Assembly: GCF_001887595.1 (NCBI RefSeq) | Contig: NZ_CP017480.1 | Span: forward strand, 1,798,001 to 1,862,000 | DNA from: Luteibacter rhizovicinus DSM 16549 | GTDB lineage: Bacteria > Pseudomonadota > Gammaproteobacteria > Xanthomonadales > Rhodanobacteraceae | Direction: 5' to 3' | DNA: 64,000 bases | Translations under genes and position numbers: made by a program | Shown: piece after piece, positions 1 to 64,000 of the stretch | Layout of the letters: every line of letters begins with the position of its first letter | How positions within the stretch are numbered: position 1 is the first letter of the stretch | The notes under the pieces: generated by a model | The model's input: the letters and a program-made list of their open reading frames with translations, nothing else | The model's database searches: none | Told to the model about the DNA's origin: nothing

Positions 1-1656
1 TCCTTGCCGCACTTCAACCTGACGCCACCCGACCTCCTCGACCTCGCGCGGGCACGGGGACGCCTCGGCGAATTCGAACTCGCGGCGGCGCATTGCGTCG
101 CCTCCCATTTCGCCGCGCGTGCGCTCACCGGCCGTCTGCTGGTGAACCTCAGTGCCCAGGCGATCATGCAGGACGGCGTACGCGCCGAGGACGTGCTCGA
201 GGCCCTCTCCATTCCGGGTTTCGACCTCAGTCGGGTGACCATCGAAATCACCGAGCGCGACATTGTCGAGAATCCCGCGCGGCTGGCGCACTCGCTTGGC
301 TTTCTTCGCGCGCGCGGCATCCGCGTGGCGCTGGACGACTTCGGCAACGGCCACTCGAACTTCGAGATGTGGAACGAAGTGCACCCGGAGATCGTCAAGA
401 TCGACCGTTACCTCATCAACGGCCTGGCGCGCAGCGCGGAGCGTCTGGCGATCGTGCGCGCGCTGATCTCGGTGGCGGAAACGCTGGGCGCCGAGCTCGT
501 CGGCGAAGGCGTCGAGGAAGAGGCGGACCTGCTCATGCTGCGTGAGCTCGGCATTCCGTACGCGCAAGGCTTCCTGGTCGCGCGACCCTCCGCCGGCTCG
601 ACCATCGAGGCGCCCGCGAACGTCATCGCCGCGTTGTCCGTCACCCAGGTACCGGTCCCTCCGCGACCGCGCGGGCCAGTATCGGCGCGGCCGTTCACGG
701 CCGGCCACATGCTCATCGACGCGCCTTGCGTGTCGCCGACGCAATCGAACGAAGACGTCGTGGACCTGTTCGCCGCCCAGCCGCGTCTGCATGCGATTGC
801 GGTCGTCGAGCAGGGGTTGCCCATCGGCATCGTCAACCGACGCACCTTCACCGAGCGCATGGCGCAGCCCTTCGCGCGCGAGCTGTTCGGACGGAAGCCG
901 TGCACCAGCTTCATGCATCCCGAACCGCTGCTCTGCGACGAGGAGATGTCGCTGCAAAGCATGGCCGATATCCTGCGCGGCGAAGATCAGCGTTATCTCA
1001 GTGACGGTTTCATCATCACCTCGCACGGTCGTTACCTCGGTCTCGGCACCGGTGAGGCGCTGGTGCGCCGGGTGACCGAGATTCGGGTAGAGGCGGCGCG
1101 CTACGCCAATCCGTTGACCTTCCTGCCCGGCAACCTGCCGGTGACCGAACACATCGTGCGCCTGTTACAGACAGGCCGTCCGTTCGCCGCGGCCTATTTC
1201 GACCTCGACAACTTCAAGCCCTTCAACGACCAGTACGGCTACTTCCGCGGTGACGAAATGATCCGCCTGCTCGCCAGCACGCTTACCGGCGACCTGCGCC
1301 AGGACGCCGATTTTGTCGGCCATATCGGCGGCGACGACTTCCTCGTTATCTTCCAGGGTGACGACTGGGCCGCACGCTGCGAAGGCATGCGCCTGCGTTT
1401 CAACGCGATGAGCGGGAACCTGTTCGACGAGATCGACCGTGCCCGCGGTGGCATCGACAGCGAGGATCGCCACGGGCACCAGCGCTTCTTCCCCATCACC
1501 ACGGTGGCCGTCGGCGTGGCGTGCTTCGTCAACGCCTATCCGGTCGATCCGGAAACCGTGGCGAGCCTCGCCGCGTCGGCCAAGCGCGTGGCGAAGAACA
1601 CAGGCAGCGGCCTGCATACGGTGACTTACGAAGCGCAACATCCGGCTGTCGTGTAA
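1..1656 (+). CDS. EAL-CBS-GGDEF cyclic-di-GMP protein, 5' end outside window
   Basis: The frame is open to the left edge and the usual first 40 or so residues of an EAL domain, including the E-A-L motif itself, are missing, so this is the 3' part of a longer gene. Visible EAL motifs are VNLSAQ, ITE, LDDFGNGHSN, VKIDR, GEGVEEE and QGFL, covering about residues 1-205 of the visible part. About 235-350 resembles a CBS pair. A GGDEF domain follows (FDLDNFKPFND, then GGDDF). The position normally held by the I-site Arg is Gln here, so product inhibition may be weak. EAL domains hydrolyse cyclic di-GMP and GGDEF domains synthesise it; which activity is live cannot be told from the fragment. Confidence 0.9.
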   Translation, partial: SLPHFNLTPPDLLDLARARGRLGEFELAAAHCVASHFAARALTGRLLVNLSAQAIMQDGVRAEDVLEALSIPGFDLSRVTIEITERDIVENPARLAHSLGFLRARGIRVALDDFGNGHSNFEMWNEVHPEIVKIDRYLINGLARSAERLAIVRALISVAETLGAELVGEGVEEEADLLMLRELGIPYAQGFLVARPSAGSTIEAPANVIAALSVTQVPVPPRPRGPVSARPFTAGHMLIDAPCVSPTQSNEDVVDLFAAQPRLHAIAVVEQGLPIGIVNRRTFTERMAQPFARELFGRKPCTSFMHPEPLLCDEEMSLQSMADILRGEDQRYLSDGFIITSHGRYLGLGTGEALVRRVTEIRVEAARYANPLTFLPGNLPVTEHIVRLLQTGRPFAAAYFDLDNFKPFNDQYGYFRGDEMIRLLASTLTGDLRQDADFVGHIGGDDFLVIFQGDDWAARCEGMRLRFNAMSGNLFDEIDRARGGIDSEDRHGHQRFFPITTVAVGVACFVNAYPVDPETVASLAASAKRVAKNTGSGLHTVTYEAQHPAVV

Positions 1657-1762
1657 CGACATATTCAAGCCACTGAAATAAAAGCATAATCAGCAAAAAA
1701 TAACGCTAAAGTTGCCGAATATGCGGCCGAACAGGGAGGCATCCCCGCCCCCCGAGTACGTC

Positions 1763-3334
1763 ATGCGATTTCCCCGAATCGAGTTGCCCGTGCTGACCCT
1801 GCGCGTTCGTTTGCTGTTGCGCATGGGTGCCACCATCCTTCTTCTTCTCGCCCTCTGGATCGTCGGCGGCCTGCAACTGCGCACCGCCGACCTGCGGCTG
1901 CAATCCGTGGTCGACGAAACCCTGGCACCCGTGGCCAACGTCGGCCGCATCCAGAACGACTACAACGACCTTCTCGACGCACTCGTACATGCCACCCTGA
2001 CCCGCCTGCCGTCTTCGGTCGACGACGCGGTCACCGCCATCGGCAGCGATCGCCACGACATCGACAAGCAATGGAAGGCGCTCACCGCCAGCGGACTGGG
2101 CAAGGCGCAGAGCAAGGGAGTTACCCTCGCCGCCGAACACCGCAAGGCAGCGGATAAGGCCGTGGACGACGTGATCGAGCTGCTCAAGGCCGAGCAGTAC
2201 GATCTCGCCCAGCTGCAGCTCTCGAACGATGTGCAGTCCGCCGTGGTGCCGCTGAAGAGCGACTTCGCCAACCTGTTCACGCTCGCCCTGGACGGCGGCA
2301 AGGCCGAAGCGGAAGCACAGCATGCTGACATTCGCCGCGGCGGCATTACCTCGGCCATCCTGCTCGCTATCGCCTTGCTCCTGGCCAGCGTGGTCGACAT
2401 CGCGATCATCCGCTCACTGGGACGTCGCCTTCGCCAGGCGGCCGAGGTGGCAGCGAACATCGCGCGCGGCACGTTGGGCGCGCGCATCGACATCGGACGG
2501 AACGACGAGATCGGCGTGCTGCTGACCTCCCTGGCTGCCATGGACGCGCAGCTCGGCAACGTCGTCGTGCAGGTGCGCGACCGCGCCGACCACGTGGCCC
2601 ATGCCGCCAGCGGCATCGAACACGGCAACGATGCCCTGAACGACCGCACGCGCACCCAGTCCGAGCACCTTCGTGCCACATCGGCCTCGATGGAAGACAT
2701 GACGGGTGCCGTCGCCGGTGGACTGAGCCATGCGAGCGCGGCGCACCGTGCCGTGGCGCAGACACGCGTGATGACCGACGAAGGGCACCGCGTCGCCATG
2801 GACGCCATCGGCAACATGCGCGAGATCCGCCGTCACACCGAGCGCATGACCGAAGTGCTCGACACCGTCGACCAGTTCGCCTTCCAGACCAACCTGCTTG
2901 CCCTCAACGCGGCGGTCGAAGCCGCACGCGCCGGCGAGCATGGTCGTGGCTTCGCGGTCGTCGCCTCGGAAGTGCGCGAGCTGGCCAAACGTTGTGCGGC
3001 GGCGGCCAAGGACATCCGTGGCTTGATCGCCGATAGCGATCAAGCCGTGGAGGCCGGCGCTGCCTCCGTCGATCGCGCCGGTGTCGTGCTCACCGGTATC
3101 GGCGAGCAGGTCAACGCGTTGTCCGGCCTGGTCGGCTCGGTGATGGACGCTACCCGTGGCCAGAGCGATGACATCGCGCGCGTCAACGGCGCTATCCAAG
3201 GTATCGACGAAACCACGCGGGAAAACGCCGTGCTGGTGGAACAGGCGGCCTCCGCCAGCCGCGCGATGCGCGAGAGCGCGGAAATCCTGCGACAGGAGAT
3301 GGCGTATTTCGTGTTGGAGGGTGAGGCCGCCTGA
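1763..3334 (+). CDS. Methyl-accepting chemotaxis protein
   Basis: Inner-membrane chemoreceptor signalling to CheA/CheW. A first membrane segment (about residues 15-35) is followed by a roughly 170-residue periplasmic helical bundle of the Tar/4HB kind, a second membrane segment near 200-220, a HAMP linker ([16 protein letters not shown]), and the cytoplasmic signalling domain with the conserved hairpin [19 protein letters not shown]. Length of about 520 residues is typical. The start is uncertain: ATG at 1763 has a GGGAGG 23 nt upstream, which is too far, while ATG 1721 and TTG 1712 are in frame without a clear ribosome site. No CheW-binding pentapeptide tail is present at the C-terminus. The ligand cannot be inferred. 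Confidence 0.92.
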
Positions 3335-3342
3335 TGAAACGG

Positions 3343-3960
3343 CTAGCCCGCCTCGCGCACGGCCTTGAGCGTCTTGTACAAGGTCGCGCGCGAGAGGCCG
3401 AGTAGCTGCGTGATGTAGGTCGCCGCGTGGCGTACATCGAACAGGCCGCGCTCTTCGAGCAAGGTGACCAGCGCCTCGCGGTCGACGACGCTCATGCTGG
3501 CGAGCATGGTGCCGCGGTCACCGAGGAACTGGCCGACGATATCGTTGACCTCCTCGCGCCAGTCGTTGCGGAACAACGCGGCGGGGCGCGGGGCGTCGTC
3601 GGCGAAGCGCAGGAAGTCCTTCGACATCGCCTGCATCGCTTCGAACATGCTCACGTCGACATTGATGCAAAGCAGGCCGATAGGCTTGCGACGGCCATCG
3701 CGCAGGACGGCCGTGATGGACTTGAGCGAGCGGCCGTCCGCGTTGGTCTTCGGATAAGGGCCGATGACGGCATCGGCGAGCGAGCCTAGATCGTCCAGAT
3801 CAGCCAGCGAGTCGTCACCGGCTTTCCGCGGCGAGAGGCGATTGGCGATGTGTCGGATCGTGCCGGTACCGAGATCGTGGATCACGACCTCGGCGTGCGG
3901 CTTGAACACCGTGGCGATGGCGTCGGCGACGGGGAGGTAGGGGGCAAGAAGGTCGGCCAT
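3343..3960 (-). CDS. YheO/DauR-type PAS-HTH transcriptional regulator
   Basis: 205-residue cytoplasmic regulator. The N-terminal part (about 1-115) matches the YheO-like PAS domain, with the stretch HDLGTGTIRHIANRLSPRKAGD and later RKPIGLLCINVD. The C-terminal part (about 145-205) is the family's HTH_22, with YITQLLGLSRATLYKTL as recognition helix region. The frame stays open 42 codons further upstream, but that part overlaps the DUF899 gene, and homology begins at MADLLAPYLPVADAI, so ATG 3960 is chosen. It lies directly downstream of the DUF899 gene on the same strand and may be co-transcribed. Family members respond to small metabolites such as D-amino acids; the effector here is unknown. 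Confidence 0.85.
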   Translation of the reverse strand: MADLLAPYLPVADAIATVFKPHAEVVIHDLGTGTIRHIANRLSPRKAGDDSLADLDDLGSLADAVIGPYPKTNADGRSLKSITAVLRDGRRKPIGLLCINVDVSMFEAMQAMSKDFLRFADDAPRPAALFRNDWREEVNDIVGQFLGDRGTMLASMSVVDREALVTLLEERGLFDVRHAATYITQLLGLSRATLYKTLKAVREAG

Positions 3961-4013
3961 GGCCCGATCATCCCGGTCGCGATACGGATTGTCCAGAATG
4001 GACTTGTTGTTGA

Positions 4014-4721
4014 TCAGCCGGGGTAATCGAGACTCGGATACCACGTAGCTCTCCGCCCCTCCGGCGTCGAATCGAGCACCGTCCACAGCGGCATCAGGTC
4101 CGGTGCGCCCCGGGGGTCCTGTCCCGGATCCGATGACTCATCGCCCATTTCTCCTGCCCAGAACAAGCGGGTCGTTCCATCGCGACGCGTAAACACGTTG
4201 AACGCCGGAATGTCGCTGCCGTCGTCGGCAATCGCGTGGTAATCGCGGCTGAAGTCCCCGTTGAGATCCGTGTAGAGCGGGAGGTGCTGCCAGCCGCGCT
4301 CCTTCTTGAAGGCCAACAGCTTCGCCAGCGGCGAACGCGCCACCACGGCGAGGGCCACGTTTTGTTCGATATCGCGCGCCTCACCGTCCCATGCGCTGAG
4401 TAACGAGGTACACATCGGGCAGGGTCGTTCGCGCTGCGGCCCGAACATGTAGCTGTAAACGACCAGGGTTTGCTTGTCGCCGAACAGGCCGGCAAGGTCG
4501 ACGGGGCCGTTCACACCTTCGAAGCGGTAATCGCCACGCACTTCGCCGCCCGGTGGCAGCGCACGGCGCAACGCGGCGACACGCTCGATATGTCGGCGCA
4601 GCTCGATCTCTTCGGCGAGTAGCGCGTTGCGTGCGCGGCGGTACTCGGCGCTCTCGTTCGGCATGCGGACGGGGTTGCGGCTCGCTAGTTCGCTGGCGGG
4701 GATAAGCGGTTGGCTGCTCAT
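4014..4721 (-). CDS. DUF899 family thioredoxin-like protein
   Basis: 235 residues of the DUF899 family, which has a thioredoxin-like fold. Recognisable features are the LVVYSYMFGP segment followed by CPMCTS (a CxxC pair), WQHLPLYTDLNGDFSRDY and the DGTTRLFWAGEM strand, with a C-terminal DLMPLWTVLDSTPEGR close. The family is uncharacterised biochemically but is often next to glutathione transferases and dehydrogenases; here a GST lies 15 nt upstream on the same strand, suggesting a two-gene unit for redox or electrophile handling. The ATG at 4721 is preceded by CCAGGAGAGC, a good ribosome site. Confidence 0.88.
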   Translation of the reverse strand: MSSQPLIPASELASRNPVRMPNESAEYRRARNALLAEEIELRRHIERVAALRRALPPGGEVRGDYRFEGVNGPVDLAGLFGDKQTLVVYSYMFGPQRERPCPMCTSLLSAWDGEARDIEQNVALAVVARSPLAKLLAFKKERGWQHLPLYTDLNGDFSRDYHAIADDGSDIPAFNVFTRRDGTTRLFWAGEMGDESSDPGQDPRGAPDLMPLWTVLDSTPEGRRATWYPSLDYPG

Positions 4722-4736
4722 GCGTGCTCTCCTGGA

Positions 4737-5396
4737 TCAGTCGCGGTCGGGTGCGCCGAGAGGAAACAACGAACGGTAGGGGCGAGCCTCGTCGACGGCG
4801 CGGGCGAACGAGGGGCGCGCAAGCAGGCGTCGTCGGTACGCGTGCACATGGGTGAACGCATCGGGGATCGGGTGGGTCCAGTCGGCATAAAACAGGAACG
4901 GGGCGGCGCCGCAGTCGGCCAGGCTGAAGTCCTCGCCGGCGGCCCATTGGCGGTCCGCCATGACCTTGTCCAGCCATGCATACGCGGTATCGAGCATCTG
5001 CCGGCACTCGGTCACGCCGCAGGGGTCGCGTTGCCCGCCTGGCCGGACGACATCGAAGACGATCCGCTGCTGGGGCGTCGAGATGTAGTTGTCGAAGAAA
5101 CGGTCCATGGCGCGTACCTCCAGCGCTGCCTTGCGGTCGTCCGGCAGCATGGGGGCGGGGCCCGGGTGGTAAAGGCCGAGGTACTCGATGATGGTGCTGG
5201 CCTCGGTGATCGTGCGCTTGCCGTCGACCAGGATGGGAAACCGTCGCAGCGGCCAGAGATCGGCGAACTCCACGTAATTCTCCGGTTGTTCCGGCGAGAG
5301 CATCTTCCACTCGAAGGGCGTGCCGTTCTCGTAGAGGGCGACGAGGGCCTTCTGGCAGTACGACGAGAACGGATGGGCGTAGAACTTCAATGGCAT
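4737..5396 (-). CDS. Glutathione S-transferase family protein
   Basis: 219 residues. N-terminal thioredoxin-like domain: MPLKFYAHPFSSYCQKALVAL with Ser/Tyr/Cys near residue 11-13 as possible glutathione-activating residues, then FPILVDGKRTITEASTIIEYL with the cis-Pro and E-A-S glutathione-binding loop. The C-terminal helical domain contains the N-capping motif FSLADCGAAPFL. The frame extends 39 codons upstream to 5513 but that stretch lacks homology; ATG 5396 has GAGGTG at suitable spacing. It conjugates or reduces electrophiles with glutathione in the cytosol; the substrate is unknown. Confidence 0.9.
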   Translation of the reverse strand: MPLKFYAHPFSSYCQKALVALYENGTPFEWKMLSPEQPENYVEFADLWPLRRFPILVDGKRTITEASTIIEYLGLYHPGPAPMLPDDRKAALEVRAMDRFFDNYISTPQQRIVFDVVRPGGQRDPCGVTECRQMLDTAYAWLDKVMADRQWAAGEDFSLADCGAAPFLFYADWTHPIPDAFTHVHAYRRRLLARPSFARAVDEARPYRSLFPLGAPDRD

Positions 5397-5528
5397 CGCA
5401 TGCACCTCGGTCGGAAACGTGAAGACGGGCTTCTTCTTGACGTCGAACGGGAAGCGGGCATTTCGACACGCGGCGGACGCCGGCGCTGGATCGGTCTTGC
5501 TATCCTTCGTCAACGAGGAGGATCACGG

Positions 5529-6743
5529 ATGAAAGTCGCCATCGTAGGCTACGGAACGGCGGGGCAGGCAAGTGCCATCCTGCTGTCCGCCCAGGGACAT
5601 GACGTCACCGTTTTCGAGAAAAGCCCCACCCTGGGGCCGGTCGGGGCGGGTTTCCTGTTGCAACCCACCGGCATCGCCGTGCTGGAGCGCCTTGGCCTCG
5701 CCGGCCGCGCCCTGGCCCTGGGTCAACGGATCGACGAGCTGCACGGCGTGACACCCCGTGGCCGCCCCGTCATGGCCATGCGCTACCGCGACCGCCGCGC
5801 CGATTGCTTCGGGCTGGGCATGACCCGTGGCGCCCTGTTCGAACTGCTGCGGGAGGCGCACCACGACGCCGCCCAGGTCCGCACAGGCGTGTATATCGCC
5901 GGCTACGACGCAGCCACGCGCTCGGTGATCGACCACGACGGCACGTCGTACGGTCCGTTCGACCTGACCATCGCCGCCGACGGAGCGCACTCGGTGTTGC
6001 GCTCCCGCTGTGAGAACCAGGTCAGCCGGGAAAAACTCTACCCCTGGGGCGCGGTGTGGTGCTTGCTGCGCATCGACGACTGGGCCGCGCCCACGCATCT
6101 GCTGCAGCGTTACGCGGGCACGCGGGCCATGATCGGTATGCTGCCGGTGGGCACCCGGCCCGGCCACGACGGCCGCTGGGTGACGTTCTACTTCAGCCTG
6201 CCCGGCGAAGCGGTCGAGGCCTTCGACGACTGCGGCGTCGCAGCGATGAAGACGACGGTGGCGGGTATCTGGCCGGAGCTGGCGCCGCACATCGCCCATC
6301 TCGAACACTCCGAGCAGCTCAATCGCGCACGCTATCGCGATGTCGTCTTGCGCCAGCCGCATCACGATCGACTCGTCGTGATCGGTGACGCGGCCCATGC
6401 CATGAGCCCCCAGCTGGGGCAGGGCGTGAACATGGCCCTGCTCGACGCCGCTGCGCTTGCCGATGCCCTGGACGAGCACGATGCCCTCGACGACGCCCTC
6501 GCGGCGTACCGCCGCGAACGGCACAATCACGTGCGCATCTACCAGCGCATGAGTCGCTGGCTGACGCCCCTTTTCCAGTCCGATCGCAGCCTGCTCGGCT
6601 GGTGTCGCGACGTGTTCTTCGGGCCGCTGGGCAAAGTGCCCGGCGCACGTGGTCCGATGCTGAGCATCCTCACCGGCGAAGCAGGGCACCGGCGCAAACC
6701 GCAAGGCGAAGACGTGCAAGCGGAGGAGCTGCCCGCTCCGTAG
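5529..6743 (+). CDS. FAD-dependent monooxygenase (class A flavoprotein)
   Basis: 404 residues. The N-terminal Rossmann fingerprint VGYGTAGQASAILL, a central LTIAADGAHSVLRSRCE (DG motif) and the C-terminal GDAAHAMSPQLGQGVNMALLDA (GD motif) identify a PHBH-type single-component aromatic or heteroaromatic hydroxylase. ATG 5529 has the strong site GAGGAGGATCACGG; a longer in-frame extension from 4710 runs antisense through the GST and is not coding. It is divergent from the GST gene, with about 130 nt between them. No ring-cleavage or transport gene is adjacent, so the substrate cannot be named. Confidence 0.9.
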   Translation: MKVAIVGYGTAGQASAILLSAQGHDVTVFEKSPTLGPVGAGFLLQPTGIAVLERLGLAGRALALGQRIDELHGVTPRGRPVMAMRYRDRRADCFGLGMTRGALFELLREAHHDAAQVRTGVYIAGYDAATRSVIDHDGTSYGPFDLTIAADGAHSVLRSRCENQVSREKLYPWGAVWCLLRIDDWAAPTHLLQRYAGTRAMIGMLPVGTRPGHDGRWVTFYFSLPGEAVEAFDDCGVAAMKTTVAGIWPELAPHIAHLEHSEQLNRARYRDVVLRQPHHDRLVVIGDAAHAMSPQLGQGVNMALLDAAALADALDEHDALDDALAAYRRERHNHVRIYQRMSRWLTPLFQSDRSLLGWCRDVFFGPLGKVPGARGPMLSILTGEAGHRRKPQGEDVQAEELPAP

Positions 6744-6820
6744 GATGCGCAAACGCCATACTCGCGCGTGCGGCCGCTCCCGGTTTACGCTCTGCGCGAA
6801 GGGGAACATCGGAGATCCGG

Positions 6821-7858
6821 ATGAAACGCGTTGCCGCTGCCGTCGTACTGCTCGTGTCGCTCTCCACGGCGTCGTTCGCCGCCAATCCCATTCCGGTCTG
6901 GGGCGCGAAAACGTCCAGCCCCGCCGACACACGTCCAGGTGACCTGAAGCCCGGACAGTGGATATGGGGTGGTCGCGGTGCCTCGCCCGGCCCGATGGCG
7001 GTGATCGTCAGCATCACCGAGCAACGCGCCTATGCGTATCGCAATGGCATCCTCATCGGCGTGACAACGGTTAGCACGGGCAAGAAGGGCCATGAGACCC
7101 CGACCGGTGTGTTCACCATCCTGCAAAAGGACAAGGACCACCACTCCAAGAAGTACGACGATGCGCCGATGCCCTACCAGGAGCGCCTGACCTGGGATGG
7201 CGTAGCCCTGCATGCGGGCGGCTTGCCGGGCTATCCGGAATCGCACGGCTGCGTGCACATGCCGACCGAGTTCGCGCGGCTGCTGTTCGATGCGACCAAT
7301 ATGGGCATGACCGTGGTCGTTGCCGAAGAGGGCACGGCGCCGGTCACCGTCGTCCATCCCAGCGCCGTCATCCCGATCGATCCGCGCAACGGCAGCGATC
7401 TGCCGCTGGCACCGTTGGCCGATGGCGTGCCCTATCGCTGGAACCCGGACGCGTCGCCCACCGGCCCCATCTCGATGGTGCTCAGCGTCGCCGACAGTCG
7501 TGTGATCGTGTTCCGCAACGGTATCGAAATCGGTCGCAGCCGCGTCGAGGTCAAGGACCCGCTGGTCGGCACGCACGCCTTCATCGTCGCTTCCGGCTAC
7601 ATGCCCGACGCGCCGCAGCGCGCCGGTCTGCAAATGCCGAACTGGATCACCATCGGCATTCCCGGGCACGGCGACGAAGCGGGGAAAGTCGTGGACGAAG
7701 CCCTGGTCGACCGCGTCTCGGTGCCGCGCGAGTTCATGGAAAAGATCGTGCCGTTGCTGGCGCCGGGTTCGGTGCTGTTGGCGACCGACGAAAGCGTGCA
7801 GCCGGAAACGACGGGCGGCAAGGTGCAGGTGATAGATTCGAATCCGCCGGGCGTCTGA
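6821..7858 (+). CDS. L,D-transpeptidase (YkuD) with a second degenerate repeat
   Basis: 345 residues, exported by an N-terminal signal peptide ending near STASFA-A. The YkuD catalytic domain occupies about 58-155 and contains the motif H131...S141-H-G-C144-V-H, with C144 as the nucleophile that forms 3-3 peptidoglycan cross-links or attaches proteins. A second stretch (about 220-335) repeats the opening of the domain (GPISMVLSVADSRVIVFRNG matches GPMAVIVSITEQRAYAYRNG) but has no HGC motif, so it should be non-catalytic. The start has GGAGATCCGG upstream. The gene stands alone, convergent with the following SDR gene. Confidence 0.92.
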   Translation: MKRVAAAVVLLVSLSTASFAANPIPVWGAKTSSPADTRPGDLKPGQWIWGGRGASPGPMAVIVSITEQRAYAYRNGILIGVTTVSTGKKGHETPTGVFTILQKDKDHHSKKYDDAPMPYQERLTWDGVALHAGGLPGYPESHGCVHMPTEFARLLFDATNMGMTVVVAEEGTAPVTVVHPSAVIPIDPRNGSDLPLAPLADGVPYRWNPDASPTGPISMVLSVADSRVIVFRNGIEIGRSRVEVKDPLVGTHAFIVASGYMPDAPQRAGLQMPNWITIGIPGHGDEAGKVVDEALVDRVSVPREFMEKIVPLLAPGSVLLATDESVQPETTGGKVQVIDSNPPGV

Positions 7859-7859
7859 G

Positions 7860-8690
7860 TCAGCCGTCCGTCGAGAAGGCCAGGTCCCGCTGGGCTTCCA
7901 GGGCAGCAAGGCGTTCGCTGAGCTGCTTGTGCATCACCGTATAAGCATCCGAACCCAGGGCGAGGCGTCGGGGTGCCGGGTTCTGATCTACCGACGCGAT
8001 CATGTGCGCGACCATCTTCGCGGGATCGCCGATCGCCACCGCAGTGCCCTCTTCGAGCATGCGATTGACGTGGCGTGACGGCGAAGCATCGTAGGCATCG
8101 ATCTTCGGTCCGACACGCGAGTTCACGTAGCGAAAGTTGGTCCTTGCGCCGCCCGGCTCGACCAGCGTGCAACCAATGCCGAACACGGCGACTTCCTGCG
8201 CCACGGCATCGACGAAACCTTCGATGCCCCACTTGCCCGCGTGATACATCGAGCCGCCCGGGAACGCCGCCTGGCCTCCGACGGTGGACAGCTGGAGAAT
8301 GCGCCCGCCGTGCTGTCTGCGCAGGTACGGGAGCGCGCTGCGAATCAGCTGGATCGAGCCGGTGAGGTTGGTCTGCAATTGGTGGATGACCTGGTCGTCG
8401 GTCGCTTCCTCCGCCGCGCCGAGCAGACCGTAACCGGCGTTACTGACGACGACGTCGATACGTCCCAGCGCCGCGAACGCGGCGTCCACCGCGGGCCGGA
8501 TCGCCGTGAAATCGGTGAGGTCGAGGCGGTGCACGAGAAGGTGATCGCCGTGGCGCGCCTTCAGCTCGGTCATGCTGGCGGGATCGCGCACGGTGCAGGC
8601 TACCTGGTCGCCTCGCGCCAGGAGCTGTTCGGTCATGAGGCGGCCGAAGCCGCTGTTGGCGCCGGTGATAAGCCAGTTGCGCTGGGGCAT
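7860..8690 (-). CDS. SDR family oxidoreductase
   Basis: 276 residues of the classical short-chain dehydrogenase family. TGANSGFG binds the dinucleotide, SNAGYG follows the fourth strand, and the active site is S in LSTVGGQ with YHAGK. The Asp after the second strand is absent (TVRDPAS), hinting at NADP(H). Homology begins at MPQRNWLITGANSGFG, so ATG 8690 is preferred to the frame start at 8765. No Shine-Dalgarno is visible, as the leader is pyrimidine-rich. An AraC regulator starts 95 nt away in the opposite direction and is the obvious candidate controller. Confidence 0.9.
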   Translation of the reverse strand: MPQRNWLITGANSGFGRLMTEQLLARGDQVACTVRDPASMTELKARHGDHLLVHRLDLTDFTAIRPAVDAAFAALGRIDVVVSNAGYGLLGAAEEATDDQVIHQLQTNLTGSIQLIRSALPYLRRQHGGRILQLSTVGGQAAFPGGSMYHAGKWGIEGFVDAVAQEVAVFGIGCTLVEPGGARTNFRYVNSRVGPKIDAYDASPSRHVNRMLEEGTAVAIGDPAKMVAHMIASVDQNPAPRRLALGSDAYTVMHKQLSERLAALEAQRDLAFSTDG

Positions 8691-8785
8691 GGTGGAGGTC
8701 TCGGTGGGGGAGGTGACCAGACTAATCCGCCGTCCAAAGACGATGAATGCTTGTGGGTCCATCATTCATGCGTGAAAATCCAGTC

Positions 8786-9712
8786 ATGCCCATCGATCCG
8801 CTCTCCGATTTCCTCCAGTTGCTTGACGCACGCGCTGTCGTCGCAGGCGGCCTGGTGGCGGGCGGCGATTGGGCCGTGGCCTTTCCTGGTGCCGAACAGA
8901 TCAAGTTCTGGGGCGTCGTGCGTGGCGGTTGCTGGCACGTGAGCGATGAGGACACCGCGCCGTTTCGCCTCGTGCAGGGCGACGTGCTGTTACGCATCGC
9001 CCCGCGACCCGCGCGCCTGTGCAGCGACGTCGATGTTCCACCTGTCTGGCTCGCCGACGTCCGCGCCGCCAACAGCGATGCAGTGACCCACGTCGGCAAG
9101 GGCGACGACTTCTTCCTCATCGGTGGCATGGTCGAACTGGGACAGGAGAGCGAACGGCTGCTGCGTGACGTGCTGCCACCTTTCGTGCACGTGCGTGGCG
9201 ACTCCCCGGAGGCAGAACCGATCCGCTGGCTGTTGGGGCAGTTGCTGCAGGAGCGGGAAAACCAACGGCCAGGACAGTCGGCGGCCTCCGCGCAGCTGAT
9301 CCAGCTGATGTTCGTGCACGTATTGCGCGTGTACATGGCGAGCGCCGAAGGCATGCCGGCCGGCTGGTTACGCGCGTTGAACGATGCGCGACTGGCACCG
9401 GTGCTGCGGATGATGCACGCCGATCCCGCGCGGGCATGGACGCTCAACGAACTGGCGTCGGCCTCGTCCATGTCGCGGGCGGGCTTCGCCGCTTACTTCA
9501 ACAAGGTCGCGGGCATTGCGCCGATGCGCTACCTCACCGAGTGGCGCATGCGACTGGCTCAGCGCACGCTGGCTGAGGGTCGGGTGCCGCTGGCAAGACT
9601 GGCCGAGTCCCTGGGCTATGCCTCGGAAAGTGCCTTCAGCCACGCGTTCAAACGGGTGACCGGTCGTTCCCCGACGATGCGTCGGCGTGGCGTTGCCGAC
9701 GCGCCGACTTAG
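8786..9712 (+). CDS. AraC family regulator (cupin_6 type)
   Basis: 308 residues. The N-terminal cupin-like domain (MPIDPLSDFLQLLDARAVV... GGDWAVAFPG, then VLRVGDVLLR-like VQGDVLLRIAPRP) precedes a C-terminal double HTH: first helix pair WTLNELASASSMSRAGFAAYF, second LARLAESLGYASESAFSHAFKRVTGRSP. This subfamily usually activates or represses an adjacent oxidoreductase, here the divergent SDR. ATG 8768 is also in frame but homology starts at 8786. It converges with the next LysR gene and their stop codons overlap. Confidence 0.9.
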   Translation: MPIDPLSDFLQLLDARAVVAGGLVAGGDWAVAFPGAEQIKFWGVVRGGCWHVSDEDTAPFRLVQGDVLLRIAPRPARLCSDVDVPPVWLADVRAANSDAVTHVGKGDDFFLIGGMVELGQESERLLRDVLPPFVHVRGDSPEAEPIRWLLGQLLQERENQRPGQSAASAQLIQLMFVHVLRVYMASAEGMPAGWLRALNDARLAPVLRMMHADPARAWTLNELASASSMSRAGFAAYFNKVAGIAPMRYLTEWRMRLAQRTLAEGRVPLARLAESLGYASESAFSHAFKRVTGRSPTMRRRGVADAPT

Positions 9713-10611
9713 TGGTCGAAGCCGTTTTCGCCGATCGCTTCCACCAGGTAGGTCACCAGTGAGGCGATGCGCGCGGAGATCGCCGTGTTCCGGTAGTACA
9801 CGGCATTGATCGGCTGACGGAACTCGATCGTGTGCCGGGGCAACACCTGCACCAGTCGCCCCGTCTCGCGATCCTCACGCGTCATGAAATCGGACAGGCA
9901 GACGATGCCGTTTCCTTCCAGCGCCAGCTGACGCAGCGTTTCGCCGCTGGAGGCGCCGATCGTCGGCTTGATATGCACGGGCTGCTTCTTCTCGTCGATC
10001 AGCGGCCAGTCGTTGAGTGTATCGGGTTCGGTGAAACCGAGCAGCGAGTGCTTCGACAGCTCGGCCACCTTGCGAGGTGTGCCGTGTGCTTCCAGGTAAG
10101 CGGGACTGGCAAGGCAGCGGAGGCGACTGCTGCCGATCGGACGCGCGTGGAGCGTGGAATCCTTGAGCCGGCCGATGCGTAGTGCGACATCCGTTCGTCG
10201 TTCGAGCAGATCGATGTAGCCCTCACTGCTGTGCAACTCCAGGTCGACGTCGGGGAAGCGTTCGCGGTAGCCGGCGATCAGGGGGACGACTACGTGCAAC
10301 ATGAAGGGTGATGCGGCGTCGACGCGAAGGCGACCGGCGGGCCGGCTGCGCCGCGTGGCCATCTGCTCCTCGGCGTTCTCGACGGCGGCGACGATATCGC
10401 GCGCACGTTCGAGGAAGGCTTCGCCTTCGTCCGTCAGTTCGATGCGGCGGGTAGTGCGGCGGAGGAGGGTGGTCTGCAGCTTCTCTTCCAGCCGGCCCAG
10501 CGTGCGGCTCGCCGCGGACACGGTCTGGTCCAGTTGCTGGGCCGCCTTGGTGATCGACCCGGTATCGACGACGGCGATGAAGTTCTGGATTTCGTCGAGG
10601 GTGATGTTCAT
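9709..10611 (-). CDS. LysR family transcriptional regulator
   Basis: 300 residues. Winged HTH at 1-60 (ITLDEIQNFIAVVDTGSITK, then LDQTVSAASRTLGRLEEKL) and a LysR substrate-binding domain from about 90. ATG 10611 begins the conserved domain; the frame continues upstream as a low-complexity repeat (AGSTVEAGST-like) that is only the translation of the 18-bp tandem repeat and REP element, so that extension is not coding. There is no adjacent divergent enzyme gene, so its target is unclear. Confidence 0.9.
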   Translation of the reverse strand: MNITLDEIQNFIAVVDTGSITKAAQQLDQTVSAASRTLGRLEEKLQTTLLRRTTRRIELTDEGEAFLERARDIVAAVENAEEQMATRRSRPAGRLRVDAASPFMLHVVVPLIAGYRERFPDVDLELHSSEGYIDLLERRTDVALRIGRLKDSTLHARPIGSSRLRCLASPAYLEAHGTPRKVAELSKHSLLGFTEPDTLNDWPLIDEKKQPVHIKPTIGASSGETLRQLALEGNGIVCLSDFMTREDRETGRLVQVLPRHTIEFRQPINAVYYRNTAISARIASLVTYLVEAIGENGFDH

Positions 10612-10627
10612 CACCCAAGAGTAAAGC

Positions 10628-10752
10628 ATCGCCGCTGAAGCGGCTCCCACATTAAAGCCGGCTCCCACAGTAGAGCCAGCTTCCACAGTAGAGCCAGCTT
10701 CCACAGTAAAGCCAGCTCTCACTGTGAATGTGGGAGCCGCTTCAGCGGCGAT
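10628..10752. repeat. REP-type inverted pair enclosing 18-bp tandem repeats
   Basis: Two perfect 26-bp arms face each other: ATCGCCGCTGAAGCGGCTCC... at 10628-10653 and its complement at 10727-10752. Each arm contains the short hairpin GCCGCTGAAGCGGC. Between them lie about four 18-bp direct units of the form TAGAGCCAGCTTCCACAG, beginning at 10653, 10671, 10689 and 10707, which look like repeated copies of the arm's outer part. The element is followed by GATAGGGTGCTAGC, the same tail as at the element near 62140. It separates the LysR gene from the lysozyme-inhibitor gene. Confidence 0.85.
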
Positions 10753-10788
10753 AGGGTGCTAGCCCCAGTCCCAAACAGAAACAGCCTC

Positions 10789-11133
10789 TCACCGCGACCG
10801 ACACCCCGCCAGCGTCGGCTTCTCCGGATCCACACGCGCATCGTAAAGATCCGCATTACTCCCCTTCGTCCACCACACGATCGACCCCGCGGCATAACGC
10901 ACGCCATCGGCAGAGAGCGTGTTCACCAGCAACGTCGGTTTGCCGGCAATCGGCATCAGGGCGAAGCTCTGCCCGTTGTCGCCGTTCCAGTAAGTCACGG
11001 TGAATGGCTTGCCGGTAGGGCAGTGATACGTCGCAACGACAGGCGGCCCAAACTTCACCTGCGGCACGATGAACGAGTCCGAGGCGGCACCTGTCGCGAC
11101 GAGCAGGAAGGCGGCGGACAAGAAGGCTTTCAT
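10789..11133 (-). CDS. MliC/PliC-like C-type lysozyme inhibitor
   Basis: 114 residues. The mature part matches the MliC family: YHCPTGKPFTVTYWNGDNGQ, then PTLLVNTLSADGVRYAAGSIVWWTKG and a final Cys near the C-terminus that would pair with the first Cys. The N-terminus is an ordinary signal peptide (MKAFLSAAFLLVATGAA) without a lipobox Cys, so the product is probably soluble periplasmic rather than the outer-membrane lipoprotein form. It protects peptidoglycan against host or competitor lysozyme. Its ATG overlaps the stop of the upstream membrane protein gene (ATGA), so the two are translationally coupled. Confidence 0.88.
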   Translation of the reverse strand: MKAFLSAAFLLVATGAASDSFIVPQVKFGPPVVATYHCPTGKPFTVTYWNGDNGQSFALMPIAGKPTLLVNTLSADGVRYAAGSIVWWTKGSNADLYDARVDPEKPTLAGCRSR

Positions 11134-11897
11134 GGCAGGGCGAGTTCCGTGGCAGCCTGGAGCAGCGGTTCGCCGGACACGCGCAGTACGCCGGTATAGG
11201 GCGCCTCCAGTTCCATGACCAGGAAGATCGAGCCGGAAAACGCCAGCGCGGCACAGAACAGCACGAGGCGAACGGACGCGTTGTGCATGGCGAACGTGCC
11301 CATGCCGATGAAGATCAGCACGATCCACGCCGTGACCACGATAAGAAGAAACGTGGGCTCCGACGATCGCTCGTGCTCGGACGTCAGGATGCGTTCCTTG
11401 CCGAGATCGGCGGTGATGTCGAGCGCGCGCCGTTGGAACCACCACTTGGCATCCGTATCCGGTTGCAGGGTGAGGATCGAGGTCTGCAACTGGGTGATCA
11501 AGCTCAAGCTCGTATGCGGCAGGCGGAACACCACCTTTTCCATCTCCCCACTCGGGGAGACACGCTCCGTGGCATGGGCGAGAAAGGCGCGGACGTCCGT
11601 ACGGATCTGCGCCGTCTCCGGGCCGTAGCCGGAAAGCGCGCGATCGAGAAGGAGGATCGACGTGGAGACGCCGACGATGTCGTCATTAGCGCGATCGAAG
11701 GTCGCCCGCGCCGAGGTGACCGTGAAGCCCAGCACCAGGGCGGCCAGCGTGGCCATCATGCTGATGCCGAATTGCGCCGCCTTCTGCGCCTCGTAAACGA
11801 GGTGATCCTCCGGCATGTGCCGGGCTATCCAGCCACCCAGGTACAGGCTGCCGCAGGCAAGCAGGAGCACGACCAGCGAAACGACGATCGCATACAT
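11130..11897 (-). CDS. DUF4239-like membrane protein
   Basis: 255 residues with four hydrophobic segments: about 2-20, 40-60 (FGISMMATLAALVLGFTVTSAR), 190-207 (FLLIVVTAWIVLIFIGMGTF) and 213-233. The layout of two N-terminal and two C-terminal membrane segments around a helical soluble middle is that of the DUF4239/bestrophin-like proteins, whose function is unknown. ATG 11897 has GGGGAG eight nt upstream and is preferred to the frame start at 11939. It overlaps the lysozyme inhibitor gene by 4 nt. Confidence 0.75.
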   Translation of the reverse strand: MYAIVVSLVVLLLACGSLYLGGWIARHMPEDHLVYEAQKAAQFGISMMATLAALVLGFTVTSARATFDRANDDIVGVSTSILLLDRALSGYGPETAQIRTDVRAFLAHATERVSPSGEMEKVVFRLPHTSLSLITQLQTSILTLQPDTDAKWWFQRRALDITADLGKERILTSEHERSSEPTFLLIVVTAWIVLIFIGMGTFAMHNASVRLVLFCAALAFSGSIFLVMELEAPYTGVLRVSGEPLLQAATELALP

Positions 11898-12011
11898 CGG
11901 TGGTGCTCCCCATTGAGGCGTCGACGGATCGCCATGCACCTCATGGTGGCCGCCGGCTCTCCGGATGCCTTTCCGAATCCCACGGCTTTTTCCGAAACGA
12001 AAGGCGGCTCG

Positions 12012-12470
12012 TCAGGACGCGGCGGCCGCTGCCTGTTGTTCCACGTGTTCCGGGGCAGAGCGCACGCTGAGGGTGTACCAGTGCTCCTTGCCCTTGGCGT
12101 CGTGATACTTGCGTAGCACGGGCTCGAGGTCGTTCTCCTCGCACCAGGTGACGAAGGGTTTCCACGCCGCGTTGTACGGATGCGCGGGATTGCGGATGTC
12201 GTAGTCCGGTGCCCAGCGGAAGGTCTGCAGGATCAACGCGACCGTGGTGTTCTGGCCGGCGCCCAACTGCACCGGCGTCACCTCGGCACCGGCGAGGATA
12301 CGCGTGGTGAACTGCGTCTTCGCCATGTCGAGGAATTCCTGCACGAGGCGCAGGTCCTTTTCGGCACACGGTCCTTGCAGGTTGGCCTGTTGCTCGAGGT
12401 CGCGCAGGCAGTCGGCCTTGGCGCATCTCTCGGTGATTCGAAGCATCGCACCCAACGTCGTTGCAGCCAT
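12012..12470 (-). CDS. Hypothetical protein
   Basis: 152-residue soluble protein that I do not recognise. It carries four Cys in the first half (residues about 16, 21, 35) and one near 110 (VTWCEENDLEPVL), a central segment rich in Thr/Gln, a WYTLSVR strand, and an Ala-rich tail. No signal peptide or membrane segment is visible. A CAGGAGA site lies before the ATG. It stands between the DUF4239-like gene and the efflux operon, all on the minus strand with 70-115 nt gaps. Confidence 0.7.
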   Translation of the reverse strand: MAATTLGAMLRITERCAKADCLRDLEQQANLQGPCAEKDLRLVQEFLDMAKTQFTTRILAGAEVTPVQLGAGQNTTVALILQTFRWAPDYDIRNPAHPYNAAWKPFVTWCEENDLEPVLRKYHDAKGKEHWYTLSVRSAPEHVEQQAAAAAS

Positions 12471-12544
12471 GGTGGCGGTCTCCTGAGGCGGATGCGCTGA
12501 TTATAGGACGGACATCATCGGAGTGAATGGCATGCCGCGCCGCA

Positions 12545-14020
12545 TCAATCGGTCGCGGGCGATGCGTTTGCCGGGTCCTCACCCCAGCCGCCACCCAGGG
12601 CGCGAATCAGGTTGACGGTCGAGGTGGCCTGGATGCCACGCAAGCGCACCGCGGTCAGGCGCGCCTGGAGCACGACGCGCTCCGTATCGATGACGTTGAG
12701 ATAGGCCACGGAGCCATCCTCGTACTGAACCTTCGACAGCTCGGCGGCGCGCGATGAAGCGGCCACCTCATCGCCCTGCACGCGTGTCTGGTTCTCGAGA
12801 ATGCGCAGGTTGGCCAGGTTGTCTTCGACTTCCTGGAACGCCACGAGGACTTGCTGGCGATACTTCGCCACGTTCTCTTCGTAGCGTGCCTTGGCGTTGG
12901 CCAGGTTGCCCTTGCGCACGCCGCCGTCGAAGATCGGCAGGGTCGCCGCCGTGCCGACCAGCGGGCCGAGCAGGAAGCTGCGACTCGACCACTTGAACAG
13001 ATCGCTGAACGCGGACGACTCGTAGCCACCGGTGCCGGTGAGCACGATCGACGGAAAGTACGCCGCGCGAGCGATGCCGATGCGCGCGTTCTCGGCCGCC
13101 ATCGCCCGTTCGGCGGCGGCGATGTCGGGCCGGCGTTCCAACAGCGAGGAAGGCATGCCCGGCGGAATATGGATCACCACCGGGTCGAGCGGGCGGGGTG
13201 CCACCGAGAACTCCGACGGCGCCTTGCCCAACAGGACGGCCAGGGCATGTTCGGAGGCGGCACGCTGACGCTCCACGGTCATCGCATCCGACGTGGCCGA
13301 GGCCAGCTCCGCCTTAGCCTGGGCCAGTTCGAGATCGCTCACTTCGCCGGCGTCCGCGCGGTGTTGTACGAAGGTCAGGGCTTCGGTGCGCAGCTCGACG
13401 GCGCGGTGGTAGACGGCGAGTTCCGCGTCGAGCTCGCGAAGGTTGAAATAGTTCTGCGCCACATCGGCCTGCAAGGCCAGTTGCACCGAGCGGAACAAGG
13501 CTTCGCTTTGCTGCGTATCCGCATGGGCGGCGTGGACCGACGATGCGACACGGCCGAACAGGTCCACCTCGTAAGAGATATTCGCCTGCGCCCGCCACAC
13601 CGTCTGCGCCTCTGGGCGGGGACCTCCGGCTGGCACGCCGAGCGAGTCGGGGGAATTCTGCTGGCGCGACGGACCGAAACCGGCGGAGAGATTCGGGAAG
13701 CGCGCGGCGCCAGTGACGCCCTCGATCGCACGCGCTTCCTGCACGCGCGCCGCGGCCGCGGCGAGGTTCTGGTTGGCGGCCAACGCCTGGTTTTCCAGGT
13801 CATCCAGCTGGCTGTCCTTGAACACCTTCCACCATTCCCCGCGCGCCGCATCCTCAGCGGGCACGGCAGTCTGCCAGGTCCCTGCTTCGGCGGGACTCAG
13901 GGTTTCCTTGAACGCGGGCGATTCCGCGGCGGGCGGCACGTTGTACTTCGGGGCTAGCGAGCACCCGCTCACACCGACGACCAACAAGCCACAGTAAATC
14001 CACCCTGGCATGGTTTTCAT
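12545..14020 (-). CDS. RND efflux outer-membrane factor (OprM/NodT family lipoprotein)
   Basis: 491 residues. A lipoprotein signal with lipobox VSGC at residues 17-20 anchors the protein in the outer membrane. The two-fold repeated coiled-coil barrel of the TolC/OprM family is recognisable: LAANQNLAAAAARVQEARA in the first half, and RPDIAAAERAMAAENARIGIARAAYFPSI at the start of the second. It forms the outer-membrane channel of the tripartite pump encoded immediately upstream; its ATG overlaps the pump gene stop by 4 nt. The C-terminus is full length. Confidence 0.95.
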   Translation of the reverse strand: MKTMPGWIYCGLLVVGVSGCSLAPKYNVPPAAESPAFKETLSPAEAGTWQTAVPAEDAARGEWWKVFKDSQLDDLENQALAANQNLAAAAARVQEARAIEGVTGAARFPNLSAGFGPSRQQNSPDSLGVPAGGPRPEAQTVWRAQANISYEVDLFGRVASSVHAAHADTQQSEALFRSVQLALQADVAQNYFNLRELDAELAVYHRAVELRTEALTFVQHRADAGEVSDLELAQAKAELASATSDAMTVERQRAASEHALAVLLGKAPSEFSVAPRPLDPVVIHIPPGMPSSLLERRPDIAAAERAMAAENARIGIARAAYFPSIVLTGTGGYESSAFSDLFKWSSRSFLLGPLVGTAATLPIFDGGVRKGNLANAKARYEENVAKYRQQVLVAFQEVEDNLANLRILENQTRVQGDEVAASSRAAELSKVQYEDGSVAYLNVIDTERVVLQARLTAVRLRGIQATSTVNLIRALGGGWGEDPANASPATD

Positions 14021-17000
14021 GTCGGACTCCCCGGACCGGCGTCTTCGATGCCGATGACACGCCCGTTCTTGCCGTGCTTGTCTTCGAGACGATGACCACC
14101 GGAGAGATGGCGCAGGATCACGTAGAACACCGGCGTCAGCATCAGGCCGAACAAGGTCACGCCGAGCATGCCGAAGAACACGGCGATGCCCATGGCATGC
14201 CGCATCTCCGAGCCCGCACCCGACGACAGCACCAGCGGCAGCACGCCCATGATGAAAGCGATCGATGTCATCAGGATCGGGCGTAGACGCAGGCGGCTCG
14301 CCTCGATGGCGGCGTCGATGATCGAGCGGCCCTGTATCTCCAGTTCTCGGGCGAACTCCACGATCAGGATCGCGTTCTTCGACGCCAGGCCGACCAGCAC
14401 CATCAGGCCCACCTGGGTGAAGATGTTGTTGTCACCGCGATCCAGCCACACGCCGATCAGCGCGCAGAGCAGGCTCATGGGCACGATCAGGATCACCGCC
14501 AGCGGTAACGTCAGACTCTCGTAGAGCGCGGCCAGCGTGAGGTAAACCAGCAACAGGCTCACCGGGAAAACCACCAGTGACGCGTTGCCGGCGATGATTT
14601 GCTGGTAGGTGAGATCCGTCCACTCGAGCTTGAACCCACGCGGCAGCGTCTCGGCGGCGACGCGCTCGACGGCGGCCTGGGCCTGACCCGACGAGAATCC
14701 CGGAGCAGGGCCGCCATTGATATCGGCGGCCGTGTAGCCGTTGTAGCGCACCACCGACTCGGGGCCGAAGGTGGTCGAGACTTTCACCAGCGACGCCAAC
14801 GGAATCATCTGGCCATCCGCGTTGCGTGTCTTCAACAGGCCGATGTCGTCGGGATGGGCACGGAACGGCGCATCGGCCTGAACTCGCACCTGGAACACAC
14901 GACCGAAGCGGTTGAAGTCGTTGACGTACTGCGAGCCGAGGAAGACCTGCATGGTGTTGAAGACGTCGGTCACTGCGACGCCGAGTTGCTTGGCGTTATC
15001 GCGATCCAGGTCCACCTTCAGCTGCGGCACGTCGATCTGGTAGTTGGTGAAGGTGGGCCCAAGCTCCGGCGCCTTCGCCGCCTTGGCGAGGAAGGCCTTC
15101 ACGGCATCGTTGAGCGCGGTATATCCCTGCGCGCCACGATCCTCGATCTGGAACTTGAAACCACCCAGGGTGCCGAGACCGAGCACGGGCGGTGGCGGGA
15201 AGACCGCGATATATGCGCCCTTGATCGCGGCGTACTTCTGGTTCAAGGCCATCGCGATCGCGCCCGCGGACTCACCTGCACCGTGGCGATCGGCGAACGG
15301 CTTCAGGGCGAGAAACATCACCACCGAGCTGGACGAGTTAACGAAGCCGTTGATCGACAAGCCGGGATGCTGGACCGCGTGGTCTACGCCGGGCTGCTTC
15401 ATGCCGATCTCACCCATCTGGCGGGTGATCGCTTCGGAACGATCCAGCGAGGCACCGTTGGGCAACTGCGCGATGGCGATGACGTATTCCTTGTCCTGTG
15501 CCGGCACGAACCCCCCGGGCACGATGCGGCCCATCAACACAGCGCCACCGAGCAGCACCACGTAAAGAATGAGCATGCTGCCCTTGTGTGCGATGACCCG
15601 GGTCACCCCGTGACCGTATCCCTCCGACGCGCGATGGAAGCCCTTGTTGAACACGCGGAAGAAGCCACCCAGTCCGCGATCCATCACGCGGGCCAGCCAG
15701 TCCTTCGGTTCGTCGTGGCCCTTCAGCAGCAAGGCCGCGAGTGCTGGCGAAAGCGTCAGCGAATTGAATGCCGAGATCACCGTCGAGATCGCGATGGTCA
15801 TGGCGAATTGCTTGTAGAACTGGCCGGTGAGGCCGGACATGAAAGCCAGCGGCACGAACACGGCGACCAGCGTGAGTGCGATCGCGATGATCGGCCCACT
15901 CACCTCGCTCATGGCCTGGTAGGTCGCCTCGCGCGCCGACAAGCCGGACTCGATGTTTCGTTCGACGTTCTCCACCACCACGATCGCATCGTCGACCACG
16001 ATGCCGATGGCCAGCACCATGCCGAACAGGGACAAGGCGTTGATCGAGTAACCCAGTAACAACAACAACGAGAACGTACCAATGATCGAGACCGGGACGG
16101 CAAGCAAGGGAATGAGCGAGGCACGCCAGGTCTGCAGGAACAGGATCACCACCAGCACGACGAGGCAGATCGCCTCGATCAGGGTATGGATCACCGCCTC
16201 GATACTGGAGCGAACGAAGGTGGTCGGGTCGTAGACGATGCTGTATTCGACGCCCGGCGGCATGTCCTTCTGCAAGTCCTTCATCGCCGCGCGCACGTCT
16301 TCGGACAACTGTAGCGAGTTCGCGCCGGGCAGCTGGAAGATCCACATCGCCACGGCCTGCTTATTGTCGAGCAGGGCACGCGAGCCGAATTCGGCCGCGC
16401 CGAGCTCCACGCGCGCCACGTCGCGAATGTGAGTCAGTGCGCCGTTGGCGCTCTTGAGCACGATGTCGCCGAACTCCTGCTCGGTCTGCAGCCGTCCCTT
16501 GGCGTTGATGCTCAGCTGCAGGGGCACGGCACCGACCATGGGCGACCCACCGATGACGCCGGCGGCGACCTGCACGTTCTGCTCCCGTATCGCGGCGACG
16601 ACATCGGAGGCGGTGAGACTTCGTTCGGCCAGCTTCTTCGGGTCCAGCCAGATGCGCATCGCGTAGTCGCCCGAGCCTTTGAGCACCACCTGGCCGATAC
16701 CGCTCAGGCGTTCCAGACGCTCCTTCACGTTGATCAGGGCGTAGTTGCGCAGGTAGGTCTGGTCGTAGCGCGCATCGGGCGAGATCAGGTGCACCACGAG
16801 GGTCAGCGTGGGTGAGGACTTGATCGTCGTGACGCCGAGTAGCTGCACATCCGGCGGCAGGCGCGGGAGGGCCTGCGACACGCGGTTCTGCACCAGCTGC
16901 TGGGCCTTGTCCGGATCGATGCCGAGGCGGAAGGTGACCGTCAGCGCCATGTTGCCGTCGCTGCTGGCCTGGGACTGCATGTACAGCATGCCTTCCACGC

Positions 17001-17217
17001 CGTTGATCTGTTCTTCCAGCGGCGCGGCGACGGTATCGGCGATGACCTTGGGGTTGGCGCCCGGGTACGACGCGTAGACGACGACTGACGGCGGCACCAC
17101 TTCCGGGTACTCGGAAATGGGCAGCTGGAACATGGCGATCACGCCGGCCAGGAGGATCAGCGTCGATAGCACCCCGGCAAAGATGGGCCGGTCGATGAAG
17201 AAGCGGGAGATATTCAT
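14017..17217 (-). CDS. RND multidrug efflux pump, HAE1 (AcrB/MexB) family
   Basis: 1066 residues, the normal length for a hydrophobe/amphiphile RND pump with 12 membrane helices and two large periplasmic loops. The N-terminus NISRFFIDRPIFAGVLSTLI is typical. The proton-relay Asp pair sits in GIVVDDAIVVVENV (helix 4), and the matching Lys in GLASKNAILIVEFA (helix 10). The start overlaps the adaptor gene's stop by one base (TGATG). Together with the adaptor and outer-membrane factor this forms a self-contained drug efflux operon; no local TetR or two-component regulator is adjacent. Confidence 0.97.
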   Translation of the reverse strand: MNISRFFIDRPIFAGVLSTLILLAGVIAMFQLPISEYPEVVPPSVVVYASYPGANPKVIADTVAAPLEEQINGVEGMLYMQSQASSDGNMALTVTFRLGIDPDKAQQLVQNRVSQALPRLPPDVQLLGVTTIKSSPTLTLVVHLISPDARYDQTYLRNYALINVKERLERLSGIGQVVLKGSGDYAMRIWLDPKKLAERSLTASDVVAAIREQNVQVAAGVIGGSPMVGAVPLQLSINAKGRLQTEQEFGDIVLKSANGALTHIRDVARVELGAAEFGSRALLDNKQAVAMWIFQLPGANSLQLSEDVRAAMKDLQKDMPPGVEYSIVYDPTTFVRSSIEAVIHTLIEAICLVVLVVILFLQTWRASLIPLLAVPVSIIGTFSLLLLLGYSINALSLFGMVLAIGIVVDDAIVVVENVERNIESGLSAREATYQAMSEVSGPIIAIALTLVAVFVPLAFMSGLTGQFYKQFAMTIAISTVISAFNSLTLSPALAALLLKGHDEPKDWLARVMDRGLGGFFRVFNKGFHRASEGYGHGVTRVIAHKGSMLILYVVLLGGAVLMGRIVPGGFVPAQDKEYVIAIAQLPNGASLDRSEAITRQMGEIGMKQPGVDHAVQHPGLSINGFVNSSSSVVMFLALKPFADRHGAGESAGAIAMALNQKYAAIKGAYIAVFPPPPVLGLGTLGGFKFQIEDRGAQGYTALNDAVKAFLAKAAKAPELGPTFTNYQIDVPQLKVDLDRDNAKQLGVAVTDVFNTMQVFLGSQYVNDFNRFGRVFQVRVQADAPFRAHPDDIGLLKTRNADGQMIPLASLVKVSTTFGPESVVRYNGYTAADINGGPAPGFSSGQAQAAVERVAAETLPRGFKLEWTDLTYQQIIAGNASLVVFPVSLLLVYLTLAALYESLTLPLAVILIVPMSLLCALIGVWLDRGDNNIFTQVGLMVLVGLASKNAILIVEFARELEIQGRSIIDAAIEASRLRLRPILMTSIAFIMGVLPLVLSSGAGSEMRHAMGIAVFFGMLGVTLFGLMLTPVFYVILRHLSGGHRLEDKHGKNGRVIGIEDAGPGSPT

Positions 17218-18347
17218 CAGGGGCTACTCGCCACGGTGTCCTCGCCGGCCATCGGGACGACCTTGGCGTGTACCGGGTCACCCGGATGCACGCGCTGGAG
17301 GCCGTTCACCACGATGCGCTCGCCGGGCTTGAGCCCGGAGTCCACGACGCGCAGGCCATCGACCATCAGCCCGGGGAATATCTCGCGGTACTGCGCATGG
17401 TCCTTGTCGTCGAGCACCAGGACGTACTTCTTCGCCTGGTCCGTGGATATCGCCCGGTCGTCTATCAGGATGGCCGGATGCGCCGAGCCGCCGCCGACCG
17501 CGACGCGGGCGAACATGCCGGGCAGCAGTACGCCGTCGGCGTTGTCGAAGGAGGCACGCACGCGAATCGTGCCGGTGGTGCTGTTGAGCTGGTTGTCGAC
17601 CGAGGCGATCTTGCCGGTACGCGAGAAGCCGGTCTCGTTGGCCAGGCCGAGTCGCACGGCGACGTCGTGGTCCGCGGCCTGGCTCAGGTATTTGAGGTAG
17701 GTCTGCTCGTCCACGTCGAAGCCGGCGTAGATCGGATTCATCGAGACGAGGGTGGTCAGTGCCGGTGAACTGAAGCCGGCCGCGACGATATTGCCGACGG
17801 TCTGTTCGGCGCGCGACATGCGTCCATCGACCGGTGCGACGATCTTCGTGTAACCGAGGTTGACCCTGGCGTCCTCGAGCGCGGCCTCGGCCGCCTTCAC
17901 GTCCGCCGTCGCCACCAGGGCGGCGTTCGAACGGTCGTCGAAGTCGCGCCGGGAGATCGCATTGCCCTGCAGGAGTTTCTGCGCGCGCTGGGAATCCGCC
18001 GAGGTGAACTTCTCATGGGCGTGCGCGGCGGCGAGCTGCGCGGCGGCGCGGTCCACGGCGGCGGTGTAGGTGCGCGGGTCGATCAGGAAGAGCGGCTCGC
18101 CCTTCTTCACCATCTGGCCGTCCTTGAAATAGACGGCCATGATCGTGCCGGGCACCTGGGCGCGAATGTCCACGTGATCGATCGCCTGGAGGCGGCCGGA
18201 GTAGCTCTGCCAGTCGGTGACCGGCTTGTAGACCACCGTGGCCACGTCGACCTCGGCCGGGCCCGCCGCGGGCGCGGCACCGTGTCCGCTGCAGGCGGCC
18301 AGGACCAGGGCGCAGGCCACCGGATAGATGAGTCGTATGCCAGGCAT
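17217..18347 (-). CDS. RND efflux periplasmic adaptor (HlyD/AcrA family)
   Basis: 376 residues. A lipoprotein signal peptide ends in VLAAC, followed by the paired lipoyl halves (ITWRA-like VDIRAQVPGTIMAVYFKDGQMVKKGEPLFLID and VNLGYTKIVAPVDGRMSR), a helical hairpin between them, and a beta-barrel domain with TGTIRVRASFDNADGVLLPGMFARV. ATG 18347 has GGGGAAAAGCAAC; the frame is open 60 codons further but without homology. It is the first gene of the adaptor-pump-channel operon. The promoter should lie in the 265 bp before the divergent TIR gene. Confidence 0.95.
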   Translation of the reverse strand: MPGIRLIYPVACALVLAACSGHGAAPAAGPAEVDVATVVYKPVTDWQSYSGRLQAIDHVDIRAQVPGTIMAVYFKDGQMVKKGEPLFLIDPRTYTAAVDRAAAQLAAAHAHEKFTSADSQRAQKLLQGNAISRRDFDDRSNAALVATADVKAAEAALEDARVNLGYTKIVAPVDGRMSRAEQTVGNIVAAGFSSPALTTLVSMNPIYAGFDVDEQTYLKYLSQAADHDVAVRLGLANETGFSRTGKIASVDNQLNSTTGTIRVRASFDNADGVLLPGMFARVAVGGGSAHPAILIDDRAISTDQAKKYVLVLDDKDHAQYREIFPGLMVDGLRVVDSGLKPGERIVVNGLQRVHPGDPVHAKVVPMAGEDTVASSP

Positions 18348-18612
18348 GTTGCTTTTCCCCACTGCGGGCCGTGGCGAGGATGCAACGGCAGCCTGAGTGT
18401 CAGATGCGGACAGGGGGCCGGATAGCAGGGTTTGGTGGGCTTTTGGCGGATGGTGCTGCGTGAAGACCGGGGGCAAAGCGGCCAGGGTCGCCCTGTGCAA
18501 ATAACGTGAAAACGTGCGCTGCGTCACATTTCGGTGCTAGCGTGTGCCTTCGGGCCGCTGGGGCAGGCGGGTCACGACCTGCGGGGTATGACGCGTGTCG
18601 ACCGAAGGTTTC
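18348..18612. other. Divergent intergenic region, efflux operon / TIR gene
   Basis: About 265 bp without a credible gene. It must hold the promoters of the efflux operon (leftward) and of the TIR gene (rightward). I see no convincing -35/-10 pair, palindromic operator or terminator by eye. Confidence 0.5.
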
Positions 18613-20820
18613 ATGGGGCCGGACTACCGGTACCGCGCCTTCATCAGCTACAGCCACCAGGACAAGACCCCGGCGGCTTGGTTACATCGCGCCCTCGAAA
18701 CCTTCGCCATTCCCGCGCGCCTCGTCGGCCAGTCCACGGCGATGGGTGTCGTTCCCCGTCGCCTCTCACCCGTCTTCCGTGACCGCGAGGAGCTGGCCAG
18801 CGCGGGCGACCTCGGTCGCACCGTCAATGTGGCCCTGGCGCAGTCCGCCTGCCTGCTGGTGGTCTGCTCGCCGCAGGCGGCCGCATCGCGTTGGGTCAAC
18901 GAGGAAGTGCTCTCGTACAAGCGCCTCGGTGGCGAGGATCGGATCTTCTGCCTGATCGTCGGCGGCGAGCCGAACGCCACCGCCATGCCGGGGCGCGAAG
19001 CCGAAGAATGCTTCGTGCCGGCCCTGCGCTATCGCTGGGGGGCGGGCGGCGAGCTTGGCAGCGAGCCCATCGAGCCGATTGCCGCAGATATCCGGCAGGG
19101 CAGCGACAGCAAGCTCAACGCCATCGTCAAGCTCGTCGCCGGCATGCTCGGAGTCGGCTTCGATGACCTGAAGCAACGCGAGCTGCATCGGCGGATGCGT
19201 CGCGCCACCGTGCTCGCCGCGGTCGCCCTGTGCGTGATGGCCGTGACCACGACGCTCGCGATCAGCGCCTTCATCTCACGCCACGCGGCGGTGGTCGCGA
19301 GTCATGTGGCCGAGCGTCGCCAGAAGGAGGCGGAGGATCTGGTCAGCTTCATGCTCGGCGACCTCAACGACAAACTGGCCCAGGTGTCGCGCCTGGACAT
19401 CATGGAAGCCGTGGACGACCAGGCCATGAAGTACTTCCAGGCCCAGCCTCTCGACGAGGTGACCGACCGGGCCCTGGAGCAGCGCGCCGCGGCGCTGGAG
19501 AAGATCGGCAGCGTACGCCTCGACCAGGGGCAACTGGCCGCCGCCATGGCGTCGTACCGGGCGGCGCTGGCGGTCGCCACGCGCTTGGCCGATGCCGCGC
19601 CAACGAATATCGATCGGCAACTGGCCCTGGCGGATGTCTGGGCTTACGTCGGCATGACCCAGTGGCGACAGGGCGAGCTCGATGACGCACAGCGAAGCTT
19701 CGCACGTGGTCAAGCGACCTTGCAACGCGCCGCGGTGCACGCGCCGGGCAATACGCAGCTGGCCTTCCAGCGCGCCACGCTCGACAACAACGTCGGTCAT
19801 GTCATGGAAGCGCGCGGCGAACTGGATCAGGCGGCAGCCCAGTACCGTCACATGCTCGCCCAGATGGAGGATCTCGTCATTGGTCAGCCGCATAACGCGG
19901 ACTGGGTCGAGTACCTGGGCTCGGCGCACAACAATCTTGGCAAGCTCGCCCTCATGCGCGGTGACCTCGCGGAAGCCGTTGCCCAGTACAGCGCGGACGA
20001 GCGCATCCAATCGGGCCTCGCGGCGGCGGAGCCCAAAAACATGAGTCGACGCGACAACCTGCTCACCGTCCGCGCCATCCTCGGGCGCACCCAGGCCCTC
20101 ACGGGTGACACCGTTGCCGGCATGGCACGATTGCAGCAAGCGGTCGACATGGCGACGGACCTGGGCACCCTCGACCCCAGCAACACCGACTTCCAGGAAC
20201 ACGCGGCCTTGTATGCCACGCAACTGGCCCGCTTGCGCCGTCTCAGCGGTGATCTGCCGGAAGCGACGGCGCTGATCGCACGGGCGCTTCCGATCTTCGC
20301 CGGACTGGCCAGGCACGATCCCGACAACGCGGCGTGGCAGCGGGAGTATGCGGAAGCCCTGGTGGAGCAGTCGGCGCAAGGGCGCGAGGCCGGTCAGCAG
20401 GACGACGCCCACGAACATGCGACCGCCGCGCTGCAGGCGCTCCGTCCGTTGATGGCCAAGCTGCCCGACGATCGCTCGACACTGCTCGCCGGCATCGTCG
20501 CAAGGCTCTCACTGGCGGCCGTTACGACGGATGCGCAGGTGGCCCGGCAACTGCGCACCGAAGCGCTGGACAGCGTGCAGGCCGCGAAGAGTGGCCAGGG
20601 CGATCCCCGTCTGCAGGCCCTGCGGGTCGAAGCGCTGTTGTCGCTGGCGCGCAAGCCGGACGCCACGCCGATCATCCAACGCCTCTGGGCCAGCGGTTAC
20701 CGCGACGCGGGCCTGCTGCGCGTGCTTCGCCGGGAGGGTATCGACTACCCGGTCAACCAGGCGTTCCAGCACGAACTACTCGTGGCCACCGGCGGCGGGC
20801 CACTGCAAGAGAAGGAGTAA
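18613..20820 (+). CDS. TIR domain - TM - TPR repeat protein
   Basis: About 735 residues. The TIR domain (about 5-145) shows RAFISYSHQDKTPAAWLHRAL, then PVFRDREELASAGDL and SACLLVVCSPQAAASRWVNEEV; the second Glu of W-V-N-E-E is at the place of the NADase catalytic Glu of bacterial TIRs. One membrane helix follows (about 200-222, VLAAVALCVMAVTTTLAISAF), then a long helical part of TPR-like repeats (about 290-640). The TIR would face the cytosol and the TPR part the periplasm. ATG 18613 has GAAGG nearby; GTG 18595 is an alternative. It is followed by a 49-residue gene and a SLOG membrane protein. Confidence 0.85.
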   Translation: MGPDYRYRAFISYSHQDKTPAAWLHRALETFAIPARLVGQSTAMGVVPRRLSPVFRDREELASAGDLGRTVNVALAQSACLLVVCSPQAAASRWVNEEVLSYKRLGGEDRIFCLIVGGEPNATAMPGREAEECFVPALRYRWGAGGELGSEPIEPIAADIRQGSDSKLNAIVKLVAGMLGVGFDDLKQRELHRRMRRATVLAAVALCVMAVTTTLAISAFISRHAAVVASHVAERRQKEAEDLVSFMLGDLNDKLAQVSRLDIMEAVDDQAMKYFQAQPLDEVTDRALEQRAAALEKIGSVRLDQGQLAAAMASYRAALAVATRLADAAPTNIDRQLALADVWAYVGMTQWRQGELDDAQRSFARGQATLQRAAVHAPGNTQLAFQRATLDNNVGHVMEARGELDQAAAQYRHMLAQMEDLVIGQPHNADWVEYLGSAHNNLGKLALMRGDLAEAVAQYSADERIQSGLAAAEPKNMSRRDNLLTVRAILGRTQALTGDTVAGMARLQQAVDMATDLGTLDPSNTDFQEHAALYATQLARLRRLSGDLPEATALIARALPIFAGLARHDPDNAAWQREYAEALVEQSAQGREAGQQDDAHEHATAALQALRPLMAKLPDDRSTLLAGIVARLSLAAVTTDAQVARQLRTEALDSVQAAKSGQGDPRLQALRVEALLSLARKPDATPIIQRLWASGYRDAGLLRVLRREGIDYPVNQAFQHELLVATGGGPLQEKE

Positions 20821-20862
20821 CACGACCGTCCGCCATCACCACCCATCCATCGGGAGAACGTC

Positions 20863-21012
20863 ATGTCCAAGCTAGGTAACCAACAAGACCAGGACCAACC
20901 GAACGACCCCCTCGACGAAGAGAACGAGAACGCACGTGAGCGTGATGCCGACGAAGAGCGTGGCGGTGGCCCGTCGAGGGTGACCACCAGCCCGGGCATC
21001 AAGAACACCTAG
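20863..21012 (+). CDS. Small acidic protein, 49 aa
   Basis: ATG at 20863 with the good site GGGAGAACGTC, ending at TAG 21010-21012. The product is hydrophilic and strongly acidic (DPLDEENENARERDADEERG) with a Gly/Pro/Ser-rich tail and no hydrophobic segment, so it is probably disordered. I recognise no family. It sits 42 nt after the TIR-TPR gene and just before the SLOG gene on the same strand, so it is likely part of that operon. The strong ribosome site and clean reading frame are the only evidence that it is translated. Confidence 0.6.
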   Translation: MSKLGNQQDQDQPNDPLDEENENARERDADEERGGGPSRVTTSPGIKNT

Positions 21013-21100
21013 GCCCATGCGACAACGCACCGATCCAGGCGGCAGGAACCCGATCGGTTCCCGCGGCGGTGACCGGCAACGGCCGCCGCCTGGAGGGTCT

Positions 21101-22804
21101 GTGCACGTAAAACCCGCGATGACACCGCTGGTGATCGGCGTGACCAGTCATCGTGATATTCCCGCCGATGAAATCGAGCCGATCCGGCAGCGTGTGCGTG
21201 CTTTCTTCACCCAGGTGCGGGCCGAGTTTCCCGGGTTGCCGCTGGTGTTGCTTTCGGCATTGGCCGAGGGTGGCGATCAACTGATCGCCGAGGAGGCGTT
21301 GGCTGTTGGCGCACGCTTGATTGCGCCGCTGCCGTTACCGCGCGCCTTGTACGTCGAGGACTTCTCCACACCCGCCGTTCGCGCCAATTTCGAAGCACTG
21401 TGCAGTCGTGCCGAGGTCGTACTGCTGCCCCGCTTGATGGAGCAGCCACATCACGTGATCGGTTCGCACGGTGCCGCACGAGACCGTCAGTACGCCAAGG
21501 CGGGTGTCTACATCGCCAGTCATTGCCACGTCCTGCTCACGATCTGGGACGGCAATGAAGCCGCGGGGCTGGGCGGCACCGCGCAGATCGTGCATTACCA
21601 CCTCACCGGTGCACCCCCGGGCCTGGTGTTGCGACATCCGCATTCACGACACGTGCTGACGGGGAGCGATGAGAGTCTGCTGTATCACATCGTCTGCTCG
21701 CGCGACGACGACGGGCCGGCGAGTGGTCTCCAACCGCTTCAGGCCGGCTGGCGCAGCGCCGAGAACATGGCGTTCCAGGCAACGCTGCCCGACGACTTCC
21801 GGCTGATGTTCTCGCGCATGGCCGAGTTCAACAGCGAATGCGCCCGGCATGCCGAGACCATCGACGAAGCACCGCGCGAGATGGCCGGCTCGCCGACCGG
21901 CGCAACCGCGGAGATCGACCGACTGTTTCACGCCGCGGACTGGCTCGCTGTGCACTTCCGACGCCGCGTCATCATGGCCATGCGCCTCACCTATACGCTG
22001 GCCGGCCTCATGGGGATCGCCTTCACCTTCTACGCGCACCTGCCGGGCAACAACTTCCTGATCTACCTGTTCCTCGCCATGTTCGGGACGGGCGGGATCG
22101 TGGCCCTGCTCGCGCATCGTCGCGGATGGCACCGCAAATACCTCGATTACCGCGCGCTCGCGGAAGGCTTGCGCATTCAGTCATGCTGGCGCCGCGCCGG
22201 CATCGTCGCCAGTGCGGATCACGAATTCGCGCACGACAACTTCCTGCAAAAGCAGAACATCGAGCTCGGCTGGATCCGCAACGTGATGCGCGCCGCCAGT
22301 CTCTATCCATCGACGCATCCGGAAGCGCCGACCGACGCGGCACTCGCCGAGGTCATCGCCGAGTGGGTCGGCGAGTCCGGTAAGTCGGGCCAGCTGAATT
22401 ATTACGAACGCAAGAGTGCCGAACGCAGCGGCGTGCATCACATCACCGAGACGATCGGTCGCGTGAGTTTGTGGGGCGGTATCACCATCAGCGTGTTCCT
22501 CGCCGTGTTCGCGCTGAAGCTGGGCGAGGAAGCCAAGGTGACCCTGGTCACGATCATGGCCGTGCTGTCGATCATCGCCGCTGTACGCGATGCCTATTCC
22601 TACCGCAAAGCCGATCGCGAACTGATCCGCCAGTACCGCTTCATGCAGCGGATATTCGCCAGCGCGCGGGCGGCACTCGATCGCACGCAAGACCCGGCGC
22701 AACAGCGTTCGATCCTCCTGTCATTGGGGGATGCGGCTCTGACGGAGCATGCGGAGTGGACGTTGATGCAGCGCGAGCGGCAGGTGGAGCACAGCAAGCT
22801 GTAG
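21101..22804 (+). CDS. SLOG domain protein with two 2-TM (SLATT-like) units
   Basis: About 567 residues. The N-terminal Rossmann-like SLOG domain (about 8-170) has LVIGVTSHRDIP, SALAEGGDQLIAEEAL, PLPLPRALYVEDF and the diagnostic HVLLTIWDGNEA...GGTAQIVHY. Two membrane hairpins follow: about 294-313 with 318-338, and 456-476 with 481-500, each flanked by long amphipathic helices (RKYLDYRALAEGLRIQSCW; RKADRELIRQYRFMQR). SLOG domains bind or process nucleotide-derived ligands; SLATT-type 2-TM units are proposed membrane effectors in conflict systems. GTG 21101 has GGAGGG only 3 nt away; ATG 21119 and ATG 21017 are alternatives. Confidence 0.8.
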   Translation: MHVKPAMTPLVIGVTSHRDIPADEIEPIRQRVRAFFTQVRAEFPGLPLVLLSALAEGGDQLIAEEALAVGARLIAPLPLPRALYVEDFSTPAVRANFEALCSRAEVVLLPRLMEQPHHVIGSHGAARDRQYAKAGVYIASHCHVLLTIWDGNEAAGLGGTAQIVHYHLTGAPPGLVLRHPHSRHVLTGSDESLLYHIVCSRDDDGPASGLQPLQAGWRSAENMAFQATLPDDFRLMFSRMAEFNSECARHAETIDEAPREMAGSPTGATAEIDRLFHAADWLAVHFRRRVIMAMRLTYTLAGLMGIAFTFYAHLPGNNFLIYLFLAMFGTGGIVALLAHRRGWHRKYLDYRALAEGLRIQSCWRRAGIVASADHEFAHDNFLQKQNIELGWIRNVMRAASLYPSTHPEAPTDAALAEVIAEWVGESGKSGQLNYYERKSAERSGVHHITETIGRVSLWGGITISVFLAVFALKLGEEAKVTLVTIMAVLSIIAAVRDAYSYRKADRELIRQYRFMQRIFASARAALDRTQDPAQQRSILLSLGDAALTEHAEWTLMQRERQVEHSKL

Positions 22805-22810
22805 CGCGAT

Positions 22811-24586
22811 TCAGGCGGCGCTGAGGGTGTCGTTTTCGGTGTCGGTATCGGCCACGACGCGGTTGCGGCCGGCGCGCTTGGCGCGGTAGAGGGCGGCGTC
22901 TGCCTCGCGGCAGAGGCGTGACAGCTCGAAGCCGCAGCGATCCGTGGACGCAACGCCCACACTGACCGAGAGCGACACCACACGGCCGTCATCTTCGACG
23001 GGAGATCCTTCGATAGCGACGCAAAGTCGCTGTGCTGTCGCCATGGCCTGACTGCTCGTGCATCCTACGAGGAGGATGCCGAACTCCTCGCCACCGAGGC
23101 GAGCGAAGATATGGATCGGTCGGAGCTCATCCTGAAGGACTGCCACTGTGTGCTGAAGCACGATGTCGCCCATGGCGTGGCCATACGTGTCGTTGACCTG
23201 CTTGAAGTGATCGAGATCAATGGAGATAAGGCAGGCACTACCGAGCTTCTTCTCCTGAACCCGCAGGATACGCTCGGCCTCGCTCATGAAGTGTTGATGG
23301 TTGAGGATGCCGGTGAGGCCGTCTAGCGTGGACATTCGCTTGAAGCGGAGCTGAGATCGCTTAACGCGGAAAAGCAGGAGGGCGATCGATGCAAGACTGA
23401 CCAGGAGGAGGGCGATATACAGACGGCCCGTCGAAACGGTGTTGGCATCGAGCGATTGCTGCAAGCGAAGGATGCGATTCTGCTTACTCAGGCTCTCTGT
23501 TGCGAGATTCTGCACCATCTGATGCTGCTGGCTTACTTCATAGGCGAGACTCCTGACACTGATGTCATTGAGGTAGCCCTTGTCCTGCGCAACGAAATGC
23601 TCGTAGTACGAGAGTGCCGCGGCGGTATTTCCCTGCCGCTTCTCCACGCGATAGAGGACATCGTAGGCTTCTTTAAGCCATTCGCTGATGTCGTCGGGTC
23701 CATTCATTGCTAACACGGCCAGAGCAGCTTTCCTGGCTTCTTCGTCGTTGCCCAGCTTTGCATAAGCTTGCGCTCGTTGAAGCTGCGCCGATTGATCGTG
23801 TGGAGAGTAGTGGTTGATGCGTAGGCTGGGACCGATGCGGTCAAGGAGCGCCATGGTCTTCGATGGCTGACCTTCGTCAAGGAAAAGGCTCCCCATCAGG
23901 AGTAGGGCGCTATTAGTGCCGACTGATTCTCGTGCTGCAACGCATGTATCCACGGCCCTCTGAAGATCACGGCTGGACGAGGTCAGGCGCTTTCCGTTGT
24001 ATAGCGCAGCTGCCTTGATCAGGGCCGGATGGCAGTCGGTCTCCCCGGCCGGGATCGAGTTCTCGGCCATGTCCGCGTACTTGATCGCGAGATCCGTTTG
24101 GCCGGCCATGTTGAACATTTGCGAGAGGTTCGAAACGAGCATTGATCGAGCTAGCGAATCCGTCGCCACGGGCAATGATGTCGTTAGCCGATTTGCGAGC
24201 GCGAAGGCCTCTTCGTAGCGCCGATTGATCGCAAGGTTATTCAGGAGAAGAGCCGACGACTTTGCCGCCAATACGGGGTCACCAGAATGGTCGATGATTT
24301 CGTTGAATTGGCTTTCAGACTTGGTGTACTCGCCCTCGAACATGGCCTCCCACGCATCGAGATAGCGCAAATGCCATTGCTCGGAGGTGGTCAGGCTGCT
24401 GGCCTCCTGATGCAGCTGCGCAAGTCGCTGGACGTACTGTGGGTGGTCCTTGGTTCGCAGGCTTTCCGTCTCGTCCAGGAATCCGGCATGGTCGGTCGCG
24501 GAGGCAAACGAGGGCTGCGTGATCGCGCAAAAGGCCAGGGCCGCCATAGCGACCCCCGGCCAAATGCGGCTCAGCAGCCGAGCCAT
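22811..24586 (-). CDS. Diguanylate cyclase with periplasmic TPR sensor
   Basis: 591 residues. A signal-like N-terminus (WPGVAMAALAFCAITQPSFASA) precedes a roughly 350-residue TPR-like helical part, a coiled coil, one membrane helix near 385-405 (LYIALLLVSLASIALLLF) and a GGDEF domain (about 420-580) with SIDLDHFKQVNDTYGHAMGD and the intact active site RLGGEEF. The I-site reads RPIH, with His replacing Asp, so feedback inhibition by cyclic di-GMP is probably lost. The ATG lies 2 nt after the stop of the last borosin-like precursor, implying coupling to that operon. It makes cyclic di-GMP in response to an unknown envelope signal. Confidence 0.9.
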   Translation of the reverse strand: MARLLSRIWPGVAMAALAFCAITQPSFASATDHAGFLDETESLRTKDHPQYVQRLAQLHQEASSLTTSEQWHLRYLDAWEAMFEGEYTKSESQFNEIIDHSGDPVLAAKSSALLLNNLAINRRYEEAFALANRLTTSLPVATDSLARSMLVSNLSQMFNMAGQTDLAIKYADMAENSIPAGETDCHPALIKAAALYNGKRLTSSSRDLQRAVDTCVAARESVGTNSALLLMGSLFLDEGQPSKTMALLDRIGPSLRINHYSPHDQSAQLQRAQAYAKLGNDEEARKAALAVLAMNGPDDISEWLKEAYDVLYRVEKRQGNTAAALSYYEHFVAQDKGYLNDISVRSLAYEVSQQHQMVQNLATESLSKQNRILRLQQSLDANTVSTGRLYIALLLVSLASIALLLFRVKRSQLRFKRMSTLDGLTGILNHQHFMSEAERILRVQEKKLGSACLISIDLDHFKQVNDTYGHAMGDIVLQHTVAVLQDELRPIHIFARLGGEEFGILLVGCTSSQAMATAQRLCVAIEGSPVEDDGRVVSLSVSVGVASTDRCGFELSRLCREADAALYRAKRAGRNRVVADTDTENDTLSAA

Positions 24587-24588
24587 TC

Positions 24589-24894
24589 CTACTTGGTCGA
24601 TTCTTCAGACGGCTGCTTTCCGTCATCGGGCTTCGACGGTTTGTCTGACGAGTCGCCGTCACCTGACTCCATGTCATCCTCGTCGTGCCCAGGTACCTGG
24701 ACAATCTGCGGAAGATCCATGTGCTTGTGTCCCAGCTCTTCGGACAGCAGTGAGCTGTCACCAGACGCTACCGCGGCCGTCAGGCCCGCAGAAGCCTGCG
24801 ACTCCTGGAGCACGTTTGCCAGGTGCTCCGACGAGGCGTGGCGGAGGGAAGCGTCGCGGCCGATGGCCTCGAGTAGTTCGATCGTGTCTGACAT
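24589..24894 (-). CDS. Borosin-type precursor paralogue 12, with acidic C-terminal tail
   Basis: 101 residues, the last and most divergent member of the array. The leader begins MSDTIELLEAIGRDASLRHA, then TAAVASGDSSLLSEELG, followed by the core-like MDLPQIVQVPG. Unlike its siblings it continues for about 35 residues of Asp/Glu/Ser/Lys-rich sequence (DEDDMESGDGDSS...). ATG 24894 has GGGGACC; the frame is open upstream to 25014 without family similarity. The stop lies 2 nt from the diguanylate cyclase start. The tail could be a follower peptide, a solubility segment or a sign that this copy has a different job such as regulation. Confidence 0.8.
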   Translation of the reverse strand: MSDTIELLEAIGRDASLRHASSEHLANVLQESQASAGLTAAVASGDSSLLSEELGHKHMDLPQIVQVPGHDEDDMESGDGDSSDKPSKPDDGKQPSEESTK

Positions 24895-25115
24895 GTGGTC
24901 CCCTGTTTGCGTGGTTGCATCAAAAACGATGACGGCAGCACCGCGGATTTCTTGAGCCGCCCATGGCAACTCAAGGATCCGACCCGAGGCGCCCGGGCGG
25001 CTGGCCGCGCTCACCCGGTGATAGTAGCCTTCCGCGCGGCAGTTCGGACGCCTATCAGTGGCTCCAGCCCCTTCTCAGCGGCGATGGCAAACGGTAGCGC
25101 CGGGGGCGGGGGGGG
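24895..25115. other. Longest gap in the precursor array
   Basis: 221 bp between precursors 11 and 12, against 27-101 bp between most neighbouring intact copies. Around 25050-25095 there is a weak resemblance to the REP arm (GGCTCC...CAGCGGCGATGG), perhaps an eroded copy. I find no open frame with the precursor signature here. A separate promoter for precursor 12 and the cyclase would fit but is not visible by eye. Confidence 0.4.
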
Positions 25116-25334
25116 TTAGCCCGGCGCGAAGAAGGTCTGGATGGCCTGCGGCACGAAATTTGCGGCGGTGCCGAATTCCCGCGCCAGATGGGAGGCATCG
25201 CCGTACTTGACGGCCGAAGCAAGGGCTTCAGAGGCATGGGCATTCGAGAGCACGTCGGCGAGCTTCGCCTTGGATGCGTGACGTAACGAGGCGTCGCGGC
25301 CGATAGCTTCCAGTATTTCGATTGTGTCCAACAT
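25116..25334 (-). CDS. Borosin-type precursor paralogue 11
   Basis: 72 residues. Leader MLDTIEILEAIGRDASLRHA, a more divergent middle (KAKLADVLSNAHASEALASA) with VKYGDASHLAREFG, and the core region NFVPQAIQTFFAPG. It shares the Arg after IG and the His in LRHA with copy 12, so these two form a sub-branch. The ribosome site is AGGAAGTGACAT. The ATG lies only 3 bp downstream of the stop of the decayed copy 10. Confidence 0.88.
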   Translation of the reverse strand: MLDTIEILEAIGRDASLRHASKAKLADVLSNAHASEALASAVKYGDASHLAREFGTAANFVPQAIQTFFAPG

Positions 25335-25337
25335 ATG

Positions 25338-25560
25338 TCACTTCCTATGGTTGTCAGGGGGCGTGGGAGCTTGCAAATGCATCAGTGACACCGAATGCGC
25401 CTCCTGCCTCGCGATCATGGTCGATGATTGAGAGAAGGTCTGGATGGCGTGTGGGAGATACATGCGATTGTTGCCAAGTTCCCGCGCCAGGTACGAAGCG
25501 TCGCCGTGCGCGACGGCCGAACTAAGGGCCTCGGTCGCGCGAGCCTGATTGAGAGCGGCG
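25338..25560 (-). pseudogene. Decayed borosin-type precursor (copy 10), leader lost
   Basis: Read on the minus strand, the sequence gives AALNQARATEALSSAVAHGD followed by ASYLARELGNNRMYLPHAIQ and TFSQSSTMIARQEAH, ending at TGA 25338-25340. This is the second half of a precursor, including a core-like motif with PH in place of PQ, but the first 25 or so leader residues and any start codon are missing. It begins about 12 nt after the stop of copy 9, so a deletion probably joined the two genes. The C-terminus runs about 30 residues longer than in siblings, through what should be the spacer. Confidence 0.8.
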
Positions 25561-25572
25561 GTTCAAATTCGA

Positions 25573-25782
25573 CTACGAATAACTCTGGATGACTTGCGGC
25601 AAGTACATGCGCTTGCTACCTAGTTCCCGCAGCAAGTGGGTGGAATCACCCGATGCGACGGCGGCGGTTAGTGCCTCCGTGGCTTCAGCCTGTTCGAGCG
25701 CGTTCGTGAGTTCAACGGCCGAGGCGTAACGCAGCGAGGCATCGCTACCAATGACTTCGAGCATTTCGATCGTATCCAACAT
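25573..25782 (-). CDS. Borosin-type precursor paralogue 9
   Basis: 69 residues. Leader MLDTIEMLEVIGSDASLRYA, then ALEQAEATEALTAAVASGDS and HLLRELG, and a short core region KRMYLPQVIQSYS. The core is one of the shortest in the array and ends right after the aromatic residue, perhaps because of the deletion that damaged copy 10 next door. AGGAAAGGAAG gives a strong ribosome site. Confidence 0.9.
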   Translation of the reverse strand: MLDTIEMLEVIGSDASLRYASAVELTNALEQAEATEALTAAVASGDSTHLLRELGSKRMYLPQVIQSYS

Positions 25783-25851
25783 GTCGCTTCCTTTCCTGTG
25801 GTTGACGTAGTCATTTCTGGCGGTAGATCGATCACTAACTAGACGCTACAG

Positions 25852-26070
25852 TTAGGGTCGGTCAAAAAAGCTCTGGGAAATCTGCGGCGCATGCATCTGC
25901 GAGCCGCCAAAGTCTTGGCGAAGGCGGGTGATGTCGCCCGACACAACGGCTTCCGTTAGTGCTTCGATTGCCTTGGCGTTCTCGAGTGCGCTCGCAAGAT
26001 CCACCGTCGGCGCATAGCGCAACGAGGCGTCGCTGCCGATAGCTTCAAGCATTTCAAGTGTGTCGAGCAT
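25852..26070 (-). CDS. Borosin-type precursor paralogue 8
   Basis: 72 residues. Leader MLDTLEMLEAIGSDASLRYA, then a variant middle (PTVDLASALENAKAIEALTEA, VVSGDITRLRQDFG) and the core region QMHAPQISQSFFDRP, the only one with His before the P-Q. Its first codons and the spacer before them belong to the segment duplicated 628 bp upstream, so copies 6 and 8 share the same 5' junction while their bodies differ. Confidence 0.9.
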   Translation of the reverse strand: MLDTLEMLEAIGSDASLRYAPTVDLASALENAKAIEALTEAVVSGDITRLRQDFGGSQMHAPQISQSFFDRP

Positions 26071-26159
26071 GTCTCCACTTCCTTCCTGTGATTGTAGGTT
26101 CGCCTGAGAGGCGTGCCGAGTCGTAATTTATGTGACGTGTCTTGGTTTGACGATGCGAT

Positions 26160-26384
26160 TCAATCCGGGTCGGACGCGAGGAACGTCTGGACGGCCTGAG
26201 GCGCATACATCTTCCGTCCGTCGAATTCTTGATCAAGGCGAGAGGTGTCGCCGCTTGCAACAGCAGCCGTGAAGGCCGCGCTTGCCTGCGCTTTCTCAAG
26301 CACGTTGGTGAGCTCCACCGTGGACGCATAGCGCAACGACGCGTCGCTACCGATGGCTTCGAGCATTTCGATTGTGTCGAGCAT
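26160..26384 (-). CDS. Borosin-type precursor paralogue 7 (identical product to 5)
   Basis: 74 residues, the same protein as copy 5: MLDTIEMLEAIGSDASLRYA leader, TRLDQEFDGRK hinge and core region MYAPQAVQTFLASDPD. Two ATGs are in frame; AAGGA abuts the first (26390) and stands at normal distance from the second (26384), which matches the family start. The matching DNA extends into the flanking spacers, showing a recent duplication. Confidence 0.9.
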   Translation of the reverse strand: MLDTIEMLEAIGSDASLRYASTVELTNVLEKAQASAAFTAAVASGDTSRLDQEFDGRKMYAPQAVQTFLASDPD

Positions 26385-26470
26385 GTCCATTCCTTACCGT
26401 GATCGTTGGCGGCGTACAACGGTCCGTGGCTCAAACCGACGTCGCCGGTGTGAGCAAATCAACGAGTGAT

Positions 26471-26698
26471 TCAGTCGATGTCGGACGAGACGAATATCTG
26501 CTGGGTGACCTGGGGTGAGAAATTCTTGATGTTGCCGAACTCCCGGGCCAAGTGGGACGAGTCGCCGGAAGCAACTGCTGCGGTGAGCGCGTCGCTTGCC
26601 CGTCCAGCTTCGAGCACAGTGGTCAGCTCGACGGTCGAGGCATAGCGCAACGACGCATCGCTGCCGATGGCTTCAAGCATTTCAAGTGTGTCGAGCAT
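26471..26698 (-). CDS. Borosin-type precursor paralogue 6
   Basis: 75 residues. The leader is the array consensus, the middle VLEAGRASDALTAAVASGDS resembles copies 2-4, and the core region NFSPQVTQQIFVSSDID is distinctive: Asn-Phe instead of Met-Tyr before the Pro, and an extra Gln after the motif. GGAAGGAAGTGGAG precedes the ATG. It is bracketed by the two near-identical copies of the duplicated segment. Confidence 0.9.
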   Translation of the reverse strand: MLDTLEMLEAIGSDASLRYASTVELTTVLEAGRASDALTAAVASGDSSHLAREFGNIKNFSPQVTQQIFVSSDID

Positions 26699-26787
26699 GT
26701 CTCCACTTCCTTCCTGTGATTGTAGGTTCGCCTGAGAGGCGTGCCGAGTCGTAATTTATGTGACGTGTCTTGGTTTGACGATGCGAT

Positions 26788-27012
26788 TCAATCCGGGTCG
26801 GACGCGAGGAACGTCTGGACGGCCTGAGGCGCATACATCTTCCGTCCGTCGAATTCTTGATCAAGGCGAGAGGTGTCGCCGCTTGCAACAGCAGCCGTGA
26901 AGGCCGCGCTTGCCTGCGCTTTCTCAAGCACGTTGGTGAGCTCCACCGTGGACGCATAGCGCAACGACGCGTCGCTACCGATGGCCTCGAGCATTTCGAT
27001 TGTGTCGAGCAT
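26788..27012 (-). CDS. Borosin-type precursor paralogue 5
   Basis: 74 residues, with core region MYAPQAVQTFLASDPD after the hinge SRLDQEFDGRK. The product equals copy 7 although the genes lie 628 bp apart with a different precursor (6) between them. The leader-encoding DNA differs from copy 7 by only a base or so, far less than between most siblings. The spacer before its ATG belongs to the 313-bp tandem unit. Confidence 0.9.
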   Translation of the reverse strand: MLDTIEMLEAIGSDASLRYASTVELTNVLEKAQASAAFTAAVASGDTSRLDQEFDGRKMYAPQAVQTFLASDPD

Positions 27013-27100
27013 GTCCTTCCTTCCGGCGAATGTGGATGTGGAAGTGCGGTGGGCCGACTAACCTGGATCACCGCACCTTGGTGCCCATCAATCAAACGAA

Positions 27101-27325
27101 TCAGCTAAGTTCAGAAGAACAAAAGCTCTGCGTGGCCTGGGGCTGGTACATCTTCCTGTAACCAAACTCCTCGTCCAGGCGGGAGGCATCGCCGGATGCA
27201 ACAGCCGCGGTGAACGCTTCGCTGGCCTTGCCGCGTTCAAGCACGGTCGTGAGCTCTACCGTCGACGCATAGCGCAACGATGCGTCGCTGCCGATAGCCT
27301 CAAGCATTTCAAGTGTGTCGAGCAT
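27101..27325 (-). CDS. Borosin-type precursor paralogue 4
   Basis: 74 residues. Consensus leader, then VLERGKASEAFTAAVASGDA and core region MYQPQATQSFCSSELS. Copies 3 and 4 are the only ones with a Cys in the core region. It lies in the left unit of a 313-bp tandem duplication and differs from copy 3 by one residue (Ala versus Val before SGD). Confidence 0.9.
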   Translation of the reverse strand: MLDTLEMLEAIGSDASLRYASTVELTTVLERGKASEAFTAAVASGDASRLDEEFGYRKMYQPQATQSFCSSELS

Positions 27326-27413
27326 GTCCTTCCTTCCGGCGAATGTGGATGTGGAAGTGCGGTGGGCCGACTAACCTGGATCACCGCACCTTGGTGCCCA
27401 TCAATCAAACGAA

Positions 27414-27638
27414 TCAGCTAAGTTCAGAAGAACAAAAGCTCTGCGTGGCCTGGGGCTGGTACATCTTCCTGTAACCAAACTCCTCGTCCAGGCGGGAGGC
27501 ATCGCCGGATACAACAGCCGCGGTGAACGCTTCGCTGGCCTTGCCGCGTTCAAGCACGGTCGTGAGCTCTACCGTCGACGCATAGCGCAACGATGCGTCG
27601 CTGCCGATAGCCTCGAGCATTTCAAGTGTGTCGAGCAT
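27414..27638 (-). CDS. Borosin-type precursor paralogue 3
   Basis: 74 residues, a near twin of copy 4 with the same Cys-containing core region MYQPQATQSFCSSELS and VVSGDA in place of VASGDA. AGGAAGGAAGGAC precedes the ATG. The spacer upstream differs from that of copy 4, so the right edge of the tandem duplication falls at this start codon. Confidence 0.9.
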   Translation of the reverse strand: MLDTLEMLEAIGSDASLRYASTVELTTVLERGKASEAFTAAVVSGDASRLDEEFGYRKMYQPQATQSFCSSELS

Positions 27639-27726
27639 GTCCTTCCTTCCTGTGATGGTGCATATGAAAATGCGGTGACCCTACTAACCTGGATCACAGC
27701 ACCTAGGTGTCCATCGATCAAACGAA

Positions 27727-27951
27727 TCAGCCCAGTTCGGACGAAAGGAACGTCTGCGAAGCCTGAGGCTGGTACATCTTCCTGTGACCAAATTCCTCGT
27801 CCAGGCGGGTGGCATCGCCTGATGCAACAGCCGCGGTGAACGCTTCGCTCGCCTTGCCGCGTTCAAGCACGGTGGTAAGCTCCGCCGTCGAGGCATAGCG
27901 CAACGACGCGTCGCTGCCGATGGCTTCCAGCATTTCAAGTGTGTCCAGCAT
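27727..27951 (-). CDS. Borosin-type precursor paralogue 2
   Basis: 74 residues. Leader MLDTLEMLEAIGSDASLRYA, body STAELTTVLERGKASEAFTA, and core region MYQPQASQTFLSSELG. It is close to copies 3 and 4 in leader and body but swaps Thr for Ser and Cys for Leu in the core, a leader-constant, core-variable pattern. ACGGGGAATACG supplies the ribosome site. Confidence 0.9.
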   Translation of the reverse strand: MLDTLEMLEAIGSDASLRYASTAELTTVLERGKASEAFTAAVASGDATRLDEEFGHRKMYQPQASQTFLSSELG

Positions 27952-27975
27952 CGTATTCCCCGTGAAGTGCGGCAG

Positions 27976-28179
27976 TTAGACTTGTGAAACCTGCGGCAGA
28001 AACATTCGCTTGACGCCCAGCTCCGCGAAAAGCTCAGAGCTATCGCCCGTTACGGCAGCGGACGTCAGGGCAGGTGAGGCGTGAAGCTGTTCCAGAGCCG
28101 CACTCAGCGCGTCCGTGTGAGCGTGGCGCAGCGATGCATCGCTGCCAATCGTTTCCAGTATGTCAATCGTGTCCAGCAT
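27976..28179 (-). CDS. Borosin-type precursor paralogue 1
   Basis: 67 residues, the copy nearest the methyltransferase gene (48 nt after its stop). Leader MLDTIDILETIGSDASLRHA, then LTSAAVTGDSSELFAELGVK and core region RMFLPQVSQV, which ends straight after the P-Q-V-S-Q motif and is the shortest in the array. As I recall, the Shewanella precursor SonA has the same layout: a small helical leader domain with LGQDAQL, a TGD segment, and a short C-terminal core. AAGGGGAAGTAC precedes the ATG. Confidence 0.9.
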   Translation of the reverse strand: MLDTIDILETIGSDASLRHAHTDALSAALEQLHASPALTSAAVTGDSSELFAELGVKRMFLPQVSQV

Positions 28180-28227
28180 GTACTTCCCCTTACTGTGGTT
28201 GATGACGCCATGGTTTGAGCGGTTAGT

Positions 28228-29064
28228 TCAGGCGGTCGCCGCTTCCTGCTCCAGCTTGTCCAACGCAGCAAGCCGCTCACGAATTTCATGGTTTGGCTTG
28301 AGCGCGGCGGCCGGCGGGATGACCACGGTCTCTTCGGTCGGCACGTCGACGAAGGGAAGGTCGCGCAGGGCAATGCGGCGGATGCGCGGCTTCTGGATCG
28401 GCAGGGTCACCGCGCGGTAGATGATGATCTCGTGGTCGAGTGGGTAGTCCTTGGCCAGCACATCGACCAGCACCTGACGGTATGCGCCGCTGGTGGTGAA
28501 GCGGGCGAGAGAGCGATCGCCGACCAGGCCGACTTGCCACAGGACGAGGTAGCTGCTGGGATCGATGCGGCGCTCATAGAAAAGAATCTGGCCGGCTTCG
28601 TAGTGCTGGCAGCCCACGGTGCCCGGGTCGATGCCCAGATCGGCGTAGAGGCAGTCCTCGGCGGAGACGCCCGGCTCCATGTGGGCCTGGAAGCCTTCGG
28701 CGCGGGCGACCTCGATGACCTTGTGCGGCGACCAGGCGAAGATGCCCGGGTGGCCGTAGAAGACGCCGCAGACGCGCTTGCCGGCGCGGACTTCGACCAT
28801 CATCAGTTCGACCCATTCTTCATAGGTCTTCCGGCGCGACTTACCTTCCTTGTAATAAGGCTGCAGGCTGCGCACGTCGGAGTTCATGCGCTGGAGCCAC
28901 TGCTCGACGATGTTGTCCGAGAGGCCAGCGAAGATCACGTCAGCCTGTTCGATATGGCTGCGGGACAGCGGGGTGAGGTGGGAACCCAGGGTCATGCCCA
29001 TGCCAACGATGGCGATGCTGCCCTGGCGCGTATCTTTCGGCGGTGCTACGAGAGGTGTGTTCAT
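28228..29064 (-). CDS. Split-borosin-type peptide backbone alpha-N-methyltransferase
   Basis: 278-residue SAM-dependent enzyme of the tetrapyrrole-methylase fold. It resembles SonM and the catalytic part of fungal OphMA: IAIVGMGMTLGSHLTPLSR (SAM loop), YYKEGKSRRKTYEEWV with Y71/R78/Y81, VFYGHPGIFAWSPH with Y103, EPGVSAEDCLYADLGIDPG, and CQHYEAGQILFY. These Tyr/Arg residues are candidates for the active site by analogy with OphMA and SonM. No core peptide is fused to the C-terminus, so substrates must be supplied in trans, and the precursor array starts 48 nt downstream. ATG 29064 begins the conserved part; the frame is open upstream without homology. It is the likely first gene of the operon. 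Confidence 0.9.
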   Translation of the reverse strand: MNTPLVAPPKDTRQGSIAIVGMGMTLGSHLTPLSRSHIEQADVIFAGLSDNIVEQWLQRMNSDVRSLQPYYKEGKSRRKTYEEWVELMMVEVRAGKRVCGVFYGHPGIFAWSPHKVIEVARAEGFQAHMEPGVSAEDCLYADLGIDPGTVGCQHYEAGQILFYERRIDPSSYLVLWQVGLVGDRSLARFTTSGAYRQVLVDVLAKDYPLDHEIIIYRAVTLPIQKPRIRRIALRDLPFVDVPTEETVVIPPAAALKPNHEIRERLAALDKLEQEAATA

Positions 29065-29228
29065 CGCGTGATAGTAGGCGAAGTTCCGCGACGGAAGCAC
29101 GCTCGGCCGCACAACTTTTTCAACGTTTCGACGGCTCGCTTGTCTTGCCGAAATTGCATAGTCCGAGTGCGCTTTATGTGGCGCCTTTAGAGCTTGCGGG
29201 CTAGCATCCATGCCGGTTACGCATAAAT

Positions 29229-29500
29229 GCCGGGGCAGCCGCCGACGGAAGCTGGACAGGAATTTCTTGCGCGCATGGACCCGATTCTTGCGGCTATCGA
29301 GGACGCCGAGAACAGCGTGCGGGAGACGGCGAGCTGCGTGGCGTGCTCCGGGTCGGCATGCCGTCCCCAGGACATGGTCCGCGAGGCGGTGGACGTCGGC
29401 ATCCGCGTCGGGCCCCTGCCGGACTTGAGCGGCACGGCCCGGCTGATCGGCCAGATGCATCGCGTGGTTGCCGGCATCGGATACCTAGCCGGCGCCCGCG
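29229..29500 (+). pseudogene. Decayed LysR regulator remnant
   Basis: The + strand encodes pieces of a LysR protein in two frames: TEAGQEFLARMDPILAAIED and AENSVRET in one frame, ELRGVLRVGMPSP in the next, then VDVGIRVGPLPDLSGTARLIG back in the first. The DNA-binding N-terminus and most of the effector domain are missing. It ends against the stop of the NmrA-like gene in tail-to-tail orientation. An internal deletion and frameshifts make function very unlikely. Confidence 0.75.
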
Positions 29501-30265
29501 CTACCACCTCACGCGGGAATACTCCGACTGCTCCAGCCACTCCTGAAACCCCCGCGTGCCAAGCGTTGCGTCCGCACGGGGCAACAGGACGTCCTCGTCC
29601 AGAATGGCGCCGAAGTACGGTGCGTCGGCGTCGAGGATGACGTCGCAAGGCGCTTCGATGTCGAGCAGGAAGCGCTGGACGATGTCGAACAGGCGCTCGC
29701 GCGTGGGCCCGGCGACCTGGATCGAGCCGTTGATCGGCATCGCCACCGCCGCCTCGGCGATCACCGCCGCGACATCGTCGGAAGCGACGGGCTGGATGAA
29801 GGCCGACGACAGCCGCACCGTCTGGTCGCGCACGGCCGAGCTGACAATGTCGACGAGGAACTCATAGAACTGCGTCGCGTGCACCACCGTAAACGGGATG
29901 CCCGAGTGTCGGATGAGGACTTCCTGCAAGGCCTTGCCCCGGAGATAGTGGCTGTCGTCGAGCAGGCCGGTGCCGACGACCGAAAGCGAAACGTGGTGGC
30001 GCACGCCGGCTTCGGCTTCGGCCGCGAGGAGGTGTTCGCTCGCGGCCTTGAAGAACTCAAACGCCGCGATGTCGTCGAACGAAGGCGAATTGCTGACGTC
30101 GACCACTACATCGATGCCGGCCAGTGCCTGCCTCAGCCCCTTGCCAGTCGTGACATCGACGCCCGTCGACCGTGAGGCGGCGGTGGTCTCGTGCCCCGCT
30201 GCCCGGAGTCGCGCCACGACGTTCCGGCCGACGAGGCCGTAGCCACCAATGACCAGGATGTTCAT
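29501..30265 (-). CDS. NAD(P)-binding NmrA-like atypical SDR
   Basis: 254 residues. The N-terminal fingerprint MNILVIGGYGLVGRNVVARL and SLSVVGTGL, with no YxxxK pair in the usual place, mark the atypical SDR/NmrA group (NAD(P)H-sensing or quinone-reductase-like). ATG 30265 starts the Rossmann fold; the 41 codons of open frame upstream are ignored. Such genes usually accompany a LysR or TetR regulator, and the neighbouring LysR remnant may be what is left of it. Confidence 0.88.
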   Translation of the reverse strand: MNILVIGGYGLVGRNVVARLRAAGHETTAASRSTGVDVTTGKGLRQALAGIDVVVDVSNSPSFDDIAAFEFFKAASEHLLAAEAEAGVRHHVSLSVVGTGLLDDSHYLRGKALQEVLIRHSGIPFTVVHATQFYEFLVDIVSSAVRDQTVRLSSAFIQPVASDDVAAVIAEAAVAMPINGSIQVAGPTRERLFDIVQRFLLDIEAPCDVILDADAPYFGAILDEDVLLPRADATLGTRGFQEWLEQSEYSRVRW

Positions 30266-30397
30266 ACCTACCTCGCGTTCGCATCGGGCGGATGCCGAAG
30301 AAGCCGGCATGCGGCTTGATGCTACGGATGCGGGGAGGGAGGCAGTAGGTCCGACGACGGCACGGGAATGGTTCCATCGCGGCAACAATCGCCGCGA

Positions 30398-31222
30398 CTA
30401 CCTCGCCAGGAGCCGCCGTGACAGCTCGCGGAATGCCTCACCGACGACACCCGGATTCTCGATCCACGGGAAGTGGCCGGCATCGGGTACTTCGCAGGTC
30501 AGGACGTTCGGCGTGCCGTAGCTTGGATCATCCCAGCCGCGCTGGCTGACGATGCGATCGTTCGCGCCCCAGAGGCGCAGCACGGGTATATCGGTGGGCC
30601 ACCAGCGGGCCTTATACGTGTGATCGAAGTTCACATCCGACCACTCGACCGCTTCGCGGTTGTAAGGCATGCGAGCGAGGAGTGCACGACCGGTCTCGAT
30701 CGCCCACGGCTGGAAATTCCACTCCGTCGATTCCAGCACCAGCGTGGTCAGGTTGGCCACGCTGTTGTCGCGCCCGTAGGCAACCAGCGCTTCCTCGAAT
30801 CGTGGCAGCGGGTGATCCTGCGTCATCTGAACGTACTCGGCGTGCCACGCACAATCGGGCGCGGTGTCGAGAAGCACGAGGCCGACGATATGCTCGCGAA
30901 CCTCCGGCGTGGCGAGCAGATACATGCCGCCAGTGGAATGGCCGGCAAACACGACGTTCGGCAATTCCTGCGCGGCCTCCACCAATACGTGTGGCCACAG
31001 CCGGAACGGGTCGTCGTGCTGGCGACCGGTGTTCGAGCCATCGCCCGGCAGATCCACGAGCCAGATCGTCCCCGGCACGTCCATCGCGTCGGCCAGTTCC
31101 TGCAGGCTTTCCGACCCGATGCCCGGACCGCCGGGGAGCAGCAGCCAGTTGAGGTCGCCCGGTCGGGACGAGTGCAGGCGCATGCGGACGCCGGAGGTAG
31201 TGAATCGCGTTTCCAAGGTCAT
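30398..31222 (-). CDS. Alpha/beta hydrolase
   Basis: 274 residues. Nucleophile elbow GHSTGG, oxyanion region LLLPGGPGIGSES, acid in WGANDRIV and His in PDAGHFPWIENP complete the catalytic triad. The group resembles proline iminopeptidase- or haloalkane-dehalogenase-like esterases; the substrate is unknown. ATG 31222 is preceded by AGAGGAGGGT. No signal peptide, so cytosolic. Confidence 0.9.
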   Translation of the reverse strand: MTLETRFTTSGVRMRLHSSRPGDLNWLLLPGGPGIGSESLQELADAMDVPGTIWLVDLPGDGSNTGRQHDDPFRLWPHVLVEAAQELPNVVFAGHSTGGMYLLATPEVREHIVGLVLLDTAPDCAWHAEYVQMTQDHPLPRFEEALVAYGRDNSVANLTTLVLESTEWNFQPWAIETGRALLARMPYNREAVEWSDVNFDHTYKARWWPTDIPVLRLWGANDRIVSQRGWDDPSYGTPNVLTCEVPDAGHFPWIENPGVVGEAFRELSRRLLAR

Positions 31223-31252
31223 ACCCTCCTCTGGAAGGCCCACATCGTAGCG

Positions 31253-31936
31253 TCAAGGCTCCACGGTCTGCGGATCGATGGGCGGAAGCGGGGCCGTCGA
31301 CAAGCTTGCCGGCTTCGCGTCCGGAGAGCGAAACGTCGCCGGCTGGACGGCGAGCACCCGCTCAATGGCCACCATGCTAAAAACGCCCATGTGACCGTAG
31401 CCTCCCCAGAATGAGACCTTGTGATTCAACGACATTCGTTCGCCGGCGAAGAACCGGCCGACGACGGTGGCGGTCACGGCCCTGGGGCCACGCTGCTGTA
31501 AGAGGCGCTGGAACTGCTCGAAGGTCGCATCTGCTACCAGGTTGCAGGTAATCCCTTCGACGACCAACGGCTCATTGCGGTCCGCACCAATGTCGTTCGT
31601 GCAGCAGTACTTCGTTTGCGATTTCTGCGTTCCACCGTATTCGAGCCACAACCCCATGCCGAAGCCTTGCTGCGAGGGGCAGCCTTCCATCGGCATGGTG
31701 AAGTTCTCGAAGTCGTGCTCGACATAAGCGGTGATCTCGACCATGTCGTGGTTGTAACGGCCTGGGTCGCTTAGCAGTTGGCAAAGGGTGAGTTTGACCG
31801 GCTCGACAGGGCGCGCCCGGATGCCGCTGGAAAAAAGGCCCGCGAAAAGAAGCAGGACAACGGCGGCGATACCCACGCGCTGCTTCGCAACGCTCGTCCG
31901 CAGGTGGCCCACGGATCGTATGCTCGTCGCTTCCAT
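31253..31936 (-). CDS. Hypothetical envelope protein with N-terminal membrane anchor
   Basis: 227 residues. A hydrophobic segment at about 22-38 (VGIAAVVLLLFAGLFSSG) acts as an uncleaved anchor or signal. The rest contains KLTLCQLLSDPGRYNHDMVEIT, a four-Cys region with KYCCTNDIG, and a Pro-rich tail. The DPGRYNHDMVEITAYVEHDF stretch resembles OB-fold-like domains of secreted proteins of unknown function. GGGAGGAAACGG supports ATG 31936. It follows no clear operon partner. Confidence 0.7.
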   Translation of the reverse strand: MEATSIRSVGHLRTSVAKQRVGIAAVVLLLFAGLFSSGIRARPVEPVKLTLCQLLSDPGRYNHDMVEITAYVEHDFENFTMPMEGCPSQQGFGMGLWLEYGGTQKSQTKYCCTNDIGADRNEPLVVEGITCNLVADATFEQFQRLLQQRGPRAVTATVVGRFFAGERMSLNHKVSFWGGYGHMGVFSMVAIERVLAVQPATFRSPDAKPASLSTAPLPPIDPQTVEP

Positions 31937-32050
31937 CCGTTTCCTCCCTGCCATGGCGTGCGCCGAATCTACATGGGCCAGCCCTTCCCGGACAGCCTCC
32001 CAGTCAGGTTACTCTATACCCTTGGGATGATGCACGAAGGGGGAAAGGGA

Positions 32051-32587
32051 ATGACGGCAAGACAGATCGTTGCGGTTGGTTTGAGGCTGTTTGCACTCTC
32101 GCTGTGCATGGGCGCGATCGACATGTTCTGGCGAGCTGCCGCGCTCTACAACATGGCCGCCGCCTGGGGCAGTCCGCTCTGGTTCGGTGTGCCTCTGGTC
32201 GCGCTGTTCCTCGTGGGAGCGGCGGTCATCTGGATCATGAGCGGTCCGCTGTCCCGTTGGCTCATATCCGGACTCGGAAAGATGGAGGCGACGAAGCCTT
32301 CGACCATCGATCTGCTGGCGGTCGGCTGCATGCTGATGGGACTGTGGTGGCTGAAGGAGTCGCTTATTCCCTTCGTCAGACTCTGGCTCAATGCCCTCGA
32401 GCTGGCACCGGCACGTGGCGTATCGGCTTTTGTATGGCTCGGCTCCGAAGGGAAGGTCGGCGTCGCGATGTACATCCTGCAGATCGTCGCGTCAGGATGC
32501 CTCGTGCGTTGTGCCTACCCACTCGCGCGCTGGCTGCTTCGGCAGGCCCAGGCATCCGAGGCATCGACGTCGCCGATCGAGCCATAA
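32051..32587 (+). CDS. Hypothetical four-helix membrane protein
   Basis: 178 residues with hydrophobic stretches near 5-25, 38-62 (PLWFGVPLVALFLVGAAVIWIM), 88-105 and 135-155, plus a short Ser/Glu-rich tail. ATG 32051 directly follows GGGGGAAAGGGA. No family recognised. It lies between two divergently placed secreted or membrane proteins of unknown role. Confidence 0.65.
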   Translation: MTARQIVAVGLRLFALSLCMGAIDMFWRAAALYNMAAAWGSPLWFGVPLVALFLVGAAVIWIMSGPLSRWLISGLGKMEATKPSTIDLLAVGCMLMGLWWLKESLIPFVRLWLNALELAPARGVSAFVWLGSEGKVGVAMYILQIVASGCLVRCAYPLARWLLRQAQASEASTSPIEP

Positions 32588-32611
32588 GGCGCTGATTCGC
32601 CGGAAGCGACA

Positions 32612-33376
32612 CTATCCTCTGACCCGATCCTGCCGCACGACGCACGTCTGCGGATCACTCGTGTGGTTCGCAAAGATCAGGTCACGAAGGTCTTTGTCGG
32701 ACGCGGGCATCGCGATAGCGAAGCTCAGCAACACGCCGTACTGAAGACCGATGTAGTTCATCCACTCCCGCGCAGGTGGCGAGTGAGGCATGCGGTAATC
32801 GAAGACGACGGTGCACCCATCGGGTCGGGTCAGGTGGAGCGGACGGTGCTGCGGGCGAGGCTTTTCCCAGTCGTCGCCAGAGTCATTGCGTAGATCGCGC
32901 ATCGTCCGGGGAAAGTAGGGTGCGGCATAGCCTTCGGCGCATCCGGCGCAGACCACCATGCCGTCGTTCATCCATCCGGCACGCCTACCACCTGGCGCTT
33001 CGTAGCCCACGGCCAGGGTCGAGTCGCCGGTGAACATGGCGTACGCCATCTTCCAGCCGCGGGGTACGAGGGACCAACCGCCGTCGAACACCAGCATGAC
33101 CCGAGCGCGCATCGCCTTGGGAAGCACATCGGTGAATGGCGTGGGTGGACCTTGTTCAAACCATAAGCCGTCTACATCGCGGTAGCCGAGTTCGAAGGCG
33201 GGAATGTCGGTGATCGGCTTGCCGGCGGAATCCTTGGCCACGATCGGCGTCAGGCGGAAGTCCTTGCCGTTTCCATAATCGCCTTTCGTCACCGGCTCGG
33301 GCGGCATCTGCGCGGCTGCCGCCACGACGAAAAACAGGCCGGCGAGGCCAGCCATCCACCCACGTCCTGCCCGCAT
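32612..33376 (-). CDS. Hypothetical secreted protein
   Basis: 254 residues with a signal peptide (GLAGLFFVVAAAAQ). The mature part has strands such as ARVMLVFDGGWSLVPRGWKM and TLAVGYEAPGGRRAGWMNDGM, a CAGCAEG motif with two Cys that could form a redox or structural pair, and a DGCTVVFDYRMPHSPP segment with a third Cys. It resembles periplasmic DUF4850-like proteins in general layout, but I cannot assign it with confidence. Confidence 0.7.
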   Translation of the reverse strand: MRAGRGWMAGLAGLFFVVAAAAQMPPEPVTKGDYGNGKDFRLTPIVAKDSAGKPITDIPAFELGYRDVDGLWFEQGPPTPFTDVLPKAMRARVMLVFDGGWSLVPRGWKMAYAMFTGDSTLAVGYEAPGGRRAGWMNDGMVVCAGCAEGYAAPYFPRTMRDLRNDSGDDWEKPRPQHRPLHLTRPDGCTVVFDYRMPHSPPAREWMNYIGLQYGVLLSFAIAMPASDKDLRDLIFANHTSDPQTCVVRQDRVRG

Positions 33377-33560
33377 GCGGCGCGCTCCCCCGTCAGGTCA
33401 CTCTTGGTCCGGTAGCCATCGCCCGGGCCGTCCGTGCGGACTCTATATCGGAACGGGATTGCCGAGCACCATCCTCACGTGACGGACGCCAGGTTGGGAG
33501 TCAAGGCGCGTGGCAGTACAGTCCGAGCTGTCGCTCCGACCAGCCAGGTGAGGATGCTCG

Positions 33561-34235
33561 ATGGACTTCATGCGTATCCTGCAGTCGCTCGAAGAGTTCC
33601 TCTACGAGATCATGGGCTGGTTGGTGTTTTACCCCCGCGCCCTATGGAGGACGCTCTGGCATCCGGTGGCCGTCGCCGTCTACACGGGCGAGCAACTGAA
33701 GCAGCCGCGCGAAGAGCAGTTCACCGAGATGGTCAGCCCTCCGCTGATGCTGATCCTGACGATCGTGCTGGCGCATCTGATCGAACTGGGTACGCGTCAC
33801 GGCGCGCCGGTGATCGACACCGTCCTGGGCAGGGAGCTGTTCTCGTCCGAACAGATGGTCATCGCGACCCGCAGCGTCGTTTTCTGCTTCTTTGGCTTGT
33901 TCGGTGCGATGGCCATGCTAAGGCACCAGCGACAGCCGACGAACAGGGAGTCGCTGCGCCATCCGTTCTACATCCACTGCTACCTGCTCGCCCCGTTCGC
34001 GCTGGGACTGGCGATAGCGTCGACCATCATCAGCTTCGCGAAGGGCGACTGGATACTCGTGGGCGCAGCGTTACTGATCCTCAGTTGCCTCTGGTACGCG
34101 TGGGCGCAGATTGCGATCTACGCACGGCTTCTGAAGCTTTCGTGGTGGCGAGCCATGGCGACGGCAGTGGTCGCCAATAGTCTTGCCACGGGCGTGATCG
34201 TCGGTTTGTACCTGGTCGTGGCCGGCGTACGGTGA
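33561..34235 (+). CDS. Hypothetical multi-pass membrane protein (YIP1/permease-like)
   Basis: 224 residues. An N-terminal amphipathic part (LYEIMGWLVFYPRALWRTLWHP) is followed by about five hydrophobic segments near 60-78, 100-118, 140-160, 165-187 and 200-220. The FYPRALWRTLWHPV opening and PPLMLILTIVLAHL first helix are typical of small permease-like proteins in this group. GTGAGGATGCTCG precedes the ATG. No partner gene indicates a substrate. Confidence 0.65.
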   Translation: MDFMRILQSLEEFLYEIMGWLVFYPRALWRTLWHPVAVAVYTGEQLKQPREEQFTEMVSPPLMLILTIVLAHLIELGTRHGAPVIDTVLGRELFSSEQMVIATRSVVFCFFGLFGAMAMLRHQRQPTNRESLRHPFYIHCYLLAPFALGLAIASTIISFAKGDWILVGAALLILSCLWYAWAQIAIYARLLKLSWWRAMATAVVANSLATGVIVGLYLVVAGVR

Positions 34236-34239
34236 AGCC

Positions 34240-34854
34240 TCAAGGTCGCGCACCGAGTCGCTGTCGATGCGCAAGCTGCTTCGCCCGGTTGCCACAGGCG
34301 GACATGCTGCACCAGCGACGGACGTGACCGCGCGTGTGATCGGCGAACAACAGCGTACAGGTCGGACCTTCGCAGGCCTTCACGTAAGAGAAGTCTTGCT
34401 CGGCGACCAGCGTCGCCATGGCTTCGGCGACCGGAAGGAGCAGCGACTCGGGTGACGTCCACCGGCGCACTCGCTCGAAGCCGATGGTGCCCGAATCGAG
34501 CGCGACCACACGGCCGTAGCCTTCGTCGCGCGCGAGCAAGCGATTCAGCGGGTCGAGCTCACGCAGGCTCGCCGATGTGAGCGGCTTGCCCTTGTGCTCC
34601 CGAACGAATCCCCGGAACCACTCCCGCAGATCCCGAACCTGCTCAGCGAGCCGATCGAGCTCACCCGGCATGGCGCCGCCCCGCATGGCGACGAGGACGT
34701 CCGCCGGTACCAGCTGGGCCTGCCCGAGCCAGTCGATCAACCCGTCGCCGTCGTCGATCCAGTCGATCGTGACGTTCGTCGGCGTCGCGATGGAGTTGAG
34801 GAAATCGAGGCCGGTCGAGTCGGCGATGAGCATGGCGGGGGTAGGGGAAGGCAT
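34240..34854 (-). CDS. CGNR zinc-finger (ABATE domain) regulator
   Basis: 204 residues. An N-terminal ABATE-type ligand domain (LDFLNSIATPTNVTIDWIDDGD) precedes the C-terminal zinc finger: Cys in KACEGPTCTLLF and RRWCSMSACGNRAKQ, giving the C-x4-C...C-x4-C-G-N-R pattern. Members are predicted stress-linked transcription factors. ATG 34854 has AAGGACG. It is divergent from the hydrolase-SDR pair starting at 35018 and is a natural candidate to control it. Confidence 0.9.
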   Translation of the reverse strand: MPSPTPAMLIADSTGLDFLNSIATPTNVTIDWIDDGDGLIDWLGQAQLVPADVLVAMRGGAMPGELDRLAEQVRDLREWFRGFVREHKGKPLTSASLRELDPLNRLLARDEGYGRVVALDSGTIGFERVRRWTSPESLLLPVAEAMATLVAEQDFSYVKACEGPTCTLLFADHTRGHVRRWCSMSACGNRAKQLAHRQRLGARP

Positions 34855-34879
34855 GGGCGTCCTTGGGTGATGACAACAA

Positions 34880-34953
34880 AGTAACCGCCTAAAGTGGAGT
34901 TGACAAGTTACGCGGACGCAAATAACCTCGTCGACGTAGTTTAGATGGTTACT
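34880..34953. promoter_or_regulatory. Likely promoter and inverted repeat, CGNR/hydrolase intergenic
   Basis: TTGACA at 34900-34905 and TAACCT at 34923-34928 with a 17-nt spacer fit a sigma-70 promoter reading rightwards into the hydrolase. The 7-bp words AGTAACC (34880-34886) and GGTTACT (34947-34953) are inverted copies bracketing it, so they could be half-sites for a regulator such as the divergent CGNR protein. Confidence 0.5.
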
Positions 34954-35017
34954 CGGGCCGTCCTCGCCAGACCGCGCCGGCCACCTTCCCAACATTCCCT
35001 CAGTGGAGCTTCGAGCG

Positions 35018-35710
35018 ATGTCCGAGCAGACCGTCCGCGTTGTCCTTGTCCCCGGCGCCTGGGCCGATGGCTCCAGCTGGTCGAAGGTGATCGTCCTTCT
35101 CCGAAACGAAGGCATCGAGGCGGTCTCGGCACCGATCCCGCTGACGAGCCTGGCCGATGACGTCCAGGCGCTGGAGCGCACCCTCGACCGCGTCGCTGGG
35201 CCGGTCGTTCTCGTAGGCCACGTGTATGCAGGTGCGGTGATCGGCGAAGCTCGCCATCCCCAGGTGCGGGCGCTGGTCTATGTCGCGGCTCTTGCACCCG
35301 ATGAAGGTGAGACGGTCGCGGATGTCTTCTACCGAAACGAGCCGCATCCTCTTGCGCCGACGCTCGCGCCGGACAGTCACGGTCTGATCTGGCTGCCGCG
35401 TGACGCATTCGCGTCGGCGTTCGCACAGGACGCATCGCCCGAAGATCAGGCGTTAGCGATGGCGACCCAGCGTCCGATCTCGCCTGCGTGCATCACGGTG
35501 CCGGTCGGGCGTCCACGGTGGAAGGACATCCCTGCGTGGTACCTGCTGGCCGAGGAGGACCGCATGATTGTCGAGAAAACCCAGCGCTTCATGGCCGAAC
35601 GCATGCGTGCTCGCGTCCATGCCCTGCCGGTCGACCACACGCCGGGCGTCACGGCACCCGATGCCGTTGTCAGCGTGATCCTCGAAGCCGTTCGCGGCGT
35701 CATTCACTGA
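35018..35710 (+). CDS. Alpha/beta-hydrolase fold protein lacking the nucleophile Ser
   Basis: 230 residues, closely similar in layout to the hydrolase at 55045. The oxyanion segment LVPGAWADGSSWSKV and strand order are conserved, but the elbow reads GHVYAG (codon GTG) where the relative has GHSWGG, so the catalytic Ser is Val. The late His is retained in VDHTPGV. It may be inactive as an esterase, act as a binding protein, or use another mechanism. ATG 35018 is chosen for homology; ATG 35003 is in frame. The SDR gene follows 16 nt later. Confidence 0.85.
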   Translation: MSEQTVRVVLVPGAWADGSSWSKVIVLLRNEGIEAVSAPIPLTSLADDVQALERTLDRVAGPVVLVGHVYAGAVIGEARHPQVRALVYVAALAPDEGETVADVFYRNEPHPLAPTLAPDSHGLIWLPRDAFASAFAQDASPEDQALAMATQRPISPACITVPVGRPRWKDIPAWYLLAEEDRMIVEKTQRFMAERMRARVHALPVDHTPGVTAPDAVVSVILEAVRGVIH

Positions 35711-35726
35711 GAGCCGGAGCATTGCC

Positions 35727-36497
35727 ATGTCAAAGACAGTCGCCATTGTCACGGGAGCCAGCCAGGGTACCGGCCGATCCACGGCACTGCGCCTTGCGCG
35801 GGATTTCGGCGCGATCGTGCTGGTCGCGCGCAACAAGGAATCCCTGGAGTCGACGGCCTCCGACATTCGTCGGGACGGTGCGGAAGCACTTGTCATCGAC
35901 ATGGACCTCGGTGCACCAGCCTCGGCGAAAGCCGTGGTCGAGCAGACGCTGGCGACCTTCGGTCGCATCGACGCCCTGCTCAACATCGCCGGCGCGGTAC
36001 CGCAGATCGATCTGTTCGCGATGACTGATGAACAATGGGATGCGGGCATGGCGCTCAAGCTCCACGGGGCGCGTCGCCTGACGATCGAAGCGTGGCCGGC
36101 GCTGAAGGCGACTCACGGTTCGGTCGTCCTCATCTCGGGCAACTCCGCCGAGACGCCGAAGGCCCCCTATGCAGCCGTCGCCACGATCAACGCGGCTATC
36201 GTCGCGCTCGCCAAGGCCTTCTCGGATCGGGGAATCGCGGATGGCGTGCAGGTAAACAGTGTCTTGCCGGGTCCCGTCATGACGGGCCGCCGTCGTTCCT
36301 ATCTCGAGCATTGGGCGCCGTCACACGGCATGACGGTGGAAGAAGCCACCACGGCGTTCCCTCGCGAGGCAGGTATCGCTCGCTACGGTGAGCCGGAGGA
36401 GATTGCCGAACTCATGGCTTTCCTCGTGTCGCCGGGTGCGAAGTGGATGACGGGTTCGACGATCCGGATGGACGGTGGCGAAGTAAAGGCGACCTGA
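35727..36497 (+). CDS. SDR family protein with altered active site
   Basis: 256 residues. TGASQGTG and the C-terminal WMTGSTIRMDGG are typical of classical SDRs, but the usual N-N-A-G is NIAG and the catalytic Y-x-x-x-K reads YAAVA, so the Lys is missing; a Ser remains in LISGNS. Divergent SDRs of this kind exist, so the enzyme may still reduce a substrate with altered chemistry or may be only a binder. GGAGC precedes the ATG. It is co-directional with the hydrolase-like gene, probably one operon. Confidence 0.87.
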   Translation: MSKTVAIVTGASQGTGRSTALRLARDFGAIVLVARNKESLESTASDIRRDGAEALVIDMDLGAPASAKAVVEQTLATFGRIDALLNIAGAVPQIDLFAMTDEQWDAGMALKLHGARRLTIEAWPALKATHGSVVLISGNSAETPKAPYAAVATINAAIVALAKAFSDRGIADGVQVNSVLPGPVMTGRRRSYLEHWAPSHGMTVEEATTAFPREAGIARYGEPEEIAELMAFLVSPGAKWMTGSTIRMDGGEVKAT

Positions 36498-36520
36498 TCG
36501 TGGATCCAGAGCCGCCGCCG

Positions 36521-37645
36521 TCAGCCCTGCTTGAGCGGCGTGTACGTGGCCCGATAGCTGCGCGGGACGACGAACGGCATGATGAATCGACGCAGTCCAT
36601 AGGGCAGTCGCGCCGACTTCGACAGACGATCCGTCATAGCCTGCACATGCGCCACGCGTGGCTGGCGGGCTTGCTCGAAACGCTGGCCGACCACAGCCAT
36701 GTCGTCGGTGTCCGAGACGATGCCGGCGAGTGCGAGCGCATCTTCCATCGCCAGCGCCGCGCCTTCGGCCCACACCGGTGCCGTGGCGTGCGCCGCGTCA
36801 CCGAGAAGTACGACCCGACCTTCGCTCCAGCGGCTCAGGCGCACTTCCTCGATGGGCGAATGGTAGAGCGACTCCGGATGAGCGAGCGCCCAGGCGAGCG
36901 CTTTGCGCACGCGCTCGGGGAAGTCACGGAATGCCTGATCCAGCTGCCTAAGATCGTCGCCCGCGACATTCGGCGAACTCACGGCGACCCAGCCATAGAC
37001 CGTCGCATCGTCGATGGGAAGCAGCAGGATCGTGCCGTGCTCGCCCGTCCACACCGTCCAGCCATCGACGCCGGGATTGGGTGCCATGAAGCGCCAGCTG
37101 GCGGAAGCGATGTGAGCGGCAGAAGGCTGCGACGCGCCCATGACCGCCTGGCGCACCGTGGAGCGCACGCCATCGGCGCCGACTAGCAGGCGTGTGGAGA
37201 GTTGCTCATCGTTGTCGAGACGGACATGGACGGTCGAAGGATCTTGCTGGACCGAGGCGATGGCGCGATCCGACCGGAGTTCGGAACCCTCCATGCCGTT
37301 GCCGAGCATCGCCATCAGGTCGGCGCGACGCACCGCGCGCGGGCGGTGCGTCGCGCCCCAGAAGCTGTCTTCGTCGATCGCGGCAAGCAGGCGATCGTCG
37401 CGCGAACGGTACTCACGCTTGCGCACCGGGTGTCCCAGCCGCGCGATCTGTGCGCTGAGGCCGAGCTGCTCGAGTGCCGCGATGGCGTTGCCGGGAAGAT
37501 TGATGGCAAGACCGCCATCGGCCGCCACGGGCCGGCGCTCGACCACGAGGGACGCGATGTCGCGTTGTTTCAAGGCGCGCCAGGTGGCGAGGCCGGCGAT
37601 ACCGCCGCCGGCGATGACGATGCGCTGCGAATCTTCGACTGCCAT
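36521..37645 (-). CDS. FAD-dependent monooxygenase
   Basis: 374 residues of the PHBH-like class. IAGGGIAGLATWRAL binds FAD, LLVGADGVRSTVRQ is the DG motif and LLGDAAHATAPVWAEGAALA the GD motif. Compared with aromatic hydroxylases the last motif has AEGAALAMED, as in salicylate or zeaxanthin-type enzymes. It starts 31 nt after the stop of the next FAD hydroxylase gene on the same strand, so the two are probably co-transcribed. Confidence 0.9.
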   Translation of the reverse strand: MAVEDSQRIVIAGGGIAGLATWRALKQRDIASLVVERRPVAADGGLAINLPGNAIAALEQLGLSAQIARLGHPVRKREYRSRDDRLLAAIDEDSFWGATHRPRAVRRADLMAMLGNGMEGSELRSDRAIASVQQDPSTVHVRLDNDEQLSTRLLVGADGVRSTVRQAVMGASQPSAAHIASASWRFMAPNPGVDGWTVWTGEHGTILLLPIDDATVYGWVAVSSPNVAGDDLRQLDQAFRDFPERVRKALAWALAHPESLYHSPIEEVRLSRWSEGRVVLLGDAAHATAPVWAEGAALAMEDALALAGIVSDTDDMAVVGQRFEQARQPRVAHVQAMTDRLSKSARLPYGLRRFIMPFVVPRSYRATYTPLKQG

Positions 37646-37675
37646 GACACACGCCCTTCTATCTGCAATCGCCGA

Positions 37676-39205
37676 TTATGCCTCGCCGAACCATCGCGAC
37701 ACGTTACAAATCACGTCATCGGGAATCGCTTCTTCATCGGTCGCCCACGCAACGATGCCATCGGGTCGCACGAGCAGGGCGCGCAATCCCAGTCGATCGT
37801 TGACGTTGTTGGTATTGCTGCCGATGTACTCGACGCGATCGCCGAACTTCGCAAAGTCCTGCAGCGGTGCATGCGGGTCGAAGTCGAGGAAAAAGCCCTT
37901 GCCACTCCTGAGGTGTTCGTTCAGTCGGGTTCCATCCGCCAGCTCGACATCGGGGACGCTACGTCCTACCAGCGGATGATCGGATCCCAGGTCACAGCGG
38001 AGCGTCACCCCCGAGACGCGCCCCGCGAAATACGTCGCCCCATCACGCGTGTCGATCAGGTCGCGGACGATGGCTTCGAGTGCACGCGAACTCCGGCTCG
38101 GCCGCATCAGCGCCACCTGCGCGCGTGACCAATCCAGCACGCTCGCACCGACAGGATGTCGTTCTGCCGTGTAGGTATCCAGCAATCCCTCAGGTGCATC
38201 GCCTCGCAGCGTCGCGGCCAGCTTCCAACCGAGATTCATGGCGTCGCCGAGTCCAAGATTCAGGCCCTGACCGCCAAGAGGGGAGTGAATGTGTGCGGCG
38301 TCACCGGCGAGCAACACGCGTCCACGGCGATACGACGTCGCCTGGAAGGCGCGGTCGGTCCATGTCGTCGCCAGCCGAAGTGCCGTTACCGTGACGTCCG
38401 TCCCCGAGACGCGCCGAAGCACTCCCTGCACGTGTTCGAGCGAGATCGGCTGCATCCGGTGACACGCGCCGCCATCGAACTCGACCATCGCGACCGTTCC
38501 AGGCGCGCCGTAGGTGTACATCCCCGTCGGCGTGTAGTGGCGGCCGGGCCGAAGCGCATGCGGCTCGGCCAGCTCGACATCCACGGAGTAGCCGGTGAAT
38601 TCCGGATCGGTACCGACGACGTCGAAACCGCCGGCCTTGCGCACCGTGCTGCGGCCGCCATCGCAACCGACGAGCCAACGCCCGCGAAACACGTCACCCG
38701 CCGCGGTGACGTGCACGCCCTCATCGTCCTGGTCGAGACCATCGACGCCAGCGCCGCGCCGGACATCTGCGCCCATCGCCACCGCCCGCGCCTCGAGCGT
38801 GAGCTCCAGGGACTCCATGGTGACCATCATGCTGGTGGCGGCCGCACCCGGCAGGCGCCAGGGCCACGCCGAGCGGTCGACCTGGTCCTCGTAGAACGAA
38901 ATGCCGGCGAAATGGCCGGCCGGGCGTCGAGGCTGGTCCATCCAATGGGCGGCGCCCGCCGCGCCGGGACCGACGCCGTCTCGCCCCGGCTGGCGTGCCG
39001 CGATCTCATCCAGCATGCCGCGACGGTCGAATCCGTCGATCGACGGCGCGGAAAGGCCGCGCATGCCAAAGGGCAGGCGTTTCAGGGGAGACCGCGGATC
39101 GGCCTGCGCTTCCAGCACCAGCACGGAGCGTCCCGCCAGGCGCAATTCGCAGGCCAGGAACAGGCCGACCGGGCCCGCGCCGGCCACCACAACGTCGTAG
39201 ATCAA
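37676..39205 (-). CDS. FAD-dependent aromatic hydroxylase (RdmE/PgaE type)
   Basis: 509 residues, full length for the polyketide or phenol hydroxylase group with three parts: FAD domain (VAGAGPVGLFLACEL; GDAAHIHSPLGGQGLNLGLGD), substrate domain, and a C-terminal thioredoxin-like domain (about 400-509, with GLRALLVRPDGIVAW). The start is TTG 39205 with GAGGATATC at good spacing. It is divergent from a TetR regulator with a palindrome between them, which suggests induction by its aromatic substrate. Confidence 0.92.
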   Translation of the reverse strand: MIYDVVVAGAGPVGLFLACELRLAGRSVLVLEAQADPRSPLKRLPFGMRGLSAPSIDGFDRRGMLDEIAARQPGRDGVGPGAAGAAHWMDQPRRPAGHFAGISFYEDQVDRSAWPWRLPGAAATSMMVTMESLELTLEARAVAMGADVRRGAGVDGLDQDDEGVHVTAAGDVFRGRWLVGCDGGRSTVRKAGGFDVVGTDPEFTGYSVDVELAEPHALRPGRHYTPTGMYTYGAPGTVAMVEFDGGACHRMQPISLEHVQGVLRRVSGTDVTVTALRLATTWTDRAFQATSYRRGRVLLAGDAAHIHSPLGGQGLNLGLGDAMNLGWKLAATLRGDAPEGLLDTYTAERHPVGASVLDWSRAQVALMRPSRSSRALEAIVRDLIDTRDGATYFAGRVSGVTLRCDLGSDHPLVGRSVPDVELADGTRLNEHLRSGKGFFLDFDPHAPLQDFAKFGDRVEYIGSNTNNVNDRLGLRALLVRPDGIVAWATDEEAIPDDVICNVSRWFGEA

Positions 39206-39250
39206 GGCGATATCCTCGGGCCGGTGGCAGGCGCGCCACCCTCCAAATAG

Positions 39251-39265
39251 TTACACTGGGTGTAA
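39251..39265. promoter_or_regulatory. Palindromic operator candidate for the TetR regulator
   Basis: TTACACTGGGTGTAA is a perfect inverted repeat, 6-bp arms with a 3-bp spacer. It sits in the 83-bp divergent gap between the FAD hydroxylase (start 39205) and the TetR gene (start 39289), 23 bp before the latter's ATG, where binding could block both genes. Confidence 0.65.
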
Positions 39266-39288
39266 GTTTCTACAAGGCACAGGGACAG

Positions 39289-39915
39289 ATGTCAAAACCG
39301 GACGGGCTTCGGAACCAGAAAAAAGCGGAGACGCGCCAGGCGATATCCCACGTCGCCACACGCCTGTTCATCGAGCGCGGCTTCGACAACGTCTCGGTCG
39401 CCGAGGTGGCGCGCGAGGCCGGGGTGGCCCGGAAAACGGTATTCAACTACTTCCTGCGCAAGGAGGACCTGATCTTCGACCGCGAGGAAGAGGTTCGGGC
39501 CCTGGTGCGCGACGCGATCGCGGGACGCGGAGCGCAGTCCCCGGTGCGTGCGTTCGAAGCTGCCATGCGAGCCCTTGTGGACACGGGCCATCCGATCTTC
39601 CAGATGTCCGCCCGGCCGATTCAGTTCTGGCGAACCGTCGTGGTGAGTCCGTCGCTCACGACCTATGCGCGCGAGTTGCGGGTGACGCTGGGCGACGATC
39701 TCGCTGCGATGCTTGCCGATGCGCTGGGCCGGCCTCCCACCGATTCCGACGCGCGCCTCGCCGCGAGCATGCTGGTTTCCACCCTCGTGGTGGCGTATGG
39801 CGACGCGCTTCGTGCCTTTCGGGAGGGGCAGGATCCGGTGGCGGCGTTCGTGAGAGTGATGGAGCAGGGTTTCAAAGGCGTCGATGCCGCCCTCGCGCGG
39901 ACACCTTATGTGTGA
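39289..39915 (+). CDS. TetR family regulator
   Basis: 208 residues. N-terminal HTH: FIERGFDNVSVAEVAREAGV, then ARKTVFNYFLRKEDLIFDRE, matching the TetR signature. The C-terminal ligand domain (about 75-205) is the MftR/actinorhodin-like type by general pattern. AGGGACAG precedes the ATG. As the divergent neighbour of the aromatic hydroxylase it is probably its repressor. Confidence 0.92.
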   Translation: MSKPDGLRNQKKAETRQAISHVATRLFIERGFDNVSVAEVAREAGVARKTVFNYFLRKEDLIFDREEEVRALVRDAIAGRGAQSPVRAFEAAMRALVDTGHPIFQMSARPIQFWRTVVVSPSLTTYARELRVTLGDDLAAMLADALGRPPTDSDARLAASMLVSTLVVAYGDALRAFREGQDPVAAFVRVMEQGFKGVDAALARTPYV

Positions 39916-40002
39916 GATGTCGAACGACACGACGCTCGTTCGACGGGATAGGTAAGGCAAGGCAACCCGCCCGCCCGAAGGCTGATTCAGGAGACGTGCG
40001 CC

Positions 40003-40644
40003 ATGACCATTACAATCACCGCATTCGAACATTCACCCGACGGTGGCAAGGGGCTCTCGCGTGACACCCGCGTCCGTTGGGCGCTGGAAGAAGTGGGGCA
40101 GCCGTATAACGTTCGCCCTCTTTCGTTCGAAGCGCTGAAGCAGTCCGCGCATGTGTGCATGAATCCCTTCGGACAGATCCCGACCTACGAGGAAGGCGAT
40201 CTGTGCCTGTTCGAAAGCGGCGCCATCGTCTTCCACATCGCGGAACACTACGCGGGGCTGTTACCGAGCGATGGGAATGCACGCGCCCGGGCGATCATGT
40301 GGATGTTCGCCGCGCTCAATTCCGTCGAGCCATCGATTCTTGAAATCGTCGTCGTCAAGTTCGCGGAAGGCGACAAGCCCTGGTCGAAAGAGCGGATGCC
40401 CCTGGTCTTCGATCGTATCCGCCAGCGACTTCGTCCGCTCTCTGCCCGTCTGGGCGACGCCGAATGGCTCGATGGCGAGTTCAGCGCGGGCGACCTGATC
40501 ATGGTGTCCGTGCTGCTCCGGTTGCGCATGTCGGGCATTCTGGACGAGTTCCCCAATCTGGCCGCCTACGTAGCGCGTGGCGAGGCGCGGCCGGCGTACC
40601 AGCGGGCCTTCGCCGCCCAACTGGCGCAAGCAACGGGTACTTAG
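40003..40644 (+). CDS. Glutathione S-transferase family protein
   Basis: 213 residues. Thioredoxin-like domain with SPDGGKGLSRDTRVRWALEE, NPFGQIPTYEEGDLCLFESGA (cis-Pro and E-S-G loop) and an all-helical C-terminal domain with FSAGDLIMVSVLL. The Ser in LSRD is the likely glutathione-activating residue, as in the beta- and theta-like groups. CAGGAGACG precedes the ATG. Its stop overlaps the convergent DoxX gene's stop by three bases. Confidence 0.88.
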   Translation: MTITITAFEHSPDGGKGLSRDTRVRWALEEVGQPYNVRPLSFEALKQSAHVCMNPFGQIPTYEEGDLCLFESGAIVFHIAEHYAGLLPSDGNARARAIMWMFAALNSVEPSILEIVVVKFAEGDKPWSKERMPLVFDRIRQRLRPLSARLGDAEWLDGEFSAGDLIMVSVLLRLRMSGILDEFPNLAAYVARGEARPAYQRAFAAQLAQATGT

Positions 40645-41114
40645 GAGGCTCGGTAGTTATCCAGCGCCCAAGGCCCGGCGCCACCGAGGCATAAGGCAAG
40701 CAGGGCCGCCGCATAAAGCACGTCCGTTTCGTAACCCGGTTGACCGAAGTGCGCACCCGCCGCGTCATACGACAGCAACTTGATGGAACTGAATCCGTTC
40801 GGCAGATGCGCTGTCACCGTTGCGACCAGAAGCACGACGAGCATCGGCAACGCCGCCACCGGAATGAACGCCCCCAGCAGGACCAACAATCCGCCGACGA
40901 CCTCGATACCTATCGTGGCCCAGCCGAGCACATCCGCGAACGGCATCCCCATCGCGTGGAGGATCGCGATGAAGGCATCGGGGCCGCGGGCGAGCTTCGC
41001 GTAGCCGTGTTCCACGAAGCCCAGGCCGACGATCAGTCGAAGGGGCACGGCGTGCCAACCGGGCGGTAACGTCCACGGCGCGGTGGTGAGTCGTGAAAGC
41101 AAGGATCGGTTCAT
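40641..41114 (-). CDS. DoxX family membrane protein
   Basis: 157 residues with four membrane segments (about 23-42, 60-82, 88-108 and 132-150). LRLIVGLGFVEHGYAKL and LGWATIGIEVVGGLLVLLG are characteristic of the DoxX/SURF4-like family, inner-membrane proteins connected with quinone or thiol redox stress. The next gene upstream, a small secreted protein, ends with its own terminator, so DoxX likely has its own promoter in the gap. Confidence 0.9.
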   Translation of the reverse strand: MNRSLLSRLTTAPWTLPPGWHAVPLRLIVGLGFVEHGYAKLARGPDAFIAILHAMGMPFADVLGWATIGIEVVGGLLVLLGAFIPVAALPMLVVLLVATVTAHLPNGFSSIKLLSYDAAGAHFGQPGYETDVLYAAALLALCLGGAGPWALDNYRAS

Positions 41115-41201
41115 GCGGGGTAGTTCGTGACAACGGTGATATCGGTTACACCGCCATCGAGCGATCAGCCGTAGCCTCTCACTGAGTCACTCCCCAGGAA
41201 G

Positions 41202-41233
41202 AAAAAGGTGGCCGCGCCCTGCACGCGGCCACC
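41202..41233 (-). terminator. Rho-independent terminator of the small secreted protein gene
   Basis: Read on the minus strand, a 10-bp perfect stem (GGTGGCCGCG / CGCGGCCACC, 41207-41216 with 41224-41233) with a 7-nt loop is followed by TTTTT (41202-41206). It lies 11 bp past the stop of the gene at 41245. Confidence 0.9.
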
Positions 41234-41244
41234 CATCTCCCCGC

Positions 41245-41541
41245 TTACTTACCTTCGGGAACGAGGTTAGCGAGCTTGCCCTTCTTGTCGAACTGGCAGG
41301 TGAAGTTCTTCTTGCCGTCCATGCCTGCGTCAGCGACGCCGGCGATGGAGTAGCCGGAGCCCGACTCGGCAGCCTGGATCGGCTGGAGTTGGATGTAGTC
41401 GTTCTTGACGTCGTACTTCTTTGCCGCGGCATCCAGGCAGCGGGTGGTCAGCTTGCCCGGGTCGGGACGGTCGGATGCGAAGGCGTTCGAGGCCAGGATC
41501 AGGCCGAGGGAACCGGCCAGCAGCAGGGCGGAATGGCGCAT
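41245..41541 (-). CDS. Small secreted protein, 98 aa
   Basis: A signal peptide (LLLAGSLGLILASNAFA) precedes a mature protein of about 75 residues with two Cys (TTRCLDAAAKKY and NFTCQFDKKGK), likely joined by a disulfide. The pattern of one helix and three strands ending KGKLANLVPEGK resembles small periplasmic proteins of unknown function (DUF2790- or YajI-like). It has its own terminator and a 178-bp upstream region, so it is probably monocistronic. Confidence 0.75.
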   Translation of the reverse strand: MRHSALLLAGSLGLILASNAFASDRPDPGKLTTRCLDAAAKKYDVKNDYIQLQPIQAAESGSGYSIAGVADAGMDGKKNFTCQFDKKGKLANLVPEGK

Positions 41542-41719
41542 GGGTCTATCTCCGTACGAGGCACGAGGCCGGGGTTATTGCCGGATCGAGTGTGCCTTTC
41601 AATTCCTTGCGGCAGGATGAATTGGGCCGGCCGGGCATGGAGGGAGGCCTCACCCCCGCCCTGGCTTCCGGCTCGCCTTCTCTTGAAACATGAACAAAAG
41701 CAGTGACATAGCTCTCAGG
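41542..41719. other. Intergenic gap between AraC and secreted-protein genes
   Basis: 178 bp with no open frame of family type. It must contain the promoter of the leftward small secreted protein gene; a CTCAGGTCAATG-like stretch near the AraC stop is the only feature and has no clear meaning. Confidence 0.4.
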
Positions 41720-42652
41720 TCAATGCGACGAAACAAAGGGCGAGGGCGTCAGCGCCGCCGGCATGGCGAAGTTCCGCTTCATGCGTTCCACCTCTTCCAC
41801 CGGCGGTCTTCCGAACAAACGCCTGAATTCCCGGCTGAATTGCGACGCGCTCTCGTAGCCGACGGCAGCGGCTGCGGCGGCAGCGGTGGTGTGCTGGCGA
41901 AGCATCATCAACCGCGCCTGGTGCAGGCGAGTCGATTGCACGTAGCGCATCGGCGAGGTGCCTGTCATCGCACGGAAGTGTGCGTGGAAGGTGGGTGCGC
42001 TCATCGCCGCTTCGCTTGCCAGTTCGTCGATGCTGAGCGATTCCCCATAACGGCTATGGATCATCCGGATCGCGCGCGCGACCATCCCGAACTTGCCTTG
42101 CTGCGCCAACGCCGCGCGTAACGACCCACCCTGCGCACCGGAGAGGATCCGGTAATAGATCTCGCGTACGAGTGCCGCGCCGAGCAGCTCGCCTTCCGGC
42201 GGGCTCGCCAGCGCCTCGAGCAGGCGCAGTACCGATGCCGCCAGCGCGTCTTCCATGGGCGAGGCATACAGTCCGCGCGGAGCCGCCGCCGATGCGCCGT
42301 GGTGCTCGTCAATCTGCAGGCAGAGTTCGGCGGCCATCGCATGATCGAGACGGAAATTGATCGCCAGCAACGGTTCCTCTGCCGTGGCGTCCGTCTCCAT
42401 GGTGAAGGGGACGGGCACGGACACCACGAGGTAGTGCTGCTCGTCGTAGACGAAAACCTCGTCGCCCAGGAGGCCGCGCTTGCGTCCCTGCACGACGATG
42501 ACGATGCCGGGCTCATAGAGCACGGGCGTACGGCTCAACGGTCGGTCGGCACGAAGTAGGCGCACGTCCGGCAACGGCGTCAGGGTGTAGCCCTCCGCCG
42601 GCGCGAGGGCGCGGAGGAGACCGATCATGCGGCGGCGGACGAGCGTATCCAT
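41720..42652 (-). CDS. AraC family regulator (AraC_N type)
   Basis: 310 residues. The N-terminal AraC_N domain (VLYEPGIVIVVQGRKRGLLG, YDEQHYLVVSVPVPF) and the C-terminal double HTH (LSIDELASEAAMSAPTFHAHF; AAAAVGYESASQFSREFRRLFGR) are both complete. Members typically control an adjacent SDR or alcohol dehydrogenase, which is what lies divergently at 42789. The start codon overlaps no other gene. Confidence 0.92.
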   Translation of the reverse strand: MDTLVRRRMIGLLRALAPAEGYTLTPLPDVRLLRADRPLSRTPVLYEPGIVIVVQGRKRGLLGDEVFVYDEQHYLVVSVPVPFTMETDATAEEPLLAINFRLDHAMAAELCLQIDEHHGASAAAPRGLYASPMEDALAASVLRLLEALASPPEGELLGAALVREIYYRILSGAQGGSLRAALAQQGKFGMVARAIRMIHSRYGESLSIDELASEAAMSAPTFHAHFRAMTGTSPMRYVQSTRLHQARLMMLRQHTTAAAAAAAVGYESASQFSREFRRLFGRPPVEEVERMKRNFAMPAALTPSPFVSSH

Positions 42653-42788
42653 GCGTCCACTCTCCAGCTTCAGAGGCGCCTCTGCAAGCGCTACTCATAG
42701 GATCAGGCAATTACGCCATATGACAGGCCATGGGGCCCAACGCACCGGAAGCCTACGATGGCCACCTGTCCAGACCAGGAGGCTATCC

Positions 42789-43619
42789 ATGAGCAGCAAG
42801 ACCCTTTTCATCACCGGCGTCAGCAGTGGCTTCGGCCTGGCATTGTCCCGGGAGGCCTTGTCCGTCGGCCATCGAGTGATCGGCACCGTTCGCAACGAGG
42901 AAGCACGCCGTGCCTTCGAGGCGCTGCACGAAGATCACGCGAACGCCATCCTGCTGGACGTTACCGACATTGATGCGATTCCGACCGCGGTTGCCGATGC
43001 GGAGACGCGCTTCGGTCCGGTCGACGTGCTCGTGAACAACGCGGGATACGGTCACGAAGGCATCTTCGAGGAGTCGCCGCTCGACGAGATGCGTCGCCAG
43101 TTCGAGGTGAACGTGTTCGGCGCCGTGGCGGTCACCCAGGCCTTCGTGCCGCGATTCCGTGAGCGTCGCCGCGGACACATCGTCAATATCACCTCGATGG
43201 GCGGCTTCATCACGATGCCCGGGATCGCGTACTACTGCGGCAGCAAGTTCGCGCTCGAGGGCATCAGCGAGGTGCTCAGCAAGGAGCTGAAGCCGTTCGG
43301 CGTACACGTCACCGCCGTCGCGCCGGGCAGCTTTCGTACGGATTGGGCAGGACGGTCGATGCAGCGCTCGCCGCGTAGCATCGCCGACTACGACGCCATC
43401 TTCGATCCGATCCGTAAGGCGCGGGAAGAGAAGAGTGGCAAGCAGCTCGGCGATCCGGCAAAGGCAGCGAAGGCCATCCTGACCCTGGTCAGCCTGCCCG
43501 AGCCGCCGGCGCATCTTCTGCTCGGCAGCGATGCGCTGACTCTCGTGCGCGAAAAACTCGTCGCCATGGTGGCTGATATCGACACATGGGAGATCCTGAC
43601 GCGATCGACCGACGGCTGA
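42789..43619 (+). CDS. SDR family oxidoreductase
   Basis: 276 residues. TGVSSGFG cofactor loop, NNAGYGHEG, Ser in NITSMGGF and YYCGSK with complete catalytic Y-x-x-x-K. This long-tailed type with a C-terminal PAKAAKAILTLVSLPEPPAH is common among NADP-dependent reductases of ketones or aldehydes. The 43-residue open extension to 42627 overlaps the divergent AraC gene and is not used; CCAGGAGG supports 42789. Confidence 0.93.
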   Translation: MSSKTLFITGVSSGFGLALSREALSVGHRVIGTVRNEEARRAFEALHEDHANAILLDVTDIDAIPTAVADAETRFGPVDVLVNNAGYGHEGIFEESPLDEMRRQFEVNVFGAVAVTQAFVPRFRERRRGHIVNITSMGGFITMPGIAYYCGSKFALEGISEVLSKELKPFGVHVTAVAPGSFRTDWAGRSMQRSPRSIADYDAIFDPIRKAREEKSGKQLGDPAKAAKAILTLVSLPEPPAHLLLGSDALTLVREKLVAMVADIDTWEILTRSTDG

Positions 43620-43623
43620 CGCG

Positions 43624-44214
43624 TTATCGCTCGGTGGCGTGCATCAACATGGGCAGGACGATCGCTTCGATCCTGTCCGCCATCTCCTCGGCCGATACGC
43701 GATCGCGCATCGTCAGCCAGAGGCGGGCCGCGCCGAAGATGGCCCACGCCGCCGTGGTGAACACCAGTTCCGGGTCGACGCCTGGCACGACCTGATGCTG
43801 GCCGGATCCTTCGCGGAAGATGTCTTCCACCACCGCGATGATGGAATCTTCCAGCGGCATCTTGCCGAGCCCGCCCGGACATCCCGGTGACGCCGCCAGG
43901 TAGTCGCATACACCGAGCGCGATGGCCCGGAGTCCACCCTCGCAGCTGTTGAACGACAGTCCGCGCCGCTCGACCAGGTCGCGGAAGCGCGCTGCCGCCA
44001 TGGCCTGCAGCAGGCTGCTCTTGTCCGGATAGTGCAGATAGAACGTGGCGCGATTCAGCGTCGCCTCGTCGGCGATGTCCTGGACCGAGATCTCTTCGAA
44101 CGACTTCTGGGTCAGCAACCGGGCAAGCGCATCGATGAGCATGCGACGACTGCGCAGGATGCGCGGGTCGATCTTCTGCACGGCGGGCAGGCTGGCGGGC
44201 ACGGAAGGGGTCAT
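43624..44214 (-). CDS. TetR family regulator
   Basis: 196 residues. HTH with LIDALARLLTQKSFEEISVQ, DIADEATLNRATFYLHYPDK. The C-terminal domain is of the TetR_C_33-like kind with AAWAIFGAARLWLT. ATG 44214 is chosen; ATG 44235 is in frame with weak support. It is divergent from the azoreductase gene with repeated sites between them, so it likely represses azoreductase in response to quinones or azo compounds. Confidence 0.9.
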   Translation of the reverse strand: MTPSVPASLPAVQKIDPRILRSRRMLIDALARLLTQKSFEEISVQDIADEATLNRATFYLHYPDKSSLLQAMAAARFRDLVERRGLSFNSCEGGLRAIALGVCDYLAASPGCPGGLGKMPLEDSIIAVVEDIFREGSGQHQVVPGVDPELVFTTAAWAIFGAARLWLTMRDRVSAEEMADRIEAIVLPMLMHATER

Positions 44215-44257
44215 TGGGCTCAAGGATACCGGCATAGGCACCCGACGTCTAAGCGAC

Positions 44258-44311
44258 ACTTGTCTATTACATGCAGCAGACATATGCTGTGTAAACGTCA
44301 TTTGTCTATTA
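44258..44311. promoter_or_regulatory. Repeated and palindromic sites between TetR and azoR
   Basis: TTGTCTATTA occurs twice in the same direction, at 44260-44269 and 44302-44311, 42 bp apart (about four helical turns). Between them, CAGCA-GACATA-TGCTG (44274-44289) is a 5-6-5 palindrome. The second copy overlaps the azoR ribosome site TAGGAGCC. These are good operator candidates for the divergent TetR. Confidence 0.55.
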
Positions 44312-44322
44312 GGAGCCAAGCC

Positions 44323-44934
44323 ATGTCCACGCTACTGCACATCGATTCCAGCCCGATGCTCGAAAATTCCGTCACCCGGCAGCTGTCCGCGGCGTTCGTG
44401 GACCAGTGGGTCGCCGCCAACCCCGGCGGTCGCGTGCTGACGCGTGACCTCTACGCCACGCCGATTCCCCCCATCGATGCGTCGTGGGTCAATGCCGTGC
44501 GCACGCAGGCGGACCAGCGGTCGGATGCGCAAACCCAGACGCTGGCGCTCTCGGATGCGCTGATCGCCGAACTGGAAGAGGCCAACGAATACGTGTTCGC
44601 CGTGCCGATGCATAACTTCGGGGTGCCCGCGATCTTCAAGCTGTGGATCGACCAGGTGGTGCGCGCCCAGCGCACGTTCTCGTATGGCGACGGGACGACG
44701 CCAGCGGGCCTGCTCACGGGCAAGAAGGCGACCTTCATCGTCGGCACCGGTGGCCCCCAGAGGGACGAATACAACTTCGTCGGCCCCTATCTGCAGACCA
44801 TGTTCGGCTTTCTCGGGGTGACGGATGCCACCTTGCTCACCGTGAACGGAACCATGGCGCTCAACTTCGGCGCCGATCGGGAGGCGTTCATGGCGCCGCA
44901 CCTGGAGACGGCCGCGGTACTCGCGCGCGCATAA
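44323..44934 (+). CDS. azoR: FMN-dependent NADH-azoreductase
   Basis: 203 residues of the flavodoxin-like AzoR family. LLHIDSSPMLENSVTRQL binds the FMN phosphate, VFAVPMHNFGVPAIFKLWID and VGTGGPQRD contact the flavin. It reduces quinones and azo dyes with NADH in the cytosol. TAGGAGCCAAGCC precedes the ATG. The usual final Ile or Phe contacts are present, so the enzyme looks intact. Confidence 0.92.
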   Translation: MSTLLHIDSSPMLENSVTRQLSAAFVDQWVAANPGGRVLTRDLYATPIPPIDASWVNAVRTQADQRSDAQTQTLALSDALIAELEEANEYVFAVPMHNFGVPAIFKLWIDQVVRAQRTFSYGDGTTPAGLLTGKKATFIVGTGGPQRDEYNFVGPYLQTMFGFLGVTDATLLTVNGTMALNFGADREAFMAPHLETAAVLARA

Positions 44935-44960
44935 CGCTGGTTTGGAGCCTGGACTGCCCG

Positions 44961-45614
44961 CTACAGGGGCAGTTCCTCGCCGGCCTGTTCGCGGACGATG
45001 TACTCCGCGTACCAGTCCGGCCAGTTCTCGTCGTGTTTGCCGCCCGTGCGCTTCTCGTGCTCACCGTGTGCGGCACCCGCCCGCCGCAAGGCCGCTGCGA
45101 GGTCTTGCGACGAACGGAACGTCGTGGCGGCCTCTACCCGGCCGGGCGCACGCTGCGTGATTTCCTGGAACAACCAGCCATTGCCGTCCGGATCCTGGAA
45201 CGAGGCAAAGGAGCGATAACTGCTACGTGCCGGATCGACGCCGCCAATCCGTACCCGCCCGAAGAGATAGGGCTCGTCAGTCCCGGCATATACGCCAGCC
45301 GCATCGTGGAACACGTCGCTGATCGGTACGCCGCGATCGAGCAACTCCTGACGAGCCGCTTCGATATCGGAAACGATCAGGTAGAGGCCTTGCGCCGAAC
45401 CGGGAGCGGCGGCGGTGACGTTCTTGCCGAAAATCACGGAGCAGCCAGACCCCGGCGGCGTGAACTGGATGACGCGAAAGTAGCCGTCGTCGGAAGGGTA
45501 ATCGGCATCCAGTCGCCATCCCAGATCGCCGTAGAAGCGCTTGGCACGATCGACGTCGGCGACGGGAATGACGACGATCTCGAGTTTCATGTCCACACCA
45601 GCGTTAGCGTTCAT
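44961..45614 (-). CDS. VOC family protein (glyoxalase-like), with C-terminal extension
   Basis: 217 residues. One vicinal-oxygen-chelate module of about 150 residues (LEIVVIPVADVDRAKRFYGD, FQDPDGNGWLFQEI) carries the metal-ligand type His/Glu positions. The C-terminal part (about 150-217, TFRSSQDLAAALRRAGAAHG, ending near ENWPDWYAEYI) resembles the tail found in VOC proteins fused to a short helical domain. GGAGGTTGTC supports ATG 45614. Function may be a small-molecule dioxygenase or resistance protein. Confidence 0.85.
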   Translation of the reverse strand: MNANAGVDMKLEIVVIPVADVDRAKRFYGDLGWRLDADYPSDDGYFRVIQFTPPGSGCSVIFGKNVTAAAPGSAQGLYLIVSDIEAARQELLDRGVPISDVFHDAAGVYAGTDEPYLFGRVRIGGVDPARSSYRSFASFQDPDGNGWLFQEITQRAPGRVEAATTFRSSQDLAAALRRAGAAHGEHEKRTGGKHDENWPDWYAEYIVREQAGEELPL

Positions 45615-45693
45615 GACAACCTCCGCCACTCAATTGCCACATTCTCGTCGTTGTCCGACCCCGATTTATTGCAACGATGAGCGCCCGTTTCCC

Positions 45694-46686
45694 ATGAATG
45701 GCTTACCGATGTTGATGCAGACGCTTCGTGCCCTGGTCCTTTCACTTGCCGTCGGCTCAGCCTTCGCCGCGCCCGTCGATACGCGCTTGCAGGCATCCCT
45801 CGACCGCATCGCCAGCGAGGCGCGCCCGGGCACGCTCGGTATCGTCGTCATGGATCCTTCAACCGGAAAGTCGATCAAGGTGAACGACGGCCGCAGCTAC
45901 CTGATGATGAGCGCGTTCAAGGCGCCCATCGCCGCCGCGGTGCTGGCGCGCGTCGACAGCGGCGAACTGAAGCTCGATCAAAAAGTTCACCTGGTCCCGG
46001 CGGACATCGTCCCCGGCTCGGCCGTACCGTCGCTCGGCAAGCGGCTCGAGGCCGGTCCACTGGATGTGTCCGTTGAAGAAGTCCTTCGTGCCGCGGTGAC
46101 CCAGAGTGACAACACGGCCGTCGACGCACTGCTCCGGTTGCTTGGCGGCGGTCATGCAGCCACGGCGTTCCTCGAGAGCAAGGGCGTTCACGGCATGCGC
46201 ATCGACATGGGCGAGCGCGAGCTGAGCCTGATGTTGAACGGTCTCAAGCCTGGCGAGCAGCCTGTCGCCGGCGAGTCCGACGAAGCAGCCAACGCGCGCG
46301 AGAAGAAGGGCTTCCAGGCGGTGCTGGCCAGCAAGGTCGACTCGACGACCCTCGATGCTGCCGCGACCTTCCTCGACAAGCTCCAGTCCGGCGCGCTGGT
46401 GTCGTCATCGTCGACAAACATGTTGCTCGGCATGATGACGGCGCAGGTCATTCCCAACCGCGTTCGTGCGGGGCTGCCCGTTGGCTTCCAGCTGGCCGAC
46501 AAAACGGGTACCGCCGGAACCTACGACGACCGCCTGGGCGCGTGGAACGACATGGGTATCGTCACCGCACCGAATGGTCGTCGCATGGTCGTCGCCGTCT
46601 TCCTGAGCGATTCGCCTGCGAAACCGAAACAGGCCGACGCATGGTTCGCGGAAATCGGGAAGGCCGTGGCTGCGTCGATGCAGTGA
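45694..46686 (+). CDS. Class A serine beta-lactamase, Ser at position 170
   Basis: 330 residues. A signal peptide (ALVLSLAVGSAFA) leads to the periplasm. Catalytic motifs are S70-A-F-K73, S130-D-N, E166 in GERELS, and K234-T-G. The spacing from S130 puts the general base at 166, and residue 170 is Ser instead of the usual Asn. In the GES family the same position affects carbapenem hydrolysis. ATG 45694 is the first of three close in-frame starts (45709, 45715), with no ribosome site clearly favouring one. No ampR gene is adjacent. Confidence 0.92.
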   Translation: MNGLPMLMQTLRALVLSLAVGSAFAAPVDTRLQASLDRIASEARPGTLGIVVMDPSTGKSIKVNDGRSYLMMSAFKAPIAAAVLARVDSGELKLDQKVHLVPADIVPGSAVPSLGKRLEAGPLDVSVEEVLRAAVTQSDNTAVDALLRLLGGGHAATAFLESKGVHGMRIDMGERELSLMLNGLKPGEQPVAGESDEAANAREKKGFQAVLASKVDSTTLDAAATFLDKLQSGALVSSSSTNMLLGMMTAQVIPNRVRAGLPVGFQLADKTGTAGTYDDRLGAWNDMGIVTAPNGRRMVVAVFLSDSPAKPKQADAWFAEIGKAVAASMQ

Positions 46687-46709
46687 GACCCGATATAGTC
46701 GGGGCCTCA
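46684..46709 (+). terminator. Possible terminator hairpin after the beta-lactamase
   Basis: TGAG/CTCA and CCCGA/TCGGG form a nested stem around TATAG, with a one- or two-base bulge. No T tract follows, so it may be a Rho-independent-like hairpin or only an attenuator. Confidence 0.4.
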
Positions 46710-46728
46710 CGCATTCCGGGATAGGCCC

Positions 46729-47232
46729 ATGAAAACGTCGTTCGTCCTTCGTACGATCTTGCAGACATGCGTTCTCGCCGCGACGGTAGTCGCAAGTGGT
46801 GCCAGCGCCCAGAGTGCTCCCGCCAAGCCGCCCGCCATCGAAGCCTTCGGCAAGGGCGTACAGATCTACACCTGCAAGGCCGTCGCAGCGAATTACGCCT
46901 GGACGCTGAAAGCACCCGAGGCGACGTTGAGCGACGTCAAAGGCAACGTCATCGGCAAGCACTTCGCGGGGCCGAGCTGGCAGGCGAACGATGGCAGCAC
47001 GGTGGTCGGCGAAGCGTTGAACGCGTCGCCGTCACCGGACACCGGCGCCATTCCCTGGCTCGTCATTCATGCGAAGTCGACGACAGGCAGTGGCGTGCTG
47101 AGCAAGGTCGCGTATGTCGTGCGTACGCGCACGGAGGGCGGCGTGGCACCTGCGACGGGTTGCGATGCCAGTCACGCCGACGCGGAGGTTCGCGTGCCTT
47201 ATAGCGCGGTGTACCTTTTCTTTCCGGGTTAG
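46729..47232 (+). CDS. DUF3455 domain secreted protein
   Basis: 167 residues. A signal peptide (TCVLAATVVASGASAQ) precedes the DUF3455 module, seen as KGVQIYTCKAVAANYAWTLK, APEATLSDVKGNVIGKHFAG, PSWQANDGSTVVGEAL and a closing GGVAPATGCDASHADAEVRV. Two Cys could be paired. The family is uncharacterised; members are secreted or periplasmic and appear in stress regulons. Its stop overlaps the convergent MocR gene's stop. Confidence 0.9.
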   Translation: MKTSFVLRTILQTCVLAATVVASGASAQSAPAKPPAIEAFGKGVQIYTCKAVAANYAWTLKAPEATLSDVKGNVIGKHFAGPSWQANDGSTVVGEALNASPSPDTGAIPWLVIHAKSTTGSGVLSKVAYVVRTRTEGGVAPATGCDASHADAEVRVPYSAVYLFFPG

Positions 47233-48752
47233 GGACCGGCAACCGCCACATAGGCCTCGGCAAGCCGGACCCCGGCGCGTTTGAGGTTCGCCTCCGATAC
47301 GCCGGCGTAGCTCAGTACCAAGGTGACGTGATCCGGTGGTATCCGGTGAAAGCGTTCGGCGGAGCGGACGCGTACGCCGCGCTTCAGTGCCTCGGCCATC
47401 AGTGCGCCGGTGGCACTGCGCGGCAGCCGGGGCAAGTGGATGAATAGCGATCCGCCCGCCACCGATCCGGTGACTGTCATGGTGTCGCCGAGACGCTCGT
47501 GTAGCGCACCATGCAATAGGCGGTGACGAGGAGCCAGGCCATGCGCGATACGTCGCAGATCGCGCAGATACTGGCCGCTGCCGATGCACGCAGCGAGCAC
47601 GTGCTGTTGCATCGAGATGCTGCCACGATCGGCCAGCCACTTCACCGCCAGGAAGCGCTCACGCAGCGCGCGCGGCACCAGCATGTAACCGAGCTGCAAG
47701 GCGGGAAACATGGAGCGTGCAAAGCTGCTGACGTGGATCACCCGGCCGTGGCGATCCAGCGACCACAACGACGGCGAGGTGCGCACGCCGAAACGGTGCT
47801 CGCAATCGAAGTCGTCCTCCACCAGGCACGCATCGTTCGCGTAGGCCCACTGCAGAAGCGCCCTGCGTCGATCCTCGGTCATGACGACGCCGGTCGGGAA
47901 CTGGAAGGAGGGGGCCACGTTGACCAGCCGCACGCCATCCAGCGTCGCCGCGTGGCGATCGATGTCCATACCGTCAGGGCCGACCGTACACGGGACGATC
48001 CGCGTTCCCACCGCTTCATAGGTGTGGCGGACGCTCCAGTGGCAGGGTTCTTCCACGCCGACGATGTCACCTTCGTCGAGCAGGACGCGGGCGATGAGAT
48101 CGCGTGCCTGCTGCGCGCCGCTGACGATAAGAATGTCGTCCGGGTCGACCTCCATGGCGCGCTCGACGCTCAGATACCCGGCCACGGCCTTGCGCAGATC
48201 GATAGCGCCTTGCAGCTCGGGGAAGTCGGGCACGTGGCGACGGCGCAGCAACGCTGTCAGGTTCTGCACCCATGCCTTGAGGCTACGCGGGTCTGACGCT
48301 ACGCGAGGTTGCGCAAGATCGATCACGTTGTCCTCGGGCGCGGACGCTTCCAGCATCGGTGCGGCAGGCAGTTCGGCCCGCTGGGCCAGGCGAGACAAGC
48401 GCACCTCTCCCGGCGCCTCGCTCTGTTCCTCAGCGCGTGCCTCGCGTGCCGACACGGCGGCGGGTCGAGCACTCACGTACGTGCCGCTGCCCGAGCGCGA
48501 GTCAAGGTAGCCCTCGCTTTCCAACTGGTCGTAAGCCATCAGCACGACCGTGCGGGAAACGCCCAGGGCAACGGCCATCGAGCGGCTTCCGGGCAGGCGC
48601 GCGCCCACCTGGAAGCGCCCTGAATCGATATCCCGCCCGATCGACTCGGCGACCTGGACGTACATGGGATCGTCGGCTTTCCCCCGTTCCGGCATCCGGG
48701 GCTCACGCGACAGTTCGAAGTGGTCACATCGGAAAAGCTCGCGACCGGTCAT
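47229..48752 (-). CDS. MocR/PdxR-type GntR regulator with aminotransferase domain
   Basis: 507 residues. An N-terminal GntR HTH (YVQVAESIGRDIDSGRFQVG, LPGSRSMAVALGVSRTVVLM) is joined to a PLP-dependent fold-type I domain (about 120-507) with VSGAQQARDLIARVL, DDFDCEHRF and SSFARSMFPALQLGYMLVP. In that last segment the position expected for the PLP Lys reads Arg, so cofactor binding should be examined. ATG 48752 has AAGGGGGAG. It is divergent from the secreted hydrolase at 48821. Confidence 0.9.
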   Translation of the reverse strand: MTGRELFRCDHFELSREPRMPERGKADDPMYVQVAESIGRDIDSGRFQVGARLPGSRSMAVALGVSRTVVLMAYDQLESEGYLDSRSGSGTYVSARPAAVSAREARAEEQSEAPGEVRLSRLAQRAELPAAPMLEASAPEDNVIDLAQPRVASDPRSLKAWVQNLTALLRRRHVPDFPELQGAIDLRKAVAGYLSVERAMEVDPDDILIVSGAQQARDLIARVLLDEGDIVGVEEPCHWSVRHTYEAVGTRIVPCTVGPDGMDIDRHAATLDGVRLVNVAPSFQFPTGVVMTEDRRRALLQWAYANDACLVEDDFDCEHRFGVRTSPSLWSLDRHGRVIHVSSFARSMFPALQLGYMLVPRALRERFLAVKWLADRGSISMQQHVLAACIGSGQYLRDLRRIAHGLAPRHRLLHGALHERLGDTMTVTGSVAGGSLFIHLPRLPRSATGALMAEALKRGVRVRSAERFHRIPPDHVTLVLSYAGVSEANLKRAGVRLAEAYVAVAGP

Positions 48753-48820
48753 TTACGACTCCCCCTTGCCCTGAACATCATCGCGTCTACGCAGGCTGAA
48801 CTGACCAAGGATGCATCAAA

Positions 48821-50464
48821 ATGAAGCGCTTTTTGTTGACCGCGCCCAGGCTGTTGGCGCTGATCGGTTGCATGGCGTGTCCGGGACTGGCGAGCGCCCA
48901 TGGTATCGACGATCACAGCAGTGATCCGGCCTACGCCAGGTACTACCACCAGCAGGTCAACTGGGGCGGTTGCCCACCCTCGCTGTTCACCGATGGCAGC
49001 ACCATCCAGTGCGCCTTGATCACGGTACCCGTCGACTGGGCAGACCCCCGCCAGGGCGATATCACCATCGGAATTTCCAGGCCGCTCAACCCGCAGCCGT
49101 ATACCCGCCTGCTGTTGGTGAACGCCGGTGGCCCGGATAACTCCAGCGCTTCGCAGGCGGAGATGCTGGAGCAGTTGCAGCCCCAGGTCATGGTCGATCA
49201 CCTGGTGGTCGGCGTCGATCTGCGTGGCATTACCGACGGTACCGGTACCCAGGTGAGCTGTGACTACGCGTCGCGCACTGGTGCCGAGAATTTCATGGAC
49301 GGCGACAGCCGCAACCCGACCGCGGCCAGCTTGCGGGCGCAGCAGACCTGGTGGAACCGGTCGATGCGTACCTGCCTGCAGCAACATGCCGCCTTCCTGA
49401 AAGGTATCAGCACACCCAACCACGTTCGCGACCTGAACCTCGTGCGGGCCGTGTTGGGCTTTCGTCGTGCCGACCTGATGGGTATCTCGAGCGGGAGCAG
49501 CCTGATGGCGTATGCGGACCGCATGTTCCCCGACACCTTCGATCGCGTCGTGCTCGACAGCAACATGAACTGGGTGCACCTGGACTGGGAACGGCAATCG
49601 TTGAAGCGCATCGCGATGGACCAGCTGAACATCCAGCAGGCCTTCATCCCGTTCATCTCACGCCACGACGACCAGTTCCACATGGGTACGACGCCGCAGA
49701 ACGTGTTGACGACGTTCCAGCAGATTTACCAGGCGACCTCGCAGCACCGCATGGGCAGCGTCACGCCGGACCAGGCACTGGGTGCGTTGGACGGCACGGG
49801 CATGTGGGTGTTCTGGGATCTGCTGGTCTCGCCGTCGCTGGGCGCGATGTCACAGGCACTGGATGGCGATCCGGCGCACATCGCAGCCGCCGAGCAGATG
49901 GCGGCGGCCACCTATGCCGACCTGCGCGTGCTGCCCAGTTTCAACCCGATGCAGTTCGCCCTGCAGTGCAACGACTCCGGCTCCACCGATCCGCGCAGCA
50001 TCAACCAGAAGATCGCGGACGTACGTACCTATTGGGCCATCGGTGCATCCACCTTGATCGACAACTGCGAGAACTGGCCGTGGCAGCCTGTGCTCGATCG
50101 CGTGCTGGAAGCGCGCACGACGGTGCATGCCTTGATGTTGCAGGACGAATTCGACCCGTCCACGCCGTACTCGGAAGCGCTGAAGGATCGCCTGGATAGC
50201 GGTAATGCCTCGCGGATGGTGCTGGTCAACAACGCGACGACGCACGGCGTCATGTATGACGACAACGCCTGCACCCGCAGCACGGAGTTTGCTTATCTGA
50301 ACGCCGGTGTCATGCCGGTCAGGGATGTGGTCTGCCAGGCCCAGCCGATGCACTCGTTCGCCATGCAGGACACCGTGACGTATGAATACGGTTACCCGGC
50401 ATCGGGTGCGTGGTTGCCGCGACCGCCACCGGTCCAGCAGGTGAGCTGGTTGTTGGTTCCCTGA
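48821..50464 (+). CDS. Secreted TAP-like alpha/beta hydrolase
   Basis: 547 residues with an N-terminal signal peptide ending near GLASAHG. The tripartite layout of tripeptidyl-aminopeptidase-like hydrolases is visible: a long N-terminal segment, nucleophile GISSGSS, acid in DEFDPSTPYSEAL and His in NNATTHGVM. Several Cys around 60, 145-180 and 370 would form disulfides in the periplasm or outside. The divergent MocR protein is the nearest regulator. Substrate is likely a peptide or ester, unproven. Confidence 0.88.
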   Translation: MKRFLLTAPRLLALIGCMACPGLASAHGIDDHSSDPAYARYYHQQVNWGGCPPSLFTDGSTIQCALITVPVDWADPRQGDITIGISRPLNPQPYTRLLLVNAGGPDNSSASQAEMLEQLQPQVMVDHLVVGVDLRGITDGTGTQVSCDYASRTGAENFMDGDSRNPTAASLRAQQTWWNRSMRTCLQQHAAFLKGISTPNHVRDLNLVRAVLGFRRADLMGISSGSSLMAYADRMFPDTFDRVVLDSNMNWVHLDWERQSLKRIAMDQLNIQQAFIPFISRHDDQFHMGTTPQNVLTTFQQIYQATSQHRMGSVTPDQALGALDGTGMWVFWDLLVSPSLGAMSQALDGDPAHIAAAEQMAAATYADLRVLPSFNPMQFALQCNDSGSTDPRSINQKIADVRTYWAIGASTLIDNCENWPWQPVLDRVLEARTTVHALMLQDEFDPSTPYSEALKDRLDSGNASRMVLVNNATTHGVMYDDNACTRSTEFAYLNAGVMPVRDVVCQAQPMHSFAMQDTVTYEYGYPASGAWLPRPPPVQQVSWLLVP

Positions 50465-50467
50465 GCG

Positions 50468-51715
50468 TCAGACCGAACGGATCGCGACCACGGGGGGCAC
50501 TTTGGCTGCATAGGAAGCCGGCCCCCATACCGCCAGCTGGCCAAGCACCCACAGCACGAGGGCGCCGAGCAGCGGCACGTAGAACGGCATGAGCTGAAGT
50601 GGGTAGACCTTCATCAGCTCGACATTCGCAAGTACCGCGAGAGCGATGCCGAGGATCACACCCGCGCTGACGATCACGAAGTTCTCGGCGTGGAAGTAGC
50701 GCAGGATGTCACCGGCGGTAGCACCGAGAGAGCGGCGAATCCCGATCTGCATGCGCCGCTGGCTGACCCAGAAGCTGCTCAGTCCCACGATGCCGCCTGC
50801 TGTAGCCAGCAACAGCAATCCGCAGACGACACTCAACAACGTCGCGACGCTGCGGTCCGTCGCATAGGCGTGCTGGCGTGCCTCGGCAAGGGTAACGACA
50901 CCCTGCTTCGGGTCGACGATGCGCATGCCACCACGCGGTTCGAGCGACTTCAACGCGGCGGCGATCACGGGTGCCATGGCGGTCGATTGGGTACGCACCA
51001 GATAAACCACGCTCTCCGGATCGCTCGAGCGGGCCGGGATCAGCAGGCTGTCGTCGTCCAGGGTGTGTGTCGTGGTGAGAGGCGACTGGAGGCTGGCAAG
51101 GATGCCAATAATCGTCGTCGGCCCACCCGGGAGATAAACCGTCTTGCCGAGAGCCGAGCTGTCCGGAAAGAGCTTGCCTGCGAGGCTTCGCGTGATGATG
51201 ACGCCCGGGGCAGCCATCGCGCCATCAGGATGGATCGTGGTGATCTCATCGGGATGGAAATTACGCCCCTCTTCCAATACGACACCCAGGGTAGGGATGG
51301 CGTGGTCATCGGCGAGGTAGACGATGCCCAGCGGCGGGCGAGTGGTCTGATCCGCCTGGAGCTTCAGACCCGCCAGGCGGACGCCATAGTTCTCCAGTGG
51401 GTAGGCCTGGCTCGAGAACACGTCACGCACGCCCGAGACATGACGCAACGCGTCCAGGTCCGCGCGGATGTTGGCATCGATCTGTGTCGCGGTCAGCCCG
51501 CTCTTCCACCCGCTACGAATCGCGAAGAGGTGCGACTCATCCGTTCCGGACGGCCGGGAAATGTGGACGACGCGGGTCGCTACGATGAAGAATGCATTCG
51601 ACGCGACGGCCAGCGTCAGTGCCACCTGCAGCACGATGAGCACGGTGGAGACCTTATGCCGGGTCAGCGCCGAAAGAATCGGGCGCAGTTGCATGAGTGC
51701 GCGGGTCAGTGCCAT
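50468..51715 (-). CDS. MacB/FtsX-like ABC permease
   Basis: 415 residues, one N-terminal membrane segment, a periplasmic MacB_PCD domain of about 230 residues, and three C-terminal helices near 285-310, 340-365 and 380-405. VSTVLIVLQVALTLAVASNAF and QIGIRRSLGATAGDILRYFHAE are the hallmark segments. It follows the second permease gene by 10 nt. Neither gene encodes nor adjoins an ATPase, so the partner must be encoded elsewhere. Confidence 0.88.
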   Translation of the reverse strand: MALTRALMQLRPILSALTRHKVSTVLIVLQVALTLAVASNAFFIVATRVVHISRPSGTDESHLFAIRSGWKSGLTATQIDANIRADLDALRHVSGVRDVFSSQAYPLENYGVRLAGLKLQADQTTRPPLGIVYLADDHAIPTLGVVLEEGRNFHPDEITTIHPDGAMAAPGVIITRSLAGKLFPDSSALGKTVYLPGGPTTIIGILASLQSPLTTTHTLDDDSLLIPARSSDPESVVYLVRTQSTAMAPVIAAALKSLEPRGGMRIVDPKQGVVTLAEARQHAYATDRSVATLLSVVCGLLLLATAGGIVGLSSFWVSQRRMQIGIRRSLGATAGDILRYFHAENFVIVSAGVILGIALAVLANVELMKVYPLQLMPFYVPLLGALVLWVLGQLAVWGPASYAAKVPPVVAIRSV

Positions 51716-51725
51716 GTCAGCGTCC

Positions 51726-53054
51726 TCACGGATTGATCTTGATCTGCCAGGCGGGCTCGGTCTGCGCCGCCCGCCAGGTCGGGTACAGCGCGGAAACTAC
51801 CGTGGCCGCGACCGACAGGAGCACGGTCAATCCGACGAGCGATGCATCGACGCTTACCAGTCGCGCGATATTCGGCTCGAAGAGTCCTCCGATGCCCCAG
51901 AGTCCCAGCAAGGTCAGCGCCACGCCGGCGAGGCCGCCGACGAAGCCCACGCTGGCTCCCTCGATGAGAAACTGGCGGTACACGGACGCGCGCGATGCGC
52001 CCAGCGCGCGTCGGATGCCGATCTCGGGCGCCCGCCGCATGAACCGGGCGAGCATGAGACCGACGACATTCACCAGCACGATAAGCAGGAAGCTGGCAGA
52101 CACCAGCATGGACAAGGACGATGCCTTGGGTGTGATGCGCAGATAGGCCATCCAGTCCACCAAGTCATGCAGATCGACATTCGGTGGCCAGGCAAACCTG
52201 CCGAGACGCTGCTGCTCTTCAGCGTAATGGCGCAGGTACTCGCGGTAGCTCACGACATCCGCGGCCGTCGGCAGCTCGACCCAGGCGGCGATACGCTCGC
52301 ATTCGCCGTGAAGGTACGCGTCCCAGTTCGCTGTATCCACGGCGCCGGAATCCACCGGGCAGTTGGAGTACTTGCTGTCCTTCTTCATATCGGTCGCGCG
52401 AGTGAACGGAATATAGACATCGCCCACATCGTCGAACGCGCCCGCAGCTCCAACAACGGCGGTGTCGAAGAAGCGCGGTTTGGGATTCCAGTCGTCGAGG
52501 ACGCCGGCCACCTGGAAGGCCTTCCCGTCGAGGCGAAGCACCTGACCGACGCTGTTCCGACCACTGAACAGTTTCTCGTTCAAGGCCCCACTGATCACAA
52601 CGACGGAGGCGTGGCCGGTGTCGTCGTGCGGCGCCCAGCCGCTACCAAACCGGAACGGCACGTCGAACATCGGGAAAAAGTCGGCGGTGACGGCATCGCC
52701 GGTCATCGACAGGGCGGGGATCGACGGATCGTTGGACTCGACGCCCCACTTGGTCGGATAGACCAGGGCTTGCCGTTTTGCCTTGCCCGCCTGCCAGAGC
52801 GCCACCGCATCGGTATAGCTCAGCATCTCGGGTGGCTGGCCCTGAAACGTGTGCGCCGGCCCGGCGTTGTCGATCTGTGGCGCATACAGTCGCGAAGACC
52901 GGGCGGGAAGCGGGTCGCTGGTGGTCGCGCGGAATACCGCATACGAGACCATGCAGGCCGAAACACCAAAGGCCAGTAAGGCGACAACGAGTGCCGTCAG
53001 TGCCTTGCTTCGCCTGCTACTGCGCAACGCGAGTGCGACGTAGTGTGCCCACAT
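51726..53054 (-). CDS. MacB/FtsX-like ABC permease, second of pair
   Basis: 442 residues with the same fold as its downstream neighbour: an N-terminal helix (ALTALVVALLAFGVSACMV), a periplasmic domain with Cys residues near 220-235, and three C-terminal helices (VSASFLLIVLVNVVGLMLARFMR, EIGIRRALGASRASVYRQFL). AGGGAAGG supports ATG 53054. The two proteins probably form a heterodimeric permease of an efflux or lipoprotein-export type. Confidence 0.87.
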   Translation of the reverse strand: MWAHYVALALRSSRRSKALTALVVALLAFGVSACMVSYAVFRATTSDPLPARSSRLYAPQIDNAGPAHTFQGQPPEMLSYTDAVALWQAGKAKRQALVYPTKWGVESNDPSIPALSMTGDAVTADFFPMFDVPFRFGSGWAPHDDTGHASVVVISGALNEKLFSGRNSVGQVLRLDGKAFQVAGVLDDWNPKPRFFDTAVVGAAGAFDDVGDVYIPFTRATDMKKDSKYSNCPVDSGAVDTANWDAYLHGECERIAAWVELPTAADVVSYREYLRHYAEEQQRLGRFAWPPNVDLHDLVDWMAYLRITPKASSLSMLVSASFLLIVLVNVVGLMLARFMRRAPEIGIRRALGASRASVYRQFLIEGASVGFVGGLAGVALTLLGLWGIGGLFEPNIARLVSVDASLVGLTVLLSVAATVVSALYPTWRAAQTEPAWQIKINP

Positions 53055-53244
53055 AGACAGTGCCTTCCCTGGGTTCCCAGCGCGCATGTTGCACAGGACT
53101 CCTGCCCTATTTCAACCGGCTGAGTGCCTATGGCTCCGTGGTGTGAGTTCACCCTACAATCGCGGCACACCAAGGGATGGCCGCAGGGGGCTTCATGTGG
53201 TCGCGAGTCGGAATGCGTAGCATCCCTTCCTGGACCCCGGTGTC

Positions 53245-54096
53245 ATGACTCGACCCTCCGAATCATCCGGGGTTCTCGGTGACACGGCAGCACGGAACTA
53301 CTCACGCAAGTTGAGCCAGTTCAATGCGTTCGCCGAGCCGGAACTCCGCCAGTCGATCGCTAGCCTGCCGTTGCAGAGGGGCATGCGCGTGCTCGACGCA
53401 GGGTGTGGCGCGGGAGATGCGCTCGACTGGCTGCGTGCCGGCGTCGGCGACGAAGGGATGGTCATGGGTATCGATCTTTCGGCAGCGCATACGGTAGTCG
53501 CCCGCGCGGTCGCACCCGCCGAAGCCCTCGTGATACAGGCGGATCTGCTCTCGCCTCCCTTGGCGGGCGAGACCCTGGATCTCATCTGGTCGGTCAATAC
53601 CGTCAACCACTTCAACGACCCCGTCGCTGGCTTGAAAGTCCTCGCACGCCTGCTTCGTCCCGGCGGGCGCATGGCGGTGGGGCAAAGCTCGCTGTTGCCG
53701 GACATGTATTTTGCGTGGGACGCCAGGCTCGAGAGGTTGGTGAACGACGCGGTTCGCCAGTACTACCGCGTTCGTTATCAGGTCAGTGAGCGCGACATGA
53801 CGGGTGTTCGATCCCTCGTCGGGTTGATGCAACGGTCCGGGCTACGCGACATCACCGTGCGTACGGTCATGATCGAACGGACCTGGCCGCTGCGCCCCGC
53901 GGACGAGAGCTACCTTCTGGAGACGATCTTCCAGAACACGTGGGGCGAAAGACTGCGACCGTATCTGTCGAGCGAGGATTTCGACGCCCTTGCGCGACTG
54001 TGCGACCCCGAGCATCCCGAGTTCGCGCTTCGCCGCCCGGATTTCCATTTCCTGCAGAGCTTCACGCTGGCCGTCGGTGCGGTGGAAACGCCCTAG
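53245..54096 (+). CDS. Class I SAM-dependent methyltransferase
   Basis: 283 residues. SAM motif I VLDAGCGAGDALDW, motif II GIDLSAAHTV, and LARLLRPGGRMAVGQ are typical of small-molecule (UbiE/COQ5-like) methyltransferases. The N-terminus contains a helical SRKLSQFNAFAEPELRQSIA. Its stop shares the CTAG with the convergent AraC gene's stop. No biosynthetic partner is adjacent. Confidence 0.88.
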   Translation: MTRPSESSGVLGDTAARNYSRKLSQFNAFAEPELRQSIASLPLQRGMRVLDAGCGAGDALDWLRAGVGDEGMVMGIDLSAAHTVVARAVAPAEALVIQADLLSPPLAGETLDLIWSVNTVNHFNDPVAGLKVLARLLRPGGRMAVGQSSLLPDMYFAWDARLERLVNDAVRQYYRVRYQVSERDMTGVRSLVGLMQRSGLRDITVRTVMIERTWPLRPADESYLLETIFQNTWGERLRPYLSSEDFDALARLCDPEHPEFALRRPDFHFLQSFTLAVGAVETP

Positions 54097-54974
54097 CGCC
54101 GGGCCGATTCGCGCGGCGAATGGCCATAGAGTGCTTTGTATGCGCGACTGAACGCGGCTTCGGATCGGTAACCGACGCTCAGCCCCACCTGGCCCACCCG
54201 TGCGCCACTCTTGCTTAAGAGCTCCCGGGCGAGCGCCAGGCGCCACTCGTTCGAGTAGCGTTGCGGCGACTGGCCGACCAGCGCGGTGAAGCGCTCGTAG
54301 AAGCTCGATCGCGACATGCCCGCGACGCCAGCCAGGGCGTCGATGCTCCAGCGCTCGCGGGGATGCTCGTGGATCGCCTTGATCGCACGGGCGATGCGCG
54401 CATCGATCAGTCCGCCGAGCCAGCCGGTCGTGTTGCCCTGATGGACCCAGCTGCGAAGTGTGCGTATCACCACCAGGTCGATCAGCCGGGAAACCATCAA
54501 AGCGGCGCCCGCCTGATGGTCGGCCGCCTCCGCCAGCATGAAGCCAACGATGGGCTTGAGCCACGCGCCGCAGTCCTCCTCGCGGACATGGATCCGGGGC
54601 GGTAGCGCCAGCGCCGTGCCATGGCGACTGTCGGGATCGAACCAGAAGCTGCAGTCGATGATGGTCGCTGGCGTTGCCATCGTCACGAGACGTACGCCCC
54701 CGGGCCCGTGAGGCAGCAGGAGAAGCTCGTTTGCGCGCACCTGCATGGTCGCCTGACCCTCGGCATGGACCGCGAGTGCTCCTTCCTTGATCACGATGAC
54801 GTGCGCCATCGCCGGGTCGAGCTGGACGACGTGGCCTGTCGGCAGGAACTTCGACGTGACCTTGTCTCCGGTGAGGCGAAGTTGGGCGAGCACGTGTGAA
54901 AGCAGATCCGCCGACGGCGAGGTGCCTGCCTCGTCGTCCGGATGAATCGTCAAGTCTTTCGGATGCCCTGTCAT
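54093..54974 (-). CDS. AraC family regulator (cupin_6 type)
   Basis: 293 residues. The N-terminal cupin-like domain has HVIVIKEGALAVHAEGQATM and a C-terminal double HTH WSIDALAGVAGMSRSSFYERF with GLSVGYRSEAAFSRAYKALYG. ATG 54974 is preferred on homology. It is divergent from the secreted hydrolase at 55045 with a 70-nt gap. Confidence 0.9.
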   Translation of the reverse strand: MTGHPKDLTIHPDDEAGTSPSADLLSHVLAQLRLTGDKVTSKFLPTGHVVQLDPAMAHVIVIKEGALAVHAEGQATMQVRANELLLLPHGPGGVRLVTMATPATIIDCSFWFDPDSRHGTALALPPRIHVREEDCGAWLKPIVGFMLAEAADHQAGAALMVSRLIDLVVIRTLRSWVHQGNTTGWLGGLIDARIARAIKAIHEHPRERWSIDALAGVAGMSRSSFYERFTALVGQSPQRYSNEWRLALARELLSKSGARVGQVGLSVGYRSEAAFSRAYKALYGHSPRESARR

Positions 54975-55044
54975 GGTTCGCTTTCTCGTCGGAAGGTATA
55001 TCTGTGCGGCGCGCAAAAACTATCACGCCAAACAGGATCTCTTG

Positions 55045-55794
55045 ATGAAACTCTTTTACTCGGCGGCGGCCCTTGCCGTCGCCTTGGCCCTGGCCGCTCC
55101 CGTGGCAGCGAGCGCTGCCACGGCCAAGAACGTCGTGCTGGTGCATGGCGCGTTCGCCGGTCCTTCAAGCTGGGACAAGGTCGCCGTGATCCTTCGCAAG
55201 AAGGGTTTCACGGTCAGCGAGGTGGCTATCCCGATGACGTCGCTGGAAGCCGATGTGGCCGCGACCCGTGAGGTGCTGGAATCGCAGAAGGGCCCGACGG
55301 TCCTGGTGGGCCACTCATGGGGCGGCGTGGTGATTGGCGAAGCCGGCGACAATCCGAAGGTGAAGGCGCTGGTCTACATCGCCGCGTTTGCTCCCGACAA
55401 GGGCGAGAGTGTGCAGACGCTCTCCAGCAACGGCCCGCCGACGGAAGGGCAGAAGGAAGTGCATCCGGACGCGAAGGGCTTTCTTTCCATCGATCCTGCT
55501 GCGTTCCCGCGTGTCTTCGTCGGCGACGTGCCCGCGGCCGAAGGGGCGGCTCTGGCCAAGGCACAGATGCCGATCAGCGCGACGGCCTTCGGCACGCCGG
55601 CCTCGATCGCTGCATGGCACAGCAAGCCGACCTACTATGCGATCTCCGGCAACGACATGATGATTCCGCCCCAGGCGGAGACACTCTTCGCACAGCGCAT
55701 GAAGGCGACGACGGTGACGATTCCGTCCAGCCATGCCTCGCCGGTATCGCATCCGGCCGAGGTCGCTGCGTTGATCGAGCAGGCTGCCAAGTAA
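55045..55794 (+). CDS. Exported alpha/beta hydrolase
   Basis: 249 residues with a signal peptide (AAALAVALALAAPVAASAA). LVHGAFAGPSSWDKV forms the oxyanion part, GHSWGG the nucleophile elbow, and the acid and His are in SGNDMMIPPQ and PSSHASPVSHP. It is the active counterpart of the Ser-less protein at 35018. Members hydrolyse esters or act as haloalkane-type enzymes; substrate unknown. AGGATCTCTTG precedes the ATG. Confidence 0.9.
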   Translation: MKLFYSAAALAVALALAAPVAASAATAKNVVLVHGAFAGPSSWDKVAVILRKKGFTVSEVAIPMTSLEADVAATREVLESQKGPTVLVGHSWGGVVIGEAGDNPKVKALVYIAAFAPDKGESVQTLSSNGPPTEGQKEVHPDAKGFLSIDPAAFPRVFVGDVPAAEGAALAKAQMPISATAFGTPASIAAWHSKPTYYAISGNDMMIPPQAETLFAQRMKATTVTIPSSHASPVSHPAEVAALIEQAAK

Positions 55795-55799
55795 CGATC

Positions 55800-55840
55800 G
55801 GTTCCAGCACTACGGCATACGATGTCGCGGTGCTGGAACC
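55800..55840. repeat. 11-bp inverted repeat before the RidA gene
   Basis: GGTTCCAGCAC (55800-55810) and GTGCTGGAACC (55830-55840) are perfect complements with a 19-nt loop. No T tract follows. It lies between the hydrolase stop and the RidA start, and may be a processing hairpin, a weak terminator or an operator. Confidence 0.6.
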
Positions 55841-55857
55841 TCAGGAGACATCTGTTT

Positions 55858-56313
55858 ATGCGCTGCATGGATCGACTCAAACAGCTGGGGTTTGTACTCC
55901 CCCCGCCACTACCTGCCCTTGGCTCGTACAACGTGGTCACCGCGTCCGGTAACCAGGTATTCGTTTCGGGCCTTGGACCGATCAAGGATGGCGAGCCCGT
56001 GACGGGCCTCGTCGGTGGCGACATGAGCCTGAGCGACGCACAGGACGCCGCGAGAATGACGATGTTGCTGATCCTTGCCAGTCTCGAGAAGAGCTATGGC
56101 CTGGATAGCATCAAGCGCTGTCTTCGCCTGACGGTGTATGTGCGGTCCGAAGCCTCGTTCACCGCCCACCCCAAGGTCGCCGATGGGGCGAGTGGCCTGC
56201 TTCGCGACCTCTTCGGGGCCGAACTGCTCCCCGCGCGGAGTGCCATCGGCGTGTCGTCCCTGCCGATGGGGATACCTGTCGAGATCGACAGCATTTTCGA
56301 ACGGCATTATTGA
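55858..56313 (+). CDS. RidA/YjgF family protein
   Basis: 151 residues. The chorismate-mutase-like fold is marked by SGNQVFVSGLGPI, a central helix LILASLEKSYGLDSIKRCL, and LPARSAIGVSSLPMGIPVEI. The Arg in LPARSAIG is the site that in RidA binds the carboxylate of enamine/imine substrates. AGGAG lies 11 nt before ATG 55858; ATG 55867 is an alternative. Its end overlaps the convergent delta-60 gene by 7 nt. Confidence 0.9.
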   Translation: MRCMDRLKQLGFVLPPPLPALGSYNVVTASGNQVFVSGLGPIKDGEPVTGLVGGDMSLSDAQDAARMTMLLILASLEKSYGLDSIKRCLRLTVYVRSEASFTAHPKVADGASGLLRDLFGAELLPARSAIGVSSLPMGIPVEIDSIFERHY

Positions 56314-57557
56314 TAGCGCGCAAGAACGAAGGTCGTCGGCGAATTGCCATAGCCTGCGAGGATAATCTTGCCATCGCTTTGTATGGCGAGCCCTTGGGCA
56401 CCAGCGTTTGCGCTGCCGACGGGCGTGATCACCGGTCCGAAGCTGTAGTCCTGATTGCCGAACGAGTCGTAGCGATTCAAGGTGAACTGACGGTAGCTAC
56501 CTGCCGTGGAGTAGCCGCCGACGATGATTCCTCCGTTGGCGTCGATAGCGACATCCCTGCCGATCGCGTCACCGCTACCGATGGCCGTAAGGACCTTGCC
56601 GGTACCGGATCCAAAGCTGCTATCCAGTGCGCCGGTACTTGTGTAGCGAACGGCCGCAAAACGGTAGTAACCGTTGTTCGTGCTGGCGCCGTAGCCGGCG
56701 GCGACGATCTTGCCATCGCCTTGAATTGCCAACGCCGAGACGTGGTCGGCCGCGCCGGCACCCACGCTGGTCAGGACTTTACCGCCGGCACCGAACGTGG
56801 TGTCCAGCGCGCCATTCGTGGAGTACCGCGTCAACGCGAACACGTAGCCAGAGTTCGTCGCAGACCCGGCTAGCACGGGTTTGCCGTCAGCCTGAATGAC
56901 AATGCCGACGGCGGTGGAAGAGCTGGTACCGATCGCCGTGGTGACTTTACCCGTGCCGCTTCCGAAGCTGAAGTCCAACGTCCCGCCGCTGGTAAGACGC
57001 GCGAGCGCAAAGTCAGAGCCTGCGTAGCCCGCCACCCAGATCGAGTCACCCTTGACGGCCACGGCGAAGGCCTCCGAGATTCCCGCGGAGAAACTGACGG
57101 TCGCCTTGCCCGCGCTGCCAAAGGTGCCGTCCAGCGAACCGTCCGTGTTGTAGCGATAAAGGGTGAAGTTGCGGGTGGAGGTGAAGTTCGGGCACGAGGT
57201 GCCTGCAACGACGATCTTCCCATCGTCCTGCAGGGCGAGCGCCCGCGCCTGTCCCGGGCAGCTGCCAGGCGGTGAGGTAACGACCGTGCCCGTGCCATTG
57301 AAGCTCGTATCCAGCGCGCCACTCGTTGTATGGCGTGCCATGACAAAGTCACCGAGGGAGTCCTGGCCAACGGTGACAATCCGTCCGTCGGGTTGGATCG
57401 CCACCCGAGCGGCGGCACCATAACTGCCGAAGGCAGCGGTCGCGATGCCTGCCGAGCCGAACGTGGGGTCCAGCGATGCGGCCTGGGCGGGTGCCGCAAA
57501 GGCGCCGATGGCGCCGATGGCCATGCCAAACGATATCTTCATCGTGTTGCTGATCAC
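56307..57557 (-). CDS. Secreted delta-60 repeat protein
   Basis: 416 residues with a signal peptide (AIGAIGAFAAPAQAASLD). About seven repeats of roughly 55 residues follow, each with an LDxSFGxxGxV-like segment (LDPTFGSAGIATAAFG, LDTSFNGTGTVVTSPPG, LDFSFGSGTGKVTTAIG, and so on), then AIQxDGKIVxAG. This beta-propeller-like repeat is found in extracellular and surface proteins of unknown function. GTG 57557 has GGGAG at proper spacing. A short spacer before the RIO kinase gene holds no other gene. Confidence 0.88.
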   Translation of the reverse strand: MISNTMKISFGMAIGAIGAFAAPAQAASLDPTFGSAGIATAAFGSYGAAARVAIQPDGRIVTVGQDSLGDFVMARHTTSGALDTSFNGTGTVVTSPPGSCPGQARALALQDDGKIVVAGTSCPNFTSTRNFTLYRYNTDGSLDGTFGSAGKATVSFSAGISEAFAVAVKGDSIWVAGYAGSDFALARLTSGGTLDFSFGSGTGKVTTAIGTSSSTAVGIVIQADGKPVLAGSATNSGYVFALTRYSTNGALDTTFGAGGKVLTSVGAGAADHVSALAIQGDGKIVAAGYGASTNNGYYRFAAVRYTSTGALDSSFGSGTGKVLTAIGSGDAIGRDVAIDANGGIIVGGYSTAGSYRQFTLNRYDSFGNQDYSFGPVITPVGSANAGAQGLAIQSDGKIILAGYGNSPTTFVLARYQ

Positions 57558-57787
57558 TACGTCTTCTCCCTGTTGAGCGTGGTCAGATGGCCAGCATCAT
57601 CGCCAGATAAGCCGCCGGCTGTCTGTCGGGGAACCCTTACGCCGAAAGTGGGATCCTGAGTGTCCGAAGAGGCCCGTGGTCCCGGTTCTTCACGTCGCTT
57701 GGGGCCGAAGTTGGCGCTATGTGCCGGAAAATGTGAAAATTATCGGTCGATGGCGGTCCTCGCCACGCCACTGACCCACTGACTATC

Positions 57788-58642
57788 TTGAAGACCCCCC
57801 AAGGCCTGCAGCCGTTGATCGACGACGGCATCATCGATGACGTGCTCCGACCCCTGAAAAGCGGCAAGGAGGCGGCTGTCTACGTCGTCCGTAGCGGCGG
57901 CGATGTCCGCTGCGCCAAGGTCTACAAGGACATGGCGCACCGTAGCTTCCAGCAGCGCGTGCAGTATCAGGAAGGCCGCAAGGTCGGCAGCAGTCGCGAG
58001 GCCCGTGCGATCGGCAAGGGCAGCAAGTACGGCCGCAAGCAGCAGGAAGTCGCCTGGAAGAACGCCGAGGTCGACGCGCTCTATCTGCTGCGCGACGCCG
58101 GCGTCCGCGTGCCTGAGCCGTTCGGCTACTTCCATGGTGTGCTGGTGATGGAGCTGGTCACGGACGCCGACGGCCTCTCCGCACCCCGCCTGGGCGAGGT
58201 CGATGTCAGCGCCGAAGACGCTCGGGCATACCACGCGATCCTGGTGCGGCAGGTCGTGCTGATGCTGTGCGCCGGTCTGATTCATGGCGATCTTTCCGCC
58301 TACAACGTCCTCATCGGGCCGGATGGCCCGGTGGTGATCGATTTTCCGCAGGTGGTCAGCGCGGCGGGCAACAATGCGGCGCGCACTATGCTGCTGCGTG
58401 ACGTTAACAACCTCACTGCTTACCTTGGGCGTTCGGCACCTGAGTTGCTGGACACGTGGTATGGCGAGGAGATGTGGGCGCTGTTCCAGGCCGGTGAACT
58501 GCGTGCCGATACGGAACTGACGGGGCATTTCGAGCCGGATGAGTCTGAGGTCGACCTCGATAGCATTCGGCAGTCGATTAATGATGCTCGGGAAGAGGCG
58601 TTGATTCGTCAGCAGGGGCGTGAGGCGGCGGAAGAGGACTAG
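57788..58642 (+). CDS. RIO-type serine protein kinase
   Basis: 284 residues, starting at TTG 57788. The RIO1-like kinase domain contains the P-loop LKSGKEAAVYVVRSGGD, the catalytic loop LIHGDLSAYNVL and the metal-binding Asp in VVIDFPQ in place of DFG. The remainder is an acidic helical tail. Bacterial RIO kinases are cytosolic and of unclear target, often beside stress or ribosome genes. The 229-bp gap upstream shows no distinct signal. Confidence 0.9.
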   Translation: MKTPQGLQPLIDDGIIDDVLRPLKSGKEAAVYVVRSGGDVRCAKVYKDMAHRSFQQRVQYQEGRKVGSSREARAIGKGSKYGRKQQEVAWKNAEVDALYLLRDAGVRVPEPFGYFHGVLVMELVTDADGLSAPRLGEVDVSAEDARAYHAILVRQVVLMLCAGLIHGDLSAYNVLIGPDGPVVIDFPQVVSAAGNNAARTMLLRDVNNLTAYLGRSAPELLDTWYGEEMWALFQAGELRADTELTGHFEPDESEVDLDSIRQSINDAREEALIRQQGREAAEED

Positions 58643-58718
58643 GATCGCGGCAACGGCCGATTGTCCACGGCGATATGCCGATATCGAAGCTCGATACCGG
58701 GACATCCGCGACGCCCCT

Positions 58719-59165
58719 TCAGATCGCAGCGTTCTCGATCGCCTGCGACATGGCCTCGATATCCGCCAGGAAGGGCAGGTGGCCGGTCTGGAGTGACACG
58801 ACCTTCCGCACGGGCGTGCGCGATTCATCCGAGCCTGGAAGACGGAGGTGATGGCCTGGGTGGACACATAGATCCTGTCGACCCGGCCAAACCGCTCGGC
58901 GGTCACGTGCACCGGCGTCACCAGCGGTGTTGCCGGCTCGTCAAGGATGAGATAGGGGAGCTTCGCCCTCAGCTGCTCGCGCCCATCCTTGCCGAGTTGC
59001 ACGCCCTCTGGAAGATGCTCGGAAAGCGCGAGATAGAAATGTTCCTGGCCGAGTTCGCCTAACTCGTCGCAGGAACCGAAGTCTGGGGCAGCAGCGAGCC
59101 AACTTTCCCGCGCAGCCGCATCTCGGTTGTCTGCCAGGTGCGGTGCAAGCTCACTGAGCGATTCT
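58719..59165 (-). pseudogene. Alpha/beta-hydrolase remnant, 5'-truncated and frameshifted
   Basis: Minus-strand frames give a continuous run with LGQEHFYLALSEHLPEGVQL, GREQLRAKLPYLILDEPATP, and LVTPVHVTAERFGRVDRIYV, then a shift near 58840, after which VRKVVSLQTGHLPFLADIEA ends at TGA 58719-58721. The second part carries the catalytic-His type motif TGHLPF. The N-terminal half with the nucleophile elbow is missing. It lies antisense to no gene but between the RIO kinase and NtrB. Confidence 0.75.
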
Positions 59166-59267
59166 CCTATCTGCTACCGGCGGCGCGATTATGAGAATCC
59201 GTCCACGCCCCTCCCTCTCAGAATCTGTCCGGTTGCGGCCCCCACCCAACCTCCCTACATTGGTGCA

Positions 59268-60284
59268 ATGCACGCACCAGATCAGGCTGACCTTTTAACC
59301 CTCCTCGGTACCGGCCTAGCCGTCGTCGATGCCGACCTACGCGTCAACTGGCTCAACCCCGCCCTGGGCGAGGTACTCGACGTCGGCCCCCGCACGGCCG
59401 TCGGCCAGCCCCTGCACGCCCTGATGAGGGAGGCCTCACTGGCCGCGCAGTTGGAGCGCTGTCTTCTCGAGCGCCGCCCCTTCAACCTCCGCGGCGTCGT
59501 TTTCGGCGTGGCACGAGGCCGCGAGATCACCGCGGACCTCTCCATGCAGCCCCTGGACGACGGCCGGCTCCTGGTCGAGGTACACCCGCTGGCGCCCGAA
59601 CTCAGCGCCGCCGCAGGTACGCCCCTCTCGGCCACGCTCCGCGGCTTCGCCCACGAAGTAAAGAACCCGCTGGCCGGCCTGCGCGGCGCGGCCCAGCTCC
59701 TCGAACGCCGCGTAGGCGACAACGATCTCCGCCAGCTCGCCGGCATGGTGATCGCAGAGGCCGATCGTCTGGCCGCACTCGCAGACGGCCTTCTGCGCCA
59801 TCGCGGCGCCGCCCGCTTGGGTCCGGTCAACGTCCATGAGCTGCTGGAACGCCTCGAAGGCCTGGTCGGTGCCGAAGCCGACGCCTTGCGCGTCCGCCAC
59901 GACTACGACCCCAGCCTGCCGGACAGCGTCGGCGACACCGATCGCCTGCTCCAGGTACTCCTCAATCTCACCCGCAACGCCAGCGAAGCCAGCGCGACGA
60001 CGATCACGCTGCGCACTCGTGTCGAGCACGGCGCGCGCCTGGGCGAGCGCACCGTGCGTGCCGCCCTTCGCATCGACGTGATCGATGACGGCCCGGGTGT
60101 GCCCGACGAGCTTCGTGATTCGCTTTTCCAGCCGCTGGTGTCGGGCCGTCCCGATGGCACGGGCCTCGGCCTGGCGCTATCGCGGGAGATCGCGCTCGAG
60201 CACGGCGGTGACCTGCGCTTTACCAGTCGCCCCGGTGAAACGGTGTTCTCCCTGTACCTTCCGATGGAGCGGCACCATGAGTGA
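59268..60284 (+). CDS. ntrB: Nitrogen regulation sensor kinase NtrB
   Basis: 338 residues. An N-terminal PAS domain (about 1-110, GTGLAVVDADLRVNWLNPAL) is followed by the dimerisation helix FAHEVKNPLAG with H129, and the ATPase domain with NLTRNASEA (N box), VIDDGPGVPDE (G1) and GTGLGLALSRE (G2). No membrane segment, as in GlnL/NtrB. It controls NtrC, whose start overlaps its last codons by 8 nt. ATG 59268 begins the PAS homology. Confidence 0.93.
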   Translation: MHAPDQADLLTLLGTGLAVVDADLRVNWLNPALGEVLDVGPRTAVGQPLHALMREASLAAQLERCLLERRPFNLRGVVFGVARGREITADLSMQPLDDGRLLVEVHPLAPELSAAAGTPLSATLRGFAHEVKNPLAGLRGAAQLLERRVGDNDLRQLAGMVIAEADRLAALADGLLRHRGAARLGPVNVHELLERLEGLVGAEADALRVRHDYDPSLPDSVGDTDRLLQVLLNLTRNASEASATTITLRTRVEHGARLGERTVRAALRIDVIDDGPGVPDELRDSLFQPLVSGRPDGTGLGLALSREIALEHGGDLRFTSRPGETVFSLYLPMERHHE

Positions 60285-61662
60285 GATCTGGATCGCCGAC
60301 GACGATCGCGGCGTGCGCTTCGTGCTCGCCGAAGCCCTGCGTGACGCGGGGCATACGGTGCGCGAATTCAGCGCGGGTGACGCCGTGCGTGCTGCGCTGG
60401 CCGAAGGCCGGCCGGGCCTGCTGGTGACCGATGTGCGCATGCCGGGCGAAGACGGCCTGCGTCTGCTCGAAGACCTCACCCGGCGCAATATCGGCCCGGT
60501 GATCGTCATGAGCGCCTATACCGACGTCGCCACCACAGCGGCGGCGTATCGCGCAGGCGCTGCCGACTATCTGGCTAAACCGTTCGATCTCGACATGGCC
60601 GTGGAGGCAGTGGAGCGCACGCTCGCCGCGGCGCACGAAGAAGTGATCGTGCCTGCCGGTCGTGTGGATGCGCATTCGCTGCTTGGCGAAAGCCCCGCGA
60701 TGCGTGAGGTGTTCCGCTTGATCGGCCGCGTGTCGGCGAGTGACCTCAATGTCCTGATTACCGGCGAGACAGGCACGGGTAAGGAGCTGGTCGCACGCGC
60801 GCTGCATGAAGAAAGCGCGCGCAGCGGCAAGCCGTATGTCGCCTTGAACACGGCCGCGATTCCCGCCGAACTGCTCGAAAGCGAACTGTTCGGTCACGAG
60901 GCGGGCGCCTTCACGGGCGCGCAGCGACGCCACGCCGGTCGCTTCGAACAGGCGGAAGGCGGCACGCTTTTTCTCGACGAAATCGGCGACATGCCGATTG
61001 CCTTGCAGACACGTCTGTTGCGTGTGCTTGCCGGTGGCGAGTTCTATCGCGTCGGTGGTCGTGAGCTGATGCGCGGTAATGTGCGCATTATCGCGGCAAC
61101 ACACCAGGATCTGGATGCGCGCGTCGCGGCAGGGCTCTTCCGTGCCGACCTGAAGCATCGCCTGGATGTCGTGCGTATCGCTCTTCCATCGCTGCGCCAA
61201 CGTCGTGGTGACATCCCGGTACTGGCGCGACACTTCCTCGCGCAGGCCGCTGCGGAACTGAAACTGCCACCGAAGCGATTCTCGCGCGGTGCGATGAAGC
61301 TGGTCGAGCAGCGCGATTATCCCGGCAATGTGCGCGAGCTCGAGAACCTGTGCCGTCGCCTCGCCGTGATCGCGCCCGGTTCGGAAATTCTCGCCGGTGA
61401 CCTGGGTGTCTTGCCTGCGCGGGAAACGCGCAGCAGTGAATGGACCGACGCTTTGCGCATCTGGGCTCAGGACGCTCTGGCCCAGGGCGAGGTCGATGTG
61501 CATGCGCGCGCCCGCGATGCGCTGGACAAGACCTTGTTGCAGGCGGCACTCATCGCCAACGATGGACACCGGCAGCACGCTGCGGCTGCCCTGGGCGTCG
61601 GTCGCAATACCCTCACACGCAAACTCGGCGCCTCGCGTAAGCGACGCCCTTCGAACGGATAA
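60277..61662 (+). CDS. ntrC: Nitrogen regulation response regulator NtrC
   Basis: 461 residues. Receiver domain with phospho-acceptor D52 ([10 protein letters not shown]) and KPFD Lys, sigma-54 activator AAA+ domain with GETGTGKE (Walker A), GAFTGA (sigma-54 contact) and [12 protein letters not shown] (Walker B), and a Fis-type HTH ([15 protein letters not shown]). It activates sigma-54 promoters of nitrogen-assimilation genes once phosphorylated by NtrB. A GNAT gene follows 4 nt after its stop. Confidence 0.94.
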
Positions 61663-61666
61663 ACGC

Positions 61667-62122
61667 ATGAGTCTCTACATACGCCGCGCAGGCATCGACG
61701 ACGCCGACGCGATCGCCGGCTGGAATATCGCCATGGCTTGGGAGACGGAGAGCAAGGCGCTCGATCCGGCGACGATCGGTCGTGGTGTGCGCGCTGTCTT
61801 CGACGAACCGCGACGCGGGTTCTATTTGATCGCGGAACTCGATGGCGTCGCGGTCGGCTGCCTGCTGGTTACGTATGAGTGGAGCGACTGGCGTTGCGGC
61901 GATTTTTGGTGGGTGCAGAGTGTTTACGTGGCGCTAGAGGCGCGGCGGGCGGGTGTTTTTCGCGGGCTCTATGCGCATGTCAAAGCCATGGCCGGTGGCG
62001 CTGGCGCTGTGGGCGTGCGTTTGTATGTCGAGACGGAGAACGAGCGGGCGCAGGCGACGTATGCGGGGCTTGGTATGGAGCGGTGCCACTACTACATGTA
62101 TGAGGCGATGCTGGAAGCCTGA
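61667..62122 (+). CDS. GNAT family N-acetyltransferase
   Basis: 151 residues. The GNAT core shows VGCLLVTYEWSDWRCGDFWW (strand 4), VQSVYVALEARRAGVFRGLY with the Q/R-x-x-G-x-G/A pattern degenerate as RRAGVFRGL, and a C-terminal VETENERAQATYAGLGM typical of the family. It starts 4 nt after ntrC and is probably co-transcribed with it. The substrate is unknown. Confidence 0.88.
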   Translation: MSLYIRRAGIDDADAIAGWNIAMAWETESKALDPATIGRGVRAVFDEPRRGFYLIAELDGVAVGCLLVTYEWSDWRCGDFWWVQSVYVALEARRAGVFRGLYAHVKAMAGGAGAVGVRLYVETENERAQATYAGLGMERCHYYMYEAMLEA

Positions 62123-62139
62123 TTCGCGACACCCTGCTC

Positions 62140-62224
62140 TTGTAGGAGCCGATTCATCGGCGATAGGGTGCTAGCGAAAACCTTGCCCGCTGCCGCGGGA
62201 TCGCCGATGAATCGGCTCCTACAA
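62140..62224. repeat. REP-type inverted pair with 25-bp arms
   Basis: TTGTAGGAGCCGATTCATCG... at 62140-62164 and its exact complement at 62200-62224 are separated by 35 bp. Each arm contains the hairpin GCCGATTCATCGGC. The tail GATAGGGTGCTAGC is shared with the 10628 element. It lies between the GNAT gene and the convergent GGDEF-EAL gene, where it may act as a bidirectional terminator. Confidence 0.85.
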
Positions 62225-62253
62225 GGGGCCGCGGTCAGAGCTGGAGGCCGCGG

Positions 62254-64000
62254 TCAGATCTGCGGGACGCGCGGGTCGCCGGTGTCGACGGCGGCGATGC
62301 GTTCTTCGAACTCGCGAGCGGGCACGGCCTTGCCGAACAGGAAGCCCTGCATCTGCGGGCAGCCGGCGGAGCTGAGGAAGTTGGCTTGCTCGATGCTTTC
62401 CACGCCTTCGGCGAGCACCTGCTTGTTCATGCCGGCGCCCATCGCGATGATGGCGCTGACGATGGCGGCACTGTCGTTGTCCCAGGCGACATCGCGAATG
62501 AAGGTGCGATCGATCTTCAAGGTGTCGATGGGGAAGTGCTTCAGGTACGACAGGCTGCAATAGCCGGTGCCGAAGTCGTCCAGGCTGAGTGATACGCCGA
62601 GCGACTTGATCCGGTGCAGCAGGTCGGCGATGTGGTCGCCGCCTTCCATCACCGTGCGCTCGGTGAGCTCCAGCTCGAGCAGGGTAGGGTGCAGGCTGGT
62701 CTCGGCAAGCACGACACGCAGCGACTCGAAGAATCGCGTGTGCTGGAACTGCAGGGCGGACACATTCACCGAGACGGACAGGGGCCGGTAGAGACGTGCC
62801 CAGATTTCCGCCTGGCGACAGGCTTCGCGCAAGGCCCATTCGCCGATCGGCACGATGAGGCCGCAATCCTCGGCCACGGGGATGAACTGCTCCGGCGTGT
62901 AGACGTCCTCGCCATCCACCTGCCAGCGCAGCAGGGCCTCGGCCCCGACCACGGTGCCCAGGTTCACGTCGACCTTGGGTTGGTAGTGCAGGCTGAGTTC
63001 GTTGCGGGCAAGCGCCTTGCGTAGTTCGACTTCGATGCGGACACGCGCGCTGTTCCGTTCGTTCATGCTCGCATTGAAGAAGCGATAGCCGTTGCGGCCC
63101 TGCATCTTCGCTTCGTACATGGCGGTGTCGGCGTTGCGCAGCAGCGACTCCGCATCGAAGGCGTCGTCCGGATACACGCTGATGCCGATACTGAAACTGA
63201 TCGCGAGCGCCGAGGCATCCACGCCCACGGCTTCGCTGCAGGCTTCGAGCACGCGTTCGGCGACGGTGGCCGCATCGGAGGCGCCGTCCACATGGGGCAG
63301 CAGGGCGACGAATTCGTCGCCACCCAGGCGGCTGACGGTGTCGTCGGGACGCACGGCGGCGCGGATACGTCGCGCTACTTCCTGCAGCAAGGCATCGCCT
63401 GCCGCATGGCCCATGGAATCGTTGATCTGCTTGAAATGGTCGATGTCGACGAAGAGCAGGGCTGCACGCTGGTTACGCCGCGCCGCGACGGTCACGGCGA
63501 ACTCCATGCGCGATTGCAACAGCGCGCGGTTGGGCAGTCCGGTGAGCGTATCGTGGTGCGCAAGATGCGCCATCTTCAGCGCGAGCGCACGGGTCTCGCT
63601 CACGTCGTGAAACACCACGACGCCGCCGACGACATTGCCGGCGTGATCGTGGATGGGCGCCGCGGAATCCTCGATCGGGCTGTCGAAGCCGTTGCGGTGC
63701 ACGAGGATGGCATCGGTGGTCAGGCCGATGATGGTGTTCTTGGTCACCGCGGTGAGCAGCGGGTTCGCGATCGGCCGGCGCGTGAGTGGGTCGCGCAGCT
63801 GAAAGATGTCGTCCATGGGTCGGCCCACGGCTTCGTGGCTGGTCCAGCCGGTCATCGCTTCGGCGATGGGGTTGAGCGAGGTGACGATCAGGTACGGGTC
63901 CGTGGTGATCACGGCGTCGCCGATCGATTTGAGGGTGACCTCGGCCAGTTCGCGCTCGCGGAACAGCGCGTCCTCGAAAGCCTTGCGCTCGCTGATGTCC
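62254..64000 (-). CDS. PAS-GGDEF-EAL cyclic-di-GMP protein, 5' end outside window
   Basis: The frame is open to the right edge, and the edge sequence encodes DISERKAFEDALF, the end of an earlier PAS linker, so more domains precede it. Within the window are a PAS domain (DAVITTDPYLIVTSLNPIAE), a GGDEF domain with intact RLGGDEF and I-site RPDD, and an EAL domain with EALLRW, DDFGTGYCSL and EGVES. Both catalytic domains look competent, so net activity depends on the upstream sensors. It is convergent with the GNAT gene. Confidence 0.92.
   Translation of the reverse strand, partial: DISERKAFEDALFRERELAEVTLKSIGDAVITTDPYLIVTSLNPIAEAMTGWTSHEAVGRPMDDIFQLRDPLTRRPIANPLLTAVTKNTIIGLTTDAILVHRNGFDSPIEDSAAPIHDHAGNVVGGVVVFHDVSETRALALKMAHLAHHDTLTGLPNRALLQSRMEFAVTVAARRNQRAALLFVDIDHFKQINDSMGHAAGDALLQEVARRIRAAVRPDDTVSRLGGDEFVALLPHVDGASDAATVAERVLEACSEAVGVDASALAISFSIGISVYPDDAFDAESLLRNADTAMYEAKMQGRNGYRFFNASMNERNSARVRIEVELRKALARNELSLHYQPKVDVNLGTVVGAEALLRWQVDGEDVYTPEQFIPVAEDCGLIVPIGEWALREACRQAEIWARLYRPLSVSVNVSALQFQHTRFFESLRVVLAETSLHPTLLELELTERTVMEGGDHIADLLHRIKSLGVSLSLDDFGTGYCSLSYLKHFPIDTLKIDRTFIRDVAWDNDSAAIVSAIIAMGAGMNKQVLAEGVESIEQANFLSSAGCPQMQGFLFGKAVPAREFEERIAAVDTGDPRVPQI

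What the first reader, a model, noticed from the sequence alone, without database searches (positions are those of the whole stretch)
24589..29064. Split-borosin RiPP locus with eleven precursors in tandem
The enzyme at 28228-29064 has the motif set of SonM/OphMA-type backbone N-methyltransferases but no fused core, and the first precursor begins 48 nt downstream on the same strand. Eleven intact 67-101 residue paralogues follow, each with a near-invariant leader domain and a short variable C-terminus. Known bacterial split borosins that I can recall have one or a few precursors, so an array of this size with one methyltransferase is unusual. No dedicated protease or transporter is nearby.
Basis: partly seen in the sequence, partly recalled or inferred. 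Interest (0 to 1): 0.95.

Follow-up and report, generated by a model that had tools for sequence, protein, structure and literature searches.

The report
Borosin peptide array beside c-di-GMP receptor
A soil bacterium carries an enzyme thought to methylate peptide backbones, eleven intact tandem genes for its likely peptide substrates, and, directly behind them, a membrane sensor enzyme that makes the signal molecule c-di-GMP; because enzyme, peptide and sensor stay together in many relatives, these peptides may be signals rather than stand-alone natural products.

Summary
A SonM-type backbone N-methyltransferase (28228-29064, minus) precedes eleven intact paralogous precursors and one truncated copy. 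Sequence and predicted fold make them split borosins: SonM is the best solved relative (E 1.7e-73), its catalytic Tyr/Arg/Tyr are present, and SonA heads the precursor profile's PDB matches. Methylation is not shown.

This gene accompanies the MTase in 78 of 83 related loci (each with a precursor) and in 55 of 60 stretches taken mostly outside the family; in 15 of the 60, cyclase and MTase are one protein. In two further families 20 of 20 stretches hold a TPR receptor beside the MTase, 12 of them histidine kinases; six of eight class-level loci showed none. Precursor cores covary with the TPR sensor, not with GGDEF or MTase.

Best reading: these precursors are partners or ligands of TPR receptors, here feeding c-di-GMP signalling; the array is a Luteibacter-clade expansion of a tailless precursor class. 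A GGDEF-bearing borosin type is named in a published legend, so part may be known.

The parts
28228..29064 (-). split-borosin backbone N-methyltransferase, 278 aa
   Evidence: SonM 7ltc E 1.7e-73; PF00590 1.7e-18; Y71/R77/Y81 match SonM Y58/R67/Y71
27976..28179 (-). precursor W1, 67 aa, class I (orthologue of the first precursor of Luteibacter OK325)
   Evidence: clade W1/D6/K1 support 99/98
27727..27951 (-). precursor W2, 74 aa, array class
   Evidence: AlphaFold model with five helices
27414..27638 (-). precursor W3, 74 aa, array class
   Evidence: 2 nt from W4
27101..27325 (-). precursor W4, 74 aa, array class
26788..27012 (-). precursor W5, 74 aa, array class
   Evidence: 1 nt from W7
26471..26698 (-). 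precursor W6, 75 aa, array class
26160..26384 (-). precursor W7, 74 aa, array class, protein identical to W5
25852..26070 (-). precursor W8, 72 aa, array class
25573..25782 (-). precursor W9, 69 aa, array class
25338..25562 (-). truncated twelfth precursor copy, 5' part and start codon lost
25116..25334 (-). precursor W10, 72 aa, array class
24589..24894 (-). precursor W11, 101 aa, acidic C-terminal tail, class paired with the cyclase
   Evidence: clade W11/D7/K2 support 96/91
22811..24586 (-). TPR-TM-GGDEF diguanylate cyclase, 591 aa, 2 nt between the W11 stop and its ATG
   Evidence: PF00990 1.2e-38 and TPR; hydrophobic segments at 4-22 and 390-408, GGEEF at 498-502; of 28 matches in the genome one other shares its TPR part

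Best explanation
The locus is a split-borosin peptide-signalling module. The MTase binds the five-helix leader of each precursor and N-methylates backbone amides in the last 10-20 residues (inferred from SonM/SonA). The methylated C-terminal part, free or still on its precursor, is recognised by the TPR sensor domain of the receptor encoded beside it: here an inner-membrane TPR-TM-GGDEF protein whose TPR part is predicted periplasmic. Recognition changes c-di-GMP synthesis (inferred). W11, with its acidic tail, is the standing partner of the cyclase; W1-W10 lack the tail and are extra peptides made by the same enzyme, multiplied by recent tandem duplication to vary or raise the signal. Shown here: homology, gene order, pairing, fusions, covariation. 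Not shown: methylation, cleavage, passage to the periplasm, binding, and any effect on c-di-GMP.
For: Identity: SonM E 1.7e-73; a profile of 94 precursors finds SonA chains as the top 7 of 177635 PDB sequences, E 0.0018-0.0049, best hit residues 1-61 to 1-61; five helices, then an end of low confidence. Pairing: 78 of 83 loci carry the TPR-GGDEF gene on the MTase strand, with 84 precursor-cyclase pairs and a median gap of 11 nt to the first possible start; 55 of 60 further stretches, 15 of them one TPR-GGDEF-MTase protein, of single origin on the tree. Of 28 GGDEF matches in this genome two share the TPR sensor, and both follow an acidic-tailed precursor. Over 233 family genomes: both genes 157, MTase only 5 (all five proved to be fusions with a diverged sensor), TPR only 1, neither 70. 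Elsewhere: 20 of 20 stretches from two families have a TPR receptor, 12 histidine kinases and 8 GGDEF (Pfam on six of the 12 kinases confirms all six). Covariation on 73 triads: core vs TPR partial r 0.36 (0 of 500 permutations), vs GGDEF -0.03, vs MTase 0.00; it holds against rate-matched columns, and the sensor window nearest the precursor gene is the weakest (0.15), so plain linkage does not explain it.
Against: No export route is known for a leader-bearing precursor without a signal peptide, while the TPR part is predicted periplasmic (hydropathy only). Complete loci without a TPR receptor exist: L012, L062, L092 and L158, L159, L160, L164, L200; six of eight class-level loci show none, one of which (L205) also lacks the catalytic residues. 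Of 20 stretches drawn around TPR-GGDEF matches, most chosen because no MTase row lay near, 10 have no MTase and 6 of those 10 no precursor. The acidic tail has exceptions: among cyclase-adjacent precursors L079 has 1 and L071 4 acidic residues after residue 66, and L167, L168, L189 and L202 lack a clear acidic tail beside a separate cyclase. Single linkage on any shared flank gene joins 72 of 75 loci, so surroundings are not wholly independent. Distance-matrix correlation is indirect, and the leader also covaries with MTase (0.17, 4 of 500).
Confidence: 0.45

Rival explanations
1. Cytoplasmic complex: the uncleaved precursor, alone or bound to the MTase dimer, touches the cytoplasmic side of the receptor and tunes output-domain dimerisation, perhaps reporting SAM or peptide state. 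No peptide leaves the cell.
For: Single TPR-GGDEF-MTase proteins place the MTase on the cytoplasmic side. Acidic tails mark precursors next to a separate cyclase and are absent from the SonA-like precursors recognised in fused and kinase loci (exceptions L071, L079, L167, L168, L189, L202). Tight gene coupling, median gap 11 nt. A BBD-like segment is read in frame with a response-regulator receiver in L228. In RcbAB a TPR-GGDEF cyclase is de-repressed by a partner from the same operon (PMC12282931, abstract).
Against: The core covaries with the predicted periplasmic TPR part, not with GGDEF or MTase.
Confidence: 0.27
2. Ordinary RiPP product: the peptides are cleaved and secreted for an outside job (antagonism, metal binding), and the receptor only senses the environment and controls production or biofilm.
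For: RiPP precursors commonly act outside the producer (general knowledge); the tailless precursors of L012 lie near a TonB-dependent receptor gene (Pfam 4.9e-31), with homologues in L089 and L092; an RND-type efflux operon lies 4.3 kb beyond the cyclase (12545-18527).
Against: No peptidase or exporter gene adjoins the array; in 83% of locus pairs no flank gene is shared while the receptor is; receptor-core covariation.
Confidence: 0.18
3. The array itself is neutral: recombination between short repeats amplifies one precursor without a gain in function.
For: Near-identical copies with identical spacers and one truncated copy; the OK325 locus has two precursors.
Against: Ten short copies stay open with pooled leader pN/pS 0.29; the array class is shared with dw_328 and diverged there.
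Confidence: 0.25

Closest known systems
SonM/SonA type IV split borosin of Shewanella oneidensis (PMC8429565; passages and one section read)
   Same: separate MTase and about 70-residue precursor; catalytic Tyr/Arg/Tyr; five-helix borosin-binding domain; C-terminal core
   Different: eleven intact precursors in tandem; acidic-tailed precursor next to a TPR-GGDEF receptor; product and methylation unproven here
GGDEF-bearing borosin architecture named in the Figure 1 legend of PMC11395268 (first part of the text, passages and legend read; figure not held)
   Same: a GGDEF domain is drawn among borosin architectures; it may be the TPR-GGDEF-MTase fusion seen here in 15 stretches
   Different: here the cyclase is a separate gene; array, acidic tail, kinase pairing and covariation are not described in what I read
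RcbB TPR-GGDEF cyclase with partner RcbA, Vibrio vulnificus (PMC12282931; abstract and passages read)
   Same: TPR-GGDEF cyclase regulated by a partner encoded in the same operon
   Different: the partner is a TPR protein, not a borosin precursor
fungal OphMA-type fused borosins
   Same: homologous MTase (E about 1e-51 to 1e-48)
   Different: core fused to the MTase (PMC11285071, passages)

Membership tests
split borosin | MTase of the borosin branch of TP_methylase | tested here: met
   SonM and OphMA families best in PDB; NCBIfam corrin and YabN families below cut-off
split borosin | catalytic Tyr/Arg/Tyr | tested here: met
   window Y71/R77/Y81; 86 of 86 MTases of the first set
split borosin | MTase without fused core | tested here: met
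   278 aa, homology to SonM up to residue 265
split borosin | separate precursor with a five-helix borosin-binding domain | tested here: met
   SonA best PDB matches, five helices predicted, hhalign 93% to fused-locus precursors which match SonA at 1.7e-11; a structural comparison could not be run
split borosin | backbone N-methylation of the core | not testable with these tools
   needs mass spectrometry
cobalamin, sirohaem or YabN-type TP methylase | score above family cut-off | tested here: not met
   best 42.5 bits against a cut-off of 525
diguanylate cyclase | GGDEF domain with GG(D/E)EF | tested here: met
   PF00990 1.2e-38, GGEEF
diguanylate cyclase | RxxD inhibitory site (optional feature) | tested here: not met
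   RPIH in the window, HACD in the genome's other such cyclase; RxxD in 91 of 91 homologues examined
peptide-signal/receptor system | receptor-like gene encoded with the peptide | tested here: met
peptide-signal/receptor system | peptide binds the receptor and changes output | not testable with these tools
   covariation only

The most novel reading that the evidence does not exclude
Bacterial split borosins of this branch are signal peptides: an N-methylated peptide is the ligand of a family of TPR-type membrane receptors with interchangeable outputs (GGDEF or hybrid histidine kinase), and this Luteibacter has evolved a multi-peptide array for one receptor.
Probability: 0.4. Interest if true: 0.95.

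Novelty: new variant of a known kind. Interest (0 to 1): 0.8.

Why it matters
The 2021 paper that described split borosins says none of the pathways was yet tied to a final natural product (PMC8429565, passage). A receptor encoded beside the precursor, fused in one lineage to the MTase, replaced by a histidine kinase in others and covarying with the core, makes 'what are borosins for' directly testable: measure c-di-GMP and test TPR binding. It would also propose a ligand class for TPR-GGDEF cyclases, of which PMC12282931 says the interacting targets of two Vibrio examples were not identified (passage). The array gives nine natural core variants for one enzyme.

Tried and rejected
Cobalamin, sirohaem or YabN enzyme: rejected. 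Riboswitch (for instance c-di-GMP) in 22500-30500: no Rfam match at E up to 1. One promoter or terminator per copy: 4 weak promoter-like sites (1.2 expected) and 3 terminator-like (4.3 expected), not used. Pfam and NCBIfam: no convincing family for the five of eleven precursors tried (one again in 67, 80). Relatives of W11: 302, of which 120 listed; those with a name are hypothetical or uncharacterised, one says PAS domain. A first flank test kept only 39 loci because of overlapping long frames; it was replaced. Acidic tail as a mere ribosome-binding side effect: judged unlikely by inspection, since the Glu/Asp stretch begins about 70-90 nt before the cyclase start. Neutral linkage as the cause of covariation: made less likely by the window scan. 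Structure of the TPR-GGDEF protein and structural search with the precursor model: could not be run.

Literature: borosin searches; 'borosin' with 'diguanylate cyclase' 0 papers; with 'histidine kinase' 1 paper, each word once, listing only. Of only 20 of 162 papers were listed. TPR-cyclase searches. The main split-borosin survey (Imani 2022) and another paper asked for by a recalled DOI are not held, so what they say on GGDEF, kinases or arrays is unknown to me.

Full report
What is there. On the minus strand a 278-aa TP_methylase (28228-29064) is followed by eleven intact paralogous small genes and one truncated copy, then after 2 nt by a 591-aa TPR-TM-GGDEF gene (22811-24586). The window lies in a single-contig genome of 4,765,486 bases; the nearest MTases of named genomes are from Luteibacter sp. 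dw_328 (95%) and OK325 (90%).

Enzyme. SonM is the best solved relative (E 1.7e-73), fungal OphMA-type enzymes next (1e-51 to 1e-48), the first corrin enzyme 7e-4. Residues Y71, R77 and Y81 align with SonM Y58, R67 and Y71, whose mutation lowers activity in PMC8429565 (passages). The three are present in 86 of 86 MTase domains of the first set, 60 of 64 of the second (exceptions: the second domains of L158 and L159, one copy in L152, a fragment in L151), 25 of 25 in L203, L204 and L211-L230, and 7 of 8 in L203-L210.

Precursors. A profile of 94 precursors finds SonA chains as its seven best PDB matches, E 0.0018-0.0049, the best co-linear over residues 1-61. The model of W2 (mean pLDDT 78.6) has helices 4-13, 15-18, 22-31, 36-44 and 47-54 and no structure after that, with low confidence at the end. 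PMC8429565 describes SonA's leader as a five-helix bundle (passage). Precursors of the fused loci match SonA at 1.7e-11 and the array family by profile at 93%.

History of the array. Three classes are supported: class I (W1, D6, K1; 99/98), class II with acidic tail next to the cyclase (W11, D7, K2; 96/91), and the array class (W2-W10 and D1-D5; 97/91), absent from OK325 (W from the window, D from dw_328, K from OK325). The last duplications are recent: W3/W4 and W5/W7 differ by 2 and 1 nt with identical spacers. Leader pN/pS 0.29, C-terminal part 0.56 (pS near saturation).

Own genome. Two more loci: 3.27 Mb (L012; MTase, three precursors, no cyclase) and 4.54 Mb (L013; MTase, three precursors, TPR-GGDEF). 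Of 28 matches to the window's cyclase (E up to 0.001) only two share its TPR part: its own and that of L013, both after an acidic-tailed precursor.

Pairing within and beyond the family. First set: 80 named loci (best 80 of 148) plus three own loci. 78 of 83 have the TPR-GGDEF gene on the MTase strand, each with a precursor; of the five others, L078 and L090 end 312 and 1 bases after the MTase, and L012, L062 and L092 truly lack it. 84 precursor-cyclase pairs have gaps of -35 to 52 nt, median 11, measured to the first possible start codon. Cyclase-adjacent precursors average 97.5 aa with 10.2 Asp/Glu after residue 66 (82 of 84 have five or more); the other 39 average 78.4 aa with 2.7 (31 of 39 have fewer than five). 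Second set: of 398 genomes of the order 204 have the MTase; I took 60 stretches from 58 of the 80 genomes (five from one genus of the family, 55 from other families of the order): 55 of 60 have the TPR-GGDEF part, and in 15 it is one protein with the MTase (Pfam on one example). Exceptions: L158, L159, L160, L164, L200. A precursor was recognised in 10 of the 15 fused stretches; those read have no acidic tail. The fused MTases form one clade of 16 rows, support 0.975; kinase pairing needs three changes (FastTree, midpoint root).

Genome co-occurrence. In 233 family genomes the MTase is found in 162 and the TPR sensor in 158: both 157, MTase only 5, sensor only 1 (G081, 86% complete), neither 70; Fisher p 3e-52, which ignores kinship. 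All five MTase-only genomes proved to carry the fused protein with a diverged sensor (L144, L150, L151, L152, L155). Of 2775 pairs among 75 triad loci, 476 share any flank homologue within 7 kb and 85 share both sides; single linkage joins 72 of 75 loci by any shared gene, and gives 36 clusters when both sides must be shared (some flanks are cut by contig ends).

Further away. Among 369 class-level genomes 10 have the MTase, 8 of them outside the order. Two of the 8 (L203, L204) have SonA-like precursors with TPR hybrid histidine kinases, L203 also a TPR-GGDEF gene; the other six show neither precursor nor TPR receptor with these models, ten of their neighbours scanned by Pfam are unrelated, and one (L205) lacks the catalytic residues. 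In the families of those two genomes 60 of 147 and 4 of 4 genomes have the MTase; I took 17 and 3 stretches, best scores first and then a selection: 20 of 20 have a TPR receptor, 12 kinases (L211-L219, L228-L230) and 8 GGDEF (L220-L227; in L221 on the opposite strand); precursors were recognised in 18 of 20. Pfam confirms TPR and kinase domains in six of six of the 12 tried. Of 12 kinases checked by hydropathy (L203, L204 and ten more) nine have a TM at residues 387-432. L228 reads a BBD-like segment in frame with a response-regulator receiver.

Against the pairing. Of 20 stretches chosen around TPR-GGDEF matches, mostly because no MTase row lay near, ten have no MTase in the stretch: four of these keep a precursor (L123, L124, L125, L128), six have the cyclase alone.

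Topology. 85 of 91 cyclases have an N-terminal hydrophobic segment and 90 of 91 a TM 60-140 residues before GGDEF (hydropathy only). Two Cys in the TPR part are invariant in 70 sequences, as a disulphide outside the cytoplasm would allow. So sensing is probably periplasmic and output cytoplasmic; how a precursor peptide would reach the periplasm is open.

Covariation. On 73 triads the distance matrix of the core (residues 57-68) correlates with that of the TPR part after removing MTase and GGDEF (0.36, 0 of 500 permutations), not with GGDEF (-0.03) or MTase (0.00); the tail 0.20 with TPR; the leader 0.44 with TPR, 0.17 with MTase. Controls with fast-evolving MTase and GGDEF columns of equal divergence leave 0.37 for the core and about 0 the other way (for the leader 0.40 and 0.23); TPR subsets of 160 columns give 0.32; the strongest window for the core is residues 119-178 (0.41), the weakest 1-58 (0.15), the end nearest the precursor gene. 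This is indirect and rests on one alignment of short cores.

Judgement. Borosin identity is as firm as sequence allows. A functional link between this borosin branch and TPR receptors is well supported (I put it near 0.75); that the methylated peptide is the ligand is the best single account (0.45), a cytoplasmic complex the main rival (0.27). The array is the largest of the set examined and a clade-specific expansion of precursors without the acidic tail.

Known or new. The legend of Figure 1 in PMC11395268 explains 'GGDEF' among borosin architectures, so a GGDEF-bearing type is in print, perhaps the fused one. PMC11285071 says types V-X were defined by two surveys (passages); the one I asked for is not held. 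I found no held paper with 'borosin' and 'diguanylate cyclase'.

Noticed in passing
22811-24586 (-), residues 489-492 of the cyclase: The window's cyclase reads RPIH where 91 of 91 homologues examined have the RxxD product-inhibition site; the genome's other such cyclase (L013) reads HACD. The genome with the largest array may have lost feedback inhibition.
   Followed up: partly
L228:5643-6182 (-): A SonA-like leader segment is in frame with a response-regulator receiver domain (Response_reg 6.7e-26), next to a borosin MTase and TPR kinase.
   Followed up: partly
L158:3829-5463 (-), L159:2749-4383 (-): Two MTase domains in one 545-aa protein; the second lacks the catalytic Arg and the second Tyr.
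   Followed up: no
L012:9004-12192 (+), homologues in L089 and L092: A TonB-dependent receptor gene (Pfam 4.9e-31) lies downstream of borosin loci in three Luteibacter genomes; L012 and L092 have no cyclase.
   Followed up: partly
window 18595-20820 (+) and 21017-22804 (+): A TIR-domain protein with TPR (TIR_2 5e-10) next to a DUF4231-like membrane protein (below cut-off), possibly a defence pair; no PADLOC match.
   Followed up: partly
L225:2085-3682 (+): Three tandem precursors before a TPR-GGDEF gene in another family, so small arrays arose elsewhere too.
   Followed up: no
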